Source of the DNA: an uncultured Pelagibacteraceae bacterium
GTDB lineage: Bacteria; Pseudomonadota; Alphaproteobacteria; Pelagibacterales; Pelagibacteraceae
Length of the DNA: 64,000 nucleotides
NCBI GenBank assembly: GCA_902594705.1
Contig: CACJNI010000002.1
Span: 1-64,000, forward strand
Direction: 5' to 3'
Shown here in pieces: positions 1 through 64,000 of the stretch; within the stretch, counting starts at the first letter, position 1, and each line of letters begins with the position of its first letter. The notes under the pieces are model-generated. The model did no database searches. It had not been told where the DNA came from and saw only the letters and a program-made list of their open reading frames with translations. The translations under genes and the position numbers were made by a program.

Positions 1-598
1 TGGACTTTCTATAATCATCATCTATATTTAATTGATATTCAAATGATTGCTTTTGCATTATTTTTATAAAAGGTTTGAATTGATCTCTTTGCAACCCATC
101 TTTGTACAAATTTTCTATTTTTATATTAGAAGTTACAATAATTTTTAAATCTTCTTTAAATATTTCATCAAATAATTTTCCAAGTATCATTGCATCTACT
201 ATATTTGTAACTTGAAACTCGTCAAAATATATTAATTTTGCTTTCGATTTTAATTTTTTAACAAATTTACTTAATTTATTTTCTTCATTTTTATCTTTGG
301 AGTGGTGTACAAAATCATGAAAGCTAAGCATAAACTCATTGAAGTGAAGTTTTAATTTTTTACCTTCAACTAAGTTGAAAAAAAAATCTAATATCATAGT
401 TTTGCCGACACCAACATCTCCATATAGATAAAAGCCTTTTTTATAATTTTTTTTTGATAAAATTTTTGAGATAAATGATTTGTAATTTAATTTATAATAT
501 TCTTCTAATGTTTTTATGAGTTTTATCTGATGAGAATTAACATCTAAATTTTTTTTTTTGCAGTAGAGTTTAAACTCTTTAACAAAACTTTTTTGCAT
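1..598 (-). CDS. zapE: ZapE/AFG1-like ATPase (3' end beyond window)
   Basis: I translated 199 codons from the ATG at 598-596; the frame stays open to the window edge, so the C-terminal part is missing. Residues 60-67 read GDVGVGKT (Walker A), and residues 122-127 read LIYFDE (Walker B), followed by a QVTNIVDAMIL stretch. Further on are GLQRDQFKPFI and a DDYRK motif, all typical of the AFG1/ZapE family of P-loop ATPases, which act at the division site in bacteria and in membrane-protein turnover in mitochondria. The start overlaps the stop of the upstream cupin gene in a TAATG arrangement, so the two are probably translationally coupled. The family is normally about 350-400 residues long. The family call is firm; its role in this organism is inferred. 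Confidence 0.9.
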   Translation of the reverse strand, partial: MQKSFVKEFKLYCKKKNLDVNSHQIKLIKTLEEYYKLNYKSFISKILSKKNYKKGFYLYGDVGVGKTMILDFFFNLVEGKKLKLHFNEFMLSFHDFVHHSKDKNEENKLSKFVKKLKSKAKLIYFDEFQVTNIVDAMILGKLFDEIFKEDLKIIVTSNIKIENLYKDGLQRDQFKPFIKIMQKQSFEYQLNIDDDYRKS

Positions 599-1029
599 TA
601 ATTCTTTTTTGAATTAAAATCGATACCGTATTCTGATCTTGGCCCCTTTCTTAATCCAAAAGGTCCTGAGATAAAAATTGTCATTGGCCTTGTTCCTGGC
701 TTAAGGTCTACTCTATGATATGCATTGGCTGATCTAAATCCAATATATCCAGGTTTTCTCCAGAACTTGCCTTTTTTAGTAGTTTCCCAATAACCTCCTC
801 TCAAAATTATTGTAATATAAGGGAATAGATGATTATGAACTCCATCCCCATGATCGTCATCCAACATTTCATGAATTAATATATTAAATGGAAACCATTT
901 TGGTCTATTCCTAAATAATAAATAATATCTATTCATCCATGGTTTAGCTTCATTAAATTTTGGGTGAGACGGCCCCCTATCTAAAACTACCTTTTTTCTT
1001 CCAATTTTTTCTAAAAATTTTAATAACAT
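598..1029 (-). CDS. Small cupin-fold protein
   Basis: This is a 143-residue protein with no signal peptide or membrane segment. Residues 60-67 (HGDGVHNH) supply three closely spaced histidines and H105 lies about 40 residues later, the usual spacing of the two cupin motifs that build a metal site. The segment around WRKPGYIGFRSANAYHRV is typical of small single-domain cupins in alphaproteobacteria. The substrate cannot be told from sequence. It sits between the BamB-like gene (TAATG overlap at 1029) and zapE (TAATG overlap at 598), so it is part of the same run of coupled genes. It could be a metal-dependent dioxygenase-like enzyme or a non-catalytic binding protein. Confidence 0.7.
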   Translation of the reverse strand: MLLKFLEKIGRKKVVLDRGPSHPKFNEAKPWMNRYYLLFRNRPKWFPFNILIHEMLDDDHGDGVHNHLFPYITIILRGGYWETTKKGKFWRKPGYIGFRSANAYHRVDLKPGTRPMTIFISGPFGLRKGPRSEYGIDFNSKKN

Positions 1030-2297
1030 TAATTTGATCTTATAATTCCATTATTTTTTATTAAAAAAATATTAGCATTATTAATAAATGGCCTCGATAT
1101 TTTTTCATTATTAAATTTAATTACTTTCTCTGTTTCAGAATTAGTTAAATTAATAATCAAAATTCGTCCATTATCGGTAGACAAATAAATTTTATTTTTA
1201 GCAATAACAAAGCCTACTGGTTTAACTTTTTCTCTTTTTTTAAATGTTGAGAAAACATCAGTTATCCTGATTATATTTCCAGTCTCAGTATCAATTACAA
1301 ATAAATATCCTTCCTCAGAAATGTTAAAAATATAATTTTCAGAAATCGTAGGCTTTAAACTTGAATTTACAGTTTGTTTCCATTTTACTATGCCAGTTCT
1401 TGTGTCAATTGAGAATAACTCATTTTTGTTATTTGAAAAATATATTGTTTCATTATTTAAAATCATTTCTGAATTTTTTAGACTAAATGCATTTAAGAAT
1501 ATTTCGTTGCTCTGAGTAGGTGTTTGCCAAACTAAACTCCCATCATTAATATTTAATGCAGTAAGATCTCCTAAATTATTAAGTGAATAAACAATGTCAT
1601 CTTTAATAATTACAGATAATTTTTTTAATGATTTTATAAATGTATTTTCTGTTTTAAAATTCCATAATTCATTTCCATCTACTATTGAGAAACATCTAAT
1701 TACATTATCAAAATCAACAGTGACAAATTTATCATTTTTTATAGCAATATTAGAATTAAATGGAGATAGACTGTCCTTTTTCCAGTTTAGTTCCCCATTA
1801 TCTAAATTTAATGAAAAAATATTTGAAAGAGTATCAGCAGCAATAATTTTATTATCTATATAATTAAAATATAATATTGGATTAAGTTTTCTCTCTTTCT
1901 TTGAGTAATGATTTGCTTTCCATAAAGTTTCAAATTTTTCATTAATTCTTAATATCGTTCCTTTATTATCAAAATAAATTAGATCATTATTTTCGATAAA
2001 TAAAATATCTGTATCGATTGAATTAAACTGTTTAATCTTTGAAAATTTAAACGTTTTCTTTTTTTCAAATGTTGGCTCAAAGTTTATATTTCCATTATTA
2101 TTTGTATTATTATTTATAAAACTATTATCGTTAACAAATTGAGATAGATTTATTTGTGTATTGGGATTTAATTGTTGTTGAATTGGTTTAATTTCTTCAA
2201 ATAAAATTTTAGAATTAGTATTTTCTACAGATTTATCACTTTGACCACAACTTGATAATAAAAGTAAAAAAACAAAATATAATACTATCCTACTCAC
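1029..2297 (-). CDS. bamB: BamB-like PQQ-repeat beta-propeller lipoprotein
   Basis: This 422-residue protein starts with a lipoprotein signal: a hydrophobic stretch ending in LLSSC, with C17 as the lipidated cysteine. It then has a low-complexity Asn-rich linker and repeated blades such as LNLDNGELNWKK, LNINDGSLVWQ and IDTRTGIVKWKQ. These are PQQ-like beta-propeller repeats, as in BamB, the outer-membrane protein assembly lipoprotein. The length fits BamB. The gene overlaps the YfgM-like gene by 8 bases upstream and the cupin by 1 base downstream. YfgM next to BamB is a common arrangement in proteobacteria and supports the assignment. The linker of about 50 residues between the lipid anchor and the propeller is longer than in the enterobacterial protein. 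Confidence 0.8.
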   Translation of the reverse strand: MSRIVLYFVFLLLLSSCGQSDKSVENTNSKILFEEIKPIQQQLNPNTQINLSQFVNDNSFINNNTNNNGNINFEPTFEKKKTFKFSKIKQFNSIDTDILFIENNDLIYFDNKGTILRINEKFETLWKANHYSKKERKLNPILYFNYIDNKIIAADTLSNIFSLNLDNGELNWKKDSLSPFNSNIAIKNDKFVTVDFDNVIRCFSIVDGNELWNFKTENTFIKSLKKLSVIIKDDIVYSLNNLGDLTALNINDGSLVWQTPTQSNEIFLNAFSLKNSEMILNNETIYFSNNKNELFSIDTRTGIVKWKQTVNSSLKPTISENYIFNISEEGYLFVIDTETGNIIRITDVFSTFKKREKVKPVGFVIAKNKIYLSTDNGRILIINLTNSETEKVIKFNNEKISRPFINNANIFLIKNNGIIRSN

Positions 2298-2934
2298 TGA
2301 AACTAGATCTTAGCCTTTTTTGAGCTTTGTTTTTAATTTTAGAGTTATTATTTTCAAGACTAACAATTTGCTCAAAAAATTCTTTTGATTTTTGCATTTG
2401 ATTTTTTGATAAATAATATTCTGCCATAATATAAAGACTATGCGGTTTCCATATACTATCCGCTTTAATTAAAGGATTAAAAATAGCTAACAATTCATTT
2501 TCATCTGAAAAATCTGAATTATATAGGCCTTTTTTAAAGATTGTTAGCTCTTTAAACTTTTTATCCAAGCCAATATCATTAATTAAAATATCAAAATAAT
2601 TGTTAATTTCTTCTTTTGAATTTATCAAATCGTTATCTAACAAAAAATAAAAAGCTAGAGGAGAATACGTTTTGTCTTTAGCATTAATCACCTCTTTAAG
2701 ATCTGGAATCACATTATATTTATTATCTGCTTCATATCTTATTACAGCTAAGTCATATTTATCAGCTAATTTTTCTCTTTTGCTAGATTGATATTCTTCA
2801 AAAGAAAAGTAGCCAATTAAAGCCAAAATAATTATTACTAATATTGAAATTAATGAATTTTTATTATTTATGAAAAAGTTTTTAATTTTTTCATTACGTG
2901 TTTGGGTATTTATTATTTCAATATCTTCATCCAT
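2290..2934 (-). CDS. YfgM-like TPR membrane protein
   Basis: This 214-residue protein has a short charged N-terminus, one membrane segment at about residues 28-45, and a helical C-terminal domain with weak TPR character (for example WKPHSLYIMAEYYLSKNQ, then a KSKEFFEQIV repeat). This is the layout of YfgM, the ancillary protein that sits at the SecYEG translocon and hands periplasmic clients to chaperones. It starts one base into the aconitase stop (TAATG at 2934) and overlaps the BamB-like gene by 8 bases. The function is inferred from layout and neighbourhood; the sequence itself is too divergent for a confident gene name. Confidence 0.7.
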   Translation of the reverse strand: MDEDIEIINTQTRNEKIKNFFINNKNSLISILVIIILALIGYFSFEEYQSSKREKLADKYDLAVIRYEADNKYNVIPDLKEVINAKDKTYSPLAFYFLLDNDLINSKEEINNYFDILINDIGLDKKFKELTIFKKGLYNSDFSDENELLAIFNPLIKADSIWKPHSLYIMAEYYLSKNQMQKSKEFFEQIVSLENNNSKIKNKAQKRLRSSFSE

Positions 2935-5603
2935 TAAATCATGTTCCTAAGTACATATTGTAAAATTCCACCATTTTTGTAATACTCTAATTCGTTCTTA
3001 GTATCTATTCTACTTAACATTTTAATTCTCTTGATGTCTCCAGAAACATATTTGATTTCAACATCGACTTCATCTCTAGCATCTATACCTTTTTCTAAGT
3101 CAATTATAGAAAATAGTTCTGAGCCATCTAATTTTAGATTAGTTCGATTTATTCCATCTTTAAATTGTAATGGCAGTATACCCATTCCTATAAGATTTGA
3201 TCTATGAATTCTCTCAAAACTTTCTGCAAAAACAGCTTTTACACCTAAAAGTTTAGTTCCTTTGGCCGCCCAATCTCTTGAAGAACCAGTTCCATACTCT
3301 TTACCACCAATTACAACTAAATCGGTACCTCTTTTTTTATATTCAACAACCGCATCATAAACTGGCATTACTTTTTCCTCAGGGTATAACTTTGTAAAAC
3401 CACCTTCAGTACCAGGTGCCATTTCATTTCTAATTCTTATATTAGCAAAAGTCCCTCTCATCATAACCTCATGATTGCCTCTTCTTGCTCCATAGGAATT
3501 ATAGTCTTTAGGAAGTATTTGATGTTTCATAAAATATTCTCCAGTCGGACTATCTTTTTGAATTGATCCAGCAGGTGAAATATGATCAGTGGTAATGCTA
3601 TCACCTAATATTAATAGTGGTCTTGCATCCTTAATTTCTCTAAATCCTTCAGGTTTATCAGGAAGATTATCAAAAAATGGAGGTTTTTTTACATATGTTG
3701 AATTATCTTCCCAATTATAAATATTGGTTTCTTCTGTTTTAATTTTTTGCCATTGTTCTGGTCCTTGGGAAACATTTGAATATCTTTTTATAAACATTTC
3801 TGCATTTAATGAATTTCTCAATGTTTCTTCAATTTCTTTGTTAGATGGCCATATATCTTTTAAAAAAACATCTTTACCATCTTTATCTTTACCTAACGGA
3901 TCCTTATACAAATCAAATCTCATAGTTCCTGCTATTGCATAAGCAACAACTAATGGAGGAGACGCTAAATAGTTTGCTTTTATTAAAGGTGAAATCCTTC
4001 CTTCAAAGTTTCTGTTTCCAGACAAAACTGAAACAGCATAAATATTATTATTTTTTATGGAATCTGATATGTTATCAGCTAATGGACCTGAATTACCAAT
4101 ACAAGTAGTGCATCCATAACCAACTAAATTAAATCCTAACTTATCTAAATAAATATTTAGCCCAGCTTTTTCTAGATAATCTGTAACTACTTGAGATCCA
4201 GGTGCTAAAGATGTTTTCACCCAGGGCTTAGTCTTTAAACCTTTTTCAATTGCATTTTTTGCAAGTAAACCTGCTCCAATTAGTACACTTGGATTAGAGG
4301 TATTAGTGCAAGAAGTAATTGCAGCAATTAAAACATCACCATCAGTTATTTTAAATTCTTCTTTTTCAACATTATATATATTTGGTTCTTCTTTTTTTGT
4401 AACTTCTGAAAACACTTTTTTAAAATTTGATGATGCATTAGTTAGCAAAACTTTATCTTGGGGACGTTTTGGTCCTGAAATAGTCGGCACTATAGTTGAC
4501 ATATCTAAAGATAAAGTGTCTGTAAATTCTACATCCAAACTTGCCCAAAGTCCTTGTTCTTGAGCATACTGTTTTACAATTTCAACATTTTGATCATCTC
4601 TTCCTGAGAATTTTAAATATTTTAAAGTCTCGTCATCTATTGGGAAAAAACCACAAGTTGCACCATACTCAGGTGCCATATTTGCTATAGTAGCTCTATC
4701 TGCTAAAGTCAGATTTTTTAGCCCTTCACCATAGAATTCAACAAACTTTCCAACAACTCCTTTGTCTCTCAACATTTTAACTACAGTTAAAACAAGATCA
4801 GTTGCTGTTGTACCTTCTGGCATTTTTGATTTCATTTCAAACCCAATAACTTCAGGTATTAACATCGAAATAGGTTGACCTAACATTCCTGCTTCAGCTT
4901 CAATTCCACCTACGCCCCAGCCCAAAACCGATAGACCGTTTACCATAGTTGTATGACTATCTGTTCCAACTAAAGTATCTGGAAATATGTATTCTTTACC
5001 TTTATATTTTTCATTCCAAACAACTTTTGAAAGGTATTCAAGATTGACTTGATGACATATTCCAGTTCCCGGTGGAACTATTCTAAAATTATTGAATGCT
5101 TGTTGCCCCCATTTAAGAAAAGAATATCTTTCAGCATTTCGGTTAAATTCAATATCAACATTTTCTTTTAATGAATTTTTATTTGCAAATTTATCTACTT
5201 GTACAGAGTGATCAATTACCAAATCAACTGATGATAATGGATTAATTGTGCTTGGATCTTTATTTTTTTCTTTTACAGCCTCTCTCATTGCAGCTAAATC
5301 TGCAACTGCAGGAATTCCAGTGTAATCTTGAAGTAAAACTCTCGCAGGCCTATATGCAATTTCTGTATTAGAACTTTTTGATTTTAACCAATCTTTAATT
5401 GCTTCAATTTGATTTTTATTAACTGTTATATCGTCTTCAAATCTTAACAAATTCTCAAGTAAAACTTTCAATGATTTTGGAAGCTTTGATATACCTGCTA
5501 AACCATTTTTCTCAGCTTCTTTCAGTGAGTAAAAATTATAACTTTTGCCGTTAACTGAAATTTTAGTTAACGAATTGAACGAGTTTTTGTCTCCTGGTTT
5601 CAT
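2934..5603 (-). CDS. acnA: Aconitate hydratase (AcnA/IRP type)
   Basis: This 889-residue enzyme interconverts citrate and isocitrate in the TCA cycle. The [4Fe-4S] ligands are visible as C432 (in ITSCTNTSNPS), C498 and C501 (in GYGCTTCIGNSGP), with the same spacing as in AcnA. GSSRDWAAKGTKLLG near the C-terminus belongs to the swivel domain. I start at the ATG at 5603 (protein begins MKPGDKNSF). An in-frame extension to 5666 adds 21 hydrophobic residues lying inside the upstream LysE-type gene and does not match the family. The gap to the LysE-type gene is 2 bases, and the stop overlaps the YfgM-like start by 1. Pairing with an exporter and envelope genes looks like genome packing rather than shared function. 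Confidence 0.96.
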   Translation of the reverse strand: MKPGDKNSFNSLTKISVNGKSYNFYSLKEAEKNGLAGISKLPKSLKVLLENLLRFEDDITVNKNQIEAIKDWLKSKSSNTEIAYRPARVLLQDYTGIPAVADLAAMREAVKEKNKDPSTINPLSSVDLVIDHSVQVDKFANKNSLKENVDIEFNRNAERYSFLKWGQQAFNNFRIVPPGTGICHQVNLEYLSKVVWNEKYKGKEYIFPDTLVGTDSHTTMVNGLSVLGWGVGGIEAEAGMLGQPISMLIPEVIGFEMKSKMPEGTTATDLVLTVVKMLRDKGVVGKFVEFYGEGLKNLTLADRATIANMAPEYGATCGFFPIDDETLKYLKFSGRDDQNVEIVKQYAQEQGLWASLDVEFTDTLSLDMSTIVPTISGPKRPQDKVLLTNASSNFKKVFSEVTKKEEPNIYNVEKEEFKITDGDVLIAAITSCTNTSNPSVLIGAGLLAKNAIEKGLKTKPWVKTSLAPGSQVVTDYLEKAGLNIYLDKLGFNLVGYGCTTCIGNSGPLADNISDSIKNNNIYAVSVLSGNRNFEGRISPLIKANYLASPPLVVAYAIAGTMRFDLYKDPLGKDKDGKDVFLKDIWPSNKEIEETLRNSLNAEMFIKRYSNVSQGPEQWQKIKTEETNIYNWEDNSTYVKKPPFFDNLPDKPEGFREIKDARPLLILGDSITTDHISPAGSIQKDSPTGEYFMKHQILPKDYNSYGARRGNHEVMMRGTFANIRIRNEMAPGTEGGFTKLYPEEKVMPVYDAVVEYKKRGTDLVVIGGKEYGTGSSRDWAAKGTKLLGVKAVFAESFERIHRSNLIGMGILPLQFKDGINRTNLKLDGSELFSIIDLEKGIDARDEVDVEIKYVSGDIKRIKMLSRIDTKNELEYYKNGGILQYVLRNMI

Positions 5604-5605
5604 AT

Positions 5606-6196
5606 TTAATAATAAAATGTAGCTATGCAGCCTAATAAAAGCGCTGACATAACATAATTGAACCATTTAATAAATTTCTCATTTGTCGCGAATTTTCTCA
5701 TAAATTTACCAATTAAAGTCCAAAATAAGATACTAAATATAGCAAAGAAAAAGGCAGAAGTTAGGAGCCAGAAAGAATAAGTAAAAAAGTTATCTCCAGA
5801 TTCGATATAAGTTGATACTGCAATAATAGCAACGATTACTCCTTTAGGATTTAAGAATTGAAAAAGAAATGTTTCTATAAATTTAACAGGTTCTAGTTTT
5901 TCTTTTTGATTTGATGATTTAGAAAATGAAATTCTGTAAGCCAAATAAACTAAAAATGCAGACCCTGTAAAAACTAATATCTTTTGAATAATTGGATATA
6001 ATTTAAAAATGTTAATTAGCCCAAAATTGACTAAAGATAGCATTGAAGTGAAACCAAATATAACACCTAACATTAGAGGTATCGTTTTTTTTACTCCATG
6101 ATTAAAACCTGAATGAGATGCAACAATATTATTTGGGCCAGGTGAGCAACTGGTAACAAAAAAAAATAAACTTAGTGATAATAGTTCTGGATGCAT
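5606..6196 (-). CDS. LysE/RhtB-family amino-acid exporter
   Basis: This 196-residue protein is almost entirely hydrophobic, with about six predicted membrane segments. Near the N-terminus it carries the family motif SPGPNNIVASHSGF (usual form PGP), followed by the conserved charged loop after the third helix. LysE/RhtB proteins export amino acids such as lysine, homoserine or threonine. The substrate here cannot be told. It starts directly after the csaA stop (6197) and ends 2 bases before the aconitase start, so it lies in the same minus-strand run. Length is standard for the family. Confidence 0.85.
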   Translation of the reverse strand: MHPELLSLSLFFFVTSCSPGPNNIVASHSGFNHGVKKTIPLMLGVIFGFTSMLSLVNFGLINIFKLYPIIQKILVFTGSAFLVYLAYRISFSKSSNQKEKLEPVKFIETFLFQFLNPKGVIVAIIAVSTYIESGDNFFTYSFWLLTSAFFFAIFSILFWTLIGKFMRKFATNEKFIKWFNYVMSALLLGCIATFYY

Positions 6197-6538
6197 TTAA
6201 GCAATTGATAATCCATTCTCTGCTTCTTGAGATGGATGAACTAAAGTTACTCTACCTTCTGTATCTATAGCTCCGAGAATTAACACTTGCGAAACAACTC
6301 CAGCAATATTTTTTTCCGCAAAATTACAAACACCAATTACTTGTTTTCCTTTAAGATTCTCTTCATTATAATAATGAGTAATTTGAGCTGAAGATTGTTT
6401 TATCCCTATCTTTTCTCCAAAATCAACTTCTACAACTAATGAAGGTTTTCTTGCTTTTTCATTTTTTCTTACTGAAATAATTGTTCCCAATCTAATATCG
6501 ACTTTATCAAAGTCTTCATACGTAATTTGTTCTTTCAT
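6197..6538 (-). CDS. csaA: CsaA-like tRNA-binding domain protein
   Basis: This 113-residue single-domain protein is an OB fold of the tRNA-binding type (as in the methionyl-tRNA synthetase C-terminus and CsaA). The diagnostic segments are DFDKVDIRLGTI at residues 9-20, KPSLVVEVDFG, IGIKQSSAQITHYY, and QVIGVCNFAEKNIAG. CsaA proteins are cytosolic homodimers with export-related chaperone or tRNA-binding activity; the true role is not settled. It is the first gene of the minus-strand run and is divergent from argE across a gap of only 25 bases, so both promoters must overlap each other or the opposite gene. Confidence 0.88.
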   Translation of the reverse strand: MKEQITYEDFDKVDIRLGTIISVRKNEKARKPSLVVEVDFGEKIGIKQSSAQITHYYNEENLKGKQVIGVCNFAEKNIAGVVSQVLILGAIDTEGRVTLVHPSQEAENGLSIA

Positions 6539-6554
6539 AAATTTAATATATAAT
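6527..6554 (+). promoter_or_regulatory. Putative sigma70-type promoter of argE
   Basis: A TTGTTC-like -35 (6527-6532) is followed 16 bases later by a perfect TATAAT (6549-6554). A start site about 7 bases further on would fall at about 6561, only some 3 bases before the ATG at 6564, which would make the transcript leaderless or nearly so. The -35 lies inside the csaA reading frame of the opposite strand. AT-rich DNA produces such matches by chance, so this is tentative. Confidence 0.4.
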
Positions 6555-6563
6555 GATTTGTAA

Positions 6564-7751
6564 ATGAGTACAGAAAATAATCCTGATAAAATTTATAAAG
6601 ATTCGATACGAATATTGACAGATTTGATTGCTTTCAAAACTATTTCTGGAAACGATAATAATAGTCTCATTAATTATTGTGATGATATTTTAAAAAATTT
6701 AGGAGCTACTTCATTTAGAATATTTGATAGTGATAAAAAAAGAGTTAATCTTTTTGCTTCTTTAAAATCTAAAAATGGAAATGGTAAAAAACCTATTATT
6801 CTTTCAGGTCATACAGATGTAGTCCCCGTTTCAAAAGGCTGGTCTACTGATCCATTTGTTGCAACTATAAAAAATGAGAAATTATTTGGAAGAGGTTCTT
6901 GTGATATGAAAGGTTTTATTGCATGTGCTCTAGCATATGCTCCTGTATTTAAAGAAAATAATTTAGATAGAGACATTCACTTTTCATTTACATTCGATGA
7001 AGAAACCGCATGCATCGGCGCACCATTATTAATAAAAGAATTAAAAAAAAGAGATATTAAAGATGGAATTTGTATTATTGGTGAACCAACCAATATGAAA
7101 ATCATTGATGCCCATAAAGGTATGAATGAATATACAGTTCACTTTGGTGGTTTAGCTGGTCATAGTTCTAAACCTGACCAAGGTGTCAATGCAGTTGAAT
7201 ATGCATCGAGGTATATAAATAAATTATTAGAAATTAGATCAAAACTAAAAGATAGAGCTCCTAAAGATTGTATATTTAATCCACCATATTCTACATTATC
7301 AGTTGGTGGAGTTTCAGGCGGTATAGCTCATAATGTTATCGCTGATAAATGTAAAGTTGAATGGGAAACAAGACCAGTGGTCAGAGAAGACGGAGATTTT
7401 GTAAATCAAATAATAGACAATTATGTTGATAAAGAGCTATTGCCAGAAATGAAGAAAGTTTTTTCAGATGCTTATATTAAAAAAGAAATTATAGGCGAAG
7501 TAGTTGGATTTAATAGATTGAACAATTCCGAGGCTTGTGAATTTGTTTCTAGTATAACTGGTGACAATTCAAGAGAAGCTGTTTCATTTGGAACAGAGGC
7601 TGGACTCTTTCAAGAAGTTGGTATTAGCACAGTAGTTTGTGGGCCCGGTTCGATTGAACAGGCTCATAAAATTGATGAATATATAGAACTTAGTGAATTA
7701 AAGAAATGTCTAAACTTTCTAAAAGGTGTAAAAGATAAATCTATAAATTAA
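6564..7751 (+). CDS. argE: Acetylornithine deacetylase-like M20 metallohydrolase
   Basis: This 395-residue enzyme of the M20 family removes the acyl group from N-acetylornithine in arginine synthesis. The zinc ligands and catalytic residues are in place: H83 and D85 in ILSGHTDVVPVSKGW, D114 in GRGSCDMKGF, E146-E147 in FTFDEETACIGAP, and the C-terminal histidine in PGSIEQAHKIDEYI. The GGIAHNVIADKC segment marks the dimerisation domain. ArgE and DapE-like hydrolases are hard to separate; PGSIEQAHK favours ArgE. It stands alone on the plus strand and its tail overlaps the convergent aldehyde dehydrogenase gene by 4 bases. An N-acyl amino-acid deacylase with another substrate is possible. Confidence 0.85.
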   Translation: MSTENNPDKIYKDSIRILTDLIAFKTISGNDNNSLINYCDDILKNLGATSFRIFDSDKKRVNLFASLKSKNGNGKKPIILSGHTDVVPVSKGWSTDPFVATIKNEKLFGRGSCDMKGFIACALAYAPVFKENNLDRDIHFSFTFDEETACIGAPLLIKELKKRDIKDGICIIGEPTNMKIIDAHKGMNEYTVHFGGLAGHSSKPDQGVNAVEYASRYINKLLEIRSKLKDRAPKDCIFNPPYSTLSVGGVSGGIAHNVIADKCKVEWETRPVVREDGDFVNQIIDNYVDKELLPEMKKVFSDAYIKKEIIGEVVGFNRLNNSEACEFVSSITGDNSREAVSFGTEAGLFQEVGISTVVCGPGSIEQAHKIDEYIELSELKKCLNFLKGVKDKSIN

Positions 7752-9181
7752 TTCCAACCACCTACAGATTTAACTTCTAGAAATTCAAGTAATCCCTCTT
7801 TACCTGCTTCCCTCCCAATTCCAGAATGTTTGAAACCTCCAAAAGGTGCATCAACTGCAATACCAGCACCATTTACATCAACCATTCCAGATCTAAGTTT
7901 TCTGGCAACTCTTTGTACTTTTTCCTTATCTTGAGTTTGAATATAGTTTGTTAATCCATAATCAGTATCATTTGCAATTTTAATTGCCTCTTCTTCAGTT
8001 TCAAATGGAATAACAGATAAAACAGGACCAAAAATTTCTGTTCTTGCAATTTCCATTTCATTTTTTACATCTGCAAAAACTGTCGGTTTTACATAATAAC
8101 CATTGTTTAATCCATTTGGTTTTCCAATTCCACCTGCAACTAATTTTGCTCCCTCATCTATTCCTTTTTGAATTAAACCTTGAATTTTATTGTATTGAGT
8201 TTCAGAAATTACAGGACCAATATGCTCTCCATTTTTATTTGGATCATCTACTTTAAATTCATTTGCGTATTTTCTCAGTCTTTCTATCGCTTCATTATAT
8301 ATTGATTTTTCAACAAGCATTCTTGTAGGAGCATTACATGATTGTCCTGAATTTCTAAAACATCTAAATGCACCTCTTTCAATTGCTTCAGAATCAGCAT
8401 CTTCAAATATAATATTTGCACCTTTTCCTCCTAGTTCCAAACTTACTCTTTTAAAGTCCTTTGCAGCATTTTGAGAAATTAAAGCCCCTGCTCTTGTAGA
8501 GCCAGTGAATGAAATCATATTTACATCTGGATGACTTGTTAATGCATCTCCAGTTATTACCCCATCTCCATTTACTAAATTAAAAACACCTTTTGGAAAT
8601 TTTGCTTCATCTATTAACTCAGCTATGATCATTGCCGATAAAGGTGCTAGTTCCGAAGGTTTTAAAATCATAGTACAACCAGAGGCCAATGCAGGAATAA
8701 CTTTTAAAGTAACTTGATTTATTGGCCAGTTCCACGGTGTTATTAATGCACACACACCTTTAGGCTCGTATATTATTCTTTGATTTTTTGCATGATCTCC
8801 TAAAGGTTTTTCGAATTCAAATTCTTTTAGATAACGAATAAATGATTTTGTATGACTCGCACCAGTTCCTGTTTGTAGTTTTGACGCAAAGTCTTTTGGT
8901 GCTCCCATCTCTTGAATAATTGCATCTGTAATATCATTCCATCTTTTTTTATATAATGAATAAAAAACTTCTAATAATGACAATCTTTCTTCTTTAGAGG
9001 TAAATCCCCAGGTTTTAAAAGCTTCTTTAGCTGCCAAAACTGCATCATTGATATCCTCCTTACTGCCTAAAGAAATTATTGCACAATTTTTTTCTGTTGC
9101 TGGATTTATGACCTCAATATCTTTTGGGTTTTTTGGGGGAACCCATGAACCATTAATATAAAAATTTCTCTTTTCAATCAT
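7748..9181 (-). CDS. NAD(P)-dependent aldehyde dehydrogenase
   Basis: This 477-residue enzyme of the ALDH superfamily oxidises an aldehyde to the acid. The oxyanion asparagine N151 is in TPWNWPIN, the general base E249 in SLELGGKGAN, and the nucleophile C282 in NSGQSCNAPTRM; FTGSTRAG is the cofactor-binding loop. The GQSCNAPTRM form is shared with the paralogue at 33596, and the two proteins can be aligned end to end almost without gaps. The substrate is unknown. The gene follows the agmatinase-family gene by 20 bases on the same strand, so an aminoaldehyde (for example from agmatine/putrescine breakdown) is a fair guess, but only from context. Confidence 0.9.
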   Translation of the reverse strand: MIEKRNFYINGSWVPPKNPKDIEVINPATEKNCAIISLGSKEDINDAVLAAKEAFKTWGFTSKEERLSLLEVFYSLYKKRWNDITDAIIQEMGAPKDFASKLQTGTGASHTKSFIRYLKEFEFEKPLGDHAKNQRIIYEPKGVCALITPWNWPINQVTLKVIPALASGCTMILKPSELAPLSAMIIAELIDEAKFPKGVFNLVNGDGVITGDALTSHPDVNMISFTGSTRAGALISQNAAKDFKRVSLELGGKGANIIFEDADSEAIERGAFRCFRNSGQSCNAPTRMLVEKSIYNEAIERLRKYANEFKVDDPNKNGEHIGPVISETQYNKIQGLIQKGIDEGAKLVAGGIGKPNGLNNGYYVKPTVFADVKNEMEIARTEIFGPVLSVIPFETEEEAIKIANDTDYGLTNYIQTQDKEKVQRVARKLRSGMVDVNGAGIAVDAPFGGFKHSGIGREAGKEGLLEFLEVKSVGGWN

Positions 9182-9201
9182 GCGCGCAAATTATCCTTTC
9201 T

Positions 9202-10155
9202 TCATGATTTTGCAAATAAATTTGTTAATTCATAAACAATTGTTGCTGCAGCTAGAGAGGTTACTTCTGCATGGTCATAAGCAGGCGCAACTTCAACTAC
9301 ATCTGCAGAAATCAAATTTAAGCCTGATAAACCCCTGAGGACGTTTACCATTTCTCTTGTGGTCATTCCTGCAATTTCAGGTGTTCCTGTGCCTGGTGCA
9401 AATGCTGGATCTAATACATCAATATCAATGGACAAATATAATGCATTATCACCTACTCTATTTTTTATTCTTTCAACGATTTTATCAATTCCTTCTGTTT
9501 GAAATTCATCACAATGAATAATTTTAAATCCAAAGCTTTCATCATTTTTTATATCATCTCTACTATAAAGTGGACCTCTTATACCTACATGCATAGAGGC
9601 ATCATCTAAAAATAAATTTTCCTCACGAGCTCTTCTAAATGGAGTGCCATGCGTATATGGTGCTCCAAAGTAGGTATCCCAGGTATCTAAATGGGCATCA
9701 AAATGAACAAGTGATACGGGTCCATTATTCTTTTTATTGGCTGCTCTAAGTAAAGGCACAGCAATTGTGTGATCTCCTCCAAGGCTTATTATTCCTCCAA
9801 CTTTATTTAATAAATCGGTTACTCCTACTTCAATTTGTTTGATGGCTTCATCAATATTAAATGGATTGCAAGTAATGTCACCTGCATCTGCAACTTGTTG
9901 TACTTTGAATGGTTCTACATCATAATTAGGATGATAATTAGTCCTTAAATGTCTAGATGCTTGTCTAATACTTTGTGGGCCAAATCTTGCACCTGGTCTA
10001 TAACTAGTTCCTGAATCAAATGGAACTCCGACAATAGCAACATCACAACTTTCTACATCTCTTAGCTCAGGTAATCTTGCAAATGTAGAAGGGCCAGCAT
10101 ATCTTGGGACTTCTGTGCCACTAACAGGCTGAATAGGTTTTTTAGACTTTGTCAT
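9202..10155 (-). CDS. speB: Agmatinase-family ureohydrolase
   Basis: This 317-residue enzyme hydrolyses a guanidino compound to urea and an amine. All six manganese ligands of the arginase fold are visible: H129 (GGDHT), D153, H155 and D157 (HFDAHLDTWD), and D244 and D246 (SIDIDVLDPAFAPGTGTPE). THGTPFRRA at about residue 168 is the agmatinase-type loop. Agmatine is the default substrate, but relatives act on guanidinobutyrate, guanidinopropionate or guanidine, and these cannot be separated by eye. The start overlaps the stop of a 44-codon membrane peptide (ATGA), suggesting coupled translation. The aldehyde dehydrogenase follows 20 bases downstream. Confidence 0.88.
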   Translation of the reverse strand: MTKSKKPIQPVSGTEVPRYAGPSTFARLPELRDVESCDVAIVGVPFDSGTSYRPGARFGPQSIRQASRHLRTNYHPNYDVEPFKVQQVADAGDITCNPFNIDEAIKQIEVGVTDLLNKVGGIISLGGDHTIAVPLLRAANKKNNGPVSLVHFDAHLDTWDTYFGAPYTHGTPFRRAREENLFLDDASMHVGIRGPLYSRDDIKNDESFGFKIIHCDEFQTEGIDKIVERIKNRVGDNALYLSIDIDVLDPAFAPGTGTPEIAGMTTREMVNVLRGLSGLNLISADVVEVAPAYDHAEVTSLAAATIVYELTNLFAKS

Positions 10156-10286
10156 TTTAGTAATAAGAATATTATTAGAATGATCCAGAAAAAGGGATAA
10201 TAGAAATATATGTATTTTTTCGCAAACATCTTAGGCACTGACTCATGATCTCTATTAATATTTTTTTTTCTTTTTCTTTTTTTCAT
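10152..10286 (-). CDS. Small membrane peptide, 44 aa, coupled to speB
   Basis: I found this frame by reading the gap between speB and the plus-strand metallopeptidase gene. It runs from ATG at 10286 to TGA at 10152-10154. The N-terminal half is strongly basic (begins MKKRKRKKNINRDHES) and the C-terminal half is aromatic and hydrophobic, ending WIILIIFLLLK, which suits a single membrane helix with the basic end in the cytoplasm. An AGGA sits about 9 bases before the start, and the stop forms an ATGA overlap with the speB start. Together these argue for a real gene. I do not recognise the family. It may anchor or regulate something, or serve mainly as a translated leader of speB. Confidence 0.55.
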   Translation of the reverse strand: MKKRKRKKNINRDHESVPKMFAKKYIYFYYPFFWIILIIFLLLK

Positions 10287-10339
10287 TAAATAAATCCTAT
10301 CACATTCATATTATATCTAATATCATCAAAATTATTAAA

Positions 10340-11071
10340 ATGAGATACATTATATTAATATTTCTATTATTTTTTAATTTTTCTTATGTAAATGCAGATG
10401 CAATATATAATTTGATTAAAATTCCTAATTTAGAAGTTCATAGGATTGATAATTTAAATGGTATCAAATATTTGGTATCGAAAAGAGGTTTTGTAATAGG
10501 TGATACAAATAATATTAAATGTAACGGCATAAATAATAGTGATTTGGATCGTGAATTTAATACAATTCAAAATAATCTGAGGGATTATAACTCAAATTTC
10601 TTAAGGAAAATAAATTTGAAATTTGTAGTTCTATGCAAAAACTTACAAATTTCAGGCATTAATACAGGAGGTATACCAGATAATAAATTCAGAACTTTAA
10701 TCTTAGACTTAACATTTAACCAAAACTATTTCGAAAGAATGATCCATCATGAAATATTTCATATGATTGACAACAGTTTTCCAGAGCTTTTTAAAAAAAA
10801 TAAATGGAGTGAACTTAATAATAAAGATTTTTCTTACGCATCATGTTCTACATGTACTGATTTATTAGGTTTAGATTTAGAAATTATGAAAGGCTTTTTA
10901 ACAGAATATTCAATGAGCACAGCTGAAGAAGATATGGCTGAAATTTATTCATTATTAAAAACAAACTTTAAAGAAATAGATTTATTAATTAAAAAAGATA
11001 ATATTTTAACTAAGAAGAAAAATTTCTTAATTAATGGTCTTAAAGAAATAGATGAAAAGTTTATTTTTTGA
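10340..11071 (+). CDS. Secreted zinc metallopeptidase-like protein
   Basis: This 243-residue protein has an N-terminal signal peptide (hydrophobic residues 3-17, cleavage likely after VNA at residue 19). The zinc motif HEIFH lies at residues 137-141, and a downstream EEDMAE at 196-201 offers the third ligand glutamate. This is gluzincin-like geometry, also found in putative zinc peptidases with no assigned substrate. A pair of cysteines (CSTC, residues 169-172) may form a disulphide or bind metal. The peptidase would act in the periplasm. The next gene, a membrane-anchored cyclophilin, starts on the base after its stop, so the two probably form an operon. Catalytic activity is inferred. Confidence 0.7.
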   Translation: MRYIILIFLLFFNFSYVNADAIYNLIKIPNLEVHRIDNLNGIKYLVSKRGFVIGDTNNIKCNGINNSDLDREFNTIQNNLRDYNSNFLRKINLKFVVLCKNLQISGINTGGIPDNKFRTLILDLTFNQNYFERMIHHEIFHMIDNSFPELFKKNKWSELNNKDFSYASCSTCTDLLGLDLEIMKGFLTEYSMSTAEEDMAEIYSLLKTNFKEIDLLIKKDNILTKKKNFLINGLKEIDEKFIF

Positions 11072-11719
11072 ATGATAAAAAAAATTAAACCATCGCTATC
11101 TGAAAAAATATTATTTATTTTTCTTATTCTGCTTATTATTTTAACTTTAGGTTCATTTTATATATTAAGTAATAAATGTCTTTTTGTAAAAAAAATCGAT
11201 TTAAATAACATTGATTTTAAAGATAAGATGAATATTGCAATTATGGAGGTTGAATGCGGTAACGTTCTAATAGAATTAGATCCTAAAATTGCACCTAAAG
11301 CTGTAAATCGATTTAAGAAGTTAATAAATAGAGGTTCCTATAATGGTTCAACATTTTATCGAGTAATAGAAAATACTTTAATACAAGCAGGAGATATTGA
11401 ATATGGAAATGTATCTAATCTAAATTATTCTAAAGTAGGAACTGGTAAATCTGGTTTAGGAACAATTAAATCTGAGCTTAGTAGTAATTTTTTATTTAAT
11501 GCTGGCTCTGTGGCTTTTGCTAGGAAAGATCAATTCGACACAGAAGATAGTGAATTTTTTATTACTTTAATAGATATACCAATATATCAAGGTGAATATA
11601 CTCCAATTGGAAGAGTAATTGCAGGGATGGACTCTTTAAAAAAAATTAAAGCGGGAAATAAATCAACCTATGTATTAAAGCCTGATTATATTAAAAATCT
11701 AAAGTTATTAGTTAACTAG
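11072..11719 (+). CDS. Membrane-anchored cyclophilin-type peptidyl-prolyl isomerase
   Basis: This 215-residue protein has one N-terminal membrane segment (about residues 14-33) and then a cyclophilin domain from about residue 52, which would lie in the periplasm. Recognisable parts are VLIELDPKIAPKAVNRF, the TFYRVIENTLIQAGDIEYG stretch (family FHRVI..FMIQGGD), and FITLIDIPIYQGEYTPIGR. Several active-site residues of well-studied cyclophilins are changed (Tyr for the histidine of FHR), so activity may be reduced. It directly follows the metallopeptidase gene. Its last 12 bases overlap the convergent fadN-type gene. Confidence 0.82.
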   Translation: MIKKIKPSLSEKILFIFLILLIILTLGSFYILSNKCLFVKKIDLNNIDFKDKMNIAIMEVECGNVLIELDPKIAPKAVNRFKKLINRGSYNGSTFYRVIENTLIQAGDIEYGNVSNLNYSKVGTGKSGLGTIKSELSSNFLFNAGSVAFARKDQFDTEDSEFFITLIDIPIYQGEYTPIGRVIAGMDSLKKIKAGNKSTYVLKPDYIKNLKLLVN

Positions 11720-13930
11720 AGGTTTTCCAGTTGATAATGTGTGTTTAATTCTATCTTGGGTTTTACTTGTCTCAATTAATTTCATGAAAGCATCTAACTC
11801 TAATTTAAACAACTGATCTTCTGTAAGCGTTTTATCTATAGTTGTATCACCACCACTTAAAACATTTGCTAGCTCGGTTCCAACCATCATTCCATGATCT
11901 AATATAATTTTATCGTTATAAAGTTTTTCTAACATACCAACCATTTTGTCTTTTAAAGATTTGCCAGATAAATTAAATGTGCATTCTTTTGGAGGAGTAA
12001 ATTCTTTATTTTGATCCAAAATTTTTCTAGCTTCATTTAATAAACTATTTCTGCTCATAATTTTTTTATTTTCAGGGATTAAATACTTTAGAGGTTCAGC
12101 TTCCACTGGAGATGTTGCAGTTTTTGCATAACCAATGATATCAAAAACTTTTAAAGGTGCAAAATCCGGATCATTTTTTGCCTCGTCTGTTTGAGACCAT
12201 CTCCATAACATTTCTTTACATCCTCCTCCGGCTGGAACTAAACCAACCAATGTTTCAACTAATCCAACAACAATATTTGTATGCGAAGCAACAAAGTTGC
12301 TTTGAACTAAAACTTCAAAACCCCCTCCAAGTGTAAGACCTGATGGTGCTGAAACTACTGGAAATTTTGAGTATTTTAAGTGTTTGCATGTTTCTTGAAA
12401 ATAACCGACAAATTTTTCTATTGATTTAAAGTCACCTTTATCTGCAAAATTCATAGTATATGTTAAATTAACACCAGCAGAAAACTGCATACTTTCATTA
12501 ATAATTATCAATGGTTTGTCTGTAGCGTTTTTTAAAGAGTCCATTGAATCATAATCTAAAGCGTTTGCTTTAGTTGTAAATTCGACAATGTTAAATTCAG
12601 GAAATCTGTAAATTTCAGCAGAATTATTTTTATCAAGTTTAAGGGCTCTTGGTTTAATTTTTCCTAAAGTTTCAATTTCAGTATATTGTTGTCTCTCACC
12701 ATAAAAATTTTCATCTTTGGATTTTGATAAATTTTCTAAGAATTTATTTCCCTCAAAATTATCAATTTTTTGAAAAAAATTATTTACTCCAATTTCTTTT
12801 AACATTTCAAAAGGCCCTCTAGACCAATTGAAGCCAAGTCTCATTGCTTCATCAATGTCGTTAAACTTATCTGTAATACCTGGAACTAATGAAGAAGAAT
12901 ATTTTATTATTTTAGAAATTACTGACCAAGCATAATCTCCATATTTATCTCCACGATTAATTAATTTTTTTAAATCAACTTTTTCAGATTTAAGATCTAT
13001 TTTTTTTGAAGTAGAATATTCCCCAGTTTCAAGATTGATGGCCTCTAAAATTTTCTTACCACCCTCTTTATTCATTCTATAAAATCCACCTTTTCCTTTT
13101 CGACCAGTATATCCGGTTTCTATTAATTTTTTTACAAGTGGCATTTCTCTTGCTACAGGTTGAAATGGATCACTTTCAGGTAACTCTTTAATAAAACTTT
13201 TCAATACATCTGCCATTAAATCGATACCAATTAGGTCATACAATCCAAATACTCCAGTTTTAGGTATACCCATTGGTCTGCCAAAGACAGCATCAGCCTC
13301 TTCTACACTAAGTTTCATATTAAATGCTTCGGTCATTGCAATTTGCATTGCGTAAACTCCAATTCTATTACCTAAAAATCCTGGAGTGTCATTACAGATA
13401 ATTGCACCTTTACCTAAGTCTATTTCACAAAAGTCTTTTAAAAGTTTAACTTTATCTAAATCACTTTCATTACTTTTTACTATTTCAAGTAAATCCATGT
13501 ATCTAACAGGATTAAAGAAGTGAGTTATGCAAAAATCCTTTTTGTCTTGATCAGATAATTTTTCTGATAGAACACTTATTGGAATAGATGAGGTATTAGA
13601 TGAAACAACAGATTCTTTTTTTCTATGTTTAAAAATTTTTTCGTAAATATTGTGTTTTATATCTATTCTTTCTACAACAGCTTCTACAATCCAATCTGCA
13701 TTCGAAACCACATCAAAGTTTTCTTCAATGTTTCCTACATGTATATTATCTAATTTTGATTTATCTATTAACAATGGAGGTCTAGATTTTCCTATTCTCT
13801 CTTTAGCCTTTTGACTAATTTCTGTAGTTAAATCCAACAAAGTAACAGGAACATTTGCGTTACATAAATGTGCAGCTATACCACTCCCCATTGTTCCAGA
13901 ACCAATTACAACTACATTATTTATTTTCAT
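11708..13930 (-). CDS. FadN-type 3-hydroxyacyl-CoA dehydrogenase / enoyl-CoA hydratase
   Basis: This 740-residue bifunctional beta-oxidation enzyme has the dehydrogenase domain first. The NAD-binding motif IGSGTMGSGIAAHLCNA is at residues 9-25, HFFNPVRYMDLLEIV carries the catalytic histidine, and NDTPGFLGNRIG leads into the C-terminal dehydrogenase domain (to about residue 410). A crotonase-fold hydratase follows, with the oxyanion-hole segment SAPSGLTLGGGFEVLVQ and VETLVGLVPAGGGCKE. FadB/FadJ have the opposite order (hydratase first), so this is the FadN-like architecture. The partner thiolase could be the gene at 25897. A 57-base gap upstream can hold its own promoter. Confidence 0.9.
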   Translation of the reverse strand: MKINNVVVIGSGTMGSGIAAHLCNANVPVTLLDLTTEISQKAKERIGKSRPPLLIDKSKLDNIHVGNIEENFDVVSNADWIVEAVVERIDIKHNIYEKIFKHRKKESVVSSNTSSIPISVLSEKLSDQDKKDFCITHFFNPVRYMDLLEIVKSNESDLDKVKLLKDFCEIDLGKGAIICNDTPGFLGNRIGVYAMQIAMTEAFNMKLSVEEADAVFGRPMGIPKTGVFGLYDLIGIDLMADVLKSFIKELPESDPFQPVAREMPLVKKLIETGYTGRKGKGGFYRMNKEGGKKILEAINLETGEYSTSKKIDLKSEKVDLKKLINRGDKYGDYAWSVISKIIKYSSSLVPGITDKFNDIDEAMRLGFNWSRGPFEMLKEIGVNNFFQKIDNFEGNKFLENLSKSKDENFYGERQQYTEIETLGKIKPRALKLDKNNSAEIYRFPEFNIVEFTTKANALDYDSMDSLKNATDKPLIIINESMQFSAGVNLTYTMNFADKGDFKSIEKFVGYFQETCKHLKYSKFPVVSAPSGLTLGGGFEVLVQSNFVASHTNIVVGLVETLVGLVPAGGGCKEMLWRWSQTDEAKNDPDFAPLKVFDIIGYAKTATSPVEAEPLKYLIPENKKIMSRNSLLNEARKILDQNKEFTPPKECTFNLSGKSLKDKMVGMLEKLYNDKIILDHGMMVGTELANVLSGGDTTIDKTLTEDQLFKLELDAFMKLIETSKTQDRIKHTLSTGKPLVN

Positions 13931-13987
13931 AAAAAAGAATTCTTATATTAAATTGAGACTGAGTAGGAAATAAAATAAATGTCATAA

Positions 13988-16015
13988 CTACTGCTGTAAA
14001 CTTGCTAATTCATCAATATTAATATGACATCTAATAGCGTTACCATTTTCACCTATTTGCCATGGTGGAACCTCTAAATTACAAATATCGCCTATTTTCC
14101 TAGGGCATCTTCCTTGAAAAGAACAGCCTTTCTCAGGGGGTTTTTCCTCTACTATATCCTCAGCTACTAATTTTGGTTTTATATCTGGATCTGGTTCCAA
14201 AACAGCACCTAATAATACTTCAGTATAAGGATGTGATGGAAATTTGTAGACATTTTGAGAAGGACCAATTTCACATAATCTTCCTTGATATAAAACTGCA
14301 ACTCTATCACTAATTGCTCTAACAACAGCCAAATCATGAGAAACAAATACATAAGTTGTTCCTAGATCTTCTTTTAATTGTTGTAATAAGTTTAAAACAG
14401 CTGCTTGAACCGAAACATCTAAAGCTGATGTAACCTCATCACACAAAATTATATCTGGCTTAGCAGCAAATGCTCTTGCAACTGCAACTCTTTGTTTCTC
14501 ACCACCTGATAATTGTCTAGGATATCTTGACATATAAAATTCTCCTAACCTTACTTTTTTTAGTAGATCGATTATATTTTTTTTTAATTCTTCTCCTGAT
14601 AAATTAAAATACAACTTTAGAGGCTGAGAAAGTATTTGTTCAACAGTGTGGTTTGGATTTAATGACTCGTCCGGATTTTGAAATATGAGTTGTATTGCTC
14701 GCAGATCATTTGGATTTCTCATTTTTAAATTAGAAGATAATATACGATCATTTTCAAATTTAATTTGACCATCTTTTGTTTTGAGTAAACCAGCAATTGA
14801 TTTTAAGATAGTAGATTTACCACTTCCAGACTCACCAACCAGTGCAATAGTCTCTCCTTTTTTTATATCTATATTTATATCTTTAACTGTTGGGTTTTGA
14901 TCAGAGATTTTATTTAATAATTGATCAAAAAATTTTTGCTTTGCATAACTAATTGAAACATCCTTTAATTTTAAAACTTCAATTGCTTCACTATTATTTG
15001 ATTTTTTTGTTATTGAAGTTTGTAAATTGTTATTTTGATTTATTAATTCATTGTGATTAAAACATCTAACATTGGTATTTAATTCTTTAATATGTTCCAG
15101 ATCTGGTGTATTTTTTTTACAATGATCAGTTGCTAAGTTACATCTATCATAAAAACTACAACCTTCATTTATACTTCCAGGCTGAGGTTGGCTTCCTGGC
15201 ATAGAAGCTGGAAGTCCAGCTAGTGAGAGTTTAGGTATCGATTTTAACAATCCATAAGTATAAGGATGAATAGGTTCCTTTAATATTTTTCTTGCTGGTC
15301 CTTCTAAAACAATTTCTCCCGCATACATTACAACTATTCTATCACTGACTTGCGCTATAGCTCCAAGATCATGACTAACATAGATCATAGATGTTCCAGT
15401 ATCTTTTGCTATAAATCTTAATAGTTCTAATACATGCGCCTGTGTTGTAACGTCTAATCCAGTAGTTGGCTCATCTAACAAAAGTAAATCTGGTTTGCCA
15501 GCCAATGCCATTGCGACAGCCACTCTTTGTTGCTGCCCTCCAGAAAGCTCGTGTGGATAACGAAAAGCCATAGTTTCTGGTGAAGGAAGTCTAACTTTAT
15601 TTAGTAACTCCGAAATTTTTTTATCTCTCTCTGTTTTATTCAGATCTGTATGTAATCTTAATGCTTCATCAATTTGGTATCCAATTTTTAAATTAGGTGT
15701 TAGTGCTTGTCCTGCATTTTGAGGTATCATGGCTATTTTTCTACCTCTAATTTTTTCTAGCTGCCTACTGCTCATCTTCAATAAATCCTCAGATTTAAAG
15801 AGGCATTCACCCTTAAGAGGAAATAAGCCTTGTTTTATATAGCCCATCATTGCAAGTGCTAATGTGCTTTTTCCAGAACCCGACTCCCCTACGATCCCTA
15901 CAGTCTCTCCTTTCTTAATGTTGGTTGAAACATTTCTAAGTATTGAAATTTGTTTGCCCTTCTGACTATTAAATCCAATTGATAAATTTTTAACACTTTC
16001 AATTATTTCGCTCAT
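13988..16015 (-). CDS. Fused dipeptide/oligopeptide ABC transporter ATPase (DppD-DppF type)
   Basis: This 675-residue protein contains two complete ABC ATPase domains. Each has a Walker A (GESGSGKST near residue 43 and again near residue 394), a signature (LSGGQQQRVAVA; LSGGEKQRVAVA) and a Walker B (LLLLDEPTTGLD; IILCDEVTSALD). Each also has the oligopeptide-type C-terminal extension with conserved cysteines (GCSFYDRC, GCSFQGRCP), which in this family can bind an Fe-S cluster. In E. coli the two halves are separate DppD/DppF or fused as in GsiA. It energises import through the two permeases encoded directly upstream. The substrate class is peptide-like by family but not proven. Confidence 0.93.
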   Translation of the reverse strand: MSEIIESVKNLSIGFNSQKGKQISILRNVSTNIKKGETVGIVGESGSGKSTLALAMMGYIKQGLFPLKGECLFKSEDLLKMSSRQLEKIRGRKIAMIPQNAGQALTPNLKIGYQIDEALRLHTDLNKTERDKKISELLNKVRLPSPETMAFRYPHELSGGQQQRVAVAMALAGKPDLLLLDEPTTGLDVTTQAHVLELLRFIAKDTGTSMIYVSHDLGAIAQVSDRIVVMYAGEIVLEGPARKILKEPIHPYTYGLLKSIPKLSLAGLPASMPGSQPQPGSINEGCSFYDRCNLATDHCKKNTPDLEHIKELNTNVRCFNHNELINQNNNLQTSITKKSNNSEAIEVLKLKDVSISYAKQKFFDQLLNKISDQNPTVKDINIDIKKGETIALVGESGSGKSTILKSIAGLLKTKDGQIKFENDRILSSNLKMRNPNDLRAIQLIFQNPDESLNPNHTVEQILSQPLKLYFNLSGEELKKNIIDLLKKVRLGEFYMSRYPRQLSGGEKQRVAVARAFAAKPDIILCDEVTSALDVSVQAAVLNLLQQLKEDLGTTYVFVSHDLAVVRAISDRVAVLYQGRLCEIGPSQNVYKFPSHPYTEVLLGAVLEPDPDIKPKLVAEDIVEEKPPEKGCSFQGRCPRKIGDICNLEVPPWQIGENGNAIRCHINIDELASLQQ

Positions 16016-16909
16016 TTAAACAGGTGCCTTTGTTGAACGATCAATTCCTAAAGCTTTTGCAAATGCATCAGCTGTTAAATTTATTCCAATAATTAACGAA
16101 CTTAATCCTACTATTGGAGCAATTACGGACCAGTATGCAAACGACATCAATCCTCTAGCATTAGATATCATCAAACCCCAATCAGGTGTTGGAGGACTGA
16201 CACCAAAACCTAAGAATGACAATGAGCTAAATCCTAATAACATCCAAGACCATCTCATTGCTCCTTCTACTAATATAGCATCTCTAACATTTGGAATAAT
16301 TTCATTCCAAATAATAGACATGTTGCTATGACCTCTAGCTCTTGCTGAAACTATAAAGTCTTTAGCAATAACATCGTGCGTAGCAGCTCTAGCAACTCTT
16401 ACTATTCCTTTACCATAAAAAAAACCTAGTGCAGGAATTAAAACCTCTGTTGATGTTCCTAAAAGAGAAACAATTAATAACATTGCAAGTATCCAGGGGA
16501 TAGAAAGAAACGCATCAACAACTCTCATTACAACGTCATCAATTTTACCTCCAACTAAACCACAAAAAATTCCAAGTAAACCTCCCCACAGAAGAGCTAT
16601 AAGTGATCCAAAGAAAGTTACCGTAAGAGCTGTTCGCCCTCCAAGTATTGTTCTTGTAAAAACATCTCTACCCAAGCTATCTGTTCCAAACCAATGTTCA
16701 GCTGAGGGTGCAAGTAACATGGTATTTGGGCTAATAGCTTTATAATCGTATGGTGCAATGTAAGGGCTTATTAATGCTAAGATTACATGAAATAATACAA
16801 TTGTAAGTCCAATCAACCCAGAAGGTTTGGAGGCCATAGTTTTTAAAATCTCAAAAGCCTTTTCTAGTTTGTTTTTTTGTTTATCCTCTGTAATTAAATT
16901 ACTCTCCAT
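16016..16909 (-). CDS. dppC: Peptide-type ABC permease, DppC family
   Basis: This 297-residue inner-membrane permease has about six membrane helices. The N-terminal extension ends in a hydrophobic segment followed by APYDYKAISPNTMLLAPSAE and HWFGTDSLGRDVFTR, which is the DppC/OppC hallmark. The coupling helix is ARARGHSNMSIIWNEIIPN (EAA loop). It lies 1 base after the dppB-type gene and directly before the fused ATPase gene, so all three are one unit. The substrate is set by the binding protein at 17953. Confidence 0.92.
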   Translation of the reverse strand: MESNLITEDKQKNKLEKAFEILKTMASKPSGLIGLTIVLFHVILALISPYIAPYDYKAISPNTMLLAPSAEHWFGTDSLGRDVFTRTILGGRTALTVTFFGSLIALLWGGLLGIFCGLVGGKIDDVVMRVVDAFLSIPWILAMLLIVSLLGTSTEVLIPALGFFYGKGIVRVARAATHDVIAKDFIVSARARGHSNMSIIWNEIIPNVRDAILVEGAMRWSWMLLGFSSLSFLGFGVSPPTPDWGLMISNARGLMSFAYWSVIAPIVGLSSLIIGINLTADAFAKALGIDRSTKAPV

Positions 16910-16910
16910 T

Positions 16911-17867
16911 TTATTTTCTTATCTGTAAACTTTTTAATCTTGGATTAAGCATTAGTGTCATTAAATCTGCAATTAAATTTATTCCCACATAGATTGATGC
17001 CAATATTATCGCTAACGCTTGAACAACAGGTAAATCTCTATTTGATATAGACTCAATTACCAGTCTGCCTAAACCTGGATAATTAAAAACTACTTCTGTA
17101 ACAACAACACCTCCTAGCAACCAAGCAATTGTTAGTGCTACTACATTTATTGCTGGCAATAATGCATTTGGCAATACATGTCTAAATACCATTTTCCAAT
17201 ATGGAACACCTTTTAAAATTGCCATTTGCACATAATCACTAGCCATTACTTGAATTACACTTGAACGTACCATTCTTGCCATGTGTGCTGTCATTATCAT
17301 TGAAATAGCAACAACAGGTAAAATTATATTCGAGAGTAATTCATAAAAAGTTGCATCCGATGGTATAATCACGATGCCTGGTAGCCAACCAAGCCAAATT
17401 GCAACAATTAAAATTAGTAAAGTAGCACTAATAAACTCAGGAATAGTCATTGAAAAAATTGTGATAGTTGAGATCATAATATCTGGAAGCTTATCTCTCC
17501 AAAGAGCAGTTATTATTCCTAGTACAATTGCTAAAGGAATTCCTATAAGTATTGAAACAGAGGCTAAAACTAAGGAGTTTTTAACTCTTGGACCTAGTAC
17601 TTCATTAATTGGCATTTCTCCACTTAAAGAGTAACCAAAATCACCTCGTACAACATTTGATGCCCATTCCAAGTATCTTTCATAAGCAGGAACATCTAGA
17701 CCAAGTCTTTTTATGCAAGCATCAAGAGCTGATCCATAAGCTTCTCTCTCTAAATATGTTGTGCATGCATCCCCAGGTAAAACTTCTACACCTACAAATG
17801 TAATCAATGAAACTATAAATAAGGTGATAAGCCCTAGTCCAATTCTTTTTAAAATTAATAAAAGCAT
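16911..17867 (-). CDS. dppB: Peptide-type ABC permease, DppB family
   Basis: This 318-residue inner-membrane permease begins with a helix at residues 7-28. The periplasmic loop region carries RLGLDVPAYERYLEWASN and VVRGDFGYSL, and the EAA loop is AILKGVPYWKMVFRHVLPNAL, here in the usual DppB position. GGVVVTEVVFNYPGLGRLV near the C-terminus is typical of the family. A cysteine-containing insert (about residues 34-50) replaces the shorter first loop of enterobacterial DppB. It is separated from the binding-protein gene by an 85-base gap with a hairpin terminator. Confidence 0.92.
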   Translation of the reverse strand: MLLLILKRIGLGLITLFIVSLITFVGVEVLPGDACTTYLEREAYGSALDACIKRLGLDVPAYERYLEWASNVVRGDFGYSLSGEMPINEVLGPRVKNSLVLASVSILIGIPLAIVLGIITALWRDKLPDIMISTITIFSMTIPEFISATLLILIVAIWLGWLPGIVIIPSDATFYELLSNIILPVVAISMIMTAHMARMVRSSVIQVMASDYVQMAILKGVPYWKMVFRHVLPNALLPAINVVALTIAWLLGGVVVTEVVFNYPGLGRLVIESISNRDLPVVQALAIILASIYVGINLIADLMTLMLNPRLKSLQIRK

Positions 17868-17914
17868 AAGATTAACTAGAACTTTTTAACAAAAATAAAT
17901 TAAATAGAAATAAA

Positions 17915-17942
17915 ATAAAGGCCGCTTTTATGCGGCCTTTAT
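17915..17942 (-). terminator. Hairpin between binding protein and permease genes
   Basis: An 11-bp perfect stem (17915-17925 with 17932-17942; core AAAGGCCGC / GCGGCCTTT) encloses a 6-base loop. It lies 11 bases after the stop of the binding-protein gene and is followed on the minus strand by a T-rich run broken by single A and C. It probably works as a partial terminator or 3'-end stabiliser, so that binding protein is made in excess over the permeases and ATPase downstream. Confidence 0.8.
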
Positions 17943-17952
17943 CTAAATACTT

Positions 17953-19440
17953 TTAGTCAACTTTAACTTTATGCCACTGTATTGAAAAGTGATCTACAGC
18001 ATCAAGGTTTTTAACTTTTGATGAAGTAACTACAAGTCTAGATACATGGTATGGGATCATTGTTCCACTTTGTTCCCATAAAGTCATTTGAGCATTTTGA
18101 TATGCTTTCTTTCTTTTATTGAAATCCAACTCACTTCTAGCATTAGCTAAATTTTTATCAAAGTCAGCGTTTTTGAAGTAAGACTCATTCCATTTAGCTC
18201 CACTATGATAAGCTTCGTGCAAGATTGTGTCTGCTGGTCTTTGATTCCAACGTGTCATTGAAACTGGTTTTTTCATCCATACTTCATTCCAATAACCTTT
18301 AGATGGTACCATCTCAATGTTGACTTTAATTCCAGCCTTTGCAACTTGCTGCTGAACGACTTCTGCAATCGTAGGCCAAGTTGGCTCTAATGTTGCTGGG
18401 TAAACTGTCAATTCAATTCCATTTGGATATCCCGCTTCTCTTAATAAATTTTTTGCTTTACTAATATTTTGAGGACAATCCATTTTTAAACGATACTGAT
18501 CAGATGGCATTACAGGTGTATCGCAAGATACAGTTGCTGCACCTCCCATAACTAGATCTACAAGTTCTTGTCTATCAACTGCTAACCTAAAAGCTTTTCT
18601 CACTTTTGGATTATCAAATGGAGCAGTATCAGTTCTCATAACCACGCCTCTCCAGTTTCCAGTAGGAATTACAGTTGTTGTAAATTTGGAATTACTGTCA
18701 AATATCTTTTTTTGATTGAAAGGAACATATCTATTCATATCAATTTGACCTGTTAAAAGAGCTTGAATTCTTGCTTGAGCATCTGGTATCGCAATGACAT
18801 GAACTTCTGCAACTCCTGGTGCACCTTCCCAATAATCTGGGTTAGCTTTTAGAATTGTAGTTCCTTCTGGATCAAATTTATCAACCATGAATGGTCCAGT
18901 ACCAACTCCAGTCTGACCTATAGTATCCCCTGATCCTTCAGGTATCATTCTTAATCTGTAGTCGGTTAACAATAGTGGAAAGTCAGCAAATGAAGTTGAT
19001 AACTTCATTTTAACAGTATGCTGATCAACTACCTCAATATCTTCAACTACATTTAAACTTTTTCTTACCGGAGATCCAATATCAGGATCTTTAGCTCTCA
19101 TTAGAGAATATTTTACATCTGGAGCATCAAAAGCTGATCCATCATGGAAATATATTCCTTTTCTTAAATTAAATGTCCATTCAGTTGCATCAGAATTAGC
19201 ACTCCAATCTGTTGATAATGAAGGTGATGGAACACCGTTCATATCAGGTCTTACTAATCTATTTTGTGTTTTGATGACAACTTGAAACAAACGCCCCTTT
19301 GTTATGGCATCTAAGTTAGTATCTTTTCCAAATCCAAGATCATGTGATACTTTAAATACTCCACTTGATGCATTGGCAATAGAAAAAGATAATATCAGAG
19401 ACATAAAAGTCGCTGAAAAAACTTTAAGTATGTATTTCAT
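17953..19440 (-). CDS. Periplasmic solute-binding protein, DppA/OppA family
   Basis: This 495-residue protein starts with a signal peptide (hydrophobic residues 4-24, ending IANA/SS). Family segments include VDWSANSDATEWTFNLRKG near residue 80, GIYFHDGSAFDAPDVKYSL and KVRKAFRLAVDRQELVDLV, all from the SBP_bac_5 family that binds dipeptides, oligopeptides, nickel or other organic solutes. It is the first gene of the dpp-type operon. GAGGGAA lies 5 bases before the ATG, a strong ribosome site for this genome and consistent with high expression. The ligand cannot be told. The gene is divergent from the demethylase-type operon at 19581, which raises the question of shared substrate. Confidence 0.92.
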   Translation of the reverse strand: MKYILKVFSATFMSLILSFSIANASSGVFKVSHDLGFGKDTNLDAITKGRLFQVVIKTQNRLVRPDMNGVPSPSLSTDWSANSDATEWTFNLRKGIYFHDGSAFDAPDVKYSLMRAKDPDIGSPVRKSLNVVEDIEVVDQHTVKMKLSTSFADFPLLLTDYRLRMIPEGSGDTIGQTGVGTGPFMVDKFDPEGTTILKANPDYWEGAPGVAEVHVIAIPDAQARIQALLTGQIDMNRYVPFNQKKIFDSNSKFTTTVIPTGNWRGVVMRTDTAPFDNPKVRKAFRLAVDRQELVDLVMGGAATVSCDTPVMPSDQYRLKMDCPQNISKAKNLLREAGYPNGIELTVYPATLEPTWPTIAEVVQQQVAKAGIKVNIEMVPSKGYWNEVWMKKPVSMTRWNQRPADTILHEAYHSGAKWNESYFKNADFDKNLANARSELDFNKRKKAYQNAQMTLWEQSGTMIPYHVSRLVVTSSKVKNLDAVDHFSIQWHKVKVD

Positions 19441-19536
19441 AAGTTCCCTCTTTTTCTTTAGTTGTTTAAATAATCAAAAAGATAACAATTCCAGAACTAG
19501 ATAACAACATGCAAAATGTAGTGATTCATCTACTAA

Positions 19537-19565
19537 TTGAATAGATATTTTAATTAATATACACT
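19537..19565 (+). promoter_or_regulatory. Putative promoter of the 19581-27021 operon
   Basis: TTGAAT at 19537-19542, a 17-base spacer, and TACACT at 19560-19565 give a plausible sigma70 pair, 15 bases before the first ATG of the seven-gene operon. The same 140-base gap must hold the divergent promoter of the peptide-type binding protein. A weak GTAG...CTAC inverted repeat lies at 19519-19534. All of this is read by eye in AT-rich DNA and is tentative. Confidence 0.35.
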
Positions 19566-19580
19566 TTTTCTAAATTATAA

Positions 19581-20804
19581 ATGCAAAACGAATTAAACAA
19601 AGTCAGATTTTCAGTAAAACCTTTAAAATCCAATGATAATAAAGTTGTTGAACTTGCTAGAACTGTAGGAATACATCCTTTAGCATATCAAGAACTTCCT
19701 TATGATCCTGAGTATTCTTTTTATGCTGGAAGATTAAATCCAGAAGTGCTTTCGCATGCAACAGCTGATGAAATGTATTGGAAAGTAAGACAGGAGGTAA
19801 TTTTTCGTCATACTGGTGAACATCCATATGAAATATCTGGTCCTGATGCAGAAAAACTTTTACAAAAAATATTCACAAGAGATATCTCAAAAGTAAAAGT
19901 AGGAAGGTGCTCTTACCAATTCGCTTGTTACAACGATGGAGGCATGCTTACAGATGGAGTTTTACTAAAACTTGAAGAAAATAAATTCTGGTTTGTTCAA
20001 GCTGATGGTGATCTTTTTTCATGGTACAAAGCTCACACTGATAATCTTAATGTAAAAATTTCTGACCCAGACGTTTGGGTAAGTCAAATTCAAGGACCAA
20101 AATCTATGGATCTTTTAAAAGTTTTAAGTAAAGAGACTTTTCCTGATAATTGGAAATATTTTGATTGGAAAGAAATTGCTATACTTAATGAAAAAGTAAT
20201 CATAAGCAGATCAGGATTTAGTAATGAACTTGGTTGGGAAATTTACTTTAGAAAAAATAATAATACTGAAAAAATTGGAGATTATATTCTTGAAGAGGGA
20301 AAAAAAATGGGAATGATACTCACAGGCACACCTGGTTTCAGATGTAAAAGAATTGAATCTGGATTATTATCAGCCGGGCAAGACTTTAATCATGAAACAA
20401 ATCCATATGATGTTGGTTTGGGTAAGTATGTCGATTTAAAAAAAAATTATTTTATCGGGAAATCAGCATTGATGGCTGCTGATAAAGAAAAAAAATGTTG
20501 GGGAATACGAGTAGAAAATGGAACGGGTTTAAAAGGAACTTACATAAAATTTAATAATGAAATAATTGGAAAAATTACATCTAGCACTTGGTCACCTTTT
20601 CAAAAATGTGGTGTTGGAATAGTTTTAATGAATTCTACAAAACATAAACCAGGATTAATAGTGGATGTTAATTGTAATGATAATAAAATTCATAAAGGTG
20701 AGATATGCAGCTTACCAATGTATGACTTTAAAAATGAAATTGTAAGAGGTTTAAAAATCGACATTCCAACAGGTCCTTCTCCGTGGTCAGGAATAAAAAA
20801 ATAA
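19581..20804 (+). CDS. GcvT/DmdA-superfamily aminomethyltransferase-like protein
   Basis: This 407-residue protein is built like the T-protein/DmdA/sarcosine-dehydrogenase C-terminal fold, which passes a one-carbon unit from a methylated substrate to tetrahydrofolate. Evidence includes FRHTGEHPYEISGPDAEKLL near residue 75, the GMLTDGVLLKL segment near residue 128, VSQIQGPKSMDLL, SRSGFSNELGWEIYF near residue 215, and RIESGLLSAGQDFNHETNPYD, where the glutamate contacts folate in this family. It has an N-terminal extension of about 70 residues compared with GcvT. There is no gcvH or gcvP nearby, so glycine cleavage is unlikely. It leads a seven-gene operon that contains a second, distinct family member at 24710. 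Substrate unknown. Confidence 0.82.
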   Translation: MQNELNKVRFSVKPLKSNDNKVVELARTVGIHPLAYQELPYDPEYSFYAGRLNPEVLSHATADEMYWKVRQEVIFRHTGEHPYEISGPDAEKLLQKIFTRDISKVKVGRCSYQFACYNDGGMLTDGVLLKLEENKFWFVQADGDLFSWYKAHTDNLNVKISDPDVWVSQIQGPKSMDLLKVLSKETFPDNWKYFDWKEIAILNEKVIISRSGFSNELGWEIYFRKNNNTEKIGDYILEEGKKMGMILTGTPGFRCKRIESGLLSAGQDFNHETNPYDVGLGKYVDLKKNYFIGKSALMAADKEKKCWGIRVENGTGLKGTYIKFNNEIIGKITSSTWSPFQKCGVGIVLMNSTKHKPGLIVDVNCNDNKIHKGEICSLPMYDFKNEIVRGLKIDIPTGPSPWSGIKK

Positions 20805-21475
20805 TAGCTATTGGTGGTGGTGGATTTACACATTCGTCCGATAAAGACTTGGATGAATATGTTATAAATCAAGTTAATAAATCAAAAATCAATATCGGTT
20901 TTTTACCTACAGCTAGCAATGATAATCAAGAAAAGACCGATCTTTTTTATAAAAGATTTAAATCACAAAAATTTAAATTATCTCATTTTAATCTCTGTTC
21001 AAGAGTGGAAGGTTTTAATGAATGGCTGATGAACAAAGATATAATTTATGTAGGTGGTGGTAATACCTCTAACATGATTAATATTTGGAAAAGACATAAT
21101 CTTATCAAAGTATTTAAAGCTGCATATGAAAAAGGTATAATTCTGGGTGGAATAAGCGCAGGAGCCGTCTGTTGGTTTGATTGGATATTATCAGACTCAG
21201 TCGATAAAAAGCTAAGTCCATTAAAAGGAATAAATTTTTTAGATGGAAGTTGCACGCCACATTCTTCAGATAATAATCGACTACGACAATTTATTTCAGA
21301 AATTAAAGACGGAAATTTACCAGATGGAATAGCCATCGATGATGGTGTAGCTGTGCTTTTTATTGACGGATTTCCTTCAGAGGTTTATTCTTCAAGAATT
21401 AATCATGACGCTTATTATGTGACTAAACATAATAAGATAAGTTTAAAAACATATATAAAGAATATAAATGGATAA
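20783..21475 (+). CDS. Peptidase E-like (family S51) serine hydrolase
   Basis: This 230-residue protein has the S51 signature GGISAGAVCWF at residues 122-132, with nucleophile S125, plus GGGNTSNMI at 91-99 and H160 in SCTPHSS in the position of the catalytic histidine. The family includes alpha-aspartyl dipeptidase PepE and cyanophycinase, both of which act on aspartyl compounds. The start lies 22 bases inside the upstream GcvT-like gene, implying coupled translation, and the end overlaps the next gene by 8 bases. With a peptide-type importer divergently encoded, an Asp-containing dipeptide or an amide-linked osmolyte is a possible substrate; this is inference only. Confidence 0.82.
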   Translation: MVRNKKIIAIGGGGFTHSSDKDLDEYVINQVNKSKINIGFLPTASNDNQEKTDLFYKRFKSQKFKLSHFNLCSRVEGFNEWLMNKDIIYVGGGNTSNMINIWKRHNLIKVFKAAYEKGIILGGISAGAVCWFDWILSDSVDKKLSPLKGINFLDGSCTPHSSDNNRLRQFISEIKDGNLPDGIAIDDGVAVLFIDGFPSEVYSSRINHDAYYVTKHNKISLKTYIKNING

Positions 21476-22628
21476 CATTAAAGCCAGTAAAAAAATTTTT
21501 AGCATTGAAGACGCAAAAAAAATATCAAAGAAAAGATTACCAAAGATAGTTTATGATTTTATTGACGGCGCATCTGGAGATGAAAAGTTATCAGAAATTA
21601 ATAGTTTTGCTTTAGATCAAATACGTCTTGAGCCAAGAGTTCTAAGAAATATAGAGGAAAGAAAATTAAAAAAAAATATTCTTGGATTTAACTATGACTA
21701 TCCATTTGGTTTTGCTCCAATGGGTATGACAAATCTTTCATGGCCGGGCGCAGACTCAATGCTGGCAAAAGAGAGTGCAAGAAATAATATACCAACTTGT
21801 GTATCGATGGCTTCAACAACTACCTTAGAAAAAATGTATGAGCTTTCAGAAGGTCATTCATGGCTTCAACTTTATATTTTCCAAGATGAAGCTTTTGTCA
21901 TGGAATTGCTCGATAGAGCAGAAAAAACCGGTTATGAAGTTGCTATACTTACTGTTGATGTTCCGGTTTTATCTAGAAGAACTAGAGATGATAAAAATGG
22001 ATTTTCATATCCATTTAAAATTGGACCTAAACAATTTCTTGATTTTGCAACTCATCCAGTTTGGTCAATATCTACATTACTTAATGGAATACCAAAGCCA
22101 ATGAACTACGAAACTTCAAAAAGTGGAAAAGGTATTTTTAAAAGAAAAGAAAGTAGGGGAAAAACAGATTGGGAAACTTTAAAAAGAGTAAGAAATAAAT
22201 GGAAAGGCAAATTAATTGTAAAAGGTGTCATGTCATCTGATGATGCAGTTAAAATTAAAGAAATGGGCGCTGATGCTATTCAAGTTTCAAATCATGGAGG
22301 TAGACAATTAGATAGTGCCTCAGCAGCAATAAACATTCTACCTTTTATTAGAGAGGCAGTAGGAAATAATTTTCCAATTATTTTTGATAGTGGAATAAGA
22401 AGTGGAAGCGATATTGTAAGATCATTAGCTTTAGGAGCAGATTTTTCAATGATTGGAAGACCTGTAATGTATGCAATGGGAGCTGATGGCGCTAGCGGGT
22501 TAAGAAGAATTGTAGACATAATTAAAGAAGAAACAAGCACAACGTTAGGTTTGGTTGGATTAAATGATATTAATGAAGTTTCTTCTGATATAATTGAACA
22601 GAAACTTTTTATGAATACAACTTACTAA
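21468..22628 (+). CDS. FMN-dependent alpha-hydroxyacid oxidase/dehydrogenase
   Basis: This 386-residue enzyme belongs to the glycolate oxidase / L-lactate dehydrogenase (LldD) family, which oxidises 2-hydroxyacids to 2-oxoacids. The catalytic base and substrate arginine are H276 and R279 in SNHGGRQLDSA. The flavin-phosphate segments FDSGIRSGSDIVRS and GADFSMIGRP follow, and FAPMGMTNLSWPGAD is in the N-terminal half. The start overlaps the peptidase gene by 8 bases and the ThDP enzyme follows after 1 base. A 2-oxoacid made here could feed the ThDP enzyme. The substrate cannot be assigned between glycolate, lactate, mandelate and others. Confidence 0.9.
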   Translation: MDNIKASKKIFSIEDAKKISKKRLPKIVYDFIDGASGDEKLSEINSFALDQIRLEPRVLRNIEERKLKKNILGFNYDYPFGFAPMGMTNLSWPGADSMLAKESARNNIPTCVSMASTTTLEKMYELSEGHSWLQLYIFQDEAFVMELLDRAEKTGYEVAILTVDVPVLSRRTRDDKNGFSYPFKIGPKQFLDFATHPVWSISTLLNGIPKPMNYETSKSGKGIFKRKESRGKTDWETLKRVRNKWKGKLIVKGVMSSDDAVKIKEMGADAIQVSNHGGRQLDSASAAINILPFIREAVGNNFPIIFDSGIRSGSDIVRSLALGADFSMIGRPVMYAMGADGASGLRRIVDIIKEETSTTLGLVGLNDINEVSSDIIEQKLFMNTTY

Positions 22629-22629
22629 T

Positions 22630-24369
22630 ATGGAAAAAAAAATAAGAGGTGGAGCATTAATTGCAAGAGCATTAAAAGATAAAGGTATTAATAAAGTTTT
22701 TACTCTATCAGGTGGATTTTGTAATCCTGCAATTGAAGGTTTCATGGAATGTCAAATTGATGTAGTTAATTGTCCTCATGAACAAATAGCTGGACACTTA
22801 GCAGATGGACACACCAGAATTACAAGAATACCATCTGTATGTTTAGTTGGACCTGAAGGTTTTGCAAATGCAGTACCATCAATGATGGAAGCATGGGGAG
22901 AAAGAACACCGATAATTTATATTACTGGATCAAGTAGTTTAAAAAGACAAGGCTCAGGTGGCTTTAAAGAAATTGATGATGTTTCAATAGCTGCTCCTCT
23001 TACAAAATATAGCGCAAGCATTACAGATGGAACAAGAATTAGAGAATTTGTTGATAAAGCTTACAGAATTGCAACAAATGGATACCCTGGGGCTGTTCAT
23101 CTAAGTTTACCAGTGGATATAATGTTTTCTTCATTTGAGGAAAATGTTGGACTTGAAGAAAGACCATTTTCACATAAAGCAAAGCCAGTTGCTAAAGCAT
23201 GGCCAGATCCAAATGCTTTATCAAAAATACTTGAGCTAGCTTGTAATGCAAAAAAACCTGTCATAATTGGAGGACATGGTGTTTGGTGGTCAAACTCAGA
23301 AAAAAATTTAGAGACTGCGGGTGAAAGTTTAAATATTCCAGTTTTTAATGTGCCATACCATCAAAAACTTTTGGGAGAAGAGGCAAATGCATATATGGGT
23401 TTAGCAGATATTCACCAATATCCACCTTCAGAATTTGCATTACATAACTCAGACTTAGTTTTAATGATTGGTGCAAGGTTAGATAACCAAATGAATTTTG
23501 GTAACCCTCCTTTCATTCCAAAAACAACAACTTTAGTTTGTATTAACGGTTCCCATGAAGAAATTGAGTTTAATAGAGCAGCTGATCATAACCTTTTATG
23601 TGATCCAGGAGTATTTTTAGATACTCTATGTAATCTGAAGAAAAATAATAAATGGAATTTAGGAAATAGTTGGTTTCAAGATAATAAAAATAGAAAAAAA
23701 GATTGGGTGGATAAATCTTTAAATGAATTAAAAATTGAAGCTGATAAAGCCAAAAAAAATGGTGGAAAAATTCATCCGCTGCAATTAGCGTTAGATGTTC
23801 AAGACGCAATGGATGAGAAAGATTGGCTTGTAATTGATGGAGGAAATACTCATTTCTGGTCGGAGATCGCAATTAATTTAGCAGGAGCTCAAGGAAAAAA
23901 ATTGGGTGGAATTTTACATCCAGGCACATTTAGTATGCTGGGTGTTGGTGTATCATTTGCATTATCTGCAAAAAATAATAACCCTAAATCGAATGTAATT
24001 TTAATTAGTGGAGATGGTGCCTTTTTATCTGGAGGCATGTCTATAGAAACTGCATTTTTTGAAAAGAAACCAATCGTTGTTGTTATTGACAATAATGGTG
24101 GCTTAGCATCAATTGGGCAACAACAAGAAAGATTATTTGAAAGTGGAAAAAGAGTTGCAACAGACTTTAGAGATATACCCTTCCACAGTATATTTGAAGG
24201 CTTTGGGGGTCATGGAGAATTAGTGACGAAAAGAGAAGAATTGGGTCCAGCACTAAAAAGAGCTATTGCAAGCGGTAAAACTGCTTGTGTAAATGTAAAA
24301 GCTAAACCAGTATTAAGTCCAATTGTTGCTGCTGTGGCCAGCAAGAGAGAGAAATCGTCAATAGAGTAA
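22630..24369 (+). CDS. ThDP-dependent acetolactate synthase-like enzyme
   Basis: This 579-residue protein has the three-domain layout of the acetolactate synthase / oxalyl-CoA decarboxylase / 2-hydroxyacyl-CoA lyase superfamily. E51 in CPHEQIAGHLADGH is the cofactor-activating glutamate. GDG at 461-463 and NN at 488-489 delimit the ThDP-Mg motif. The central domain (PVIIGGHGVWWS) may bind a nucleotide or CoA. No acetolactate synthase small subunit is nearby and the context is catabolic, so a decarboxylase or lyase acting on a 2-oxoacid or acyl-CoA is more likely than branched-chain synthesis. Spacing of 1 base on each side places it firmly within the operon. Confidence 0.88.
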   Translation: MEKKIRGGALIARALKDKGINKVFTLSGGFCNPAIEGFMECQIDVVNCPHEQIAGHLADGHTRITRIPSVCLVGPEGFANAVPSMMEAWGERTPIIYITGSSSLKRQGSGGFKEIDDVSIAAPLTKYSASITDGTRIREFVDKAYRIATNGYPGAVHLSLPVDIMFSSFEENVGLEERPFSHKAKPVAKAWPDPNALSKILELACNAKKPVIIGGHGVWWSNSEKNLETAGESLNIPVFNVPYHQKLLGEEANAYMGLADIHQYPPSEFALHNSDLVLMIGARLDNQMNFGNPPFIPKTTTLVCINGSHEEIEFNRAADHNLLCDPGVFLDTLCNLKKNNKWNLGNSWFQDNKNRKKDWVDKSLNELKIEADKAKKNGGKIHPLQLALDVQDAMDEKDWLVIDGGNTHFWSEIAINLAGAQGKKLGGILHPGTFSMLGVGVSFALSAKNNNPKSNVILISGDGAFLSGGMSIETAFFEKKPIVVVIDNNGGLASIGQQQERLFESGKRVATDFRDIPFHSIFEGFGGHGELVTKREELGPALKRAIASGKTACVNVKAKPVLSPIVAAVASKREKSSIE

Positions 24370-24370
24370 A

Positions 24371-24706
24371 ATGGCAAAATTTAGCTCACATTTATTGAAT
24401 GGGTCTGATGGAAATCATGCAACCAACGTTAAAGTAAAGATTTATCAAATACAATCCTCAAAATTAAAAAAGCTTTTTTTGAATACAAAGACTGATGGAA
24501 ATGGTAGGATTACTAAGCATTTCAATCTTAGCAAAAAAGATTGCAAATGCGATTATGAAATGATTTGTAATATTAAAAGATACTTTAAAAAGAAAAAAAT
24601 TGTGGGTGAAATAGTCATAAAATTTAAAATGACCGATAATAAAAAAAATTATCACTTGCCAATAATAATTTCTCCTAACAGCTATACAGTTTGGTGGTCA
24701 AAATAA
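24371..24706 (+). CDS. Transthyretin/HIUase-like protein with altered C-terminus
   Basis: This 111-residue protein matches the 5-hydroxyisourate hydrolase / transthyretin-related family: FSSHLLNGSDG at residues 4-14 (H7), TDGNGRI (R46), and NYHLPIIISP at 93-102 (H95). These are the three catalytic positions. The family normally ends in a conserved YRGS tetrapeptide that closes the active site; here the end reads TVWWSK, so the tetrapeptide is lost. No uricase, OHCU decarboxylase or allantoinase is nearby. It may be a hydrolase of another cyclic ureide or lactam, or a binding protein. It lies 1 base after the ThDP gene and 3 bases before the DmdA-like gene. Confidence 0.7.
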   Translation: MAKFSSHLLNGSDGNHATNVKVKIYQIQSSKLKKLFLNTKTDGNGRITKHFNLSKKDCKCDYEMICNIKRYFKKKKIVGEIVIKFKMTDNKKNYHLPIIISPNSYTVWWSK

Positions 24707-24709
24707 TAT

Positions 24710-25873
24710 ATGGCTTCGTTGATACAAAGCAAAATTAGCACAAAACTAAATATGTCTAGGAGAATAAGAAGAACTCCTTACACCAAGAGAGTAGAAGAAT
24801 GTGGTGTAACTGATTTTACTGTTGTAAATCATATGCTCTTACCAAAAAGATTTCAGAAATCTGTTGAGGATGATTATTGGCATTTAAATGAGCATGTTCA
24901 GCTATGGGATGTTTCTTGTCAAAGACAAGTTCAGATATCAGGTCCAGACGCTAGTTTATTAGTACAAAAAATGACGCCAAGATCTTTAAAAAATATGGAG
25001 ACTGGAAAATGTTTTTATATTCCTATGATAGATGAAAATGCTGGAATGATAAATGATCCAGTGTTGTTAAAGTTAGATGATGATATGTTTTGGATTTCAA
25101 TAGCAGATTCTGATGTATTGCTTTGGGCAAAAGGTATTGCAGTTGGTTTAAATCTAAATGTGAGCATAACAGAACCAGATGTATATCCTCTTGCAGTACA
25201 AGGTCCAAAGTCTGAAGATTTGATGGCATCAATATTCGGAGAAGATATTAGAAAATTAAAATTTTTTAATTTTAGAATATTTGATTTTTTAGGAACTAAA
25301 CAAGTTATTGCAAGATCAGGATATAGCAAACAAGATGGATTTGAGATTTATTTTAAATGCTTTGAAGATTACTTCGACAAAAATGAAATGGGAGAAAAAA
25401 TTTGGGATATAATATGGAAAGCGGGGAAAGAATTTAACATTGCTCCAGGATGCCCAAATTTAATTGACAGAATAGAAGCAGGATTAATGTCATATGGAAA
25501 TGATTTTACAAAAGAAAATAATCCAATTGAATGTAACTTAGAAAAATATTGTAGTGACAAAAGCGATCATGATTTCATTGGAAAAAATGCTTTAGATAAT
25601 ATTAAGAAACAAGGTGTAAAACAAAAATTAAAAGGGGTATTATTTGATGGTGTAGATTGTCCTCCATGTTCAATTCCTTTTCCACTTTATTCAAAAGATA
25701 AGAAATTAATTGGTAAAATTACTTCAGGGATTTATTCTCCAAAATTCAAAAAAAATATTGGTTTATCTATGATTTTAAATGAATTTTGCAAAACAGGATC
25801 AGAAGTTTTAGTTCACACTCCTGATAATAAATTAAGAAAAGGAATTGTGTCCTCTTTACCATTTTCAAAATAA
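24710..25873 (+). CDS. DmdA-like folate-dependent demethylase
   Basis: This 387-residue member of the GcvT superfamily resembles DMSP demethylase DmdA. Segments that favour DmdA over GcvT are RRIRRTPYTKRVEECGV near the N-terminus, VNHMLLPKRF, EHVQLWDVSCQRQVQISG, FWISIADSDVLLWAKG, VQGPKSEDLM and CPNLIDRIEAGLMSYGNDF. DmdA moves one S-methyl group from dimethylsulfoniopropionate to tetrahydrofolate. I cannot tell true DmdA from a related demethylase by eye, so no symbol is given. The ATG at 24710 adds about 14 residues before a second possible start at 24752. It is distinct from the paralogue at 19581. None of dmdB, dmdC or dmdD is present in this window. Confidence 0.8.
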   Translation: MASLIQSKISTKLNMSRRIRRTPYTKRVEECGVTDFTVVNHMLLPKRFQKSVEDDYWHLNEHVQLWDVSCQRQVQISGPDASLLVQKMTPRSLKNMETGKCFYIPMIDENAGMINDPVLLKLDDDMFWISIADSDVLLWAKGIAVGLNLNVSITEPDVYPLAVQGPKSEDLMASIFGEDIRKLKFFNFRIFDFLGTKQVIARSGYSKQDGFEIYFKCFEDYFDKNEMGEKIWDIIWKAGKEFNIAPGCPNLIDRIEAGLMSYGNDFTKENNPIECNLEKYCSDKSDHDFIGKNALDNIKKQGVKQKLKGVLFDGVDCPPCSIPFPLYSKDKKLIGKITSGIYSPKFKKNIGLSMILNEFCKTGSEVLVHTPDNKLRKGIVSSLPFSK

Positions 25874-25896
25874 TAATTAGTAGGTATAAGTCTTAT

Positions 25897-27021
25897 ATGA
25901 AAAGAGCAGTTATAGCAGGATATTCAAGATCACCTTTTACAATGGCAAGAAAAGGTGAATTAATTGATGTTAAGCCTGTAAATATGTTTGCAGAAGTTGT
26001 TAAAAATCTTGTATCTAAAACTAAAGTAAATCCTGCTGATATAGAAGATATTGTTGTTGGGTGTGCTTTCCAGGTTGGAGAGCAGAGTTTTAATATTGGG
26101 AAACTCACAACATTTTTATCTGGAATGGAAATACATACTTCTGGAATGACCGTCGATAGATGGTGTGGTTCTTCTATGGAAGCTATTCATGTTGCAGCAG
26201 GTAAAATAGCAATGGGCGCAGGAAAAGTTTTCGTATGTGGAGGTGTTGAAAGTATGACTAGAGTTACAACTGGCTTTGAACCAATACCTTATCCTTACAC
26301 AGATAAAGAAAATCCAAATGTTTATTTTTCAATGGGAATTACTGCTGAAAATGTTGCCAAGAGATATAAAATTTCAAGAACTGAGCAACAAGAGTTTGCA
26401 ATTCAAAGTCATCAAAAAGCCAATGAAGCTGAAGTTAATGGTAAATTTAAAAATGAAATCGTTGAAATCGCTGGTTGCACAAAAGATGGAAATATACGTC
26501 CAAAAAGTAATCAAGAAACTTTAGATGGTTTAAAACTTGCATTTGATCAAGAAGGAACTGTTACTGCAGCAACATCCTCACCTCTTACCGATGGAGCAGC
26601 AGCAACATTGATATGTGAAGAAAGCTATGCAAAAGAAAATGGTTTAGAGATTTTAGCTAGAATTGTTTCAACTGGAGTTAAAGGATGTGAGCCAGATGTA
26701 ATGGGACTTGGACCTATAGGAGCAACTAAGAAAGCATTAGAGAGAGCAAATTTATCAATTAATGATATCGATATTGTAGAGATTAATGAAGCTTTTGCTT
26801 CTCAATCAATAGCATGCTTAAAAGATCTTGGTATCGATCAAAAGAAAGCTAATTTGGATGGTGGAGCGTTAGCTCTAGGACACCCTCTAGGAGCAACAGG
26901 AGCTAGAATTACTGGCAAAGCTGCTGATTTGCTTAGACGTGAAAATAAGAAATACGCTTTATCTACTCAATGCATCGGTTTAGGTATGGGTATTGCGACT
27001 GTAATCGAGTCGGTAAATTAA
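25897..27021 (+). CDS. Thiolase (acetyl-CoA acyltransferase family)
   Basis: This 374-residue enzyme catalyses CoA-dependent cleavage or formation of 3-oxoacyl-CoA. The nucleophile C90 is in DRWCGSSMEAI, the catalytic H329 in GGALALGHPLGATGAR, and C359 in STQCIGLGMG; NEAFA is also present. It is the last gene of the plus-strand operon, 23 bases after the DmdA-like gene, and could serve beta-oxidation together with the FadN-type protein at 11708. Its stop abuts the convergent potC stop with no gap and no visible terminator. Confidence 0.92.
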   Translation: MKRAVIAGYSRSPFTMARKGELIDVKPVNMFAEVVKNLVSKTKVNPADIEDIVVGCAFQVGEQSFNIGKLTTFLSGMEIHTSGMTVDRWCGSSMEAIHVAAGKIAMGAGKVFVCGGVESMTRVTTGFEPIPYPYTDKENPNVYFSMGITAENVAKRYKISRTEQQEFAIQSHQKANEAEVNGKFKNEIVEIAGCTKDGNIRPKSNQETLDGLKLAFDQEGTVTAATSSPLTDGAAATLICEESYAKENGLEILARIVSTGVKGCEPDVMGLGPIGATKKALERANLSINDIDIVEINEAFASQSIACLKDLGIDQKKANLDGGALALGHPLGATGARITGKAADLLRRENKKYALSTQCIGLGMGIATVIESVN

Positions 27022-27876
27022 TTATCTATTAATTCCTCTTAAACGTTCTGATCTTCTTCTTAATAATTCAGCACTTATCAATATTAAGGTCGATAAAACA
27101 ATTAAACATGTAGCAACTGCTAGAATTGTAGGACTTAATTGTTCTCTTAAACCTGTCCACATTTGAATTGGAATAGTTGTATTTTCAAGACCAGCTAAAA
27201 ATAAAACGACTACAACTTCATCAAAAGAAGTTACAAAAGCAAACAAACCTCCTGATATTACTCCAGGTAAAATCAACGGAAGTGTTACTTTCATAAATGT
27301 ATTTACTGGGTTACTGCCTAAACTAGCTGCCGCTCTTGTTACACTATGATCGAAACCTGATAATGTTGCAGTAACAGTAATTACAACAAAAGGTGTTCCC
27401 AAAATTATATGAGCTAAAACTATTCCTGTATGAGTTGCCGCTAAACCTGCTTTTGCCATAAAAAAGAATATTGCAACACCTGATATAATAAGTGGTACTA
27501 TCATTGGTGAAATCAAAGTTGCCATTATTATTCCTTTAAAGGGCATGTGTCTGCTGCTCAATCCTAATGCAGCAACCGTTCCTAAAATTACCGACCCTAA
27601 AGTTGCAAATATAGCAATAATAAAACTATTCTTTGCAGCAAGACCCCATGGGTTCTTTGTACCGTAAACCATATCCTTGTACCATCTTAATGAAAAAGCA
27701 TCTGGGTCTAAATTCTTCATTCCTTCTGAAAAAACAAGAAACTCTTCTGCATTAAATGATAATGGAAATATTACAAACAAAGGTGCTATTAAAAAAATAA
27801 AAACAAAAGTACATATGGCAATGTAAAAGTAGTGCCAAATTCTATATCTAGTTTCTGTATACTTTGGTAATGCCAT
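27022..27876 (-). CDS. potC: Polyamine-type ABC permease PotC
   Basis: This 284-residue inner-membrane protein has six membrane helices. The EAA loop is RAAASLGSNPVNTFMKVTLPL, and the PLFVIFPLSFNAEEFL segment after the first helix is typical of PotC/PotI. It is encoded 1 base after potB, the last gene of the unit. The family moves spermidine or putrescine, but the same fold also imports other cations and amino-acid derivatives. The operon contains a DoeA-like enzyme, so the cargo is uncertain. Confidence 0.9.
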   Translation of the reverse strand: MALPKYTETRYRIWHYFYIAICTFVFIFLIAPLFVIFPLSFNAEEFLVFSEGMKNLDPDAFSLRWYKDMVYGTKNPWGLAAKNSFIIAIFATLGSVILGTVAALGLSSRHMPFKGIIMATLISPMIVPLIISGVAIFFFMAKAGLAATHTGIVLAHIILGTPFVVITVTATLSGFDHSVTRAAASLGSNPVNTFMKVTLPLILPGVISGGLFAFVTSFDEVVVVLFLAGLENTTIPIQMWTGLREQLSPTILAVATCLIVLSTLILISAELLRRRSERLRGINR

Positions 27877-27877
27877 A

Positions 27878-29140
27878 CTATCCTAACTTAATATTATCAA
27901 CTCCAACTAATTTATTATAAAGCCAATAGATAACCAAAACTCCTCCAAGCAACATAAGCCCCATCGCTGAAGCAAAACTCCAATCTAAAGTAGTTTTCAT
28001 ATGATATGCAATTTGGTTACTAATTAAGGTTCCTGATGCTCCCCCAACTAAAGCGGGTGTGATGTAGTATCCAATTGCTAAAATAAAAACTAAAAGACAC
28101 CCTGCCCCGATACCTGGTATGGTTAATGGAAAATATACTTTCCAAAAAGCCACAAAAGGTGTTCCGCCAAGAGATTTACCTGCTCTCATTAAACTTGGCG
28201 AGATAGTTTTCATCACACTGTAAAGTGGTAAAACCATAAATGGTAATAGAATTTGTGTCATAGCAACATAAGTTCCGACTTTGTTGTACATCATTTCTGG
28301 CCTATTATCGTCTGACACAAGGCCAATCAATACAAAGAAATCATTAACTACTCCTTGCTGTTGAAGCAAAATCATCCAGCTAGCTGTTCTAACTAATAAC
28401 GACGTCCAAAACGGAAGAAGAACACAAATCATTAATAAATTACTATACTTCATTGGAAGTGTTGCTAGTAAATGGGCTATTGGGTAACCCATTAAGAAAC
28501 AGAATACAGTAACAAAGAAAGCAACCTCTACAGTTCTCAACCATAAAATTCTATGTATTCTTCTATCTTCACTAACTTGAGTAATTTTGTTATCTTCATT
28601 CAAATACATATCCATAGCTTTTAAATATTTAGCTGAAGTGTAAGGAGGTGCAGTCCTTTTAATAGCTTGCCAATATTCTACATTTCTCCATCTCTTATGA
28701 ACTTTCATTATTTGTTCTTTAATACTTTGTGTCTCGTCAATTTTATTTCTTTTTACCTGTCTGAATAATTTTTTTGTGATGGTGTTGAACCCATTTTTTT
28801 CTTTATTAAGTCTTTGAGCTAGTTTTCCATGTTCTTTTTTTTCTACAAGAATTTTAAAATCAGATAAAAATGAAGCAAATACTTCTTCAGATGGAAGTTC
28901 TTTACCGTCCCATGTTTCCATAGACTTAAATGTTTTTGGAAGCATGTTTGTAATCATTTTATCATCAATACTTCTTGTAAACATTTCTCCGATTGGAAAA
29001 ATATAAGTAATAATCAAAAAAAGTAGTAATGGCGCAACAAGTAAAAATGCTTTAATTTTGTTTTTTCTTTCAGCTTTTTTTAAACTTATCTCTAAAGGAA
29101 TTCCGTCAGTTGTAAGTATTTGTTTTGTTTCGCTGCTCAT
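27878..29140 (-). CDS. potB: Polyamine-type ABC permease PotB with long periplasmic insert
   Basis: This 420-residue protein is longer than E. coli PotB (about 275-285). The first helix (about residues 30-50) is followed by some 150 mostly charged, helical residues (about 55-200) before the remaining five helices. The EAA loop is RAGKSLGGTPFVAFWKVYFPL. The insert would lie in the periplasm, facing the binding protein. Similar long PotB forms exist in alphaproteobacteria. The ATG sits only about 9 bases after a hairpin terminator with no purine-rich ribosome site between them, so its translation start is unusual. Confidence 0.9.
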   Translation of the reverse strand: MSSETKQILTTDGIPLEISLKKAERKNKIKAFLLVAPLLLFLIITYIFPIGEMFTRSIDDKMITNMLPKTFKSMETWDGKELPSEEVFASFLSDFKILVEKKEHGKLAQRLNKEKNGFNTITKKLFRQVKRNKIDETQSIKEQIMKVHKRWRNVEYWQAIKRTAPPYTSAKYLKAMDMYLNEDNKITQVSEDRRIHRILWLRTVEVAFFVTVFCFLMGYPIAHLLATLPMKYSNLLMICVLLPFWTSLLVRTASWMILLQQQGVVNDFFVLIGLVSDDNRPEMMYNKVGTYVAMTQILLPFMVLPLYSVMKTISPSLMRAGKSLGGTPFVAFWKVYFPLTIPGIGAGCLLVFILAIGYYITPALVGGASGTLISNQIAYHMKTTLDWSFASAMGLMLLGGVLVIYWLYNKLVGVDNIKLG

Positions 29141-29148
29141 AAATAAAA

Positions 29149-29172
29149 AGGGCGACTTAATAAAGTCGCCCT
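29149..29172 (-). terminator. Hairpin between potD and potB
   Basis: A perfect 10-bp stem (29149-29158 with 29163-29172; core AGGGCGACTT / AAGTCGCCCT) has a 4-base loop and is followed on the minus strand by TTTTTATTT running straight into the potB ATG. This is a textbook intrinsic terminator shape. Read-through is needed for potB and potC unless they have another promoter, so it probably sets a high ratio of binding protein to permease. Confidence 0.88.
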
Positions 29173-29207
29173 ATATATATTATATTATTCTAGTCTTTTA
29201 TACTCTT

Positions 29208-30323
29208 TTATAGACCAGCTTTCATAGCTTCCCACTTCTCACCAAGTTCTGTACCGTTATCAGCCCAGAAAAATGGATCAACTAAAAAGTATTTTTTAGT
29301 GTTTGAAGGAGCGGTTGGCATTTGTGGCATCATTTCAGTTTTACCATCTTTGTACCAAGGCTCATTTGCTTTGATAATTTCTAAAGATGATAATCTGTAT
29401 GGAGCATATGCAATATATTTAGCACTTCCAGCTAACATTTCAGTGTTAGTCATCATTGCTAAAGCTTTTTTAGCATTTGCTTCATCTGGTCCACCTTTAA
29501 CAAGTGCGAAATATTCATAGTCAAGACCTTGTCCATCCCATACTTGTTTAATTGGAGCACCTTCACCGATTTCAGCATTAAAGAATCTTCCATTCCAACC
29601 AGTTGCCATAACAACTTCACCAGATACTAATAATTCTGGTGGTTGAGCACCTGCAGACCAGAATACACATCCACCATTTGGATCTGTACAAAGCTCTTTA
29701 ATTTTATTCATAGCTCTATTAACACCAGCTTCTGTTTCTAGTAATTTGTAGATCTCTGATCCACCTTTACCCATATAAACACCGTCACCAGCTAATGCTA
29801 TTTCTAGGTTTGTTAGAGCAGATTTGTAAATAGCTCTTTTTCCTGGAAATTTTTTAGTGTTAAAGAAATCTTTTATAGTCGATGGTGTGCCGTCAACATT
29901 GTTTACGTTGTAAGCATAGTTCCAAGAATATAAAATGTTTCCTACAGCACATTTACTCGGCATTGGAGCAAAGAAATCTTCACTTGCAGGAGTTCCATCT
30001 GGAGCTGCAGGGAAGTCTTTGTCAAAATCGAATTCGACAAAAATTCCTTCGTCACATCCGTTGATAGTATCAAATGCGAATACATCGATAATATCCCAAG
30101 TAATTGCACCTGCTTCTTTTTGAGCTTTAATCTCAGATAATCCACCTGAATAGTCTACCCAGTTGATATCAACACCAAGAGCTTTTGCAGTTGGATCACC
30201 ATACCCTAGCTTTTGAGACTCTGTATAAGCTCCACCCCAAGATGCTACTGTAACCGCAAATGCAGATGAAGTTATTGAAAGAGCAAAAGAAAGAGCAAGT
30301 AATAATTTACTTATTTTTTTCAT
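29208..30323 (-). CDS. potD: Polyamine-type periplasmic binding protein PotD
   Basis: This 371-residue protein has a signal peptide (hydrophobic residues 6-22, cleavage likely after AFA). VASWGGAYTESQKLGYG follows directly, the usual start of mature PotD/PotF-type proteins. Near the C-terminus are VKGGPDEANAKKALAMM and YAPYRLSSLE. A strong GGAGGA lies just before the ATG. Members bind spermidine, putrescine or other small cationic or zwitterionic solutes; ligand residues cannot be read with certainty. It lies between potA and the terminator hairpin. Confidence 0.9.
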   Translation of the reverse strand: MKKISKLLLALSFALSITSSAFAVTVASWGGAYTESQKLGYGDPTAKALGVDINWVDYSGGLSEIKAQKEAGAITWDIIDVFAFDTINGCDEGIFVEFDFDKDFPAAPDGTPASEDFFAPMPSKCAVGNILYSWNYAYNVNNVDGTPSTIKDFFNTKKFPGKRAIYKSALTNLEIALAGDGVYMGKGGSEIYKLLETEAGVNRAMNKIKELCTDPNGGCVFWSAGAQPPELLVSGEVVMATGWNGRFFNAEIGEGAPIKQVWDGQGLDYEYFALVKGGPDEANAKKALAMMTNTEMLAGSAKYIAYAPYRLSSLEIIKANEPWYKDGKTEMMPQMPTAPSNTKKYFLVDPFFWADNGTELGEKWEAMKAGL

Positions 30324-30326
30324 TTA

Positions 30327-30332
30327 TCCTCC
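30327..30332 (-). promoter_or_regulatory. Strong ribosome-binding site of potD
   Basis: GGAGGA on the minus strand ends 3 bases before the ATG of potD. Most genes in this window lack such a clear site, so it marks potD, like the peptide-type binding protein at 17953, as highly translated. Confidence 0.75.
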
Positions 30333-30438
30333 GTTTAAACGTTCAATATAAATTAATTTATATAAGCGAAGTACAACAAAAACGATATTCAGAGTCAACA
30401 GGCCATTTTGTTATAGGAATACTGGGATATTTAAGAAA

Positions 30439-31524
30439 TTATTTAGGATCTAGAGCTCTTGCGTCTTGACTGTTCCATCCTACTTTAATCTCATTACCTA
30501 ATTTTAAATCTAACTCGTTTGAGCTATTTGGAACTTTTAAAATAAATTCTTTATTACCTAAAAGATCTAATCTTACTCTAGTGTGATCGCCATGGTAAAT
30601 AACTTCTTCGATTTTTCCCGTTTGATTATTATCCATTTTATCTTTTGGATTTATCAATGCCCTCTCAGGTCTTATTGAAACTGTTGTTTTATCACCTTTG
30701 GAAGTTACCGAAACTGGATTAGCTAAAATTTCTCCATTTTGTAGTTTAACTTTACAAACATCTTTTGAAATGTCAGTTACTTCTCCTCCAAATGTATTAT
30801 TTTCACCTATAAACTCTGCAACGAAAGAATTAACTGGTTCTTCGTACAATTTATCAGGACTTGATAATTGTTGAACTTTACCATCATTAAAAACTGCGAT
30901 CCTATTTGACATTGTTAATGCTTCTCCTTGATCGTGTGTAACGTAAACTACAGTAACACCAATATTTTCATGAATATGTTTAATTTCGTATTGCATACTT
31001 TCTCTTAAGTTTTTATCTAAAGCTCCAAGAGGCTCATCCATTAGAACTACTGCTGGATCAAATACTAGAGCTCTTGCAACAGCTACCCTTTGTTGCTGAC
31101 CACCAGATAATTGCGCTGGCATTCTACTTTCAAATCCTGATAAAGAAACCATTGATAAAGCTTTATCTACTTTTTTATCAATCTCATCTTTTTGAACTTT
31201 TCTAACTCTTAAAGGAAATGCTAGATTTTCATAAACTGTCATATGAGGAAACAATGCATAATTTTGAAAAACCATTCCAATTCCTCTTTTGTGTGGTGGA
31301 ATATTTGAAATAGGATTAGAATCTAAATAGATTTCACCATTGGTTGGTGTTTCAAATCCAGCCAACATCATCAGACAAGTTGTTTTTCCTGAACCAGATG
31401 GACCAAGCATAGTAATGAACTCGCCCTCTGAGATATTAAGATTTAAATCTTTTACTACTAAGACTTTACCATCGTAACTTTTGTCAACTTTATCGAACTT
31501 AACGAATTCTGTATTTTTAGACAT
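30439..31524 (-). CDS. potA: Polyamine-type ABC ATPase PotA
   Basis: This 361-residue ATPase has Walker A GPSGSGKTT near residue 41, Q-loop FQNYALFPHMTV, signature LSGGQQQRVAVARAL, Walker B VVLMDEPLGALD and H-loop VTHDQGEA. The C-terminal part (from about residue 240) is the regulatory TOBE domain found in PotA and related importers, including SIRPERALINP. It sits 38 bases after the DoeA-like gene and 115 bases before potD. Confidence 0.93.
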   Translation of the reverse strand: MSKNTEFVKFDKVDKSYDGKVLVVKDLNLNISEGEFITMLGPSGSGKTTCLMMLAGFETPTNGEIYLDSNPISNIPPHKRGIGMVFQNYALFPHMTVYENLAFPLRVRKVQKDEIDKKVDKALSMVSLSGFESRMPAQLSGGQQQRVAVARALVFDPAVVLMDEPLGALDKNLRESMQYEIKHIHENIGVTVVYVTHDQGEALTMSNRIAVFNDGKVQQLSSPDKLYEEPVNSFVAEFIGENNTFGGEVTDISKDVCKVKLQNGEILANPVSVTSKGDKTTVSIRPERALINPKDKMDNNQTGKIEEVIYHGDHTRVRLDLLGNKEFILKVPNSSNELDLKLGNEIKVGWNSQDARALDPK

Positions 31525-31562
31525 CTAGTGTTTAAAACATTTAAGAAGTTAATTATCAATAG

Positions 31563-32735
31563 CTAATAGTTCTTAATATGTAGCTCTTTTGGAAATTTAC
31601 AGAATAATTCACAACCTTTGTCGGTAACTCGGATTGCTTCAGATGCTTCTACTCCCCAATCACCAAACTGCATTACTGCAATCATATGAAAACAAACATT
31701 TGGTTCAAGTACTGTCATATCGCCTTTATAAATATTTAAAGTATGCTCTCCCCAATCTGGTGGATATCCAATACCTATTGAGTAACCCGTTCTTGATTTC
31801 TTCTCGATACCATATTTATCTAAAATTTTCCAAAAGGCTTGGGCAACATCATTTGCTGTGTTTCCGGGTTTTGTAGCATTAATTCCAGCTTGTAAAGCTT
31901 CTATAGTTTTATTCATTGTATCTATTTTTAATTGATCAGGTTTACCTAATAGAATTGTTCGAGCCATAGGTGCGTGATATCTTTTATAAACACCTGAAAG
32001 TTCAATTATAGTTGCTTCACCTTCAATAAATTTATCTTGGGTTGCTGTTAAATGTGAAGCAGATGTACCTTTTCCAGTTGGAAGAAGCGTTGCGATACTA
32101 GAATATTCACCTCCAAATTCTTCTGTACCATAAAATAAAGACTTTTGAATTTCTCCAACAGCATCGCATTGTCTTGTACCAGGTTTAATTACTTCCATTG
32201 CAGTTTGCATTCCTTTTTGAGAAATTAAAGCAGCAGACTTCATATAATTTATCTCTGCATTAGATTTAATTAATCTAGCCCAATTAACTAGTCGATCAGA
32301 ATCTATAATGTTTGCATTTGGTAACCCCTGTTTAATCTTTTCATAACAAAAAGCTGTGAAATAATGAGCATCCATTTCAACTCCAATAGACAGTTTATCC
32401 CATTTTTTTTCTTTAATTACTTTGGTCAAGTAATCATAGGGATGTTTTGGCCAAGTATGAATATAACTCTCATCATAAACAATAATATTGTCTTTATTTA
32501 AATAGGTCTTTATGTACGCCCCACCTGCATCCTGATCTCTAACAAAGCAAATTGGCTCTTTTGAATCAACGTGCACTAATACACATTGTGCATAATAAAA
32601 AGACCAAGCATCGTAGCCTGTAAGATAATTCATATTATTTGTGTCGTGAGAAATGATTAAATCAATTTTTTTCTCTCTCATCAGAGATTGAACTTTTAAT
32701 AGTCTTTGTTTGTATTCTTCTTTTGAAAAGGACAT
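31563..32735 (-). CDS. doeA: DoeA/EutD-like ectoine hydrolase family (M24) enzyme
   Basis: This 390-residue protein has the creatinase/aminopeptidase P fold. The N-terminal domain includes NMNYLTGYDAWSFYYAQCVL, and the C-terminal catalytic half has LLPTGKGTSASHL, YKRYHAPMARTILLGKP, GYPPDWGEHTLN and FGDWGVEASEAIRVT. These segments match DoeA (EutD), which opens the ectoine ring to N-acetyl-diaminobutyrate, more closely than Xaa-Pro aminopeptidase. An EutA-like gene lies 3 bases upstream and potA 38 bases downstream. The next enzyme of the ectoine route (DoeB deacetylase) is not in the window, so ectoine as substrate is likely but unproven; another cyclic or N-acyl osmolyte remains possible. 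Confidence 0.72.
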   Translation of the reverse strand: MSFSKEEYKQRLLKVQSLMREKKIDLIISHDTNNMNYLTGYDAWSFYYAQCVLVHVDSKEPICFVRDQDAGGAYIKTYLNKDNIIVYDESYIHTWPKHPYDYLTKVIKEKKWDKLSIGVEMDAHYFTAFCYEKIKQGLPNANIIDSDRLVNWARLIKSNAEINYMKSAALISQKGMQTAMEVIKPGTRQCDAVGEIQKSLFYGTEEFGGEYSSIATLLPTGKGTSASHLTATQDKFIEGEATIIELSGVYKRYHAPMARTILLGKPDQLKIDTMNKTIEALQAGINATKPGNTANDVAQAFWKILDKYGIEKKSRTGYSIGIGYPPDWGEHTLNIYKGDMTVLEPNVCFHMIAVMQFGDWGVEASEAIRVTDKGCELFCKFPKELHIKNY

Positions 32736-32738
32736 AAA

Positions 32739-33479
32739 TTAATCAAACAGTCTTCCAAATCCTTTTACAGATTTATTTTCACCTATGTTTTCTAAAGATT
32801 CCCAGATTAAAGCCTGATTGCTTGAAAGAACTGGTATTCCAAGTTTATCTTCTAATTTTTGTATTAAAGGAAGAACTGGTAAAGCGGTGCAAGATACAAA
32901 TAAAGCATCTGCCTCACTTACATCTAAATTTATTAGCACATCAAACAGATAATTTTGATCTACTTTACCAATCTCCATGTCAGAATGAATATCAAAGTAT
33001 GAATTTGAGGTGATTTCAAAACCAGATGATTTAAAATAATCAACAACATCATCGTTAACTTTTTTACTATAAGGTGTGAATATAGAAAGTTTTTTAATAT
33101 TTAATTTTTTCAATGCTTTCAAAGCTGCTGTACTTGGTGTTGAAAGTTTTGCCTCAGGTTTTGCTGCTTGTATTTTATTTTTAATATTATCGTACCCTGC
33201 TGCAATAGTTCCTGATGTACAAGCATATACAACACAGTCTAATTTTTGCTCTGGCAAGATATCTCTTGTTACTTGAGTAATATTCTCTGACATTTTGATC
33301 AAATTCTCTTTGGTTAAGGGATTATAACATTCTATTCTATTTACAAAAAAATCTATTTTTTTATCTTTAATTACACTTATAAAATCTTTTTCAATCACTA
33401 GATCGGTTGCTAAAGCGATAAGTCCAATACGTGGATTTTGGTTATTTTCAAACTTTGGTTCTATTTTTTGTGATTTCAT
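32739..33479 (-). CDS. EutA-like Asp/Glu racemase superfamily protein
   Basis: This 246-residue protein belongs to the Asp/Glu racemase, maleate isomerase and arylmalonate decarboxylase superfamily. The two active-site cysteine segments are YACTSGTIAAGY in the first half and FVSCTALPVLPLI in the second, with RIGLIALATD at the start and TPSTAALKALKKL between. This pattern fits EutA (ectoine utilisation protein). I start at the ATG at 33479; an ATG at 33500 adds MWWYIVF, but a GGTGG about 12 bases before 33479 and family alignment favour the shorter form. It leads the eutA-doeA-potADBC unit. Confidence 0.72.
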   Translation of the reverse strand: MKSQKIEPKFENNQNPRIGLIALATDLVIEKDFISVIKDKKIDFFVNRIECYNPLTKENLIKMSENITQVTRDILPEQKLDCVVYACTSGTIAAGYDNIKNKIQAAKPEAKLSTPSTAALKALKKLNIKKLSIFTPYSKKVNDDVVDYFKSSGFEITSNSYFDIHSDMEIGKVDQNYLFDVLINLDVSEADALFVSCTALPVLPLIQKLEDKLGIPVLSSNQALIWESLENIGENKSVKGFGRLFD

Positions 33480-33540
33480 AAATACAATATACCACCACAT
33501 ATTGATTAATCATTAAAATTTAAAAACTGTATCTAATTTC

Positions 33541-33570
33541 TTGAATGGTTATAGTAAATAAACGTATAAT
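33541..33570 (+). promoter_or_regulatory. Putative sigma70 promoter of the 33596 aldehyde dehydrogenase operon
   Basis: TTGAAT (33541-33546), an 18-base spacer and a perfect TATAAT (33565-33570) lie 25 bases before the ATG at 33596. The 116-base gap is shared with the divergent EutA-like operon. This is among the best promoter matches in the window. Confidence 0.5.
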
Positions 33571-33595
33571 AAGAAAAATTAATTTTGAAATATAA

Positions 33596-35029
33596 ATGCT
33601 CGATAAAAAAAAATTTTATATCAATGGCGAATGGGTTGAGCCAGTAAACAAGAATGAATGTGAAGTTATTAATCCATCAACAGAAGAAGTTTGTGCAATT
33701 ATAAGTCTTGGAAGTTCTGATGATACAAATGCTGCAGTCAAAGCAGCAAAATCTGCATTTGAGACTTGGAAAGAAACTTCAAAAGAAGAAAGGTTAAATT
33801 TATTAGAAAAATTATTAAAAATTTATAATTCTAGATGGGATGATATGACTGATGCTATTACTACAGAGCTTGGTTGTCCTAAAGATTGGTGTTCAGCTAA
33901 TCAAACATCTTCTGGCGCAGGTCATATCGAAGACTTTATAAAAAGATTAAAAGAATTCGAATTCGAACCAGGTTTTGATAAAGGATCTACTAATCATATT
34001 GTATATGAGCCAATTGGAGTTTGTGGATTAATTACACCTTGGAATTGGCCTATAAATCAAATTGCTTTAAAAGTAATTCCAGCTTTTGCTACTGGGTGTA
34101 CAATGGTACTTAAACCATCTGAAATTGCACCATTGTCAGGAATGCTATTTGCAGAGATGATAGATGAGGCTGGATTTCCAGCTGGAGTATTTAATTTGGT
34201 AAATGGTGATGGGCCTGGTGTTGGAACTGACCTGTCAGGACATCCTGATGTTGATATGGTCTCATTTACAGGATCTACTAGAGCTGGAAAATTAATTACA
34301 AAGAATGCTGCTGAAACTATAAAAAGAGTTTGTCTTGAACTTGGTGGTAAAGGTGGAAATATTGTTTTTGCTGATGCATATCCTGATGCAGTCAGAGATG
34401 GTATTAGAAACGTAATGAGTAATTCAGGTCAATCCTGTGATGCCCCAACTAGAATGCTTGTTGAAAAATCAATTTATAAAAGAGCTGTTGAAGAGGCTGC
34501 AGATGAAGCAAATAAAATTAAAGTTGATCTTGCTTCAAAAGCTGGTGACCATATTGGGCCTGTAATTTCAAAAACTCAATTTGATAAAATTCAAAGTTTA
34601 ATAAATAGTGGAATTGAAGAAGGTGCTACTTTAGTAGCAGGTGGTCCTGACAAACCTGAAGATCTAAAGAAAGGTTATTTTATTAAACCAACAGTATTCA
34701 CTGATGTTAATAATAATATGAGAATTGCTAAAGAGGAAATATTTGGACCAGTATTGTCGATTATTCCTTTTGAAAATGAAGAAGAAGCTATCCAAATTAC
34801 AAATGATACAGAATATGGATTAGGAAACTATTTACAAACAGAGGATAATGAAAAGGCAAAAAGAGTCTCAAAAAAATTAAGGTCCGGAATTGTGTATGTA
34901 AATCATAAAGCAGCTGACTCTGGGACTCCTTTTGGTGGGTATAGACAATCTGGAAATGGACGTGAAGGTGGAACCTGGGGATTGCATGAATATCTAGAGG
35001 TAAAAACTATTACTGAATGGAAAAATTAA
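33596..35029 (+). CDS. NAD(P)-dependent aldehyde dehydrogenase (paralogue of 7748)
   Basis: This 477-residue ALDH has N150 in TPWNWPIN, E248 in CLELGGKGGN, C281 in NSGQSCDAPTRM and the FTGSTRAG loop. It aligns with the enzyme encoded at 7748-9181 over its whole length, so the two arose by duplication and probably differ in substrate. It leads a plus-strand run with a VOC protein, a homocysteine methyltransferase, MsrA and a serine hydrolase, and is divergent from the EutA-DoeA-Pot unit. In ectoine breakdown an aldehyde dehydrogenase (DoeC) makes aspartate from its semialdehyde; whether this gene does so is speculation. Confidence 0.9.
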   Translation: MLDKKKFYINGEWVEPVNKNECEVINPSTEEVCAIISLGSSDDTNAAVKAAKSAFETWKETSKEERLNLLEKLLKIYNSRWDDMTDAITTELGCPKDWCSANQTSSGAGHIEDFIKRLKEFEFEPGFDKGSTNHIVYEPIGVCGLITPWNWPINQIALKVIPAFATGCTMVLKPSEIAPLSGMLFAEMIDEAGFPAGVFNLVNGDGPGVGTDLSGHPDVDMVSFTGSTRAGKLITKNAAETIKRVCLELGGKGGNIVFADAYPDAVRDGIRNVMSNSGQSCDAPTRMLVEKSIYKRAVEEAADEANKIKVDLASKAGDHIGPVISKTQFDKIQSLINSGIEEGATLVAGGPDKPEDLKKGYFIKPTVFTDVNNNMRIAKEEIFGPVLSIIPFENEEEAIQITNDTEYGLGNYLQTEDNEKAKRVSKKLRSGIVYVNHKAADSGTPFGGYRQSGNGREGGTWGLHEYLEVKTITEWKN

Positions 35030-35030
35030 A

Positions 35031-35411
35031 ATGCTTGGTTATGTAATGGTAGGAACCAATAACTTAGAAAAAGCAATAATTTTTTATGATGAAGTCTTAA
35101 AAGTTTTAAATCTAGAAAGAAATTATAAAGATGAAGTTTGCGCTGGTTACACAGAAAAAAATGGCGATGGAACTATAGAGTTTTATGTGACCAAACCTGT
35201 CAATATGAAAGAGGCAACTAATGGAAATGGAACGCAAGTTTCATTTATTACATCATCTAGAGATATAGTTGATAAGTTTCATGAGATTGGACTTAAGGCA
35301 GGTGGAAAAAGTGAAGGAGCTGGAGGTGAAAGACCAGAAGGTTCTGGAGTTTACTATTCTTATATTCGAGATCTTGATAATAATAAAATTTGTGCTTTCA
35401 CAAACAATTAA
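35031..35411 (+). CDS. VOC/glyoxalase-fold protein
   Basis: This 126-residue protein has the paired beta-alpha-beta units of the vicinal-oxygen-chelate fold: VMVGTNNLEKAIIFYDEVL at the start and YSYIRDLDNNKICAFT at the end. The end motif (RDPDGN-like) is typical of small glyoxalase/bleomycin-resistance family members. A metal site is not obvious because the usual first histidine is absent (VMVGT in place of HV). It starts 1 base after the aldehyde dehydrogenase and its stop overlaps the next start (TAATG). Function unknown. Confidence 0.8.
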   Translation: MLGYVMVGTNNLEKAIIFYDEVLKVLNLERNYKDEVCAGYTEKNGDGTIEFYVTKPVNMKEATNGNGTQVSFITSSRDIVDKFHEIGLKAGGKSEGAGGERPEGSGVYYSYIRDLDNNKICAFTNN

Positions 35412-36322
35412 TGTCTTACAATTTAATTCAAGAAAAAATCAATGAAGGAAAAATTATTTTACTTGATGGAGGTATAGGTGCTGAGCTTGAAAAAAAAGGA
35501 GCTAAAATGGATCAAAACCTCTGGTGTGGAAAATGTTCAGTAGATAGCCCAGAATTTCTAAAAGAGGTTCATGAAAATTATATTGATGCAGGTGCTGATG
35601 TTATTACAACAAATACTTATGCTACAACTCCAATTTCTCTTAGAAAACACGGATATGAAGACTCAATTGAATTATTTAATAAACAAGCAGTTCAAATTGC
35701 AAAACAAGCAATTAATAATTCAAAAAAGAACATCTGTTTAGCAGGAAGTGTTTCGAGTTATGGAAGTTTTCTTAAACTTGGAACAAAGAACATGAAGCCA
35801 TGTTTTAATGAACATATTAAAATTTTATCAAATGAGGGTGTTGATTTAATAATTTTAGAAGCAATGACATCTCAAGCAGAAATAGTGGAGACTATGCTTG
35901 AGTGTTCTTCAAATATAAAGTTACCTGTTTGGCTTTCTATTTCCTGTGTAATAGATCAGAATACAAAAAATATTACACTTGGTTATGATGATGTGAAGAA
36001 TAAAACTGAAATTTATGAGGATTTAGAAGTATCGTTGAAAAATTTTAGTAAATTACATAAGGGGCCAATTTTAATTGCTCACTCAGATATTAAAACAACA
36101 AGTGCAGCTTTAGATACTGCATTAAAAAATTATAATGGAGTTATTGGTGCATACCCTAACAAAGGCTATTACGAAAAACCAAATTGGAAGTTTGTGGATG
36201 ATTTTTCACCCAATGATTATTTGGAAGTTGCAAAAAAATGGTTTAGCAAAGGTGTAAAAATTGTTGGTGGTTGTTGTGGTATAGGAGTTGAAGAGATAAA
36301 AGCTGTTTCAATTTTGAAGTAA
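35411..36322 (+). CDS. Homocysteine S-methyltransferase family protein
   Basis: This 303-residue barrel enzyme would transfer a methyl group to homocysteine via a zinc-activated thiol. The signature LLDGGIGAELEKKG is at the start, NTYATTP follows near residue 70, and the zinc cysteines are in SISCVID (about residue 180) and VGGCCGIG near the C-terminus. The start ATG at 35411 overlaps the VOC stop (TAATG); an in-frame TTG at 35390 is less likely. The methyl donor may be S-methylmethionine, glycine betaine, dimethylpropiothetin or another methylated osmolyte. A second family member lies at 37966 on the other strand. Confidence 0.85.
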   Translation: MSYNLIQEKINEGKIILLDGGIGAELEKKGAKMDQNLWCGKCSVDSPEFLKEVHENYIDAGADVITTNTYATTPISLRKHGYEDSIELFNKQAVQIAKQAINNSKKNICLAGSVSSYGSFLKLGTKNMKPCFNEHIKILSNEGVDLIILEAMTSQAEIVETMLECSSNIKLPVWLSISCVIDQNTKNITLGYDDVKNKTEIYEDLEVSLKNFSKLHKGPILIAHSDIKTTSAALDTALKNYNGVIGAYPNKGYYEKPNWKFVDDFSPNDYLEVAKKWFSKGVKIVGGCCGIGVEEIKAVSILK

Positions 36323-36339
36323 TAATATATTGTAAAATT

Positions 36340-36795
36340 ATGAAAACTTTTATTGGTGGTATTGGTTGTTTTTGGGACGAAACTAAATACGATGGTATAA
36401 AAGGAATATTATCTACCGAATGTGGTTATTGCGGAGGTGATGATCCTAATGTTACTTACAAAGCAGTTTGTGGTGGGGATACAGGTCACATAGAAGTAGT
36501 CAAAGTTCAATATGATGAAAATATTTTAAGTTATGAAGACATGGTCAGATTATTTTTTAAACTCCATGACTCAACTCAAAAGAATAGACAAGGAACTTAT
36601 GTAGGAATTCAATATCGCTCTGAGATATTTTATAATAATGATAATGAAAAAAATACAGCAGAGAAAATTTTAAAAGAAATGAATGAGAAATTAGATGGAA
36701 AAGTTACTACAAAAGTTTCCAAAGAAAAAAACTATTGTAAAGCAGAAGGCTATCATCAAAAGTACGAGAAAAATAAATCTCTTAAGTTTGGATAA
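36340..36795 (+). CDS. msrA: Peptide methionine sulfoxide reductase A
   Basis: This 151-residue MsrA has the catalytic C10 in GIGCFWDET, with TGHIEVVKVQYD, FFKLHDSTQKNRQG and YRSEIF, then CKAEGYHQKY at the end, where the cysteine could be the recycling one. It reduces methionine-S-sulfoxide. The usual GGCFWC pattern is changed to GIGCFWDE. It follows the homocysteine methyltransferase by 17 bases. Confidence 0.92.
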   Translation: MKTFIGGIGCFWDETKYDGIKGILSTECGYCGGDDPNVTYKAVCGGDTGHIEVVKVQYDENILSYEDMVRLFFKLHDSTQKNRQGTYVGIQYRSEIFYNNDNEKNTAEKILKEMNEKLDGKVTTKVSKEKNYCKAEGYHQKYEKNKSLKFG

Positions 36796-36806
36796 AAAGT
36801 ACTAAT

Positions 36807-37964
36807 TTGAAAAAAATTATTTCAGAAAAAAATCCAGAATTAGTTACAAGAAAAGATAATAAAGCTCAATGGAATCTCCCAAATAAAAGGAGGTTGGGTT
36901 TTAGAAATTTATATAAAATTAATAGATATGGAATATACCTTAGATCAGATTTTGTTTTAAAATTAAAAAAAAAAATTAATAAGAGAATTGGTAAATTATC
37001 TTTAGTAAAAAAGGTAACTAAAAATAAAGCTTTTTGCTCTTTAATAGTTGGTAAAGATCAGGATATTTTATTCGAGCAGTACGCAAAGGACTTTTCTACA
37101 AATCAGCCTCAAACAATTATGTCAATTACAAAAATGTTTATACATTTATTTGTGGGAGAGCTGATAGACAGAAAACTAATTAACTTAAATAAGAAAATTT
37201 CATTTTACTTGCCAAAAATTGGTAGTGGTTATGCAAATGCAAAGGTAAAAGACGTTTTAGACATGAACATTGTAAATCTATATAGCGAAGATTATACAAA
37301 AGCTTATTCGTCTTCATTTTTACATGAGCCTGTGGGGGGATGGAGACTGCCGATTAAAGGCAAAAACATTCAAAGCCAGGAACAATATTTAAATTCAATT
37401 AAATCTTTAAAAAGCAGAGATTTAAAAAATTATACCGATCTGGCGCATTATAAATCAGCTAATACCGATGTTATTGGACTAATTGTAGAAAAAGTAAGTA
37501 AAAAAAGTTTAAGACAATGGCTGTTGGAAACAGTTGAAGCAACAGGATTTGAAGAAGGATTGTATATAGGAACAGATAGATTTGGAACACCGTGGATGTC
37601 TGGAGGCGGAAGTTTAATTACAAGAGATTTTTTAAGAATGGGTTTACTTTTTTCTAGGTTTGGAAAAGGTATAAATGGAAAAAATATTGGTTCTAAAACT
37701 TTTTTGAGTAAAACTATTAATAGTGAGGGACCCAAATACATTCAATTATCTAAAGATAAATTTGTCTGTTATGTTAATTCATTAATGAAATGCGGTAACT
37801 GGATTGGTCACTCTGGGTATGGGGGCCAATTTTTAGGAATAAATTTGAAAACAAAAGTTGTTGCTGCATTTTTTTCTGTCTTAGAGACTAAATCTGCAAC
37901 AAATGAAAAATATAAAAAAGATATGGTAAATATGATAGACCAAATAATTAGTAAAGATTACTAA
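36807..37964 (+). CDS. Beta-lactamase-like serine hydrolase
   Basis: This 385-residue protein belongs to the class C beta-lactamase / esterase family. The SxxK nucleophile motif is SITK in TIMSITKMFIHLF, and YKSANTDVIGLIVEKV gives the YxN-type element in the second position. The C-terminal GNWIGHSGYGGQFLGI resembles the HxG box. No signal peptide is seen, so a cytoplasmic esterase or amidase is likely. Translation appears to start at TTG (36807), with no ATG in frame before residue 105; an AT-rich purine run precedes it. It ends 1 base before the convergent methyltransferase. Confidence 0.8.
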   Translation: MKKIISEKNPELVTRKDNKAQWNLPNKRRLGFRNLYKINRYGIYLRSDFVLKLKKKINKRIGKLSLVKKVTKNKAFCSLIVGKDQDILFEQYAKDFSTNQPQTIMSITKMFIHLFVGELIDRKLINLNKKISFYLPKIGSGYANAKVKDVLDMNIVNLYSEDYTKAYSSSFLHEPVGGWRLPIKGKNIQSQEQYLNSIKSLKSRDLKNYTDLAHYKSANTDVIGLIVEKVSKKSLRQWLLETVEATGFEEGLYIGTDRFGTPWMSGGGSLITRDFLRMGLLFSRFGKGINGKNIGSKTFLSKTINSEGPKYIQLSKDKFVCYVNSLMKCGNWIGHSGYGGQFLGINLKTKVVAAFFSVLETKSATNEKYKKDMVNMIDQIISKDY

Positions 37965-37965
37965 T

Positions 37966-38949
37966 TTAAGAAAATCTTGTTATCAAGGATTTTAAATGTT
38001 TATCTGTGACGCCACAACAACCCCCAATAATTTTTACCTGATCGTCTATTAACTCAGAACACTTATCAACAAATTCAATTTCATTTTCAGTTATTAATGC
38101 TTGCATAGTACTCGTGTCAAATTTATGAATTTCTGGATAGAACATAATTGGCCCATTCCAATTTGATTTTAAAACTTTCATTCCCTCCTTTGTATCAATA
38201 AACCAACTATGCATAATGCCATAAACATCTCCACCGATAGATTTGAGTGAATTAATTATTTCAGCGAAATTTATAATTTTATCTTCAGGAAGGAATTTTG
38301 GCACGTCAGGATATTTTAAAGGGTCATATATAATAGATCTCTCTTTTTCAGCTCTAAAATTTCTACCTACTACAGTTTCATCAAACTTACTTATGCAGCA
38401 ACTTAATCCAACCCAGACAGGTAAACCTGTTTCCAAAGCTGCATTAAGCAAAATTTTAGCATGGTCAATATCTAAAAGCATTTCAAGAATAAGCACTTCG
38501 ACTCCCTCTTCTTTTAATACCTTCGCTTGTTCTTTATAATTTTTTTCTTCTTTTGCAAATGATGGTACATATTTTGTGTCAGGTCTAAATTCATTTTCAG
38601 CCAAAGCTAAATATGTTGACATGCTTCCTGCAATTTTAATTTTTTTTCCAGAATTTTTGACCGCTTGTCTTGCTAACTTAACTGTATCAATGTTAATTTT
38701 TATAGTCTGATCTCCTAAATTTGAAGGCTCAAGACAATGCCTTGCAGTTCCAAAAGTATTGGTTGTTATCATATCACATCCGGCGTTTATATGACTTTCG
38801 TGTACTTTGATTACTATTTCTGGTGAGAAAACATTTGCTAAACCAGAAAAAGCTGGTCCCATAGTTCCGCCAAGTCTCTGAATTTCTGAGCCTGTTCCAC
38901 CATCTAAGAAGACTTTTTTTTTTGATTTCAATAATTCATTAATATCCAT
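37966..38949 (-). CDS. Homocysteine S-methyltransferase family protein (paralogue)
   Basis: This 327-residue barrel enzyme has VFLDGGTGSEIQRLGG at residues 14-29, TTNTFGTARHCL, the cysteine pair in VGLSCCISKF and the C-terminal zinc box IIGGCCGVTDKHL. It is only distantly similar to the enzyme at 35411. The insert between (about residues 185-225, FRAEKERSIIYD...) and WFIDTKEGM distinguish it. The donor substrate is unknown; betaine or another methylated compound would suit the neighbourhood. Its start overlaps the stop of the EamA gene by 1 base, making it last in a four-gene minus-strand unit. Confidence 0.85.
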   Translation of the reverse strand: MDINELLKSKKKVFLDGGTGSEIQRLGGTMGPAFSGLANVFSPEIVIKVHESHINAGCDMITTNTFGTARHCLEPSNLGDQTIKINIDTVKLARQAVKNSGKKIKIAGSMSTYLALAENEFRPDTKYVPSFAKEEKNYKEQAKVLKEEGVEVLILEMLLDIDHAKILLNAALETGLPVWVGLSCCISKFDETVVGRNFRAEKERSIIYDPLKYPDVPKFLPEDKIINFAEIINSLKSIGGDVYGIMHSWFIDTKEGMKVLKSNWNGPIMFYPEIHKFDTSTMQALITENEIEFVDKCSELIDDQVKIIGGCCGVTDKHLKSLITRFS

Positions 38950-39851
38950 TATGCTAATTTCTTCTCTGACTTTGGAACATATACAACTTCAATTACACCA
39001 CCAAGAATTATTAGAATACTACCTATTGTTTCTCTCCAACCAAAAGGTTCATTTGTTAAAATACTAGCACTAACAACACCAACAATTATTTCAGCTAAAA
39101 ATAAAATAGATGATAAGCCGGCTCCTAGTTTGCTTGGAGCCCAAAAGATTATTACTCCTGTAGGAATAAAATAAAATATCGAGATAAGTAATAAAAAAGT
39201 GGACATTGACATGATAACCTCCACTGATGGAACTGGTCCTAAATAATCTACTAAGAATAACCCAATAGGTATACTGGCTAAACCTCCATAAAAAAAGAAT
39301 GTGAATATAATTGGAAAGACTCCATCTGTTTTAATTATTTCCATTCTAATTAAACCAGCACCAAATAGTGCACCTCCAGCAAGAGCCAACCAATCCCCTG
39401 CATTTTGAGGTAGTGGGATTATATTTTCTTGACTGAATACAATCCATAAACCTCCTAGTGCCAAACCTAATGTGATTACCCTCTTCCAACCAAATTTCTT
39501 TTTTAAAAATATAATTTCAAATATTGTTGTCCAAACAGGTATCATGTAAAACATGATTAATGCTTTAACTACATCAGTAAGAAGAAAGCTAAGAGCATAA
39601 CAAACAAATCCGCTTCCAACAAAAAAACCAGTCAGAGGAAATTCCAATCCAATAGACTTTCCTTTTATAACTCTCCAAATTGCGACTGGTGATAATATTA
39701 ATATTCCAACCACCATTTGGGATATTGTTCCCCAGCCACCAGTCAAACCTCCATCTTCTAGTATTCTTTGAGGTAACCAATAAATTCCCCATGAACCAGC
39801 AGCAATAGCTAATGCAAATGAAATTTTAAAATGATGAGGGTGTCTGGTCAT
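38949..39851 (-). CDS. EamA/DMT-family transporter
   Basis: This 300-residue protein has about ten membrane helices in two EamA repeats. The first repeat ends with WIVFSQ and the second has AEIIVGVVSASILTNEPFG near residue 260, the typical place for the conserved E/P. Members mostly export amino acids or metabolites. It lies between an amidase (2-base gap upstream) and a homocysteine methyltransferase, and could export a product of either. Two other, unrelated-looking family members are at 42506 and 55576. Confidence 0.85.
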   Translation of the reverse strand: MTRHPHHFKISFALAIAAGSWGIYWLPQRILEDGGLTGGWGTISQMVVGILILSPVAIWRVIKGKSIGLEFPLTGFFVGSGFVCYALSFLLTDVVKALIMFYMIPVWTTIFEIIFLKKKFGWKRVITLGLALGGLWIVFSQENIIPLPQNAGDWLALAGGALFGAGLIRMEIIKTDGVFPIIFTFFFYGGLASIPIGLFLVDYLGPVPSVEVIMSMSTFLLLISIFYFIPTGVIIFWAPSKLGAGLSSILFLAEIIVGVVSASILTNEPFGWRETIGSILIILGGVIEVVYVPKSEKKLA

Positions 39852-39853
39852 TA

Positions 39854-41266
39854 TTATTCCGTTAATTCTGGTTTAAATTTTGAAAAGTTAAAAATTTCTT
39901 CATAAGATTTGGCAAAGTTAATTAGTTTATTATCTTCTTTAACATTTGCTATAATCTGCATTCCCATTGGTAGCCTTTTATTATTAAAACCAACTGGAAT
40001 AGATATAGTTGGCAAACCAAGCAAACTTGATAATGTATAGACTTCCATATATCTATGATAAGTGTCAATTTTATTATCATTGATAAATTCTGGATTGTTT
40101 AGGTTCTTTTCAAAAGGAAATAGTTGAGCCGAAGGTAATGCTAAAAAATCATAATGTTTAAATAGGTTTTGTATTTTATCCATATATTTATTTCTTATTT
40201 CTATTGCTTTTAAAACATCGTTTGTTTTGATGCTTTTCCCTTTTTCATATTCCCAATATGCTTGAGAAGGTAATTCATTTAAATTTTTTAAATTATATAA
40301 CAAAAAGTTTTCATACAAAAATTTGGCTCTTAATATTGTCCAAGAATACCACAATTCTTCTGAATTAATTTCAGTTTTTAAATCTTCAATATTTAAATTA
40401 TTTGATTGTAATTTTTTTAAAATATTTTCACATAAGTCGATGATTCCATCTTCATACTTATATTGTTCGTTTAGATCAATGCACCATCCAATTTTTAAAT
40501 CTGAAAGTTTTTTAATATTTATATCTTCAAGATCGAAAGATAATTTATCCTTTACATTCTTCCCTTTTATATAGTTAAATAAAAATTCCATGTCATTGGG
40601 AGTCCTAGCAAAACATCCAGTTGTAGATATTAAAGGAAAATCTTTTAAATTTTTAATTTCAAATCTATCTTCTGCAATCGCACCAGGTGTTGGTCTTAAT
40701 CCATAAATATTTGCAAATGCTGCTGGGTTTCTACAAGATCCCATCATATCTGTGCCATCTGCAAAAGGAATTAAATTTGCTGCAACAGCTGCTGCTGCAC
40801 CACCAGAAGACCCTCCCGCTGACTTACTATGATCATAAACATTTGAAGTTGCTCCATAAACTCTGTTAGTAGTATGACAACCAACAGCAAATTCAGAGAG
40901 ATTTGTTTTACCAATTAAAATTGTGTTTTTTCTATAATTATCTACTAATAAAGAGTCCTTTTTTGGTATATTTTTTAATAACTCTTTATACCCATAGCAT
41001 GTTACCTCATTTTTAATATCAAATAATTCTTTAACAGCAATTGGAAGTCCATAAATATCATCTTTGTCATTATGACTATTAAAATTTTCATCTTTTAATT
41101 TTGCTTCTTCAGTAATTTTTGTTTCATCTATATGTGAAATAATAGCATTTAATTTTGGATTGAATTTTTTTATTCTATCTAAATAGAAATTTAGTACCTC
41201 TACTATTTTAATTTCTCTTTTTTTTATTTTTGAAATTATTTGATGGACAGAAAAATTCTCAAGCAC
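39854..41266 (-). CDS. Amidase signature family enzyme
   Basis: This 470-residue hydrolase has the Ser-cisSer-Lys triad: K79 in GLPIAVKELFDI, cis-Ser S153/S154 in SAGGSSGGAAAAV, and nucleophile S177 in GTDMMGSCRNPAA. It would split a carboxamide to an acid and ammonia or an amine. The family includes GatA; the lack of gatB/gatC nearby and the shorter glycine loop point to a catabolic amidase. The substrate is unknown. It lies 10 bases after the Fe-alcohol dehydrogenase and 2 bases before the EamA gene. Confidence 0.88.
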   Translation of the reverse strand: MLENFSVHQIISKIKKREIKIVEVLNFYLDRIKKFNPKLNAIISHIDETKITEEAKLKDENFNSHNDKDDIYGLPIAVKELFDIKNEVTCYGYKELLKNIPKKDSLLVDNYRKNTILIGKTNLSEFAVGCHTTNRVYGATSNVYDHSKSAGGSSGGAAAAVAANLIPFADGTDMMGSCRNPAAFANIYGLRPTPGAIAEDRFEIKNLKDFPLISTTGCFARTPNDMEFLFNYIKGKNVKDKLSFDLEDINIKKLSDLKIGWCIDLNEQYKYEDGIIDLCENILKKLQSNNLNIEDLKTEINSEELWYSWTILRAKFLYENFLLYNLKNLNELPSQAYWEYEKGKSIKTNDVLKAIEIRNKYMDKIQNLFKHYDFLALPSAQLFPFEKNLNNPEFINDNKIDTYHRYMEVYTLSSLLGLPTISIPVGFNNKRLPMGMQIIANVKEDNKLINFAKSYEEIFNFSKFKPELTE

Positions 41267-41276
41267 TTAATTAAAC

Positions 41277-42467
41277 CTATCTTGCTTGTCTAATACTCTC
41301 TAAAACTAAAGTCTTGACCTCATCTAATGATGCCTTTTTAGGATTTTGTCCATAAGCTTGGTCTAACATTGATTTCTTTGCTATTCTCTCTTGGCAATCT
41401 TCTGGCACTCCTAATTCATTTAATCCTTTAGGGATTTTTAATCTATCTAGAATTATATTTAAGTTGTCTTGAAAACTTTCAATTGAATGGTTTTCAAATT
41501 GCATGGCCTCTGACATTCTTTTTACTTTTTCTTCTAATCCAGGTAAATTATATTTCATGACTGCAGGAAGTATAATTGCATTAGTCAATCCATGATGAGT
41601 ATTATATTCAGCACCAACCATGTGCGAAATTGCATGAACTAAACCTAGACCTTTTAAGAAAGCTATTCCACCCAAATAAGATCCTATAATCATTCCTCCT
41701 CTTGCTAAAAGATTATCAGGTTCTTCGACAGCTGCATAAAGTGATTTTGAAATTAAATTTAAACTTTCTAATGCAGAACCATCACAAAGTGGATGAAACA
41801 TAGGAACACTATAACCTTCAATTGCATGTATCATTGCATCTATACCGGTCCAAGCAGTAAGATTAGCCGGTAATTTTAAAGTTAGCTCTGGATCTACTAA
41901 AGCTAAACATGGTCGGGCATCTGGATGCCATAAACAAAATTTCATTCCTTTTTCAAGATGAGTGACCATGGCAGTAACTTCAGTTTCAGCACCTGTTCCT
42001 GCTGTAGTTGGAATAGTAATTATTTTTGGAAAAGGATTTTCCATAGTTAGTTTTGGTGGCTCTTTTTCAAATTCAAAATCCCATAACGGCACACCGCTAT
42101 CAACTGTAAGAGAAATTGCTTTTCCTCCATCCATTGCACTTCCACCGCCTATTGCAATTATTGCATCATGATTGCCTTCACGAAATTTTTTACATCCAGA
42201 ATCTATTTCATCATCTCTAGGATTTGGCGATATATTTGAATAAATATCTGATTTGATTTTTGAGTCATTAAGTAAATTTTGTAAATCACTTATAAATGGT
42301 AAATTTACACTACCACTATCAGTAACGATTAATGCATTATTTATTTTAAAATTTTTACAAAACTTTCCAATTTCTTTAAATCTTCCAGGTCCATAAGCTG
42401 TAAAAGTTGGGAATGTCCAATCCTGATTATTTAATAAAAATTCTTCATTAAGCTTAAAATTTTGCAT
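41277..42467 (-). CDS. Iron-containing alcohol dehydrogenase
   Basis: This 396-residue group III alcohol dehydrogenase has the NAD-phosphate loop IGGGSAMDGGKAI near residue 101, TTAGTGAETE, and the metal ligands in TGIDAMIHAIEGY (D and H), LVHAISHMVGA (H) and NTHHGLTNA (H). It reduces an aldehyde or oxidises an alcohol. It is the first gene of the minus-strand unit (alcohol dehydrogenase, amidase, EamA exporter, methyltransferase). Only 38 bases separate it from the divergent EamA gene. Confidence 0.9.
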   Translation of the reverse strand: MQNFKLNEEFLLNNQDWTFPTFTAYGPGRFKEIGKFCKNFKINNALIVTDSGSVNLPFISDLQNLLNDSKIKSDIYSNISPNPRDDEIDSGCKKFREGNHDAIIAIGGGSAMDGGKAISLTVDSGVPLWDFEFEKEPPKLTMENPFPKIITIPTTAGTGAETEVTAMVTHLEKGMKFCLWHPDARPCLALVDPELTLKLPANLTAWTGIDAMIHAIEGYSVPMFHPLCDGSALESLNLISKSLYAAVEEPDNLLARGGMIIGSYLGGIAFLKGLGLVHAISHMVGAEYNTHHGLTNAIILPAVMKYNLPGLEEKVKRMSEAMQFENHSIESFQDNLNIILDRLKIPKGLNELGVPEDCQERIAKKSMLDQAYGQNPKKASLDEVKTLVLESIRQAR

Positions 42468-42505
42468 AATATTTTAAAAACTTATACTAATTTCAATATT
42501 ATTAA

Positions 42506-43438
42506 ATGAAAATTTCATCTGAAAAAACAGATCTAAAAAAAACATATTTAGCAATTGCTACAATGCTCTTAGCAATTTTATGTATAGATCTTTACATGGT
42601 TATTATTAAATTTTTAGGTGATGAATACTCAATAATTCAATTAACTTTATTTAGAAATGTAGCAGCAATTATACCTTTGTTATTATTGATCTTATTCACA
42701 AATGAATTTTCAACAATATTCAAAAACTTAGGAAATAAGTTTTTGATATTGAGTTGTTTGAGAGGAATATGTTTTCTCTCTATGAATGTATTCATTTTTA
42801 TCTCAGTAGTAAATCTGGAATTTGCAACAGCAATGACGCTAACCTTTTCATCACCTTTCTTCATAGTAATACTATCAATAATTTTATTGAGTGAAAAAAT
42901 TGGTATTTACAGATGGTCAGCAGTTATAATTGGTTTTGTTGGTGTAGTTATGATAATGAAACCAACAAGTGAAATTTTTAGTTTGTACTCAATTTTTCCA
43001 ATTCTAACCGCTATAGCATGGGCTTTCACTGTCATAATTTTAAAATTCATTCAAGGCAATCATTCAACTGCAAAAATTCAGTTATACACATTAATATTTA
43101 ATGTCATTGGTGGTTTACTTTTATTTTTTGTAACTACAGGACATGTTGAAATTAAAAATTTTAAAGATTTTATTTTGATGACAATGACTGGAGTTTTGGG
43201 TGGTACAGCAGCAATATTGTTTATTTATTCTTACCGTTTAATTTCAGCAAGTAAAATAGCTTCATTTGAGTATCTTGGGATACCGTCATCTTTTATTCTT
43301 GGTTGGATTTTTTTTAATGAAGCTCCATGGAGCCAACTATTTCCTGGAGTAATAGTAATTATTTTTGCTGGTATGATTATTATATGGAGAGATAATATTA
43401 AAAAGAAATCAATAGAAGGTAATAAGCAAATTTATTGA
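42506..43438 (+). CDS. EamA/DMT-family transporter
   Basis: This 310-residue protein has ten membrane helices. TFSSPFFIVILSIILLSEKIG ends the first EamA repeat and SFEYLGIPSSFILGWIFFNEAP the second; both carry the conserved glutamate of the family. The short loop VVMIMKPTSE between repeats is typical. It stands alone on the plus strand between two minus-strand units, and its last 7 bases overlap the end of the convergent proV gene. It resembles the transporter at 55576 more than that at 38949, so the two may be paralogues. Confidence 0.86.
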   Translation: MKISSEKTDLKKTYLAIATMLLAILCIDLYMVIIKFLGDEYSIIQLTLFRNVAAIIPLLLLILFTNEFSTIFKNLGNKFLILSCLRGICFLSMNVFIFISVVNLEFATAMTLTFSSPFFIVILSIILLSEKIGIYRWSAVIIGFVGVVMIMKPTSEIFSLYSIFPILTAIAWAFTVIILKFIQGNHSTAKIQLYTLIFNVIGGLLLFFVTTGHVEIKNFKDFILMTMTGVLGGTAAILFIYSYRLISASKIASFEYLGIPSSFILGWIFFNEAPWSQLFPGVIVIIFAGMIIIWRDNIKKKSIEGNKQIY

Positions 43439-44478
43439 TTTGATCTCATAGATTTCATGACTATTACTCTGTCTATTTCACCTAATAGCTTTCCACTTTC
43501 ATTACAAACTACTGGATAAGTTTTATCATTATCAATTAGCCTATCTATCAAATTTTCAATTTTAGAATTATCTAAAATATTATCTTTTCCATTCTCAAAT
43601 AAATTTTTTGTTTCATTGCAGCACTCAGTTCTCATAACTTTGCCTGCACTTAATACTTTATATTTAGGAACATCTTCACAAAAGTCTTTAACATATTGAT
43701 CTTTCGGATTAGATACAATTTCTTCAGGTGTACCCACTTGAGAAACTTCTCCATCTTTCATGATTGCAATGTGGTCTCCCATTTTAATTGCCTCTAAAAA
43801 GTCGTGAGTTATAAATACCATAGTTTTTTGAAGCTTTTCTTGGATCTTTAAAAGCTCATCTTGCATCTCTCTTCTAATCAAAGGATCCAATGCTGAAAAA
43901 GGTTCATCAAAAATTAATATTTCAGGATCCACAGCTAGTGCTCTTGCAAGTCCTACCCTTTGCTGCATACCTCCAGATAATTCTCTTGGATAATTATTAT
44001 GCCAACCATCTAAGCCAACCATTTTTAAAACTTCCATTGACTTTTCTGTTCTTATATCTTTTTTTGTTCCCCTTACTTCTAATCCATAACCAATATTTTC
44101 TAGGACTGTTCTATGAGGAAATAAACCAAAATGTTGGAAAACCATGCTCATTTTATTTCTTCTTAATTCTAATAATTCACTTGCACTCATTTTTGTAACT
44201 TCAACATCATCCATTTTCACTATGCCAGCTGTTGGTTCAATCAATCTCGAAATGCATCTCACTAGTGTTGATTTTCCACTACCAGATAATCCCATTACTA
44301 CAAATGTTTCACCTTTTTGAATTGAGAAACTGACATCTTTTACAGCAACAACATGTCCTGTCTTTTCTTGAACTTCCTTAATACTTAAATTTTTATCAAG
44401 GTTTTTAATAATTCTTTTTTCGTCTGGTCCAAATAACTTCCATATATTTGTACAAGTGATTTTTTGTTCTACAGCCAT
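43432..44478 (-). CDS. proV: Glycine betaine/proline-type ABC ATPase
   Basis: This 348-residue ATPase has Walker A GLSGSGKST near residue 59, signature LSGGMQQRVGLARAL, Walker B ILIFDEPFSALDPLIR and H-loop FITHDFLEA. An N-terminal extension (about residues 1-45) with KLFGPDEKRIIKNL is typical of ProV/OpuAA. The C-terminal CBS-type domain appears reduced: only about 70 residues follow the ATPase, ending TYPVVCNESGKLLGEID. It is divergent from the permease gene across 77 bases. Confidence 0.92.
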   Translation of the reverse strand: MAVEQKITCTNIWKLFGPDEKRIIKNLDKNLSIKEVQEKTGHVVAVKDVSFSIQKGETFVVMGLSGSGKSTLVRCISRLIEPTAGIVKMDDVEVTKMSASELLELRRNKMSMVFQHFGLFPHRTVLENIGYGLEVRGTKKDIRTEKSMEVLKMVGLDGWHNNYPRELSGGMQQRVGLARALAVDPEILIFDEPFSALDPLIRREMQDELLKIQEKLQKTMVFITHDFLEAIKMGDHIAIMKDGEVSQVGTPEEIVSNPKDQYVKDFCEDVPKYKVLSAGKVMRTECCNETKNLFENGKDNILDNSKIENLIDRLIDNDKTYPVVCNESGKLLGEIDRVIVMKSMRSNQ

Positions 44479-44513
44479 TTTTAATAAATAATATTACCCC
44501 AAAAATAGACAAT

Positions 44514-44534
44514 ATTTTACTTTAAATGTAAAAT
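44514..44534. repeat. Inverted repeat between proV and proW
   Basis: ATTTTAC (44514-44520) and GTAAAAT (44528-44534) form a perfect 7-bp inverted repeat around a 7-base spacer, centred in the 77-base divergent gap. Its position suits an operator controlling both directions. A 7-bp repeat can arise by chance in such AT-rich DNA. Confidence 0.35.
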
Positions 44535-44555
44535 TATTTATTTTAACTTGTAGAC

Positions 44556-46676
44556 ATGGCTACTAGAACTGATTTAATAGATAAATCAAATCAATCAAAA
44601 AACATAATAACTTATGTAATTATTGGAGTTGTTTTTTTGGTAGCACTCTGGCTATCTACTCAAAGTGAAGGGCCTTCAAAATTTCCTAAAGAAGTCACTG
44701 ATAAATTTACATTTACAGCTTGGGTGAACGATGGAGAAGATTATTTAAAAAAAAATTACAGATGGGTCACTAAAATTATAGCAAGCTATATAAAAGAAAC
44801 TTATTATTTTTTAGAAGACTTTTTGCTTGAGTCTCCTTGGATTTTGATAGCTGCAATAATTGTTATACCCTGCATAATTGCAGGTGGATTGCGATTGGGA
44901 ATTTACTCTTCATTTGTAGTTTATTTTTGGGGAGCAACAGGAATGTGGGAACCATCCTTACAAACAGTTGCATTGATGGGTCTATCAGTTTTATTGTGTG
45001 TATTTTTTGGATTTATACTGGGTGTCTTGTGTTCACAAAGTAATAGATTTGAAAATTTCATGAAGCCAGTATTAGATACTATGCAAGTCATGCCAGCATT
45101 TGTGTATTTATTCCCAGCATTATTTTTTTTTGGGATTGGAGGTGCGCCAGCAATATTAGCTACCATGATATATGCGATGCCTCCAATAATAAGATTGACG
45201 AATACTGGCATAAGGCAAGTTCCAGCTCAAACTATAGAGTCTGCAACTTCATTTGGTTCAAGTAAACTTCAGCTGTTATTTAAAATTAAAATTCCATTAT
45301 CTTTACCAAGTATAATGATGGGTATTAACCAAGTAATAATGATGGCATTGGCATTAGTAGTTCTTGCATGTTTTATAGGTGCCGAAGGTATTGGTGGTCA
45401 AGTTTGGCAAGCAATAAGAAGATTGGATGTTGGCTGGGCAATGGAAGGTGGGCTATGTATTTTATTTATGGCGATAATGTTTGATAGATTTAGTTTAGCG
45501 TTTAGCAAAGATAAAGAAAGACTTCCTTCAGATGTTCAAAGATTTTATTTACTTCCTCAAAGTTGGGAAAAATATCAAATCGCAAAAATTTTAGAAATGC
45601 CATTAAGTTTTGGAAATAAAATTTTAAAAATCATATGTCAAACAGTTACATCTGCTATAGCAACAGTATTTAAAGTCGTAGTTTCAATTTTTAATAAATC
45701 TACAGCAGAAAACATCGGTGAATTTATTAGCAAAAGATATTATGTTATTCCTTATTTTTTAGTTTTATTTCTAATTGCATTTATTGATCATTACTTTTTA
45801 GAAATAGGAACATTTCCAAAAGAATGGAAATTATCAATAAGACAACCAATTACTAATGCAGTGGAAAGCTTGACTGTAAATCCAGGATTTATTTCTTTTG
45901 CAAAAGGTTTAAGAGCTTTTGTTTATTTAAATTTGTTAAGACCTTTGGATGTTTTTCTAACTCAAATACCTTGGTGGTATACATTAGCAGTATTTTCGGC
46001 TTTAGGTTATGTAACTGTTGGAATAAGATTTGCAATAATTACTGCGGTCCTTCTTCTATTTATCGGTGCATGTGGAATATGGACACAATCAATGATAACT
46101 TTATCATCAGTACTTGTGTCTGTTGTGTTGTGTTTTGTTATAGGAGTTCCTCTTGGAATAATTGCATCTTACAATGAAAGATTTAGAAATATTCAGAACG
46201 TTGTGTTGGATGCAATGCAAACACTTCCTTATTTCTGTTATTTAATTCCTGTTCTAATGTTTTTTGGTGGTGGAACAGTGTCAGCTGTTCTTGCAACTGT
46301 AATATATTCAATTCCACCAATAATTCGATTAACATCACTAGGTTTAACACAGGTTTCTGGTACTTACTCTGAAGTATCGAGATCATTTGGCGGAACACTT
46401 ATTCAAACATTAAATAAAGTTAAATTTCCTTTAGCTATTCCAAGTTTAGTTATTGGATTTAATCAGACTGTAATTATGGCTTTTGCTATGCAAATAGTTA
46501 CACCACTTATTGGTGGTAAGGGTTTAGGTTTAGAAGTATTTAATGGTCTTGCGAGATCAGATACTGGAAGAGGATTAGCAGCTGGTATCGGAATAGTATT
46601 ACTGGCTATTATTATTGATAGAATTACACTTGCGTGGACTAAGAAACAAAGAGAAGCTTTAGGCTTAATAAGCTAA
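44556..46676 (+). CDS. proW: Fused tandem ProW-type ABC permease
   Basis: This 706-residue membrane protein contains two complete betaine-type permease domains in one chain. The first (about residues 75-310) includes MQVMPAFVYLFPALFFFGIGG and the EAA-loop SATSFGSSKLQLLFKIKIPL. The second (about 440-700) includes MQTLPYFCYLIPVLMFFGGG and SRSFGGTLIQTLNKVKFPL. A long linker with extra hydrophobic segments (about 350-430) joins them. ProW normally works as a homodimer, so the fusion creates a fixed heterodimer with unequal halves. The binding-protein gene follows 86 bases downstream. Confidence 0.92.
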   Translation: MATRTDLIDKSNQSKNIITYVIIGVVFLVALWLSTQSEGPSKFPKEVTDKFTFTAWVNDGEDYLKKNYRWVTKIIASYIKETYYFLEDFLLESPWILIAAIIVIPCIIAGGLRLGIYSSFVVYFWGATGMWEPSLQTVALMGLSVLLCVFFGFILGVLCSQSNRFENFMKPVLDTMQVMPAFVYLFPALFFFGIGGAPAILATMIYAMPPIIRLTNTGIRQVPAQTIESATSFGSSKLQLLFKIKIPLSLPSIMMGINQVIMMALALVVLACFIGAEGIGGQVWQAIRRLDVGWAMEGGLCILFMAIMFDRFSLAFSKDKERLPSDVQRFYLLPQSWEKYQIAKILEMPLSFGNKILKIICQTVTSAIATVFKVVVSIFNKSTAENIGEFISKRYYVIPYFLVLFLIAFIDHYFLEIGTFPKEWKLSIRQPITNAVESLTVNPGFISFAKGLRAFVYLNLLRPLDVFLTQIPWWYTLAVFSALGYVTVGIRFAIITAVLLLFIGACGIWTQSMITLSSVLVSVVLCFVIGVPLGIIASYNERFRNIQNVVLDAMQTLPYFCYLIPVLMFFGGGTVSAVLATVIYSIPPIIRLTSLGLTQVSGTYSEVSRSFGGTLIQTLNKVKFPLAIPSLVIGFNQTVIMAFAMQIVTPLIGGKGLGLEVFNGLARSDTGRGLAAGIGIVLLAIIIDRITLAWTKKQREALGLIS

Positions 46677-46677
46677 G

Positions 46678-46695
46678 ACAAATAGTACTATTTGT
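46678..46695. repeat. 18-bp perfect palindrome after proW
   Basis: ACAAATAGTACTATTTGT reads the same on both strands. It starts 2 bases after the proW stop. As RNA it could form a 7-bp stem with a 4-base loop, but no T run follows, so it is a weak terminator at best. It might protect the proW end or bind a regulator. Confidence 0.45.
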
Positions 46696-46712
46696 GTGGT
46701 TTACATACCAAT

Positions 46713-46737
46713 ACATTTTGATCTAAAATGTGTTTTT
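46713..46737 (+). terminator. Candidate terminator or attenuator before proX
   Basis: ACATTTT (46713-46719) pairs with AAAATGT (46725-46731) around a 5-base loop, followed by TTTTT. It lies between proW and proX. Either it ends proW transcripts so that proX uses its own promoter, or it lets part of the transcripts pass. The stem is AT-rich and therefore weak. Confidence 0.4.
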
Positions 46738-46762
46738 AATTAATTAAAAAGAGAGGAAATAA

Positions 46763-47767
46763 ATGAAGTTATCAAAAAAGATATCAGCACTAATTCTTTC
46801 TGTAGCTCTGTTAATTGGAAGCTTTGGTCAAGCCAATGCAGCCAAAAGACTTCACGCAGCTATAGCAGATTGGACTGGTGGGATAATTACGTGCGAAGTT
46901 GCCGTAGCAATTCTTGAAAGAGAAATGGGATACAAAATTAAACAAACTGTATTTCCTTCAGGAACTGGTTTATGGGAAGCAATCGCTGCAGGTGAATTAG
47001 ACTTCGCTTGCGAAAGTTGGCCAAGTTACGCTGAAGCTGACACTGTTATGTTAAAAGAGGACTTAATATACGAAGGTAAAGTCGTTGGAACATACAATGG
47101 TGATGGAAGTGTAGACTTACTTGGAACAGCAGGAATAATCGGTATGTCAGACTACTGGATACCAAGATATGCTGCTGAAGAACTAGGTATTAAAACTTGG
47201 AAAGACTTAAATAAACACAAAGCAAAATTTGCAACAATTGAAAGTGGTAAGAAAGGTAGACTTATTGGATGTCCGGTTGCAGGTTGGAACTGTCATGACC
47301 AAAAAAGACTTGATCTTTTAGGAATAGACTTCCAAGCTGATGAACTTGGAACAGAGGCTGCTGCAATCGCAGAAGCAAAAGCTGCTTACATGCGAAAAGA
47401 GCCATTCCTACTTTATCTATGGTCACCACATTGGTTCTTTGGTGAGTATGATATGGTTGGTGTACAACTTCCAGAACACAAAAATTGTGAAAGCTTCACT
47501 GAAGCAAATAACTGGAAAGATTGTGGAACTGCTGCATGGCCAGCAACTGGTTGGGCTAAAGATTATACGATGAACTACGGAAACCCAGCTACTTTTGCTA
47601 GCGCAGAACATGCTGATGCTAAAAAGTTCTTTGAAAAAATGTCTTTACAAAATATTGACCAAGCTAAAATGTTAGTTGAAGTTGATATTAAGAAAAGAGA
47701 TGTAAAAGAAGTTGTTAATGAGTGGTTAGACAATAATCCAGATAAATGGAAAAGTTGGCTTCCATAA
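46763..47767 (+). CDS. proX: Glycine betaine/carnitine-type periplasmic binding protein
   Basis: This 334-residue protein has a signal peptide (about residues 1-26, ending ANA). It is of the OpuAC/ProX type: ADWTGGIITCEVAVAILE near residue 35, WEAIAAGELDFACESWP with aromatic residues, YLWSPHWFFGEYDM and WLDNNPDKWKSWLP. Trp-rich segments fit an aromatic cage for a quaternary ammonium group. AGAGAGGA sits just before the ATG. The adjacent gamma-butyrobetaine dioxygenase gene suggests carnitine or gamma-butyrobetaine along with glycine betaine as ligands; this is inference. Confidence 0.9.
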   Translation: MKLSKKISALILSVALLIGSFGQANAAKRLHAAIADWTGGIITCEVAVAILEREMGYKIKQTVFPSGTGLWEAIAAGELDFACESWPSYAEADTVMLKEDLIYEGKVVGTYNGDGSVDLLGTAGIIGMSDYWIPRYAAEELGIKTWKDLNKHKAKFATIESGKKGRLIGCPVAGWNCHDQKRLDLLGIDFQADELGTEAAAIAEAKAAYMRKEPFLLYLWSPHWFFGEYDMVGVQLPEHKNCESFTEANNWKDCGTAAWPATGWAKDYTMNYGNPATFASAEHADAKKFFEKMSLQNIDQAKMLVEVDIKKRDVKEVVNEWLDNNPDKWKSWLP

Positions 47768-47790
47768 TAACTCTAAAATAAATTAGATAA

Positions 47791-47822
47791 AAAGGGCTTT
47801 GATTTTCAAAGCCCTTTTTTTT
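47791..47822. terminator. Bidirectional terminator after proX
   Basis: An 11-bp stem (AAAGGGCTTTG at 47791-47801 with CAAAGCCCTTT at 47807-47817) has a 5-base loop. It is followed by a run of eight T on the plus strand and preceded by AAA on the other side, so it can end both proX (plus) and the gamma-butyrobetaine dioxygenase gene (minus). Confidence 0.92.
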
Positions 47823-48945
47823 ATTTCTTAAGATAATTTAATCTACCCACAATTTCATCTCTATCCATGTAATAACCTTGTAAGTGTCTGTGTCCTGAAT
47901 TTGGATCAAATTCAGTTCTTCCATGAAGCACTCTTCTATTATTGAAAGTATATATATCTCCTGGTCTTAGCCTAAATTTAATTTGAAATTTGTCATCGTG
48001 TAAAAGTTTTCCAAATTTATGATGAGATTTATAAACTTTATCCATTTGATCTGGGTGACAATCTAATGCATCCATGGTTGCAGTACTAAATCTAACATCA
48101 TTATAATCACCATCTTTTGTTAGACTTATTGCAGTGCCATAAAAGCTTCTATGAGCTTCTTGTGTGTAATCTTTGTCTCTAAACTTTAAAGGTATTTTTG
48201 TTAGTGTATCAAACGTGTCTCTGTCGTTATTCTTTAAATATTCTGCAACAGCGAATGCATCTACTGCTGATGAGTCACCACCTTTTGCTGAATTAACTAA
48301 ACAATGCAAAAATTGATATCCAGGAGGGTTTTCAAACCATGGTAAATCCATATGATTTTGAAGTGCATGAGCTGTATAAGCTGAGTTATTCGGTTTTGGT
48401 ATATTTATAACTTCAAAAGGTGTTTTAAAAAATGTCTCTCTTGTGTGACTAATTCTGTTTAAAACAGGGAACGCTGAATTTTTTTCTACTGGAGCATTAT
48501 AAACTATTGCTATTCCTTTATAATGAAGAAGCTCTAACCATTTAACTAATCCCTCTTCGGAAGATATAATTTCATTGTGATCTATATATATACTATGAAT
48601 ATTTTTTTCTAAACTGCCATCCCATAATTGATAAGGTGATTTGTATTCTTCGTTATTTTTAATTGTGTAACAATTTTCTCTAAGCCAACTAATATCATAA
48701 TGGCTTACATGATTTCCCTCACTCCACTCTATTTCTAATTTACCATCGCTATTAAGATTATATTTTTTTGGGTTTATATTTTCTGATACATCTAAAATAT
48801 TAAACATTCGATGCCTAGAATCTTTATCGTGTGCTGTAGGGCAATTATCTCTAAGCCACATATAATTAAATTTACTCTCTTTCCCGTCATCCCAAATTAC
48901 TTGAAGATAAGTCCCGTTTTTTGAGATTTTTGAAATTGAGTTCAT
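47821..48945 (-). CDS. Gamma-butyrobetaine dioxygenase-like 2-oxoglutarate oxygenase
   Basis: This 374-residue protein has the two-domain layout of gamma-butyrobetaine and trimethyllysine hydroxylases. An N-terminal DUF971-type domain (FNYMWLRDNCPTAHD at about 26-40) precedes the TauD-fold domain. The iron triad is H198, D200 and H341, with R353 for 2-oxoglutarate. The product would be L-carnitine. The Cys cluster that binds zinc in the animal enzyme is reduced to C35. I start at the ATG at 48945; the in-frame TTG at 48957 adds only MILI. It is convergent with proX and divergent from the dehydrogenase at 49048. Confidence 0.85.
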   Translation of the reverse strand: MNSISKISKNGTYLQVIWDDGKESKFNYMWLRDNCPTAHDKDSRHRMFNILDVSENINPKKYNLNSDGKLEIEWSEGNHVSHYDISWLRENCYTIKNNEEYKSPYQLWDGSLEKNIHSIYIDHNEIISSEEGLVKWLELLHYKGIAIVYNAPVEKNSAFPVLNRISHTRETFFKTPFEVINIPKPNNSAYTAHALQNHMDLPWFENPPGYQFLHCLVNSAKGGDSSAVDAFAVAEYLKNNDRDTFDTLTKIPLKFRDKDYTQEAHRSFYGTAISLTKDGDYNDVRFSTATMDALDCHPDQMDKVYKSHHKFGKLLHDDKFQIKFRLRPGDIYTFNNRRVLHGRTEFDPNSGHRHLQGYYMDRDEIVGRLNYLKK

Positions 48946-48955
48946 AATCAATATC

Positions 48956-48984
48956 AATATAAAATAATTTAATGCTCAATTCAA
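48956..48984 (-). promoter_or_regulatory. Possible promoter of the gamma-butyrobetaine dioxygenase gene
   Basis: On the minus strand TTGAAT (48984-48979), a 17-base spacer and TATATT (48961-48956) form a sigma70-like pair. The start site would lie only about 4 bases before the ATG at 48945, again suggesting a very short leader. Tentative. Confidence 0.3.
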
Positions 48985-49047
48985 TTATTAGTTGACATAT
49001 TAATAGTTGGAAGATTTGACAGTTTGAATTATCTTTTAAAATTAAAA

Positions 49048-49833
49048 ATGAGCATAACCTTAAAAAATAAAAAAATAATCATATCCGCAGGAGGTTCGGG
49101 TATTGGATGGAGTTCGGCAAAAATATTTTTAGATAAAGGTGCAATAGTATATCTTTGTGATATCAATCCAACTTTTCTGAATAAGTGCAAGAAACACAAG
49201 CTCAATAATAAAAAATTATTTGTATTTCAGTGCGATGCCTCAGATGAAAACCAAGTAAAAAATTTTTTTAACAAAATATTAAAAAAAACAAAAAAGATTG
49301 ATGCTTTAATAAATAATGTTGGAATTGCTGGACCAACTGGGACACTTGAAAAATTAAAAAGTAAGGATTGGGAAAATACATTAAAAGTTAACGTTATTAG
49401 CCATTTTTATTTTTCAAAATATTCAATTCCATTGCTAAAAAAAAATAAAGGTGGAGCTATAATAAATTTATCATCAACCGCAGGAATATTTGGATTTCCA
49501 TTAAGATCTCCTTACTGTGCAAGTAAGTGGGCAGTTGTTGGCATAACCAAAACACTGGCAATGGAACTAGGAAAATTTAAAATTAGAGTAAACGCTATTT
49601 GTCCTGGAACAATTAAGGGAGATAGAATGGGTAGAGTTATAAGGGATAAATCGAAGTTTTTAAATGTTTCAAAAAAATTAATAGAAAAAGAATTTGTTTC
49701 AATGACTTCAATGAATACCTGGGTTTATGAAGAGGATATTGGAAGGATTTGTAGCTTTTTAATTTCGAATGATGCGCCAAGGATATCGGGACAAGTAATT
49801 GCTGTAGACGGCAATACTTTAAGAATGCATTAG
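49048..49833 (+). CDS. Short-chain dehydrogenase/reductase
   Basis: This 261-residue classical SDR has the cofactor motif SAGGSGIGWSSAKIF near residue 14, NNVGIAGPTG, the catalytic serine in NLSSTAGIFG and YCASKWAV (YxxxK), and an end reading SGQVIAVDGN. It should oxidise or reduce an alcohol/ketone with NAD(P). I start at the ATG at 49048 (MSITLKNKK); an in-frame TTG at 49024 adds eight residues. It lies between the dioxygenase and the carnitine dehydrogenase genes and could supply a second 3-hydroxy or aldehyde step, but its substrate is not known. Confidence 0.87.
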   Translation: MSITLKNKKIIISAGGSGIGWSSAKIFLDKGAIVYLCDINPTFLNKCKKHKLNNKKLFVFQCDASDENQVKNFFNKILKKTKKIDALINNVGIAGPTGTLEKLKSKDWENTLKVNVISHFYFSKYSIPLLKKNKGGAIINLSSTAGIFGFPLRSPYCASKWAVVGITKTLAMELGKFKIRVNAICPGTIKGDRMGRVIRDKSKFLNVSKKLIEKEFVSMTSMNTWVYEEDIGRICSFLISNDAPRISGQVIAVDGNTLRMH

Positions 49834-49836
49834 TAT

Positions 49837-50250
49837 TTAAACTTTAATATTTTTTTCGCTTATTTCCATAAATGGAAAATGAGACTCTTTATAGTGTATG
49901 TTCTCTGCTTTATTTAAAAAACTAATATCGTCTAGTAAACCTGCATATAAATAGTATTTTTTATACTTTTCTACATAAGTTAAAATAGGAGCAGCACATT
50001 TCCCACAAAAATGTTTTTTAATTTTATTACCACTGCCACCTTCATGTTCATAAATTTTTAATTTAGACTTATCTATATCTATTGCTCCATCTCTAAGTAG
50101 TATAATTGTCATTATTCCTCCTATTTTTTTTCTGCAATCAATACAATGACAATTGAAAACTAAAGGGACTTCATCAAGCTTAACCTTAAATGTTATATTT
50201 CCACAGATACATCCACCAGTTTTATTTATAAAAATTTTTTCTTTCATCAA
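49837..50250 (-). CDS. GFA-family zinc-binding protein
   Basis: This 137-residue protein has the glutathione-dependent formaldehyde-activating enzyme (GFA) fold: GGCICGNITF near residue 12, FNCHCIDCRKKIGG and HFCGKCAAPIL supply the seven cysteines of the two zinc sites. Some members assist formaldehyde-glutathione adduct formation, but most have no proven activity. It overlaps the carnitine dehydrogenase stop by 4 bases (ATGA). A relative lies at 55041. Demethylation of betaine-type compounds releases formaldehyde, so a detoxifying role is conceivable. Confidence 0.82.
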   Translation of the reverse strand: MMKEKIFINKTGGCICGNITFKVKLDEVPLVFNCHCIDCRKKIGGIMTIILLRDGAIDIDKSKLKIYEHEGGSGNKIKKHFCGKCAAPILTYVEKYKKYYLYAGLLDDISFLNKAENIHYKESHFPFMEISEKNIKV

Positions 50251-51188
50251 TTTCTAATTTTATTCTCATATTTTTTTCTAATTTTTAATACATCAACTAA
50301 ATATTGGTCCCTAATATTTGAAAGCATATTAATTGATTTACCTTTAGCTTGTTTTTTTGTGCCTGATATAAGTTTATAAGATAATTTATTTGTTAACTTT
50401 GGAGCTTTTAATTTTGTCCAAGGCAATTTTAAGGCTGGACCAAATTGCTTTAACATATGTTTCATTCCTGCATTACCTCCAGCAAGATGAAAGGTTAAAA
50501 AGGTGCCCATTATTGAGTATCTAAGACCTGGTCCATCTTCTATTGCACGATCTAATTCCTGTGTTGTCGCATAATTTTCATTAATAATATGTAGACCCTC
50601 TCTCCACAATGCCTCTTGAAGTCTATCCGATAAATAACCTGGTAATTCTTTTTTGAGCATGATTGGCCTCATTGAGATTGATTTGTAATATTTGTTTGCA
50701 TCTGAAAGAAACTTTCTTGTAGTTTTTTTTCCAGGAACTATTTCAACTGCTGGCAATAAATACGCTGGATTAAATGGATGTCCAATTATGCCTCTTTGAG
50801 GATTTTTACACTTAGAAAAAATTTTAGAGGGCAAAAGTCCTGACGAACTTGAAGAAATAATTACATTTGATTTTACATATTTAGAGATTTTTTGGATTAA
50901 ATCAGTTTTAACTTTATAATTCTCTAATACACTTTCTTGAACAAAATCCACATTTGAAAGAGCCTTTTCCAAAGAATTAAAGAATTTTAAATTTTTAATT
51001 AAAATTTTTTTTCCAAAAAGTTTTTTTATACTTTTTGAAGTTCTTTTTATTTCTTTTAAAACATAGTTTTTGAGATTTTTGTTTTGATCATATACATGAA
51101 CAATCTTGTTGTGAGCTAAATTCCTTATTATCCATCCGGTTCCTATGACACCAGTTCCAACTATTCCTACAGTTTTAATTTTTGACAT
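50247..51188 (-). CDS. L-carnitine dehydrogenase (3-hydroxyacyl-CoA dehydrogenase family)
   Basis: This 313-residue protein has the Rossmann motif GIVGTGVIGTGWIIRNLA at residues 8-25, FVQESVLENYKVKTDLI and SSSSSGLLPSKI, then GHPFNPAYLLPAVEIVPG, which holds the catalytic histidine. GYLSDRLQEALWREGLHII and LAGGNAGMKHMLKQFGPALK are characteristic of carnitine dehydrogenase. It would oxidise L-carnitine to 3-dehydrocarnitine with NAD. It starts at the stop of the BKACE gene (1-base overlap) and ends in the start of the GFA gene (4-base overlap). Unlike some bacterial carnitine dehydrogenases it has no fused thioesterase domain; a separate thioesterase is encoded at 53000. Confidence 0.85.
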   Translation of the reverse strand: MSKIKTVGIVGTGVIGTGWIIRNLAHNKIVHVYDQNKNLKNYVLKEIKRTSKSIKKLFGKKILIKNLKFFNSLEKALSNVDFVQESVLENYKVKTDLIQKISKYVKSNVIISSSSSGLLPSKIFSKCKNPQRGIIGHPFNPAYLLPAVEIVPGKKTTRKFLSDANKYYKSISMRPIMLKKELPGYLSDRLQEALWREGLHIINENYATTQELDRAIEDGPGLRYSIMGTFLTFHLAGGNAGMKHMLKQFGPALKLPWTKLKAPKLTNKLSYKLISGTKKQAKGKSINMLSNIRDQYLVDVLKIRKKYENKIRN

Positions 51189-52075
51189 TACTTGTGTTTT
51201 ACAAGCTTTAATTTTTCTCTTGTTTCTGAAGGTGACATAATCTCTACACCAAGATCTGTGACGATCCTTATAGCTTTCTCAACTAATTGAGGATTGGTTG
51301 CTAATTTACCTTTGGATAAATATAAATTATCCTCTAAACCAACTCTTGGGTTACCTCCCATCACTACAGTTTGAGCAACATATGGCATTTCGTTTTTAGA
51401 TATTGCAAAACCTGACCATATACCTTCTTTAGGCATTATATCTTTCATCGCTTGCATAGCTAATGGTGTTGCCGGTGCTCCCCATGGAATTCCTAAACAC
51501 ATTTGAAAAAGAGGTGGATCACTTAATAATCCCTCTTTATATAATTGAGCACCAAACCACATATTTCCTAAATCAAAAGCTTCTATTTCAGGTTTAACTT
51601 TTATTTCTTGAAGTTTTTTTGCAGCTTTTCTTAAATCGTTAGGTGTGTTGACTGTGATAACTGAACTATCTCCAAAATTTAAGGTTCCACAATCAAGTGT
51701 GCATATTTCTGGAAGAAATTGTTCTGCATTAGCAATTCTTTCCATTACATTTGCCATGTCTGTCATTGGACCAAAGTCTAAAGGGTTCTTGCCTTGGCCG
51801 ATATCTAAATCACCACCCATGCCTGTCGTGAGATTAAGAATTACATCAGTTTCAGATGATCTCACTCTGTCAACCACTTCTTTATAAAGCTCGAGTCTTC
51901 TACTTGGAGTTCCATCTTCCTCTCTGACATGGATATGGGCAATTGCAGCACCAGCTTTAGCAGACTCTATTGCTGCTTTTGCAATTTGCTCTGGAGTTTT
52001 AGGTAAATCAGGATGTTTACTTGCTGTATCACCAGATCCTGTAACTGCACATGAGATGAAGACCTTATTGTTCAT
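51188..52075 (-). CDS. BKACE-family 3-keto acid cleavage enzyme (dehydrocarnitine type)
   Basis: This 295-residue zinc enzyme of the BKACE (DUF849) family condenses a beta-keto acid with acetyl-CoA to give a new CoA ester and acetoacetate. H47 and H49 in AAIAHIHVREEDGTPSRR are zinc ligands, EIEAFDLGNM supplies the glutamate, and VGLEDNLYLSKGKLA is near the C-terminus. Next to a carnitine dehydrogenase the likely reaction is 3-dehydrocarnitine plus acetyl-CoA to betainyl-CoA plus acetoacetate, as for CdhC in Pseudomonas. The first gene of a three-gene unit, it is divergent from the CoA-ester lyase across 59 bases. Confidence 0.86.
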   Translation of the reverse strand: MNNKVFISCAVTGSGDTASKHPDLPKTPEQIAKAAIESAKAGAAIAHIHVREEDGTPSRRLELYKEVVDRVRSSETDVILNLTTGMGGDLDIGQGKNPLDFGPMTDMANVMERIANAEQFLPEICTLDCGTLNFGDSSVITVNTPNDLRKAAKKLQEIKVKPEIEAFDLGNMWFGAQLYKEGLLSDPPLFQMCLGIPWGAPATPLAMQAMKDIMPKEGIWSGFAISKNEMPYVAQTVVMGGNPRVGLEDNLYLSKGKLATNPQLVEKAIRIVTDLGVEIMSPSETREKLKLVKHK

Positions 52076-52134
52076 TTTTATTTCTAGTAAAATATAATAT
52101 CATATCATTAACAATTATAAGAAATAAAAATTTA

Positions 52135-52995
52135 ATGGACTTAAATAAACTAAGGGTTAGACGTAGCTTTATATTTACACCAGGTCTTCAACCAGAGATG
52201 TTTCCAAAAGCCTTGGCTTCAGGAGCTGATATGGTTTGTATAGAATTAGAAGATGGAATTGCCATGAAAGATAAAGACGAGGCAAGGAAAAATACTATTG
52301 AAGCATTAAAGTCACTAGAAGTAAAAAATGATGTTGAACTAGTTGTTAGATTAAATTGTCAAAGAACTAAAAACGGTCTTTTAGACTTAGAAGCTATTGC
52401 TTCAAATAAACTAAAGGTTAAAGCCATCATGTTGCCGAAAGTTAAAACACCTGATGAAATTACATTTATTGATGATATGCTTACTGATTGTGGTTTAGAT
52501 ACTGATCTTCATGTTATAATGGAAACTAATCAAGCTCTTGAAAGTATTTATGATATTGCACATTCTAGCGATAGAATAGTTGCTTTATATTTTGGTGGAG
52601 AGGATATGGCAGCAGAATTGAGAGTGGAAAACAAATTAGAGAATTTAGTTTATGCAAGATCAAGGTTAGTTCATGCTGGTGCAAGTAAAGGAGTTGATGT
52701 TATTGATGTTCCTTATTTAAATTTAGAAGATATGGAAGGAATGAAAAAAGAAGCACAGTTTGTTAAAAACTTAGGTTTCACTGGGAAAGGATCTATTCAT
52801 CCAAAGCAAATAAGTATTTTAAATAAAATTTTTACTCCAACAGAGGAAGAAATAAGTAAAGCTAAAAAAATTATGGATCAATTTAAAAAAGCAAACACAG
52901 GTTTAGTTGTAATAGATGGTAAATTGATAGAAAGACCTGTTTTAAGAGAGATGCAAAGAAAATTATTAGTAGCGGATAAAATAAATAAAAGCTAA
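52135..52995 (+). CDS. HpcH/HpaI-family CoA-ester lyase (CitE-like)
   Basis: This 286-residue barrel enzyme cleaves malyl-CoA-type esters. Key segments are RRSFIFTPGLQPEMFPKAL, DMVCIELEDGIAMKDKDEAR (metal-binding glutamate), VVRLNCQRT and FGGEDMAAELRVE (metal aspartate region), with FTGKGSIHPKQI near the C-terminus. It could act on malyl-CoA, citramalyl-CoA or a related ester. It starts the three-gene plus-strand unit with the thioesterase (4 bases downstream) and GMC oxidoreductase. Its role in the carnitine pathway is unclear. Confidence 0.88.
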   Translation: MDLNKLRVRRSFIFTPGLQPEMFPKALASGADMVCIELEDGIAMKDKDEARKNTIEALKSLEVKNDVELVVRLNCQRTKNGLLDLEAIASNKLKVKAIMLPKVKTPDEITFIDDMLTDCGLDTDLHVIMETNQALESIYDIAHSSDRIVALYFGGEDMAAELRVENKLENLVYARSRLVHAGASKGVDVIDVPYLNLEDMEGMKKEAQFVKNLGFTGKGSIHPKQISILNKIFTPTEEEISKAKKIMDQFKKANTGLVVIDGKLIERPVLREMQRKLLVADKINKS

Positions 52996-52999
52996 TAAA

Positions 53000-53467
53000 A
53001 TGACATATCATTTAGCTTCGAGAAAAATAATAAAGGATTGGACAGATTATAATGAGCATATGAATATGGCTTACTATGTTTTAATTTTTGATGAAGCATG
53101 GGAAACCATGCTTAATAAATTTGAGATGGGTGGAGCTAAAGCACAAATAAATAAAAGAAGTACAATGGTGGTTGAAACAAGAACAACTTACGACAATGAA
53201 GTTAAAGAAAATGAAGAAGTTGATGTTTATTGCACTTTCTTTGATCATGATAAGAAAAGATTACATTTAAAATGTGAGATGATCGAAAAAAAAACAGGAA
53301 AACTTGCTGCAACTACAGAAAGTATATCTCTTTATATCGATCTTGAAAAAAGAAAAGTTACAGAATTTGAAGAAGATAAAATAAAAATTATGGATGATTT
53401 TATTAACGAAAATAAAAATAGTTTTAAATCAGATAAATTAGTACTTGCAGATAAACTTAAAAAGTAA
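53000..53467 (+). CDS. Hotdog-fold thioesterase (betainyl-CoA thioesterase-like)
   Basis: This 155-residue protein has the 4-hydroxybenzoyl-CoA thioesterase fold: DYNEHMNMAYYVLIFDEAWE at about residues 16-35 contains the usual asparagine/histidine/aspartate positions, then VVETRTTYDNEVKENEEVDV and LHLKCEMI. The same pattern forms the C-terminal half of fused carnitine dehydrogenases and CdhB, which hydrolyse betainyl-CoA to glycine betaine. The context of carnitine dehydrogenase and BKACE across the divergent gap supports that reaction. It abuts the GMC gene with no gap. Confidence 0.8.
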   Translation: MTYHLASRKIIKDWTDYNEHMNMAYYVLIFDEAWETMLNKFEMGGAKAQINKRSTMVVETRTTYDNEVKENEEVDVYCTFFDHDKKRLHLKCEMIEKKTGKLAATTESISLYIDLEKRKVTEFEEDKIKIMDDFINENKNSFKSDKLVLADKLKK

Positions 53468-55048
53468 ATGAATTTTGACTACATAATTGTTGGAGCTGGT
53501 ACAGCAGGATGTGTTCTTGCAAATAGATTAAGTGAAAATGGGAAATTTAATGTTGCCTTGTTTGAGGCAGGTGGATCGAGTGATATTTGGAAAGTTAATA
53601 TGCCTCTGGCAATTCTATATGCAATGCACGATCCCAAATATAATTATAAATATTATTCAGAACCAGAACCTAATTTAAATAACAGAAGATTATTTTGTCC
53701 TAGAGGTAAAATGGTAGGTGGATGTTCCGCACATAATGGGATGGTTTATGTTCGAGGAAACAAAAACGACTATGAGAGATGGGCCTCATTTGGCTTGAAA
53801 TCATGGTCTTATGAAAATGTTTTACCGTTTTTTAAAAAAATTGAGACATGGTCTGAAGGAGAGAATGAATTCAGAGGTGGAAAAGGAATTTTGCCGGTAA
53901 ATCAATCCAAAAACAAAAATCCATTATTTAATGCTTTTATTAACGCTTCTGTTGAAGCGGGGTATAAACAAAATAATGACATGAACGGAGAAGATCAAGA
54001 AGGATTTGGAATGTATGATATTACAATTCATAAAGGTCAAAGGGCTAGCGCTTCTAAATATTATCTAGAGCCAGCAAAAAAAAGAAAAAATTTAAAAGTT
54101 TTTACTAATTCTTTTGCTGAAAGGATTATTTTTGAGGGAAAAAAAGCAGTTGGAATAGAAGTAAATATTAAAAATAAAGTCACAAAGGTTTACGCTAAGA
54201 AAGAAGTTGTTTTAAGCGGGGGTTCAATCAATTCACCACAACTATTGATGTTATCAGGTGTAGGACCTGAAAAAGATTTAAAAGATAAAGGAATTAATGT
54301 TGTACACTCGTTAGAGGGAGTAGGTCAAAATTTACAAGACCATTTAGAAACCTACATTCAGCAAGAATGTAAAACTAAAGATACGCTCTATTCTTATGTT
54401 AACAAAATAAATATGCTTAAAATTGGTATTCAATGGTTTCTTTCAAAAAGTGGTCCATGTTCTACTTCATTTTTAGAAGCAGGTGGTTTCTGCAAATCTT
54501 CAGAAGACAAAAGCTATCCGAATATTCAATTTCATTTTTTTCCAGCATTTGTAATCGATCATGGATTAGTTGATCCTGACAGACATGGTTATCAATTACA
54601 TGCAAGTTTGAACCAACCTAAAAGTAGAGGACATATTAAATTAAATAGCTCAAATCCATACGATTACCCAAAAATTCAATTTAATTATTTAAAAGATGAA
54701 TATGATTTAAAAGAAACAATTAAGTGTGTTCGTGTAGCTAGAAAGATTTTAAGTCAAGATTCAATGAAACCTTACGCTGGAAAAGAAATAGGTCCAGGTG
54801 AAAGTGCAACTGATGATGAACAAATAACCGAGTATATTAGATCAAAAGCCGAAACAGCTTATCATCCATCCTGTACATTAAAAATGGGAGTGGACAAAAT
54901 GGCAGTAGTTGACGAAAAATTGAAAGTTCATGGTTTAGAAAATTTAAGAGTTGCAGATGCCTCGGTTATGCCAGAGATTACAAGTGGTAATTTAAATGCA
55001 CCTACTTTAATGATAGGTGAAAGAGCAGCAGATTTTATCCTTAATTAG
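53468..55048 (+). CDS. GMC-family FAD oxidoreductase (choline dehydrogenase-like)
   Basis: This 526-residue flavoenzyme has the FAD motif IVGAGTAGCVLANRLSE at residues 6-22, GKMVGGCSAHNGMVYVRG, SGGSINSPQLLMLSGVGP and the active-site pair in AYHPSCTLKMG and SGNLNAPTLMIGERAA. It oxidises a primary alcohol. Choline to betaine aldehyde is the obvious candidate in this setting, but GMC enzymes use many alcohols. It ends the three-gene unit; the last 8 bases overlap the convergent GFA gene. A betaine aldehyde dehydrogenase is not adjacent. Confidence 0.9.
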   Translation: MNFDYIIVGAGTAGCVLANRLSENGKFNVALFEAGGSSDIWKVNMPLAILYAMHDPKYNYKYYSEPEPNLNNRRLFCPRGKMVGGCSAHNGMVYVRGNKNDYERWASFGLKSWSYENVLPFFKKIETWSEGENEFRGGKGILPVNQSKNKNPLFNAFINASVEAGYKQNNDMNGEDQEGFGMYDITIHKGQRASASKYYLEPAKKRKNLKVFTNSFAERIIFEGKKAVGIEVNIKNKVTKVYAKKEVVLSGGSINSPQLLMLSGVGPEKDLKDKGINVVHSLEGVGQNLQDHLETYIQQECKTKDTLYSYVNKINMLKIGIQWFLSKSGPCSTSFLEAGGFCKSSEDKSYPNIQFHFFPAFVIDHGLVDPDRHGYQLHASLNQPKSRGHIKLNSSNPYDYPKIQFNYLKDEYDLKETIKCVRVARKILSQDSMKPYAGKEIGPGESATDDEQITEYIRSKAETAYHPSCTLKMGVDKMAVVDEKLKVHGLENLRVADASVMPEITSGNLNAPTLMIGERAADFILN

Positions 55049-55517
55049 TCTCGAGATATTCTTTATATCTATCTAAACTTTCTTTAGGCCAAGCAATTTT
55101 TGGATCATACATTTCATCATAGCAAATATTTTTGTCTGCAATATCTATCCATGGATCCTTATCTTTTACAAATATATGTGCTTGAGGTGGAAAGTCTTTC
55201 GGTTTCAAAAGAGTCTTTGTTCTAACTGTTAATCTTCTAATTGCAAATTCATAATCGGCATAAATATAAACCCCACATTTTTTACAAAAGTAATGAGTAC
55301 ATTTTTTCCCACTACCTGCAATCAATTCAGCTTTTAAAAGTTTACCACTAATTTTAAAAGAATCTTCAAAAATGCTAGTATTAATTACATAAGATGATCC
55401 AGTTAATTTTTTACAATCTAAACAATGGCAGACCTGAGTAAAAAGAGGTTTACTATTTATTGAATACTTTACACTCCCACAAATACATCCACCATAAATT
55501 GGTTCAAAATCACTCAT
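55041..55517 (-). CDS. GFA-family zinc-binding protein (paralogue)
   Basis: This 158-residue protein has the GFA cysteine pattern: YGGCICGSVKYSI at the start, QVCHCLDCKKLTGSSYV, and HYFCKKCGVYIYADY. RTKTLLKPKDFPPQAHIFV and DIADK in the C-terminal part are common in this subfamily. It is related to the protein at 49837 but longer. It stands alone and is convergent with the GMC gene. Catalytic function is unproven. Confidence 0.84.
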   Translation of the reverse strand: MSDFEPIYGGCICGSVKYSINSKPLFTQVCHCLDCKKLTGSSYVINTSIFEDSFKISGKLLKAELIAGSGKKCTHYFCKKCGVYIYADYEFAIRRLTVRTKTLLKPKDFPPQAHIFVKDKDPWIDIADKNICYDEMYDPKIAWPKESLDRYKEYLETN

Positions 55518-55575
55518 TTCTTTAAGAGTATCTTATTAATTATGAAGGTTAAAGTTTTTTTGATATAGGTGCGAT

Positions 55576-56523
55576 ATGCAAACAAACAATAATACAAAGG
55601 GTATTTTTTTTATTATGACTGGAATGGCCTTTTTTTCCATTCAAGACTCATTAATAAAGTTCATTTTTGAAGATATTGCATTATTTGAGTTATATTTGGG
55701 AAGAACTTTAATACAAGCGACTATTCTTATATCTTTTTTTTTAATAACAAAAAAAAAAATTACTCTTAAAACACATTATCCTTTTTTAACTTTAGTTAGA
55801 GTTGTTTGTTTCTTTTTTGGATTTGCTTTTTTTTATATTTCTTTAACCTTTATGTCTTTAGCGATGGTTAGTGCTTTGTTTTTCTCATGTCCTTTCTTTA
55901 TGTCTATGTTTGCTAAATTTTTCTTAAAAGAACAAATTGGAATTAGAAGATGGAGTGCAATTGTTGTAGGTTTTATAGGAGTATTAATTGTTCTTAATCC
56001 AACACTTGAGGAATTTAATTTTTTCAAATTAGCACCTGTTGGATGTGCACTTTGTTATGCTTGCTCGATGACAATTACAAAATATACTTCCGATAAAGAT
56101 AATATTTATACTCAAATGACTTTGCTTTATATTTTTGCGGTTATTGTAAGTTTAATTATTTATCTAGTTAGTGGAGATGGAAAATTTAATAATTTTTCTG
56201 ATCCTACTTTACAGTTTATCGTGAGAGAATGGTTTACTAACCCTTCGGCTTCATGGCCTTATGTTTTTGTAATGGGAGTGGTTGCTTCTATATCTTTCTT
56301 TTGTGTCTTTTCAGCTTATAGTATTGCTTCACCGTCAATTGTATCTTTGTTTGAATACTCTTATATAATTTTTGCGATGATTGCAGGATATATATTATTT
56401 GAAACAATACCTGAACCAAGAACGTTTCTTGGAGCAGCTATTATTATTTCTGCTGGAGTATATATTTACTTTAGGGAAAAAGTGAGAGGTCAAATGATTG
56501 CGACAGACACTCCAAACAGATAA
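55576..56523 (+). CDS. EamA/DMT-family transporter
   Basis: This 315-residue protein has ten membrane helices. LFFSCPFFMSMFAKFFLKEQIG closes the first repeat, SLFEYSYIIFAMIAGYILFETIP the second; both match the paralogue at 42506. A longer loop (about residues 190-225) separates the halves. It lies 58 bases after the divergent GFA gene and 112 bases before the binding-protein gene; its substrate is unknown. Confidence 0.86.
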   Translation: MQTNNNTKGIFFIMTGMAFFSIQDSLIKFIFEDIALFELYLGRTLIQATILISFFLITKKKITLKTHYPFLTLVRVVCFFFGFAFFYISLTFMSLAMVSALFFSCPFFMSMFAKFFLKEQIGIRRWSAIVVGFIGVLIVLNPTLEEFNFFKLAPVGCALCYACSMTITKYTSDKDNIYTQMTLLYIFAVIVSLIIYLVSGDGKFNNFSDPTLQFIVREWFTNPSASWPYVFVMGVVASISFFCVFSAYSIASPSIVSLFEYSYIIFAMIAGYILFETIPEPRTFLGAAIIISAGVYIYFREKVRGQMIATDTPNR

Positions 56524-56610
56524 TTGTTAAAATTATAAGTATTTGTTCGAAAATTGAGATAATTTTCTCATTGAAATAATAATTTAATAGGATTTAATTT
56601 TGATTGTATA

Positions 56611-56624
56611 AATTGTTAACAATT
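56611..56624. repeat. 14-bp palindrome in the livJ-type leader
   Basis: AATTGTTAACAATT is a perfect palindrome, directly before AAAGGG (ribosome site) and 12 bases from the ATG at 56636. Its place right over the expected start region would suit an operator. Chance occurrence in AT-rich DNA cannot be excluded. Confidence 0.4.
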
Positions 56625-56635
56625 AAAGGGAAAAT

Positions 56636-57826
56636 ATGAAAAAATTACTAATAGGTATATTCGTGTTTATCTTAAGCTTTACTTCAAAAGCTTTTTCAGA
56701 TGGGCATGGAATTAAAATGGGTATTATTTTAGGATTTACTGGTCCAATTGAAACCCTAACACCTGCAATGGCTGCTTCTGCTGAACTTGCTTTTAAAGAA
56801 GCTTCAGATTCTGGCTCATTACTTGGTGGAAAAAAAATATCTGTAGAAAGAGCTGACTCAACTTGTGTTGATTCTGCTGCTGCTACAACTGCTGCTGAAG
56901 GTTTAGTTTCAGGTGGTGTTGTTGCTATTATGGGTGCTGATTGTTCTGGTGTTACAGGTGCAATAGCAACTAATGTTGCCGTACCAAATGGTGTTGTTAT
57001 GATTTCACCATCAGCTACATCTCCAGGATTAACTGATCTTAATGATAATGGTTATTTCTTTAGAACTGCTCCATCGGATGCTAGAGGAGGACAAGTCTTA
57101 GCGGATATTACAAAGGACAGAAAAGTTAAATCATTAGCTGTAACTCATACTAACAATGACTACGGAAAAGGTTTAGCTGATGTTTATGTAGCTGCAGTTA
57201 AAGCTCATGGTATTAAAGTAACAGCTGTTACAGCACACGAAGAAGGTAAAGGTGACTATGGTGCAGAAGTAGCGACACTTGCAGCAGCAGGTGGAGATGC
57301 TCTTGCTGTTTTAGGTTACTTAGATCAAGCTGGTGGTAGTATAATTCAAGGATCATTAGATTCTGGATCATTTGATACTTTTGTTCTTTCAGATGGAATG
57401 ATTGGTGACTCTCTTACTGACAGATTTGGAAAAGATTTAAATAAATCATTTGGATCTTTGCCTGGATCAATGGGTAAAGGTGCTGGTATATTTAAAGACG
57501 TTGCTAATGCTGGTGGTATTGACTCATCAGGTCCTTACACAGGTGAAAGTTATGATGCAGCAGCTTTGATCACGCTTGCAATGCAAGCTGGTGGAAAAGC
57601 TGACAGAATGACTGTTCAAAAAAATGTAATGTCAGTAGCCAATGCTCCTGGAACAAAAATTTATCCAGGTGAATTAAAGAAAGCACTTGATTTATTAGCT
57701 AAAGGTAAAGCGGTAAACTATGAAGGTGCTACAGCTGTTGAATTTACAGATGTTGGTGAAGCTTTTGGATCTTTTATTGAAAAAGAAATAAAAGGTGGAA
57801 AGTTTAAAGACAAAAAGCAAAGATAA
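56636..57826 (+). CDS. livJ: Branched-chain amino-acid-type periplasmic binding protein
   Basis: This 396-residue protein has a signal peptide (residues 1-22, ending AFS) and the Leu/Ile/Val-binding family fold: IKMGIILGFTGPIETLTPAM at residue 25 onward, ADCSGVTGAIATNVAVPNGV, FFRTAPSDARGGQVLAD, and THTNNDYGKGLADVY. AAAGGG precedes the ATG. It is likely to serve the LivMHFG complex encoded convergently just downstream. The family also binds amides, urea, and aromatic acids; the ligand cannot be read from the sequence. Confidence 0.9.
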   Translation: MKKLLIGIFVFILSFTSKAFSDGHGIKMGIILGFTGPIETLTPAMAASAELAFKEASDSGSLLGGKKISVERADSTCVDSAAATTAAEGLVSGGVVAIMGADCSGVTGAIATNVAVPNGVVMISPSATSPGLTDLNDNGYFFRTAPSDARGGQVLADITKDRKVKSLAVTHTNNDYGKGLADVYVAAVKAHGIKVTAVTAHEEGKGDYGAEVATLAAAGGDALAVLGYLDQAGGSIIQGSLDSGSFDTFVLSDGMIGDSLTDRFGKDLNKSFGSLPGSMGKGAGIFKDVANAGGIDSSGPYTGESYDAAALITLAMQAGGKADRMTVQKNVMSVANAPGTKIYPGELKKALDLLAKGKAVNYEGATAVEFTDVGEAFGSFIEKEIKGGKFKDKKQR

Positions 57827-57835
57827 TTAGAAATT

Positions 57836-57863
57836 AAAACCCCAGTTTCTTAACTGGGGTTTT
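57836..57863. terminator. Bidirectional terminator between livJ and livM
   Basis: A 12-bp stem (AAAACCCCAGTT at 57836-57847 with AACTGGGGTTTT at 57852-57863) has a 4-base loop. T-rich runs occur on both sides, so it can end livJ (plus) and the livGFHM unit (minus). It overlaps the last 2 bases of the possible small reading frame at 57862. Confidence 0.92.
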
Positions 57864-57930
57864 AAAATAAATATTTGTCAGATAAATAAAATATTAATCC
57901 TAAAACAATACCTAATAAAATATAATACAT
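57862..57930 (-). CDS. Possible 22-aa membrane peptide after livM
   Basis: Reading the gap by hand gives an ATG at 57930 that overlaps the livM stop (TAATG), then 22 codons (begins MYYILLGIVLGLIFYL, ends DKYLF) and a TAA that falls on the edge of the terminator stem. The peptide is a single hydrophobic helix with a short charged tail. The exact TAATG junction, the same type seen between many real genes here, is the main argument. The short length means it could be chance. No family is recognised. Confidence 0.4.
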   Translation of the reverse strand: MYYILLGIVLGLIFYLSDKYLF

Positions 57931-59300
57931 TATTGTTTGATGATTTTTTCTGGAATAATTCCTTGTGGTCTATAACGCATTATTAAAAGTAAACCAATTC
58001 CAATAACCAAGAATCTAAAATATGGAGCACTTTCAATTAAGTGAACTCTAACTGCATTAGTTTCTGGTAGATGGGATGTAAACAAATTAATTAAAAATAA
58101 TGCAATTGGAGCAGCTTCGACCCATAAAAACCAAACTACAAATCCCCCCAATATTGCTCCGAAATTATTTCCTGTTCCACCTACTATAACCATGACCCAA
58201 ATTACAAAAGTATATCTCATAGGTCTGTAGCTACCTGGTGTAAACAAACCGTCATTTGTAACCATCATAGCTCCAGCTAAGCCAACAATTGCAGATCCCA
58301 AAATAAAAATAAGAAGATGTTCTTTAACAATATTTTTACCCATTGCACTTGCCGCCTCTTCATTATCTCTTATAGCTCTCATTTTTCTGCCCCAAGGTGA
58401 ATAAAGGGCTTTCTGTGTCACAATTAACAAGATAATAACAACAGTAAGAAATAAACCTGTAAAACATAATTTTACATAGACCGATGAAGCATCAATAACC
58501 ATTTGATTTAGAGCTTCTTGCTTATCAGAGATTGAATTAATCAAATTTAATTTTGATGAATTAAATTTTGTAACTAAATTTATAAACCATTCTGAAGTTT
58601 GTAGATCTATTTCGTATGGTGCTGGTCTTTTTAATCCTATTACATTTTTTACACCTCTTGCCAACCATTCCTCATGTTTAATAATTGAAACGATAATTTC
58701 TGCTATTAATAATGTTGCAATAGCTAAATAATCTGCACGAAGACCTAATGCGATCTTTCCTATGACAAATGCTAAACCGCCAGCCAAAAGCGCACCGAAA
58801 ATCCAGGAAAATAAAACGGGTAATCCCATGCCACCGAGAAATCCTGTCTTTGCTGGATCAACTGACTCGATTGCCTCTATTCCTGGTGCAGCAGTTACTC
58901 TTAATAAAATTATTCCACCTAAAATTACAGAGGCTACTGAGTAATTTCTTAATTTAGATTTATCAAATCTGTTAAGTATAAATTTAACTACAAAGATAAT
59001 TGCAACAATTATCCATATACAAGCTAAAATATTTAAACCACCAACTTGCCATGCTTTTTTGACTGGTTCAACCGAAACTAAAACTACAGCTAATCCTCCT
59101 AATGCTGTATATCCCATTATCCCAAAATTAATTAATCCAGCATAACCCCATTGTATATTTGCTCCAATTGTCATAACTGCAGAAATTAAACAATAATTTA
59201 AAATAGTTAATGCTATAGACCAGGATTGAAATATCCCAACTAAAATTATTAAAAATATCATGATTGAATATGCGGCGATGACATTTTTATAATTCCTCAT
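57930..59300 (-). CDS. livM: Branched-chain amino-acid-type ABC permease LivM
   Basis: This 456-residue permease has about ten membrane helices. The family segments are NIQWGYAGLINFGIMGYTALG near residue 47, GLRADYLAIATLLIAEII near residue 187, MRAIRDNEEAASAMGKN and GTGNNFGAILGGFVVWFL. An insert of about 40 residues (about 210-260) makes it longer than the E. coli protein. The start overlaps the livH stop by 4 bases. Confidence 0.92.
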   Translation of the reverse strand: MRNYKNVIAAYSIMIFLIILVGIFQSWSIALTILNYCLISAVMTIGANIQWGYAGLINFGIMGYTALGGLAVVLVSVEPVKKAWQVGGLNILACIWIIVAIIFVVKFILNRFDKSKLRNYSVASVILGGIILLRVTAAPGIEAIESVDPAKTGFLGGMGLPVLFSWIFGALLAGGLAFVIGKIALGLRADYLAIATLLIAEIIVSIIKHEEWLARGVKNVIGLKRPAPYEIDLQTSEWFINLVTKFNSSKLNLINSISDKQEALNQMVIDASSVYVKLCFTGLFLTVVIILLIVTQKALYSPWGRKMRAIRDNEEAASAMGKNIVKEHLLIFILGSAIVGLAGAMMVTNDGLFTPGSYRPMRYTFVIWVMVIVGGTGNNFGAILGGFVVWFLWVEAAPIALFLINLFTSHLPETNAVRVHLIESAPYFRFLVIGIGLLLIMRYRPQGIIPEKIIKQ

Positions 59301-60307
59301 ATTACTTTTCCTTTAAAGATACCTGACGGCCTTATTAATAAAACAATTACTAAAATTGAGAATGAAACTGCAAACTTGTAATCTGTCGATAATAACTGGA
59401 GTAAAGAATCTGGCTCAAGATGTTCAGGTAATAGATATGAAATAAATCTTTTGTATGCGTAAGTTACAAATATTTCTGCAAAGGCTATAACGTATCCACC
59501 TAGGAAGGCTCCAAATGGATTTCCGATTCCCCCAACAATTGCTGCGGCGAATATTGGAAGCATATTATTAAAATAAACAAAAGGTCTATAACTTTTATCT
59601 AAACCGTATAATACTCCACCAATAGTGGCTAAAATTCCTGCGATGACCCATGTTATCAAAACAACTCTCTTAGGATCTATACCAGACAATAATGCTAAAT
59701 CTTCATTGTCTGAATAAGCTCTCATACTTGTTCCAGTTTTAGTTTTATTTAAAAACCAAAACATTATTGAAACAACAATTAAGGTTACAATTATTGTTAT
59801 TGCTTGTGTTGATTTTAAAGTTATACCTTCTGCAAGACCAGTCATTTCTTTAAATTCTGTTGCTTTAATTATAAATTTTTCACCATCTAAAAATCTTCTA
59901 TCAGATGGTCCAATGATTATTCTAATTAAGGCTTGAGTGACAAACATTACCCCTACACTAACCATTGCAAACTGAACTGGAGGACTTTTTTTTATCCTGT
60001 AATAACTGAAAACAAATTTGTCTATGATTAACATATATAAAATCATCATTAGGATGGCGAAAGGAATTGTTAAAAGTGCTGTTGGTAAAACACCTAATCC
60101 AAAACCTAAGGACTGAAAATAATATGTTAGAATAACTGCAAACATTGTTCCAAAAGACATCATGTCTCCGGTTGCAAAATTAGCAAATCTTAAAACTGCA
60201 TAAATTAAAGTAACAAAAATAGCACCTAAAGCTAATTGTGAACCATAAGCTAACGCTGGTATTACTGTAAAATTAAAAAGTACAATTATTGCATTTAAGA
60301 AATCCAT
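59297..60307 (-). CDS. livH: Branched-chain amino-acid-type ABC permease LivH
   Basis: This 336-residue permease has about eight membrane helices. GSQLALGAIFVTLIYAVLRF and ANFATGDMMSFGTMFAVI begin the core, RAYSDNEDLALLSGIDPKRV is the coupling loop, and FAAAIVGGIGNPFGAFLGGYV lies in the C-terminal half. It overlaps livM by 4 bases and livF by 1 base, so the four genes are coupled. Confidence 0.92.
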   Translation of the reverse strand: MDFLNAIIVLFNFTVIPALAYGSQLALGAIFVTLIYAVLRFANFATGDMMSFGTMFAVILTYYFQSLGFGLGVLPTALLTIPFAILMMILYMLIIDKFVFSYYRIKKSPPVQFAMVSVGVMFVTQALIRIIIGPSDRRFLDGEKFIIKATEFKEMTGLAEGITLKSTQAITIIVTLIVVSIMFWFLNKTKTGTSMRAYSDNEDLALLSGIDPKRVVLITWVIAGILATIGGVLYGLDKSYRPFVYFNNMLPIFAAAIVGGIGNPFGAFLGGYVIAFAEIFVTYAYKRFISYLLPEHLEPDSLLQLLSTDYKFAVSFSILVIVLLIRPSGIFKGKVI

Positions 60308-61014
60308 TATGCTCCCAAAAATGATCTACGAACTTCGGGATCTTCAAGTAAATCATTACCGGATCCCTCAAATTTATTTTGACCTGTTACCAATACATAG
60401 CCTCGATCTGAAATACTTAATGCTTGCTTTGCATTTTGCTCAACCATAATAACGGCAACATTTGTTTTTTTAACTTTTATAATATGTTCAAACAATTCAT
60501 CCATTACAATTGGAGAAACTCCAGCTGTGGGCTCATCTAACATAAGAACTGACGGATCACTCATTAAAGCTCTTCCAAGCGCGACTTGCTGACGTTGTCC
60601 GCCAGATAATTGTCCGACGACTTGGGATTTTTTTTCACTCAAGATTGGAAATAAGCTATAAATACTCTCAATTTTATTTTCTAAACTACCTTCTGTCAAA
60701 AAGCCACCAATCTCTAAATTTTCTCTTACAGTCAACTCAGCAAATACATTTCTTGTTTGTGGAACAAATGAAATACCCTTTTTTACTCGATCTTGAGGAT
60801 TAATTTTTGAAATATCTTCACCATTCAAAGTTACAGAACCTGATTTTAATTTTAATAATCCAAGCATCGCTTTCATGGCTGTTGATTTGCCAGCACCATT
60901 GGGACCTAAAATAGCTACTATCTCTCCCCTATTGGCAGTTATAGAACATGAACTAATAATATCAGGGCCCTCCCCATAACCTGCAGTCATTTTTGCTCCT
61001 TCAAAGTATGCCAT
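60307..61014 (-). CDS. livF: Branched-chain amino-acid-type ABC ATPase LivF
   Basis: This 235-residue ATPase has Walker A GPNGAGKST near residue 38, FVPQTRNVFAELTV, signature LSGGQRQQVALGRALM, Walker B VLMLDEPTAGVSPIV and H-loop MVEQNAKQA. The short C-terminal end is typical of LivF. It overlaps livG by 1 base (TAATG) and livH by 1. Confidence 0.93.
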   Translation of the reverse strand: MAYFEGAKMTAGYGEGPDIISSCSITANRGEIVAILGPNGAGKSTAMKAMLGLLKLKSGSVTLNGEDISKINPQDRVKKGISFVPQTRNVFAELTVRENLEIGGFLTEGSLENKIESIYSLFPILSEKKSQVVGQLSGGQRQQVALGRALMSDPSVLMLDEPTAGVSPIVMDELFEHIIKVKKTNVAVIMVEQNAKQALSISDRGYVLVTGQNKFEGSGNDLLEDPEVRRSFLGA

Positions 61015-61802
61015 TAATTTTCTTTTTTTGTTAAGTTTGACTTTCCAAGATAGCTCTCAATTACTTTTTCATTTTTTTTGACTTCTTCAGATGTTCCTTC
61101 AAATAAAACTGAACCATCTGCCATTACTATTACCGGATCACACATTCTGCTTATAAAATCCATATCATGTTCAATCATACAAAAAGTGTAATTTTTTTCT
61201 TTATTCAATTTTAATATTGCAGTTCCTAGATCTTTTAAAAGTGTTCGATTAACTCCCGCTCCCACTTCATCAAGTAAAACCAATTTTGCATCAACCATCA
61301 TAGTTCTTCCTAATTCTAATAATTTTTTTTGACCTCCTGAAAGATTTCCTGCCCTTTCATTTGCTAAATGTGTTAAATTAAGAAAATCTACAACTTCATA
61401 GGCTTTTTCTCTAATAACTTTTTCCTCTTTTTTAACTAGTCCTGGTTTAATAAGTGCATTTAATAAATTTTCTCCACTTTGATTTGAAGGCACCATCATT
61501 AAGTTTTCTAAAACTGTTAAGTTTGAAAATTCATGTGCAATCTGAAAGGTTCTTAATAATCCTCTGCCAAATAACTCATGTGATGGTACATCAGTAATAT
61601 TTTCATCATTAAATATTACCTCTCCATCATTAGATTTTAAATTTCCAGCTATTAAATTAAATAATGTTGTTTTCCCTGAACCGTTTGGGCCAATTATTCC
61701 AGTTATTGAACCCGATCTAATATTTAATGAGCAATTTGATACTGCTGCTAGTCCTCCAAATAATTTTGTAAGATTATTTACCTGTAAGATATTGTCAGAC
61801 AT
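61014..61802 (-). CDS. livG: Branched-chain amino-acid-type ABC ATPase LivG
   Basis: This 262-residue ATPase has Walker A GPNGSGKTT near residue 37, FQIAHEFSNLTVLENLM, signature LSGGQKKLLELGRTMM, Walker B LVLLDEVGAGVN, and H-loop IEHDMDFISRM. An additional segment between Q-loop and signature is typical of LivG. It is encoded directly after the ProC-like gene (1 base gap), so the transporter is co-transcribed with that enzyme. Confidence 0.93.
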   Translation of the reverse strand: MSDNILQVNNLTKLFGGLAAVSNCSLNIRSGSITGIIGPNGSGKTTLFNLIAGNLKSNDGEVIFNDENITDVPSHELFGRGLLRTFQIAHEFSNLTVLENLMMVPSNQSGENLLNALIKPGLVKKEEKVIREKAYEVVDFLNLTHLANERAGNLSGGQKKLLELGRTMMVDAKLVLLDEVGAGVNRTLLKDLGTAILKLNKEKNYTFCMIEHDMDFISRMCDPVIVMADGSVLFEGTSEEVKKNEKVIESYLGKSNLTKKEN

Positions 61803-61803
61803 T

Positions 61804-62577
61804 TTACTTACTTTTTTTTAATCTATTCAAGACGCTATTTGCTGTTCTATTCAGAGATTTATAAAATCCAAGTTTTCTTAATTCTTTAACTGCTTGTTCA
61901 TTTAAACCTTTTGGAGTTTGTGAATTTTTGACAAGGACTTTTAAATCTTTATTTGAATTAATTTTTGCATCTTCAGATAAAGCAATAAATAACGAGGTAA
62001 TATACTTTTGAGAGTCTCTTCTATTAATTCCCTTTTTTACTAACCATTCACTCAGAGTTTGTAGTAATTCATAAAATGGTGCCATCATTGATGAAGTTGA
62101 CCAAAAATTTAGTGATAGGTTTTCATTTTTTATTTCAACAGATGTGCCAAGCTTATTAAAAAAATTTCTAACTTGTTTATCTGGAGGAAAAATTGGTACC
62201 GGTCCTTTTCTAAGAGAAATTGGAGGTAAAGGAATTGCTCTAATAATCTTGGCTTTAACTTTAATATATTTTTTTAATTCAGTCATTTTTATAGTTGATA
62301 TAAAACTTATTATCGTTTGACCTTTTTTAAATTTTAATTTTGGAAGAATAATTTTTCCAATCGTTGGTGTTACTGCTAAAAAAACCCAATTTGATTGATT
62401 TATAATGTCCTGATTATCAGCAGATATTTTTATCTTTTTACTTTTTCCTCTAAGTTCACTTGAAATTTTTGAATTTCTCTTTGAAACAATTATTTTATTA
62501 ATTTTTAATTTTGACCCCAGTATTCCGTTGATTACTGATTTCGAGATATGTCCTGTACCAATAAATCCGATTTTCAT
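61804..62577 (-). CDS. ProC-like pyrroline-5-carboxylate reductase family protein
   Basis: This 257-residue protein starts MKIGFIGTGHISKSVINGI, the NADP-binding motif of the ProC family. NWVFLAVTPTIGKIILPKL and IRAIPLPPISLRKGPVPIF follow, in the place of the usual RxMPN segment. The C-terminal helical domain is shortened and lacks the clear TSPGGTT-type motif (SQTPKGLNEQAV appears there instead). It may reduce a cyclic imine other than pyrroline-5-carboxylate. It lies between the glutarate hydroxylase-like gene (32 bases upstream) and livG. Confidence 0.78.
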   Translation of the reverse strand: MKIGFIGTGHISKSVINGILGSKLKINKIIVSKRNSKISSELRGKSKKIKISADNQDIINQSNWVFLAVTPTIGKIILPKLKFKKGQTIISFISTIKMTELKKYIKVKAKIIRAIPLPPISLRKGPVPIFPPDKQVRNFFNKLGTSVEIKNENLSLNFWSTSSMMAPFYELLQTLSEWLVKKGINRRDSQKYITSLFIALSEDAKINSNKDLKVLVKNSQTPKGLNEQAVKELRKLGFYKSLNRTANSVLNRLKKSK

Positions 62578-62609
62578 GATAACTAAGTGATTATTATCAC
62601 TAAAATTAA

Positions 62610-63530
62610 TTAATTAGTAAAAAAAGAACCTCTAATTCTTAGTAATTCTCTTGATAATTTTTTATTTTCTACAAATGGTTTTCTACCATGAAGCCAGAAA
62701 TAGTTATTTGCAACTACTGAAAAGCCAACTGGTAAAGGCATTACAATCTTTTTTTGACTTCCTTCTAAAGAGTCTGATAATTTTTGTAGAAATAATCCTT
62801 GTTCCATATTTTTGGGCTCAGGAAATTGGTCTATGTAAGAAATTTGTGGTTTTCCATTTTCGTCTTCTGAAAAAACAGGATGTTCCACCTTGTAATCAAC
62901 ATTTTTACTTTTAGGAGAACCCCATATAAAGTTTTGTTTTCCAACTTTATCATTAGTTAAGCTATCTAAATGTTCCCAATCATCAAGGTGTAACATTGCA
63001 GTTTCACCTCCTTGAACATTTTCTTCCTCCATTTTTAACATTAATAACCAATCAGTTTTTTCTTTGACGTAAGTTCCATCAGTATGAAGATCCATATTAG
63101 TATATGCTTTTCTAAGATATGAGTCGCTATTATCCTCATGTTTAACATGAAATCTCGCATAATATTTTCCAGCCATTGAATCAAAATTTGGATTACCTAG
63201 TAAGTGTGTTACAGCTGTTGATAGTTTAATAAGAAAATTGTTATCAATTTTTTTGGATTTATTTTTAGGTCCTATAACGAAACAACCTGTGTCTCTATCT
63301 CTTAATATAGAGTTTATAAATTTTCCCAGCTTTCCACCCGTTGAATCATCTAAAGATTTTGCAAGTGTAAATCTAGTAAAAGGTTTATATTCAAGAGCTG
63401 TAATATCAAATTTTTTAAAAGGAAATATTAGTTTATCTATAATTTCATCTTCAATTTTAATATTGATTATTCTTTTGGAATAATCACTAAATGAAATATC
63501 AAACCCTTGAATAGTATCTAAGCTATCCAT
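62610..63530 (-). CDS. glaH: CsiD/GlaH-like glutarate 2-hydroxylase
   Basis: This 306-residue Fe(II)/2-oxoglutarate oxygenase has the iron triad H149, D151 (NMDLHTDGTYV) and H281 (FWLHGRKPF), with R298/R300 for 2-oxoglutarate. The block KYYARFHVKHEDNSDSYLR just before the HxD motif is characteristic of CsiD/GlaH, which hydroxylates glutarate to L-2-hydroxyglutarate in lysine breakdown. The partner oxidase LhgO is not in the window. It lies 5 bases after the pentapeptide protein and leads towards the ProC-like and livGFHM genes, so the transporter may import a lysine-related or C5 compound. Confidence 0.85.
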   Translation of the reverse strand: MDSLDTIQGFDISFSDYSKRIINIKIEDEIIDKLIFPFKKFDITALEYKPFTRFTLAKSLDDSTGGKLGKFINSILRDRDTGCFVIGPKNKSKKIDNNFLIKLSTAVTHLLGNPNFDSMAGKYYARFHVKHEDNSDSYLRKAYTNMDLHTDGTYVKEKTDWLLMLKMEEENVQGGETAMLHLDDWEHLDSLTNDKVGKQNFIWGSPKSKNVDYKVEHPVFSEDENGKPQISYIDQFPEPKNMEQGLFLQKLSDSLEGSQKKIVMPLPVGFSVVANNYFWLHGRKPFVENKKLSRELLRIRGSFFTN

Positions 63531-63535
63531 TATAA

Positions 63536-64000
63536 TTATTTGTTACAAACTCCAATTGAATTTGGTCCACATGTTTCACCATTAGTCCATGTTGCTCCAA
63601 TTAAATTTGCTCCATCAAAATTAGCATTGGTCATATTTGATGAAGTAAAATTAGCTTCCATTAAATTTGCATTTTGAAAATTAGCTTCAATCAATGTTGA
63701 GCCCATAAAATCAACTCTTGTCATATTGGCTCCTGTAAAGTTAGCTTTTTCGAAATTTCCACCAACTAGAGTTGACTCATATAAGTTAGCTCTAACAAAT
63801 GTTGACTCTGGAAAAGTTCCAAATGATAAATTTGAATTCATCATAATGCTTTTATCAAAATTTACTTGTATAAAACTTGCGAATGATAAGTTTGAGTTAG
63901 GCAAATAACTACCTTGCAAATCTTGTCCATCTGAAAATCTACAATTGGTATAATCGACACCATCAGTTAAAGGATCATCACATGCTGCTTGTGAAATACC
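63536..64000 (-). CDS. Pentapeptide-repeat protein (5' end beyond window)
   Basis: The reading frame runs open from the stop at 63536 to the window edge, at least 154 codons. The C-terminal half consists of A(N/D)LXX-type repeats (for example ANFTGANMTRVDFMGSTL, EANFQNANLMEANF), which fold as a right-handed quadrilateral beta-helix. Reading past the TTG at 63919 shows continuous coding (ACDDPLTDGVDYTNCRF), so the true start lies upstream of the window. Cysteines in ACDDP, TNCRF and ETCGPNSIGVC may pair, suggesting a secreted protein. Function unknown. Confidence 0.8.
   Translation of the reverse strand, partial: GISQAACDDPLTDGVDYTNCRFSDGQDLQGSYLPNSNLSFASFIQVNFDKSIMMNSNLSFGTFPESTFVRANLYESTLVGGNFEKANFTGANMTRVDFMGSTLIEANFQNANLMEANFTSSNMTNANFDGANLIGATWTNGETCGPNSIGVCNK

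What the first reader, a model, noticed from the sequence alone, without database searches (positions are those of the whole stretch)
19581..27021. Seven-gene operon with two different GcvT/DmdA-type demethylases, a ThDP enzyme and a transthyretin-like protein
Seen: seven plus-strand genes with gaps of 1-23 bases or overlaps of 8-22 bases: GcvT-like, S51 peptidase, FMN 2-hydroxyacid oxidase, ThDP lyase/decarboxylase-like, HIUase-like, DmdA-like and thiolase. Known: GcvT/DmdA proteins move methyl groups to tetrahydrofolate; 2-hydroxyacid oxidases make 2-oxoacids that ThDP enzymes can cleave. Inference: the operon breaks down a methylated (N-, S- or O-methyl), perhaps amide- or peptide-linked compound, removing two methyl groups and then degrading the carbon skeleton to acyl-CoA. 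I know no described pathway with this set. The divergently encoded peptide-type importer (13988-19440) could bring in the substrate.
Basis: partly seen in the sequence, partly recalled or inferred. Interest (0 to 1): 0.78.

Follow-up and report, generated by a model that had tools for sequence, protein, structure and literature searches.

The report
SAR11 betaine-type demethylation operon
A seven-gene cluster in a SAR11 bacterium holds a four-gene core that recurs in the same order in six families of Alphaproteobacteria; it likely breaks down a methylated, positively charged (betaine-type) nutrient by a route we did not find described, and the nutrient itself is still unknown.

Summary
In detail: seven plus-strand genes overlap or lie within 23 bases of each other (19581-27021), beside a divergent peptide-type importer. 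Four of them (FMN 2-hydroxyacid-oxidase-like, ThDP enzyme, HIUase/transthyretin-like, DmdA-like) form a module also found outside Pelagibacteraceae. In ThDP loci with enough flank, the HIUase-like gene follows in 131 of 131, the DmdA-like gene in 127 of 131, and the oxidase-like gene precedes in 124 of 129. g1 and the ThDP gene occur in the same 10 of 147 Pelagibacteraceae genomes. g6 passes NCBIfam's DmdA cut-off but forms a clade outside the sampled DmdAs, with moderate support 83/94; g1 is a separate deep clade. Elsewhere an MttB-family methyltransferase appears where g1 is absent: g1 in 6 and MttB in 9 of 32 loci, never both. The HIUase-like protein keeps His/Arg/His but lost the Tyr of the usual end motif. 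Best reading (0.45): catabolism of a quaternary-ammonium compound with a 2-hydroxyacid arm; a sulfonium compound is the main rival. Substrate and step order are not shown.

The parts
19581..20804 (+). g1: GcvT-like protein, predicted folate-dependent demethylase of its own clade
   Evidence: GCV_T 141.7 bits; below the DmdA (207.2 vs 410) and GcvT (110.8 vs 235.85) cut-offs; clade 100/100; in the same 10 of 147 family genomes as g4
20783..21475 (+). g2: peptidase S51-like hydrolase
   Evidence: Peptidase_S51 120.5 bits; Ser of GxSAGA and His kept in 19 of 19 rows; in 18 of 32 loci
21468..22628 (+). g3: FMN 2-hydroxyacid oxidase/dehydrogenase-like
   Evidence: FMN_dh 394.2 bits; best single-stretch PDB match (S)-mandelate dehydrogenase 6bfg, 247 bits; core gene
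22630..24369 (+). g4: ThDP enzyme, predicted 2-oxoacid decarboxylase or 2-hydroxyacyl lyase type
   Evidence: TPP_enzyme N, M, C; PHEQ Glu and GDG...NN kept in 33 of 33 rows; PDB best matches labelled oxalyl-CoA decarboxylase / 2-hydroxyacyl-CoA lyase
24371..24706 (+). g5: HIUase/transthyretin-like hydrolase with altered C-terminal end
   Evidence: Transthyretin 70.4 bits; 70.8 vs cut-off 87.45 for hydroxyisourate hydrolase; directly after g4 in 131 of 131 loci; model pLDDT 94.2, HIUase fold
24710..25873 (+). g6: DmdA-like predicted THF-dependent demethylase, clade outside the sampled DmdAs
   Evidence: 531.8 bits vs DmdA cut-off 410; 49% identity to PDB DmdA against 77% for the genome's other copy; tree; residues
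25897..27021 (+). g7: thiolase, Pelagibacteraceae loci only
   Evidence: Thiolase N and C; 5 of 32 loci
17953..19440 (-). Binding protein of the divergent importer, predicted to bring in the substrate
   Evidence: SBP_bac_5 280.7 bits; homologues of 55-99% identity in 17 of 32 loci
13988..17867 (-). Importer: two permeases (16911-17867, 16016-16909) and a two-domain ATPase (13988-16015); family names by eye
   Evidence: ORFs; homologues travel with the binding protein
19441..19580 (.). 140-base space between importer and operon, likely holds divergent promoters
   Evidence: Coordinates; no promoter scan was run

Best explanation
The window holds a seven-gene cluster whose four-gene core (2-hydroxyacid-oxidase-like, ThDP enzyme, HIUase/transthyretin-like, DmdA-like) recurs in the same order in six families of Alphaproteobacteria, and it likely breaks down a quaternary-ammonium (betaine-type) compound, with the GcvT-like and DmdA-like enzymes predicted to pass methyl groups to tetrahydrofolate. 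Shown here: gene content, order, co-occurrence, clades and residues. Inferred: the importer brings in the substrate. A first methyl leaves through g1 in the genomes where no MttB and no PF02607 corrinoid protein was found, and through an MttB-family methyltransferase with a corrinoid protein in many others. g6 takes a methyl to THF. g3 oxidises a 2-hydroxyacid arm to a 2-oxoacid and g4 cleaves it, as mandelate dehydrogenase and benzoylformate decarboxylase do. g5 hydrolyses an activated amide or acyl intermediate next to the g4 step. S51, thiolase and other neighbours finish the skeleton differently in each lineage.
For: Core order 131/131, 127/131, 124/129. g1 and g4 in the same 10 of 147 genomes. 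g1 in 6 and MttB in 9 of 32 loci, never both (MttB is PF06253). Of the 34 operon genomes searched (of 48 in hand) MttB is in 25 and PF02607 in 23, and the 7 genomes of f1, f134 and f168 have neither. Published work assigns PF06253 MtgB plus corrinoid MtgC to glycine betaine demethylation in marine bacteria and says that SAR11 lacks MtgBCDE (PMC12478193, passages). In L168 the core runs into BKACE and a carnitine 3-dehydrogenase above its cut-off, 647.1 vs 592. L101 has choline-dehydrogenase-like and betaine-aldehyde-dehydrogenase-like genes further on, both below their cut-offs. g3 matches mandelate dehydrogenase over its whole length.
Against: g6 is closest to an S-demethylase. L171 has a Cys/Met-type PLP enzyme beside g6, a sulfur hint. 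The L101 homocysteine S-methyltransferase fits betaine or sulfonium donors and is below both cut-offs (86.7 vs 338; 84.3 vs 215). 14 of 35 genomes with operon-type MttB lack the ThDP gene and 10 of 31 with the ThDP gene lack that MttB. L136-L138 and L163 lack g3 and g6, and L157 lacks g3. 17 of 32 loci show neither g1 nor MttB nearby. Tertiary amines are poor methyl donors, which makes a second redox-neutral demethylation hard (general chemistry). For g4 the best NCBIfam model is an acetolactate synthase (272.9 vs 587). No metabolite or expression data.
Confidence: 0.45

Rival explanations
1. The substrate is a sulfonium relative of DMSP, for example a dimethylsulfonio-2-hydroxyacid or a gonyol-like compound; g6 S-demethylates it and g3 plus g4 oxidise and decarboxylate the hydroxyacid arm.
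For: g6 is 49% identical to DmdA. Homocysteine S-methyltransferase in L101, Cys/Met PLP enzyme beside g6 in L171, aminotransferase after the thiolase in L094 and L095 (BCAT-like by eye).
Against: MttB-family genes in 9 of 32 loci and carnitine 3-dehydrogenase in L168 point to nitrogen. One S-demethylase would be enough for a sulfonium. g5 and S51 have no obvious role.
Confidence: 0.22
2. g6 is simply a second DMSP demethylase and the cluster is a DMSP operon with extra genes.
For: g6 scores 531.8 against a DmdA cut-off of 410; the genome's own DmdA scores 572.3. SAR116 surveys report dmdA across most of that group (PMC12262181, passages).
Against: All 5 f1 and f134 operon genomes searched hold a separate DmdA of 66-100% identity to the window genome's own copy. 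g6 lies outside the sampled DmdA clade. Tyr32 of DmdA (16 of 16) is Val in 30 of 30 operon copies. DMSP demethylation needs no ThDP enzyme or HIUase (general knowledge).
Confidence: 0.13
3. The substrate is an N-methylated purine or ureide; g5 acts as a true hydroxyisourate-type hydrolase and the demethylases act on ring methyl groups.
For: g5 has the HIUase fold and keeps His, Arg, His in 33 of 33 rows. An agmatinase above its cut-off lies beside the core in L164, with a relative in L171.
Against: The Tyr of the HIUase end is Trp in 33 of 33 rows and g5 is below the HIUase cut-off. No purine-ring gene was among the neighbours typed by Pfam (39 proteins; not every neighbour was typed). Braakman et al. 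judged a second HIUase homologue in SAR11 and SAR116 to have another function (PMC11698098, passage); that it is g5 is my inference.
Confidence: 0.07

Closest known systems
DmdA, DMSP demethylase of Pelagibacter (PDB 3tfh)
   Same: g6 aligns over its whole length at 49% identity and passes the NCBIfam DmdA cut-off
   Different: Separate clade (83/94); Tyr32 to Val, Glu63 to Gln, Trp197 to Tyr in 30 of 30 (5 of 16 DmdA rows also have Tyr at 197); sits in a different gene set
MtgBCD glycine betaine demethylation of marine roseobacters (PMC12478193, passages)
   Same: PF06253 methyltransferase and a corrinoid protein occur in many operon genomes
   Different: Operon-type MttB is a subfamily apart from the other MttB proteins (35-41% identity) of the same genomes; Pelagibacteraceae carriers have g1 instead
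Mandelate pathway pair, (S)-mandelate dehydrogenase plus benzoylformate decarboxylase (pair recalled)
   Same: g3 best single-stretch match is mandelate dehydrogenase and it stands next to a ThDP enzyme
   Different: Family-conserved Tyr is Phe in 25 of 29 g3 rows; g4 is closer to 2-hydroxyacyl-CoA lyase/oxalyl-CoA decarboxylase in the PDB
5-hydroxyisourate hydrolase (PDB 4q14)
   Same: Transthyretin fold (TM 0.85) and His7, Arg46, His95 kept
   Different: Trp instead of Tyr at the end motif, and an invariant His16 where the three solved enzymes aligned have Pro; no purine genes beside it among those typed

Membership tests
DmdA (for g6) | NCBIfam NF009133 cut-off | tested here: met
   531.8 vs 410 bits
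DmdA (for g6) | Groups with characterised P. ubique DmdA and roseobacter DmdA | tested here: not met
   Operon copies form one side of a branch, 83/94, 98% of 200 bootstrap trees; moderate support, named clade references not included
DmdA (for g6) | DMSP demethylation to 5-methyl-THF | not testable with these tools
   Needs enzyme assay
DmdA (for g1) | NCBIfam NF009133 cut-off | tested here: not met
   207.2 vs 410
GcvT of glycine cleavage (for g1) | NCBIfam TIGR00528 cut-off | tested here: not met
   110.8 vs 235.85
5-hydroxyisourate hydrolase (for g5) | NCBIfam TIGR02962 cut-off | tested here: not met
   70.8 vs 87.45
5-hydroxyisourate hydrolase (for g5) | Catalytic His, Arg, His (roles recalled) | tested here: met
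   33 of 33 rows each
5-hydroxyisourate hydrolase (for g5) | C-terminal YRGS (motif recalled) | tested here: not met
   Tyr position is Trp in 33 of 33; solved enzymes show Tyr there in 3 of 3 alignments
2-hydroxyacyl-CoA lyase / oxalyl-CoA decarboxylase (for g4) | NCBIfam cut-offs | tested here: not met
   236.6 vs 600; 202.1 vs 557 and 190.5 vs 739.4
MttB superfamily (for the operon methyltransferase of other genomes) | PF06253 cut-off | tested here: met
   386.2 vs 25; below the pyrrolysine-type TIGR02369 cut-off, 328.9 vs 525

The most novel reading that the evidence does not exclude
An undescribed catabolic pathway for an unidentified marine onium nutrient: a fixed oxidase-ThDP-transthyretin-DmdA-like core around which lineages exchange the first demethylase (corrinoid MttB type, folate GcvT type in SAR11 genomes without a detected corrinoid partner, perhaps dioxygenases in f168), with a transthyretin-fold hydrolase and a DmdA sister clade recruited to new substrates.
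Probability: 0.5. Interest if true: 0.78.

Novelty: new variant of a known kind. Interest (0 to 1): 0.62.

Why it matters
A module kept in fixed order in six alphaproteobacterial families, SAR11 among them, implies a nutrient worth keeping genes for, even in the small genomes of SAR11. It may give a home to the second HIUase homologue that Braakman et al. set aside as having another function (PMC11698098, passage). It also shows that proteins passing the NCBIfam DmdA cut-off can lie outside the DmdA clade, so dmdA inventories may count them; published SAR116 surveys differ on how widely dmdA occurs (PMC12262181 and PMC8547437, passages), and whether g6 explains that is untested. The exchange of a B12-linked for a folate-type demethylase can be tested directly.

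Tried and rejected
A ThDP-HIUase fusion in L140 (745-aa ORF) was suspected and rejected: the extra length is an upstream over-extension. The first adjacency count misplaced HIUase hits because over-long ORFs served as queries; trimmed queries, and wider distance limits for the oxidase and HIUase genes, gave the counts used. Agmatinase (L164, L171) and the pot polyamine importer (window, L171) were weighed as substrate clues and set aside because most loci lack them. The g1 structure model was poor (pLDDT 54.8) and was not used. Homarine and trigonelline catabolism were considered; the searches gave nothing usable, and so did a search for SAR11 binding-protein work. A search for papers with at least 3 of 'hydroxyisourate hydrolase', 'thiamine pyrophosphate', 'demethylase', 'Pelagibacter' found none; one paper holds both 'hydroxyisourate' and 'SAR11'; three hold SAR11, DmdA, GcvT and operon, and the passages I read in them do not describe this cluster. 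bioRxiv and most subscription papers are not held, so absence from print is not shown.
Full report
OBSERVATION. The window lies in a SAR11-type genome: the 80 loci kept, of 301 relatives of the ThDP gene in the genome collection, are titled Pelagibacteraceae or Pelagibacterales. Pfam types each as stated. The genome has 11 GCV_T matches; one is a separate DmdA, 77% identical to the PDB enzyme, whereas g6 is 49% and g1 34% identical to it.

CONSERVATION. g1 and the ThDP gene g4 occur in exactly the same 10 of 147 Pelagibacteraceae genomes. g4 was found in 31 of 136 genomes of the order of G258 (unnamed; I take it to be SAR116), in 12 of 295 of family f22 (unnamed; I take it to be Rhodobacteraceae, because one dmdA there has what reads by eye as acuI next door), and in 2 of 398 sampled from the phylum, one being the own genome. 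The short HIUase-like protein was found in 5 of 386 sampled from the class, own genome included. Of 133 ThDP loci, those with enough flank have the HIUase-like gene directly downstream in 131 of 131, the DmdA-like gene in 127 of 131 and the oxidase-like gene upstream in 124 of 129; without the 80 SAR11 contigs, 53/53, 49/53 and 48/53. Misses: L136, L137, L138 and L163 lack both the DmdA-like and the oxidase-like gene, L157 the oxidase alone. The full four-gene core is present in families f1, f134, f103, f167, f169 and f22. All these loci were found through g4 or, for L101, through g5, so the figures say how often neighbours follow it, not the reverse.

CLADES AND RESIDUES. In a tree of 62 rows the 30 operon DmdA-like proteins form one side of a branch (83/94; 98% of 200 bootstrap trees), apart from P. 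ubique DmdA and the roseobacter-type DmdA rows. g1 and its relatives (7 rows) form a 100/100 clade on a long branch that meets another long branch, so its exact place is unsure. Tyr32 in 16 of 16 DmdA rows is Val in 30 of 30 operon rows; Glu63 (15 of 16) is Gln in 30 of 30; Trp197 (11 of 16, the other 5 Tyr) is Tyr in 30 of 30. I recall 197 and 206 as substrate-site positions; the structure paper is not held, and 206 is Tyr in 16 of 16 and 29 of 30. All 5 f1 and f134 operon genomes searched hold a separate DmdA at 66-100% identity to the own copy.

THE EXCHANGEABLE DEMETHYLASE. In 32 loci with long flanks g1 lies in 6 (f1, f134) and an MttB-family gene (PF06253) in 9 (order of G258 and f22), never both; 17 have neither nearby. 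L101 has a homocysteine S-methyltransferase beside g1. I gave 34 of 48 operon genomes to two further searches: MttB was found in 25 of 34 and a PF02607 corrinoid protein in 23 of 34; the 7 genomes of f1, f134 and f168 have neither; G444, G445, G1059 and G1144 have MttB without PF02607, G525 and G1154 the reverse. In the order of G258, operon-type MttB is in 35 of 136 and g4 in 31 of 136; 21 have both, and in 15 of the 21 they lie within about 6 kb on one contig. Published work assigns PF06253 MtgB with corrinoid MtgC to glycine betaine demethylation in marine bacteria and says SAR11 lacks MtgBCDE (PMC12478193, passages). Carriers of the operon-type MttB mostly hold other MttB proteins at 35-41% identity to it as well, so the operon type probably serves another substrate.

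NEIGHBOURS. L168: after g6, BKACE and a carnitine 3-dehydrogenase above its cut-off. L164 and L170: acyl-CoA dehydrogenase; L101 and L170: enoyl-CoA hydratase. L171: Cys/Met PLP enzyme. L164: agmatinase, with a relative in L171. L165: ApbA, FAA-hydrolase-type and Ldh_2 proteins. L094 and L095: an aminotransferase, BCAT-like by eye. L144 and L147 (f168) lack g3 and g6 and instead have PhyH dioxygenases and a 138-143 aa protein without Pfam match; L144 also TauD, TctA, TctC and a class III CoA transferase, L147 a NuoE/F-type protein. Both nitrogen and sulfur hints are thus present.

OTHER PROTEINS. g5 keeps His, Arg and His in 33 of 33 rows and has Trp at the Tyr position of the HIUase end in 33 of 33, plus an invariant His16 in 15 of 15 sequences where the three aligned solved enzymes have Pro; its model (pLDDT 94.2) matches HIUases best. 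For g3 the top PDB row is a tandem lactate oxidase (135 bits per domain); the best single stretch is (S)-mandelate dehydrogenase 6bfg, 247 bits, aligned through the segment absent from 1huv. A family Tyr is Phe in 25 of 29 g3 rows, Tyr in 2, gap in 2. g4 keeps the Glu of PHEQ and GDG...NN in 33 of 33; its nearest PDB chains are labelled oxalyl-CoA decarboxylase or 2-hydroxyacyl-CoA lyase, its best NCBIfam model is an acetolactate synthase far below cut-off (272.9 vs 587).

READING. The invariant part carries one demethylase and enzymes of the 2-hydroxyacid to 2-oxoacid to cleavage type; the exchangeable part is a demethylase whose known relatives in the MttB family act mostly on quaternary amines. 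I therefore commit to a quaternary-ammonium substrate (0.45), with sulfonium 0.22, plain DMSP 0.13 and methylated purine 0.07. Substrate, order of steps and the roles of g2 and g5 are inference. Braakman et al. note a second HIUase homologue in SAR11 and SAR116 outside purine operons with presumably another function (PMC11698098, passage); that it is g5 is my inference.

Noticed in passing
G000 whole genome: 11 GCV_T-domain matches in a 1.32-Mb genome of 27 contigs, window copies included.
   Followed up: partly
L144 and L147 (f168): ThDP-HIUase pair without oxidase and DmdA-like genes but with PhyH dioxygenases and a 138-143 aa protein with no Pfam match.
   Followed up: partly
L168 5962-9815: HIUase-like and DmdA-like genes run straight into BKACE and carnitine 3-dehydrogenase genes.
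   Followed up: partly
L211-L217: A third DmdA-like group (37-42% to PDB DmdA) away from the operon that keeps Tyr32 and Trp197 in 7 of 7 rows; SAR11_1265 of HTCC1062 in PMC3160333 may belong to it (untested).
   Followed up: partly
L095 6739-7467: A minus-strand ORF of 242 aa that reads by eye like a binding protein without a signal peptide sits between g1 and S51.
   Followed up: no
window 11708-13930 and 27022-31524: A FadB/J-like gene beyond the importer and a polyamine-type ABC cluster beyond the thiolase, names by eye; the latter is also near the core in L171.
   Followed up: no
G561:C1:210107-211690: The MttB alignment reads through 2 TAA codons, probably upstream of the 521-aa frame; a second copy lies at 2175786-2177300.
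   Followed up: no
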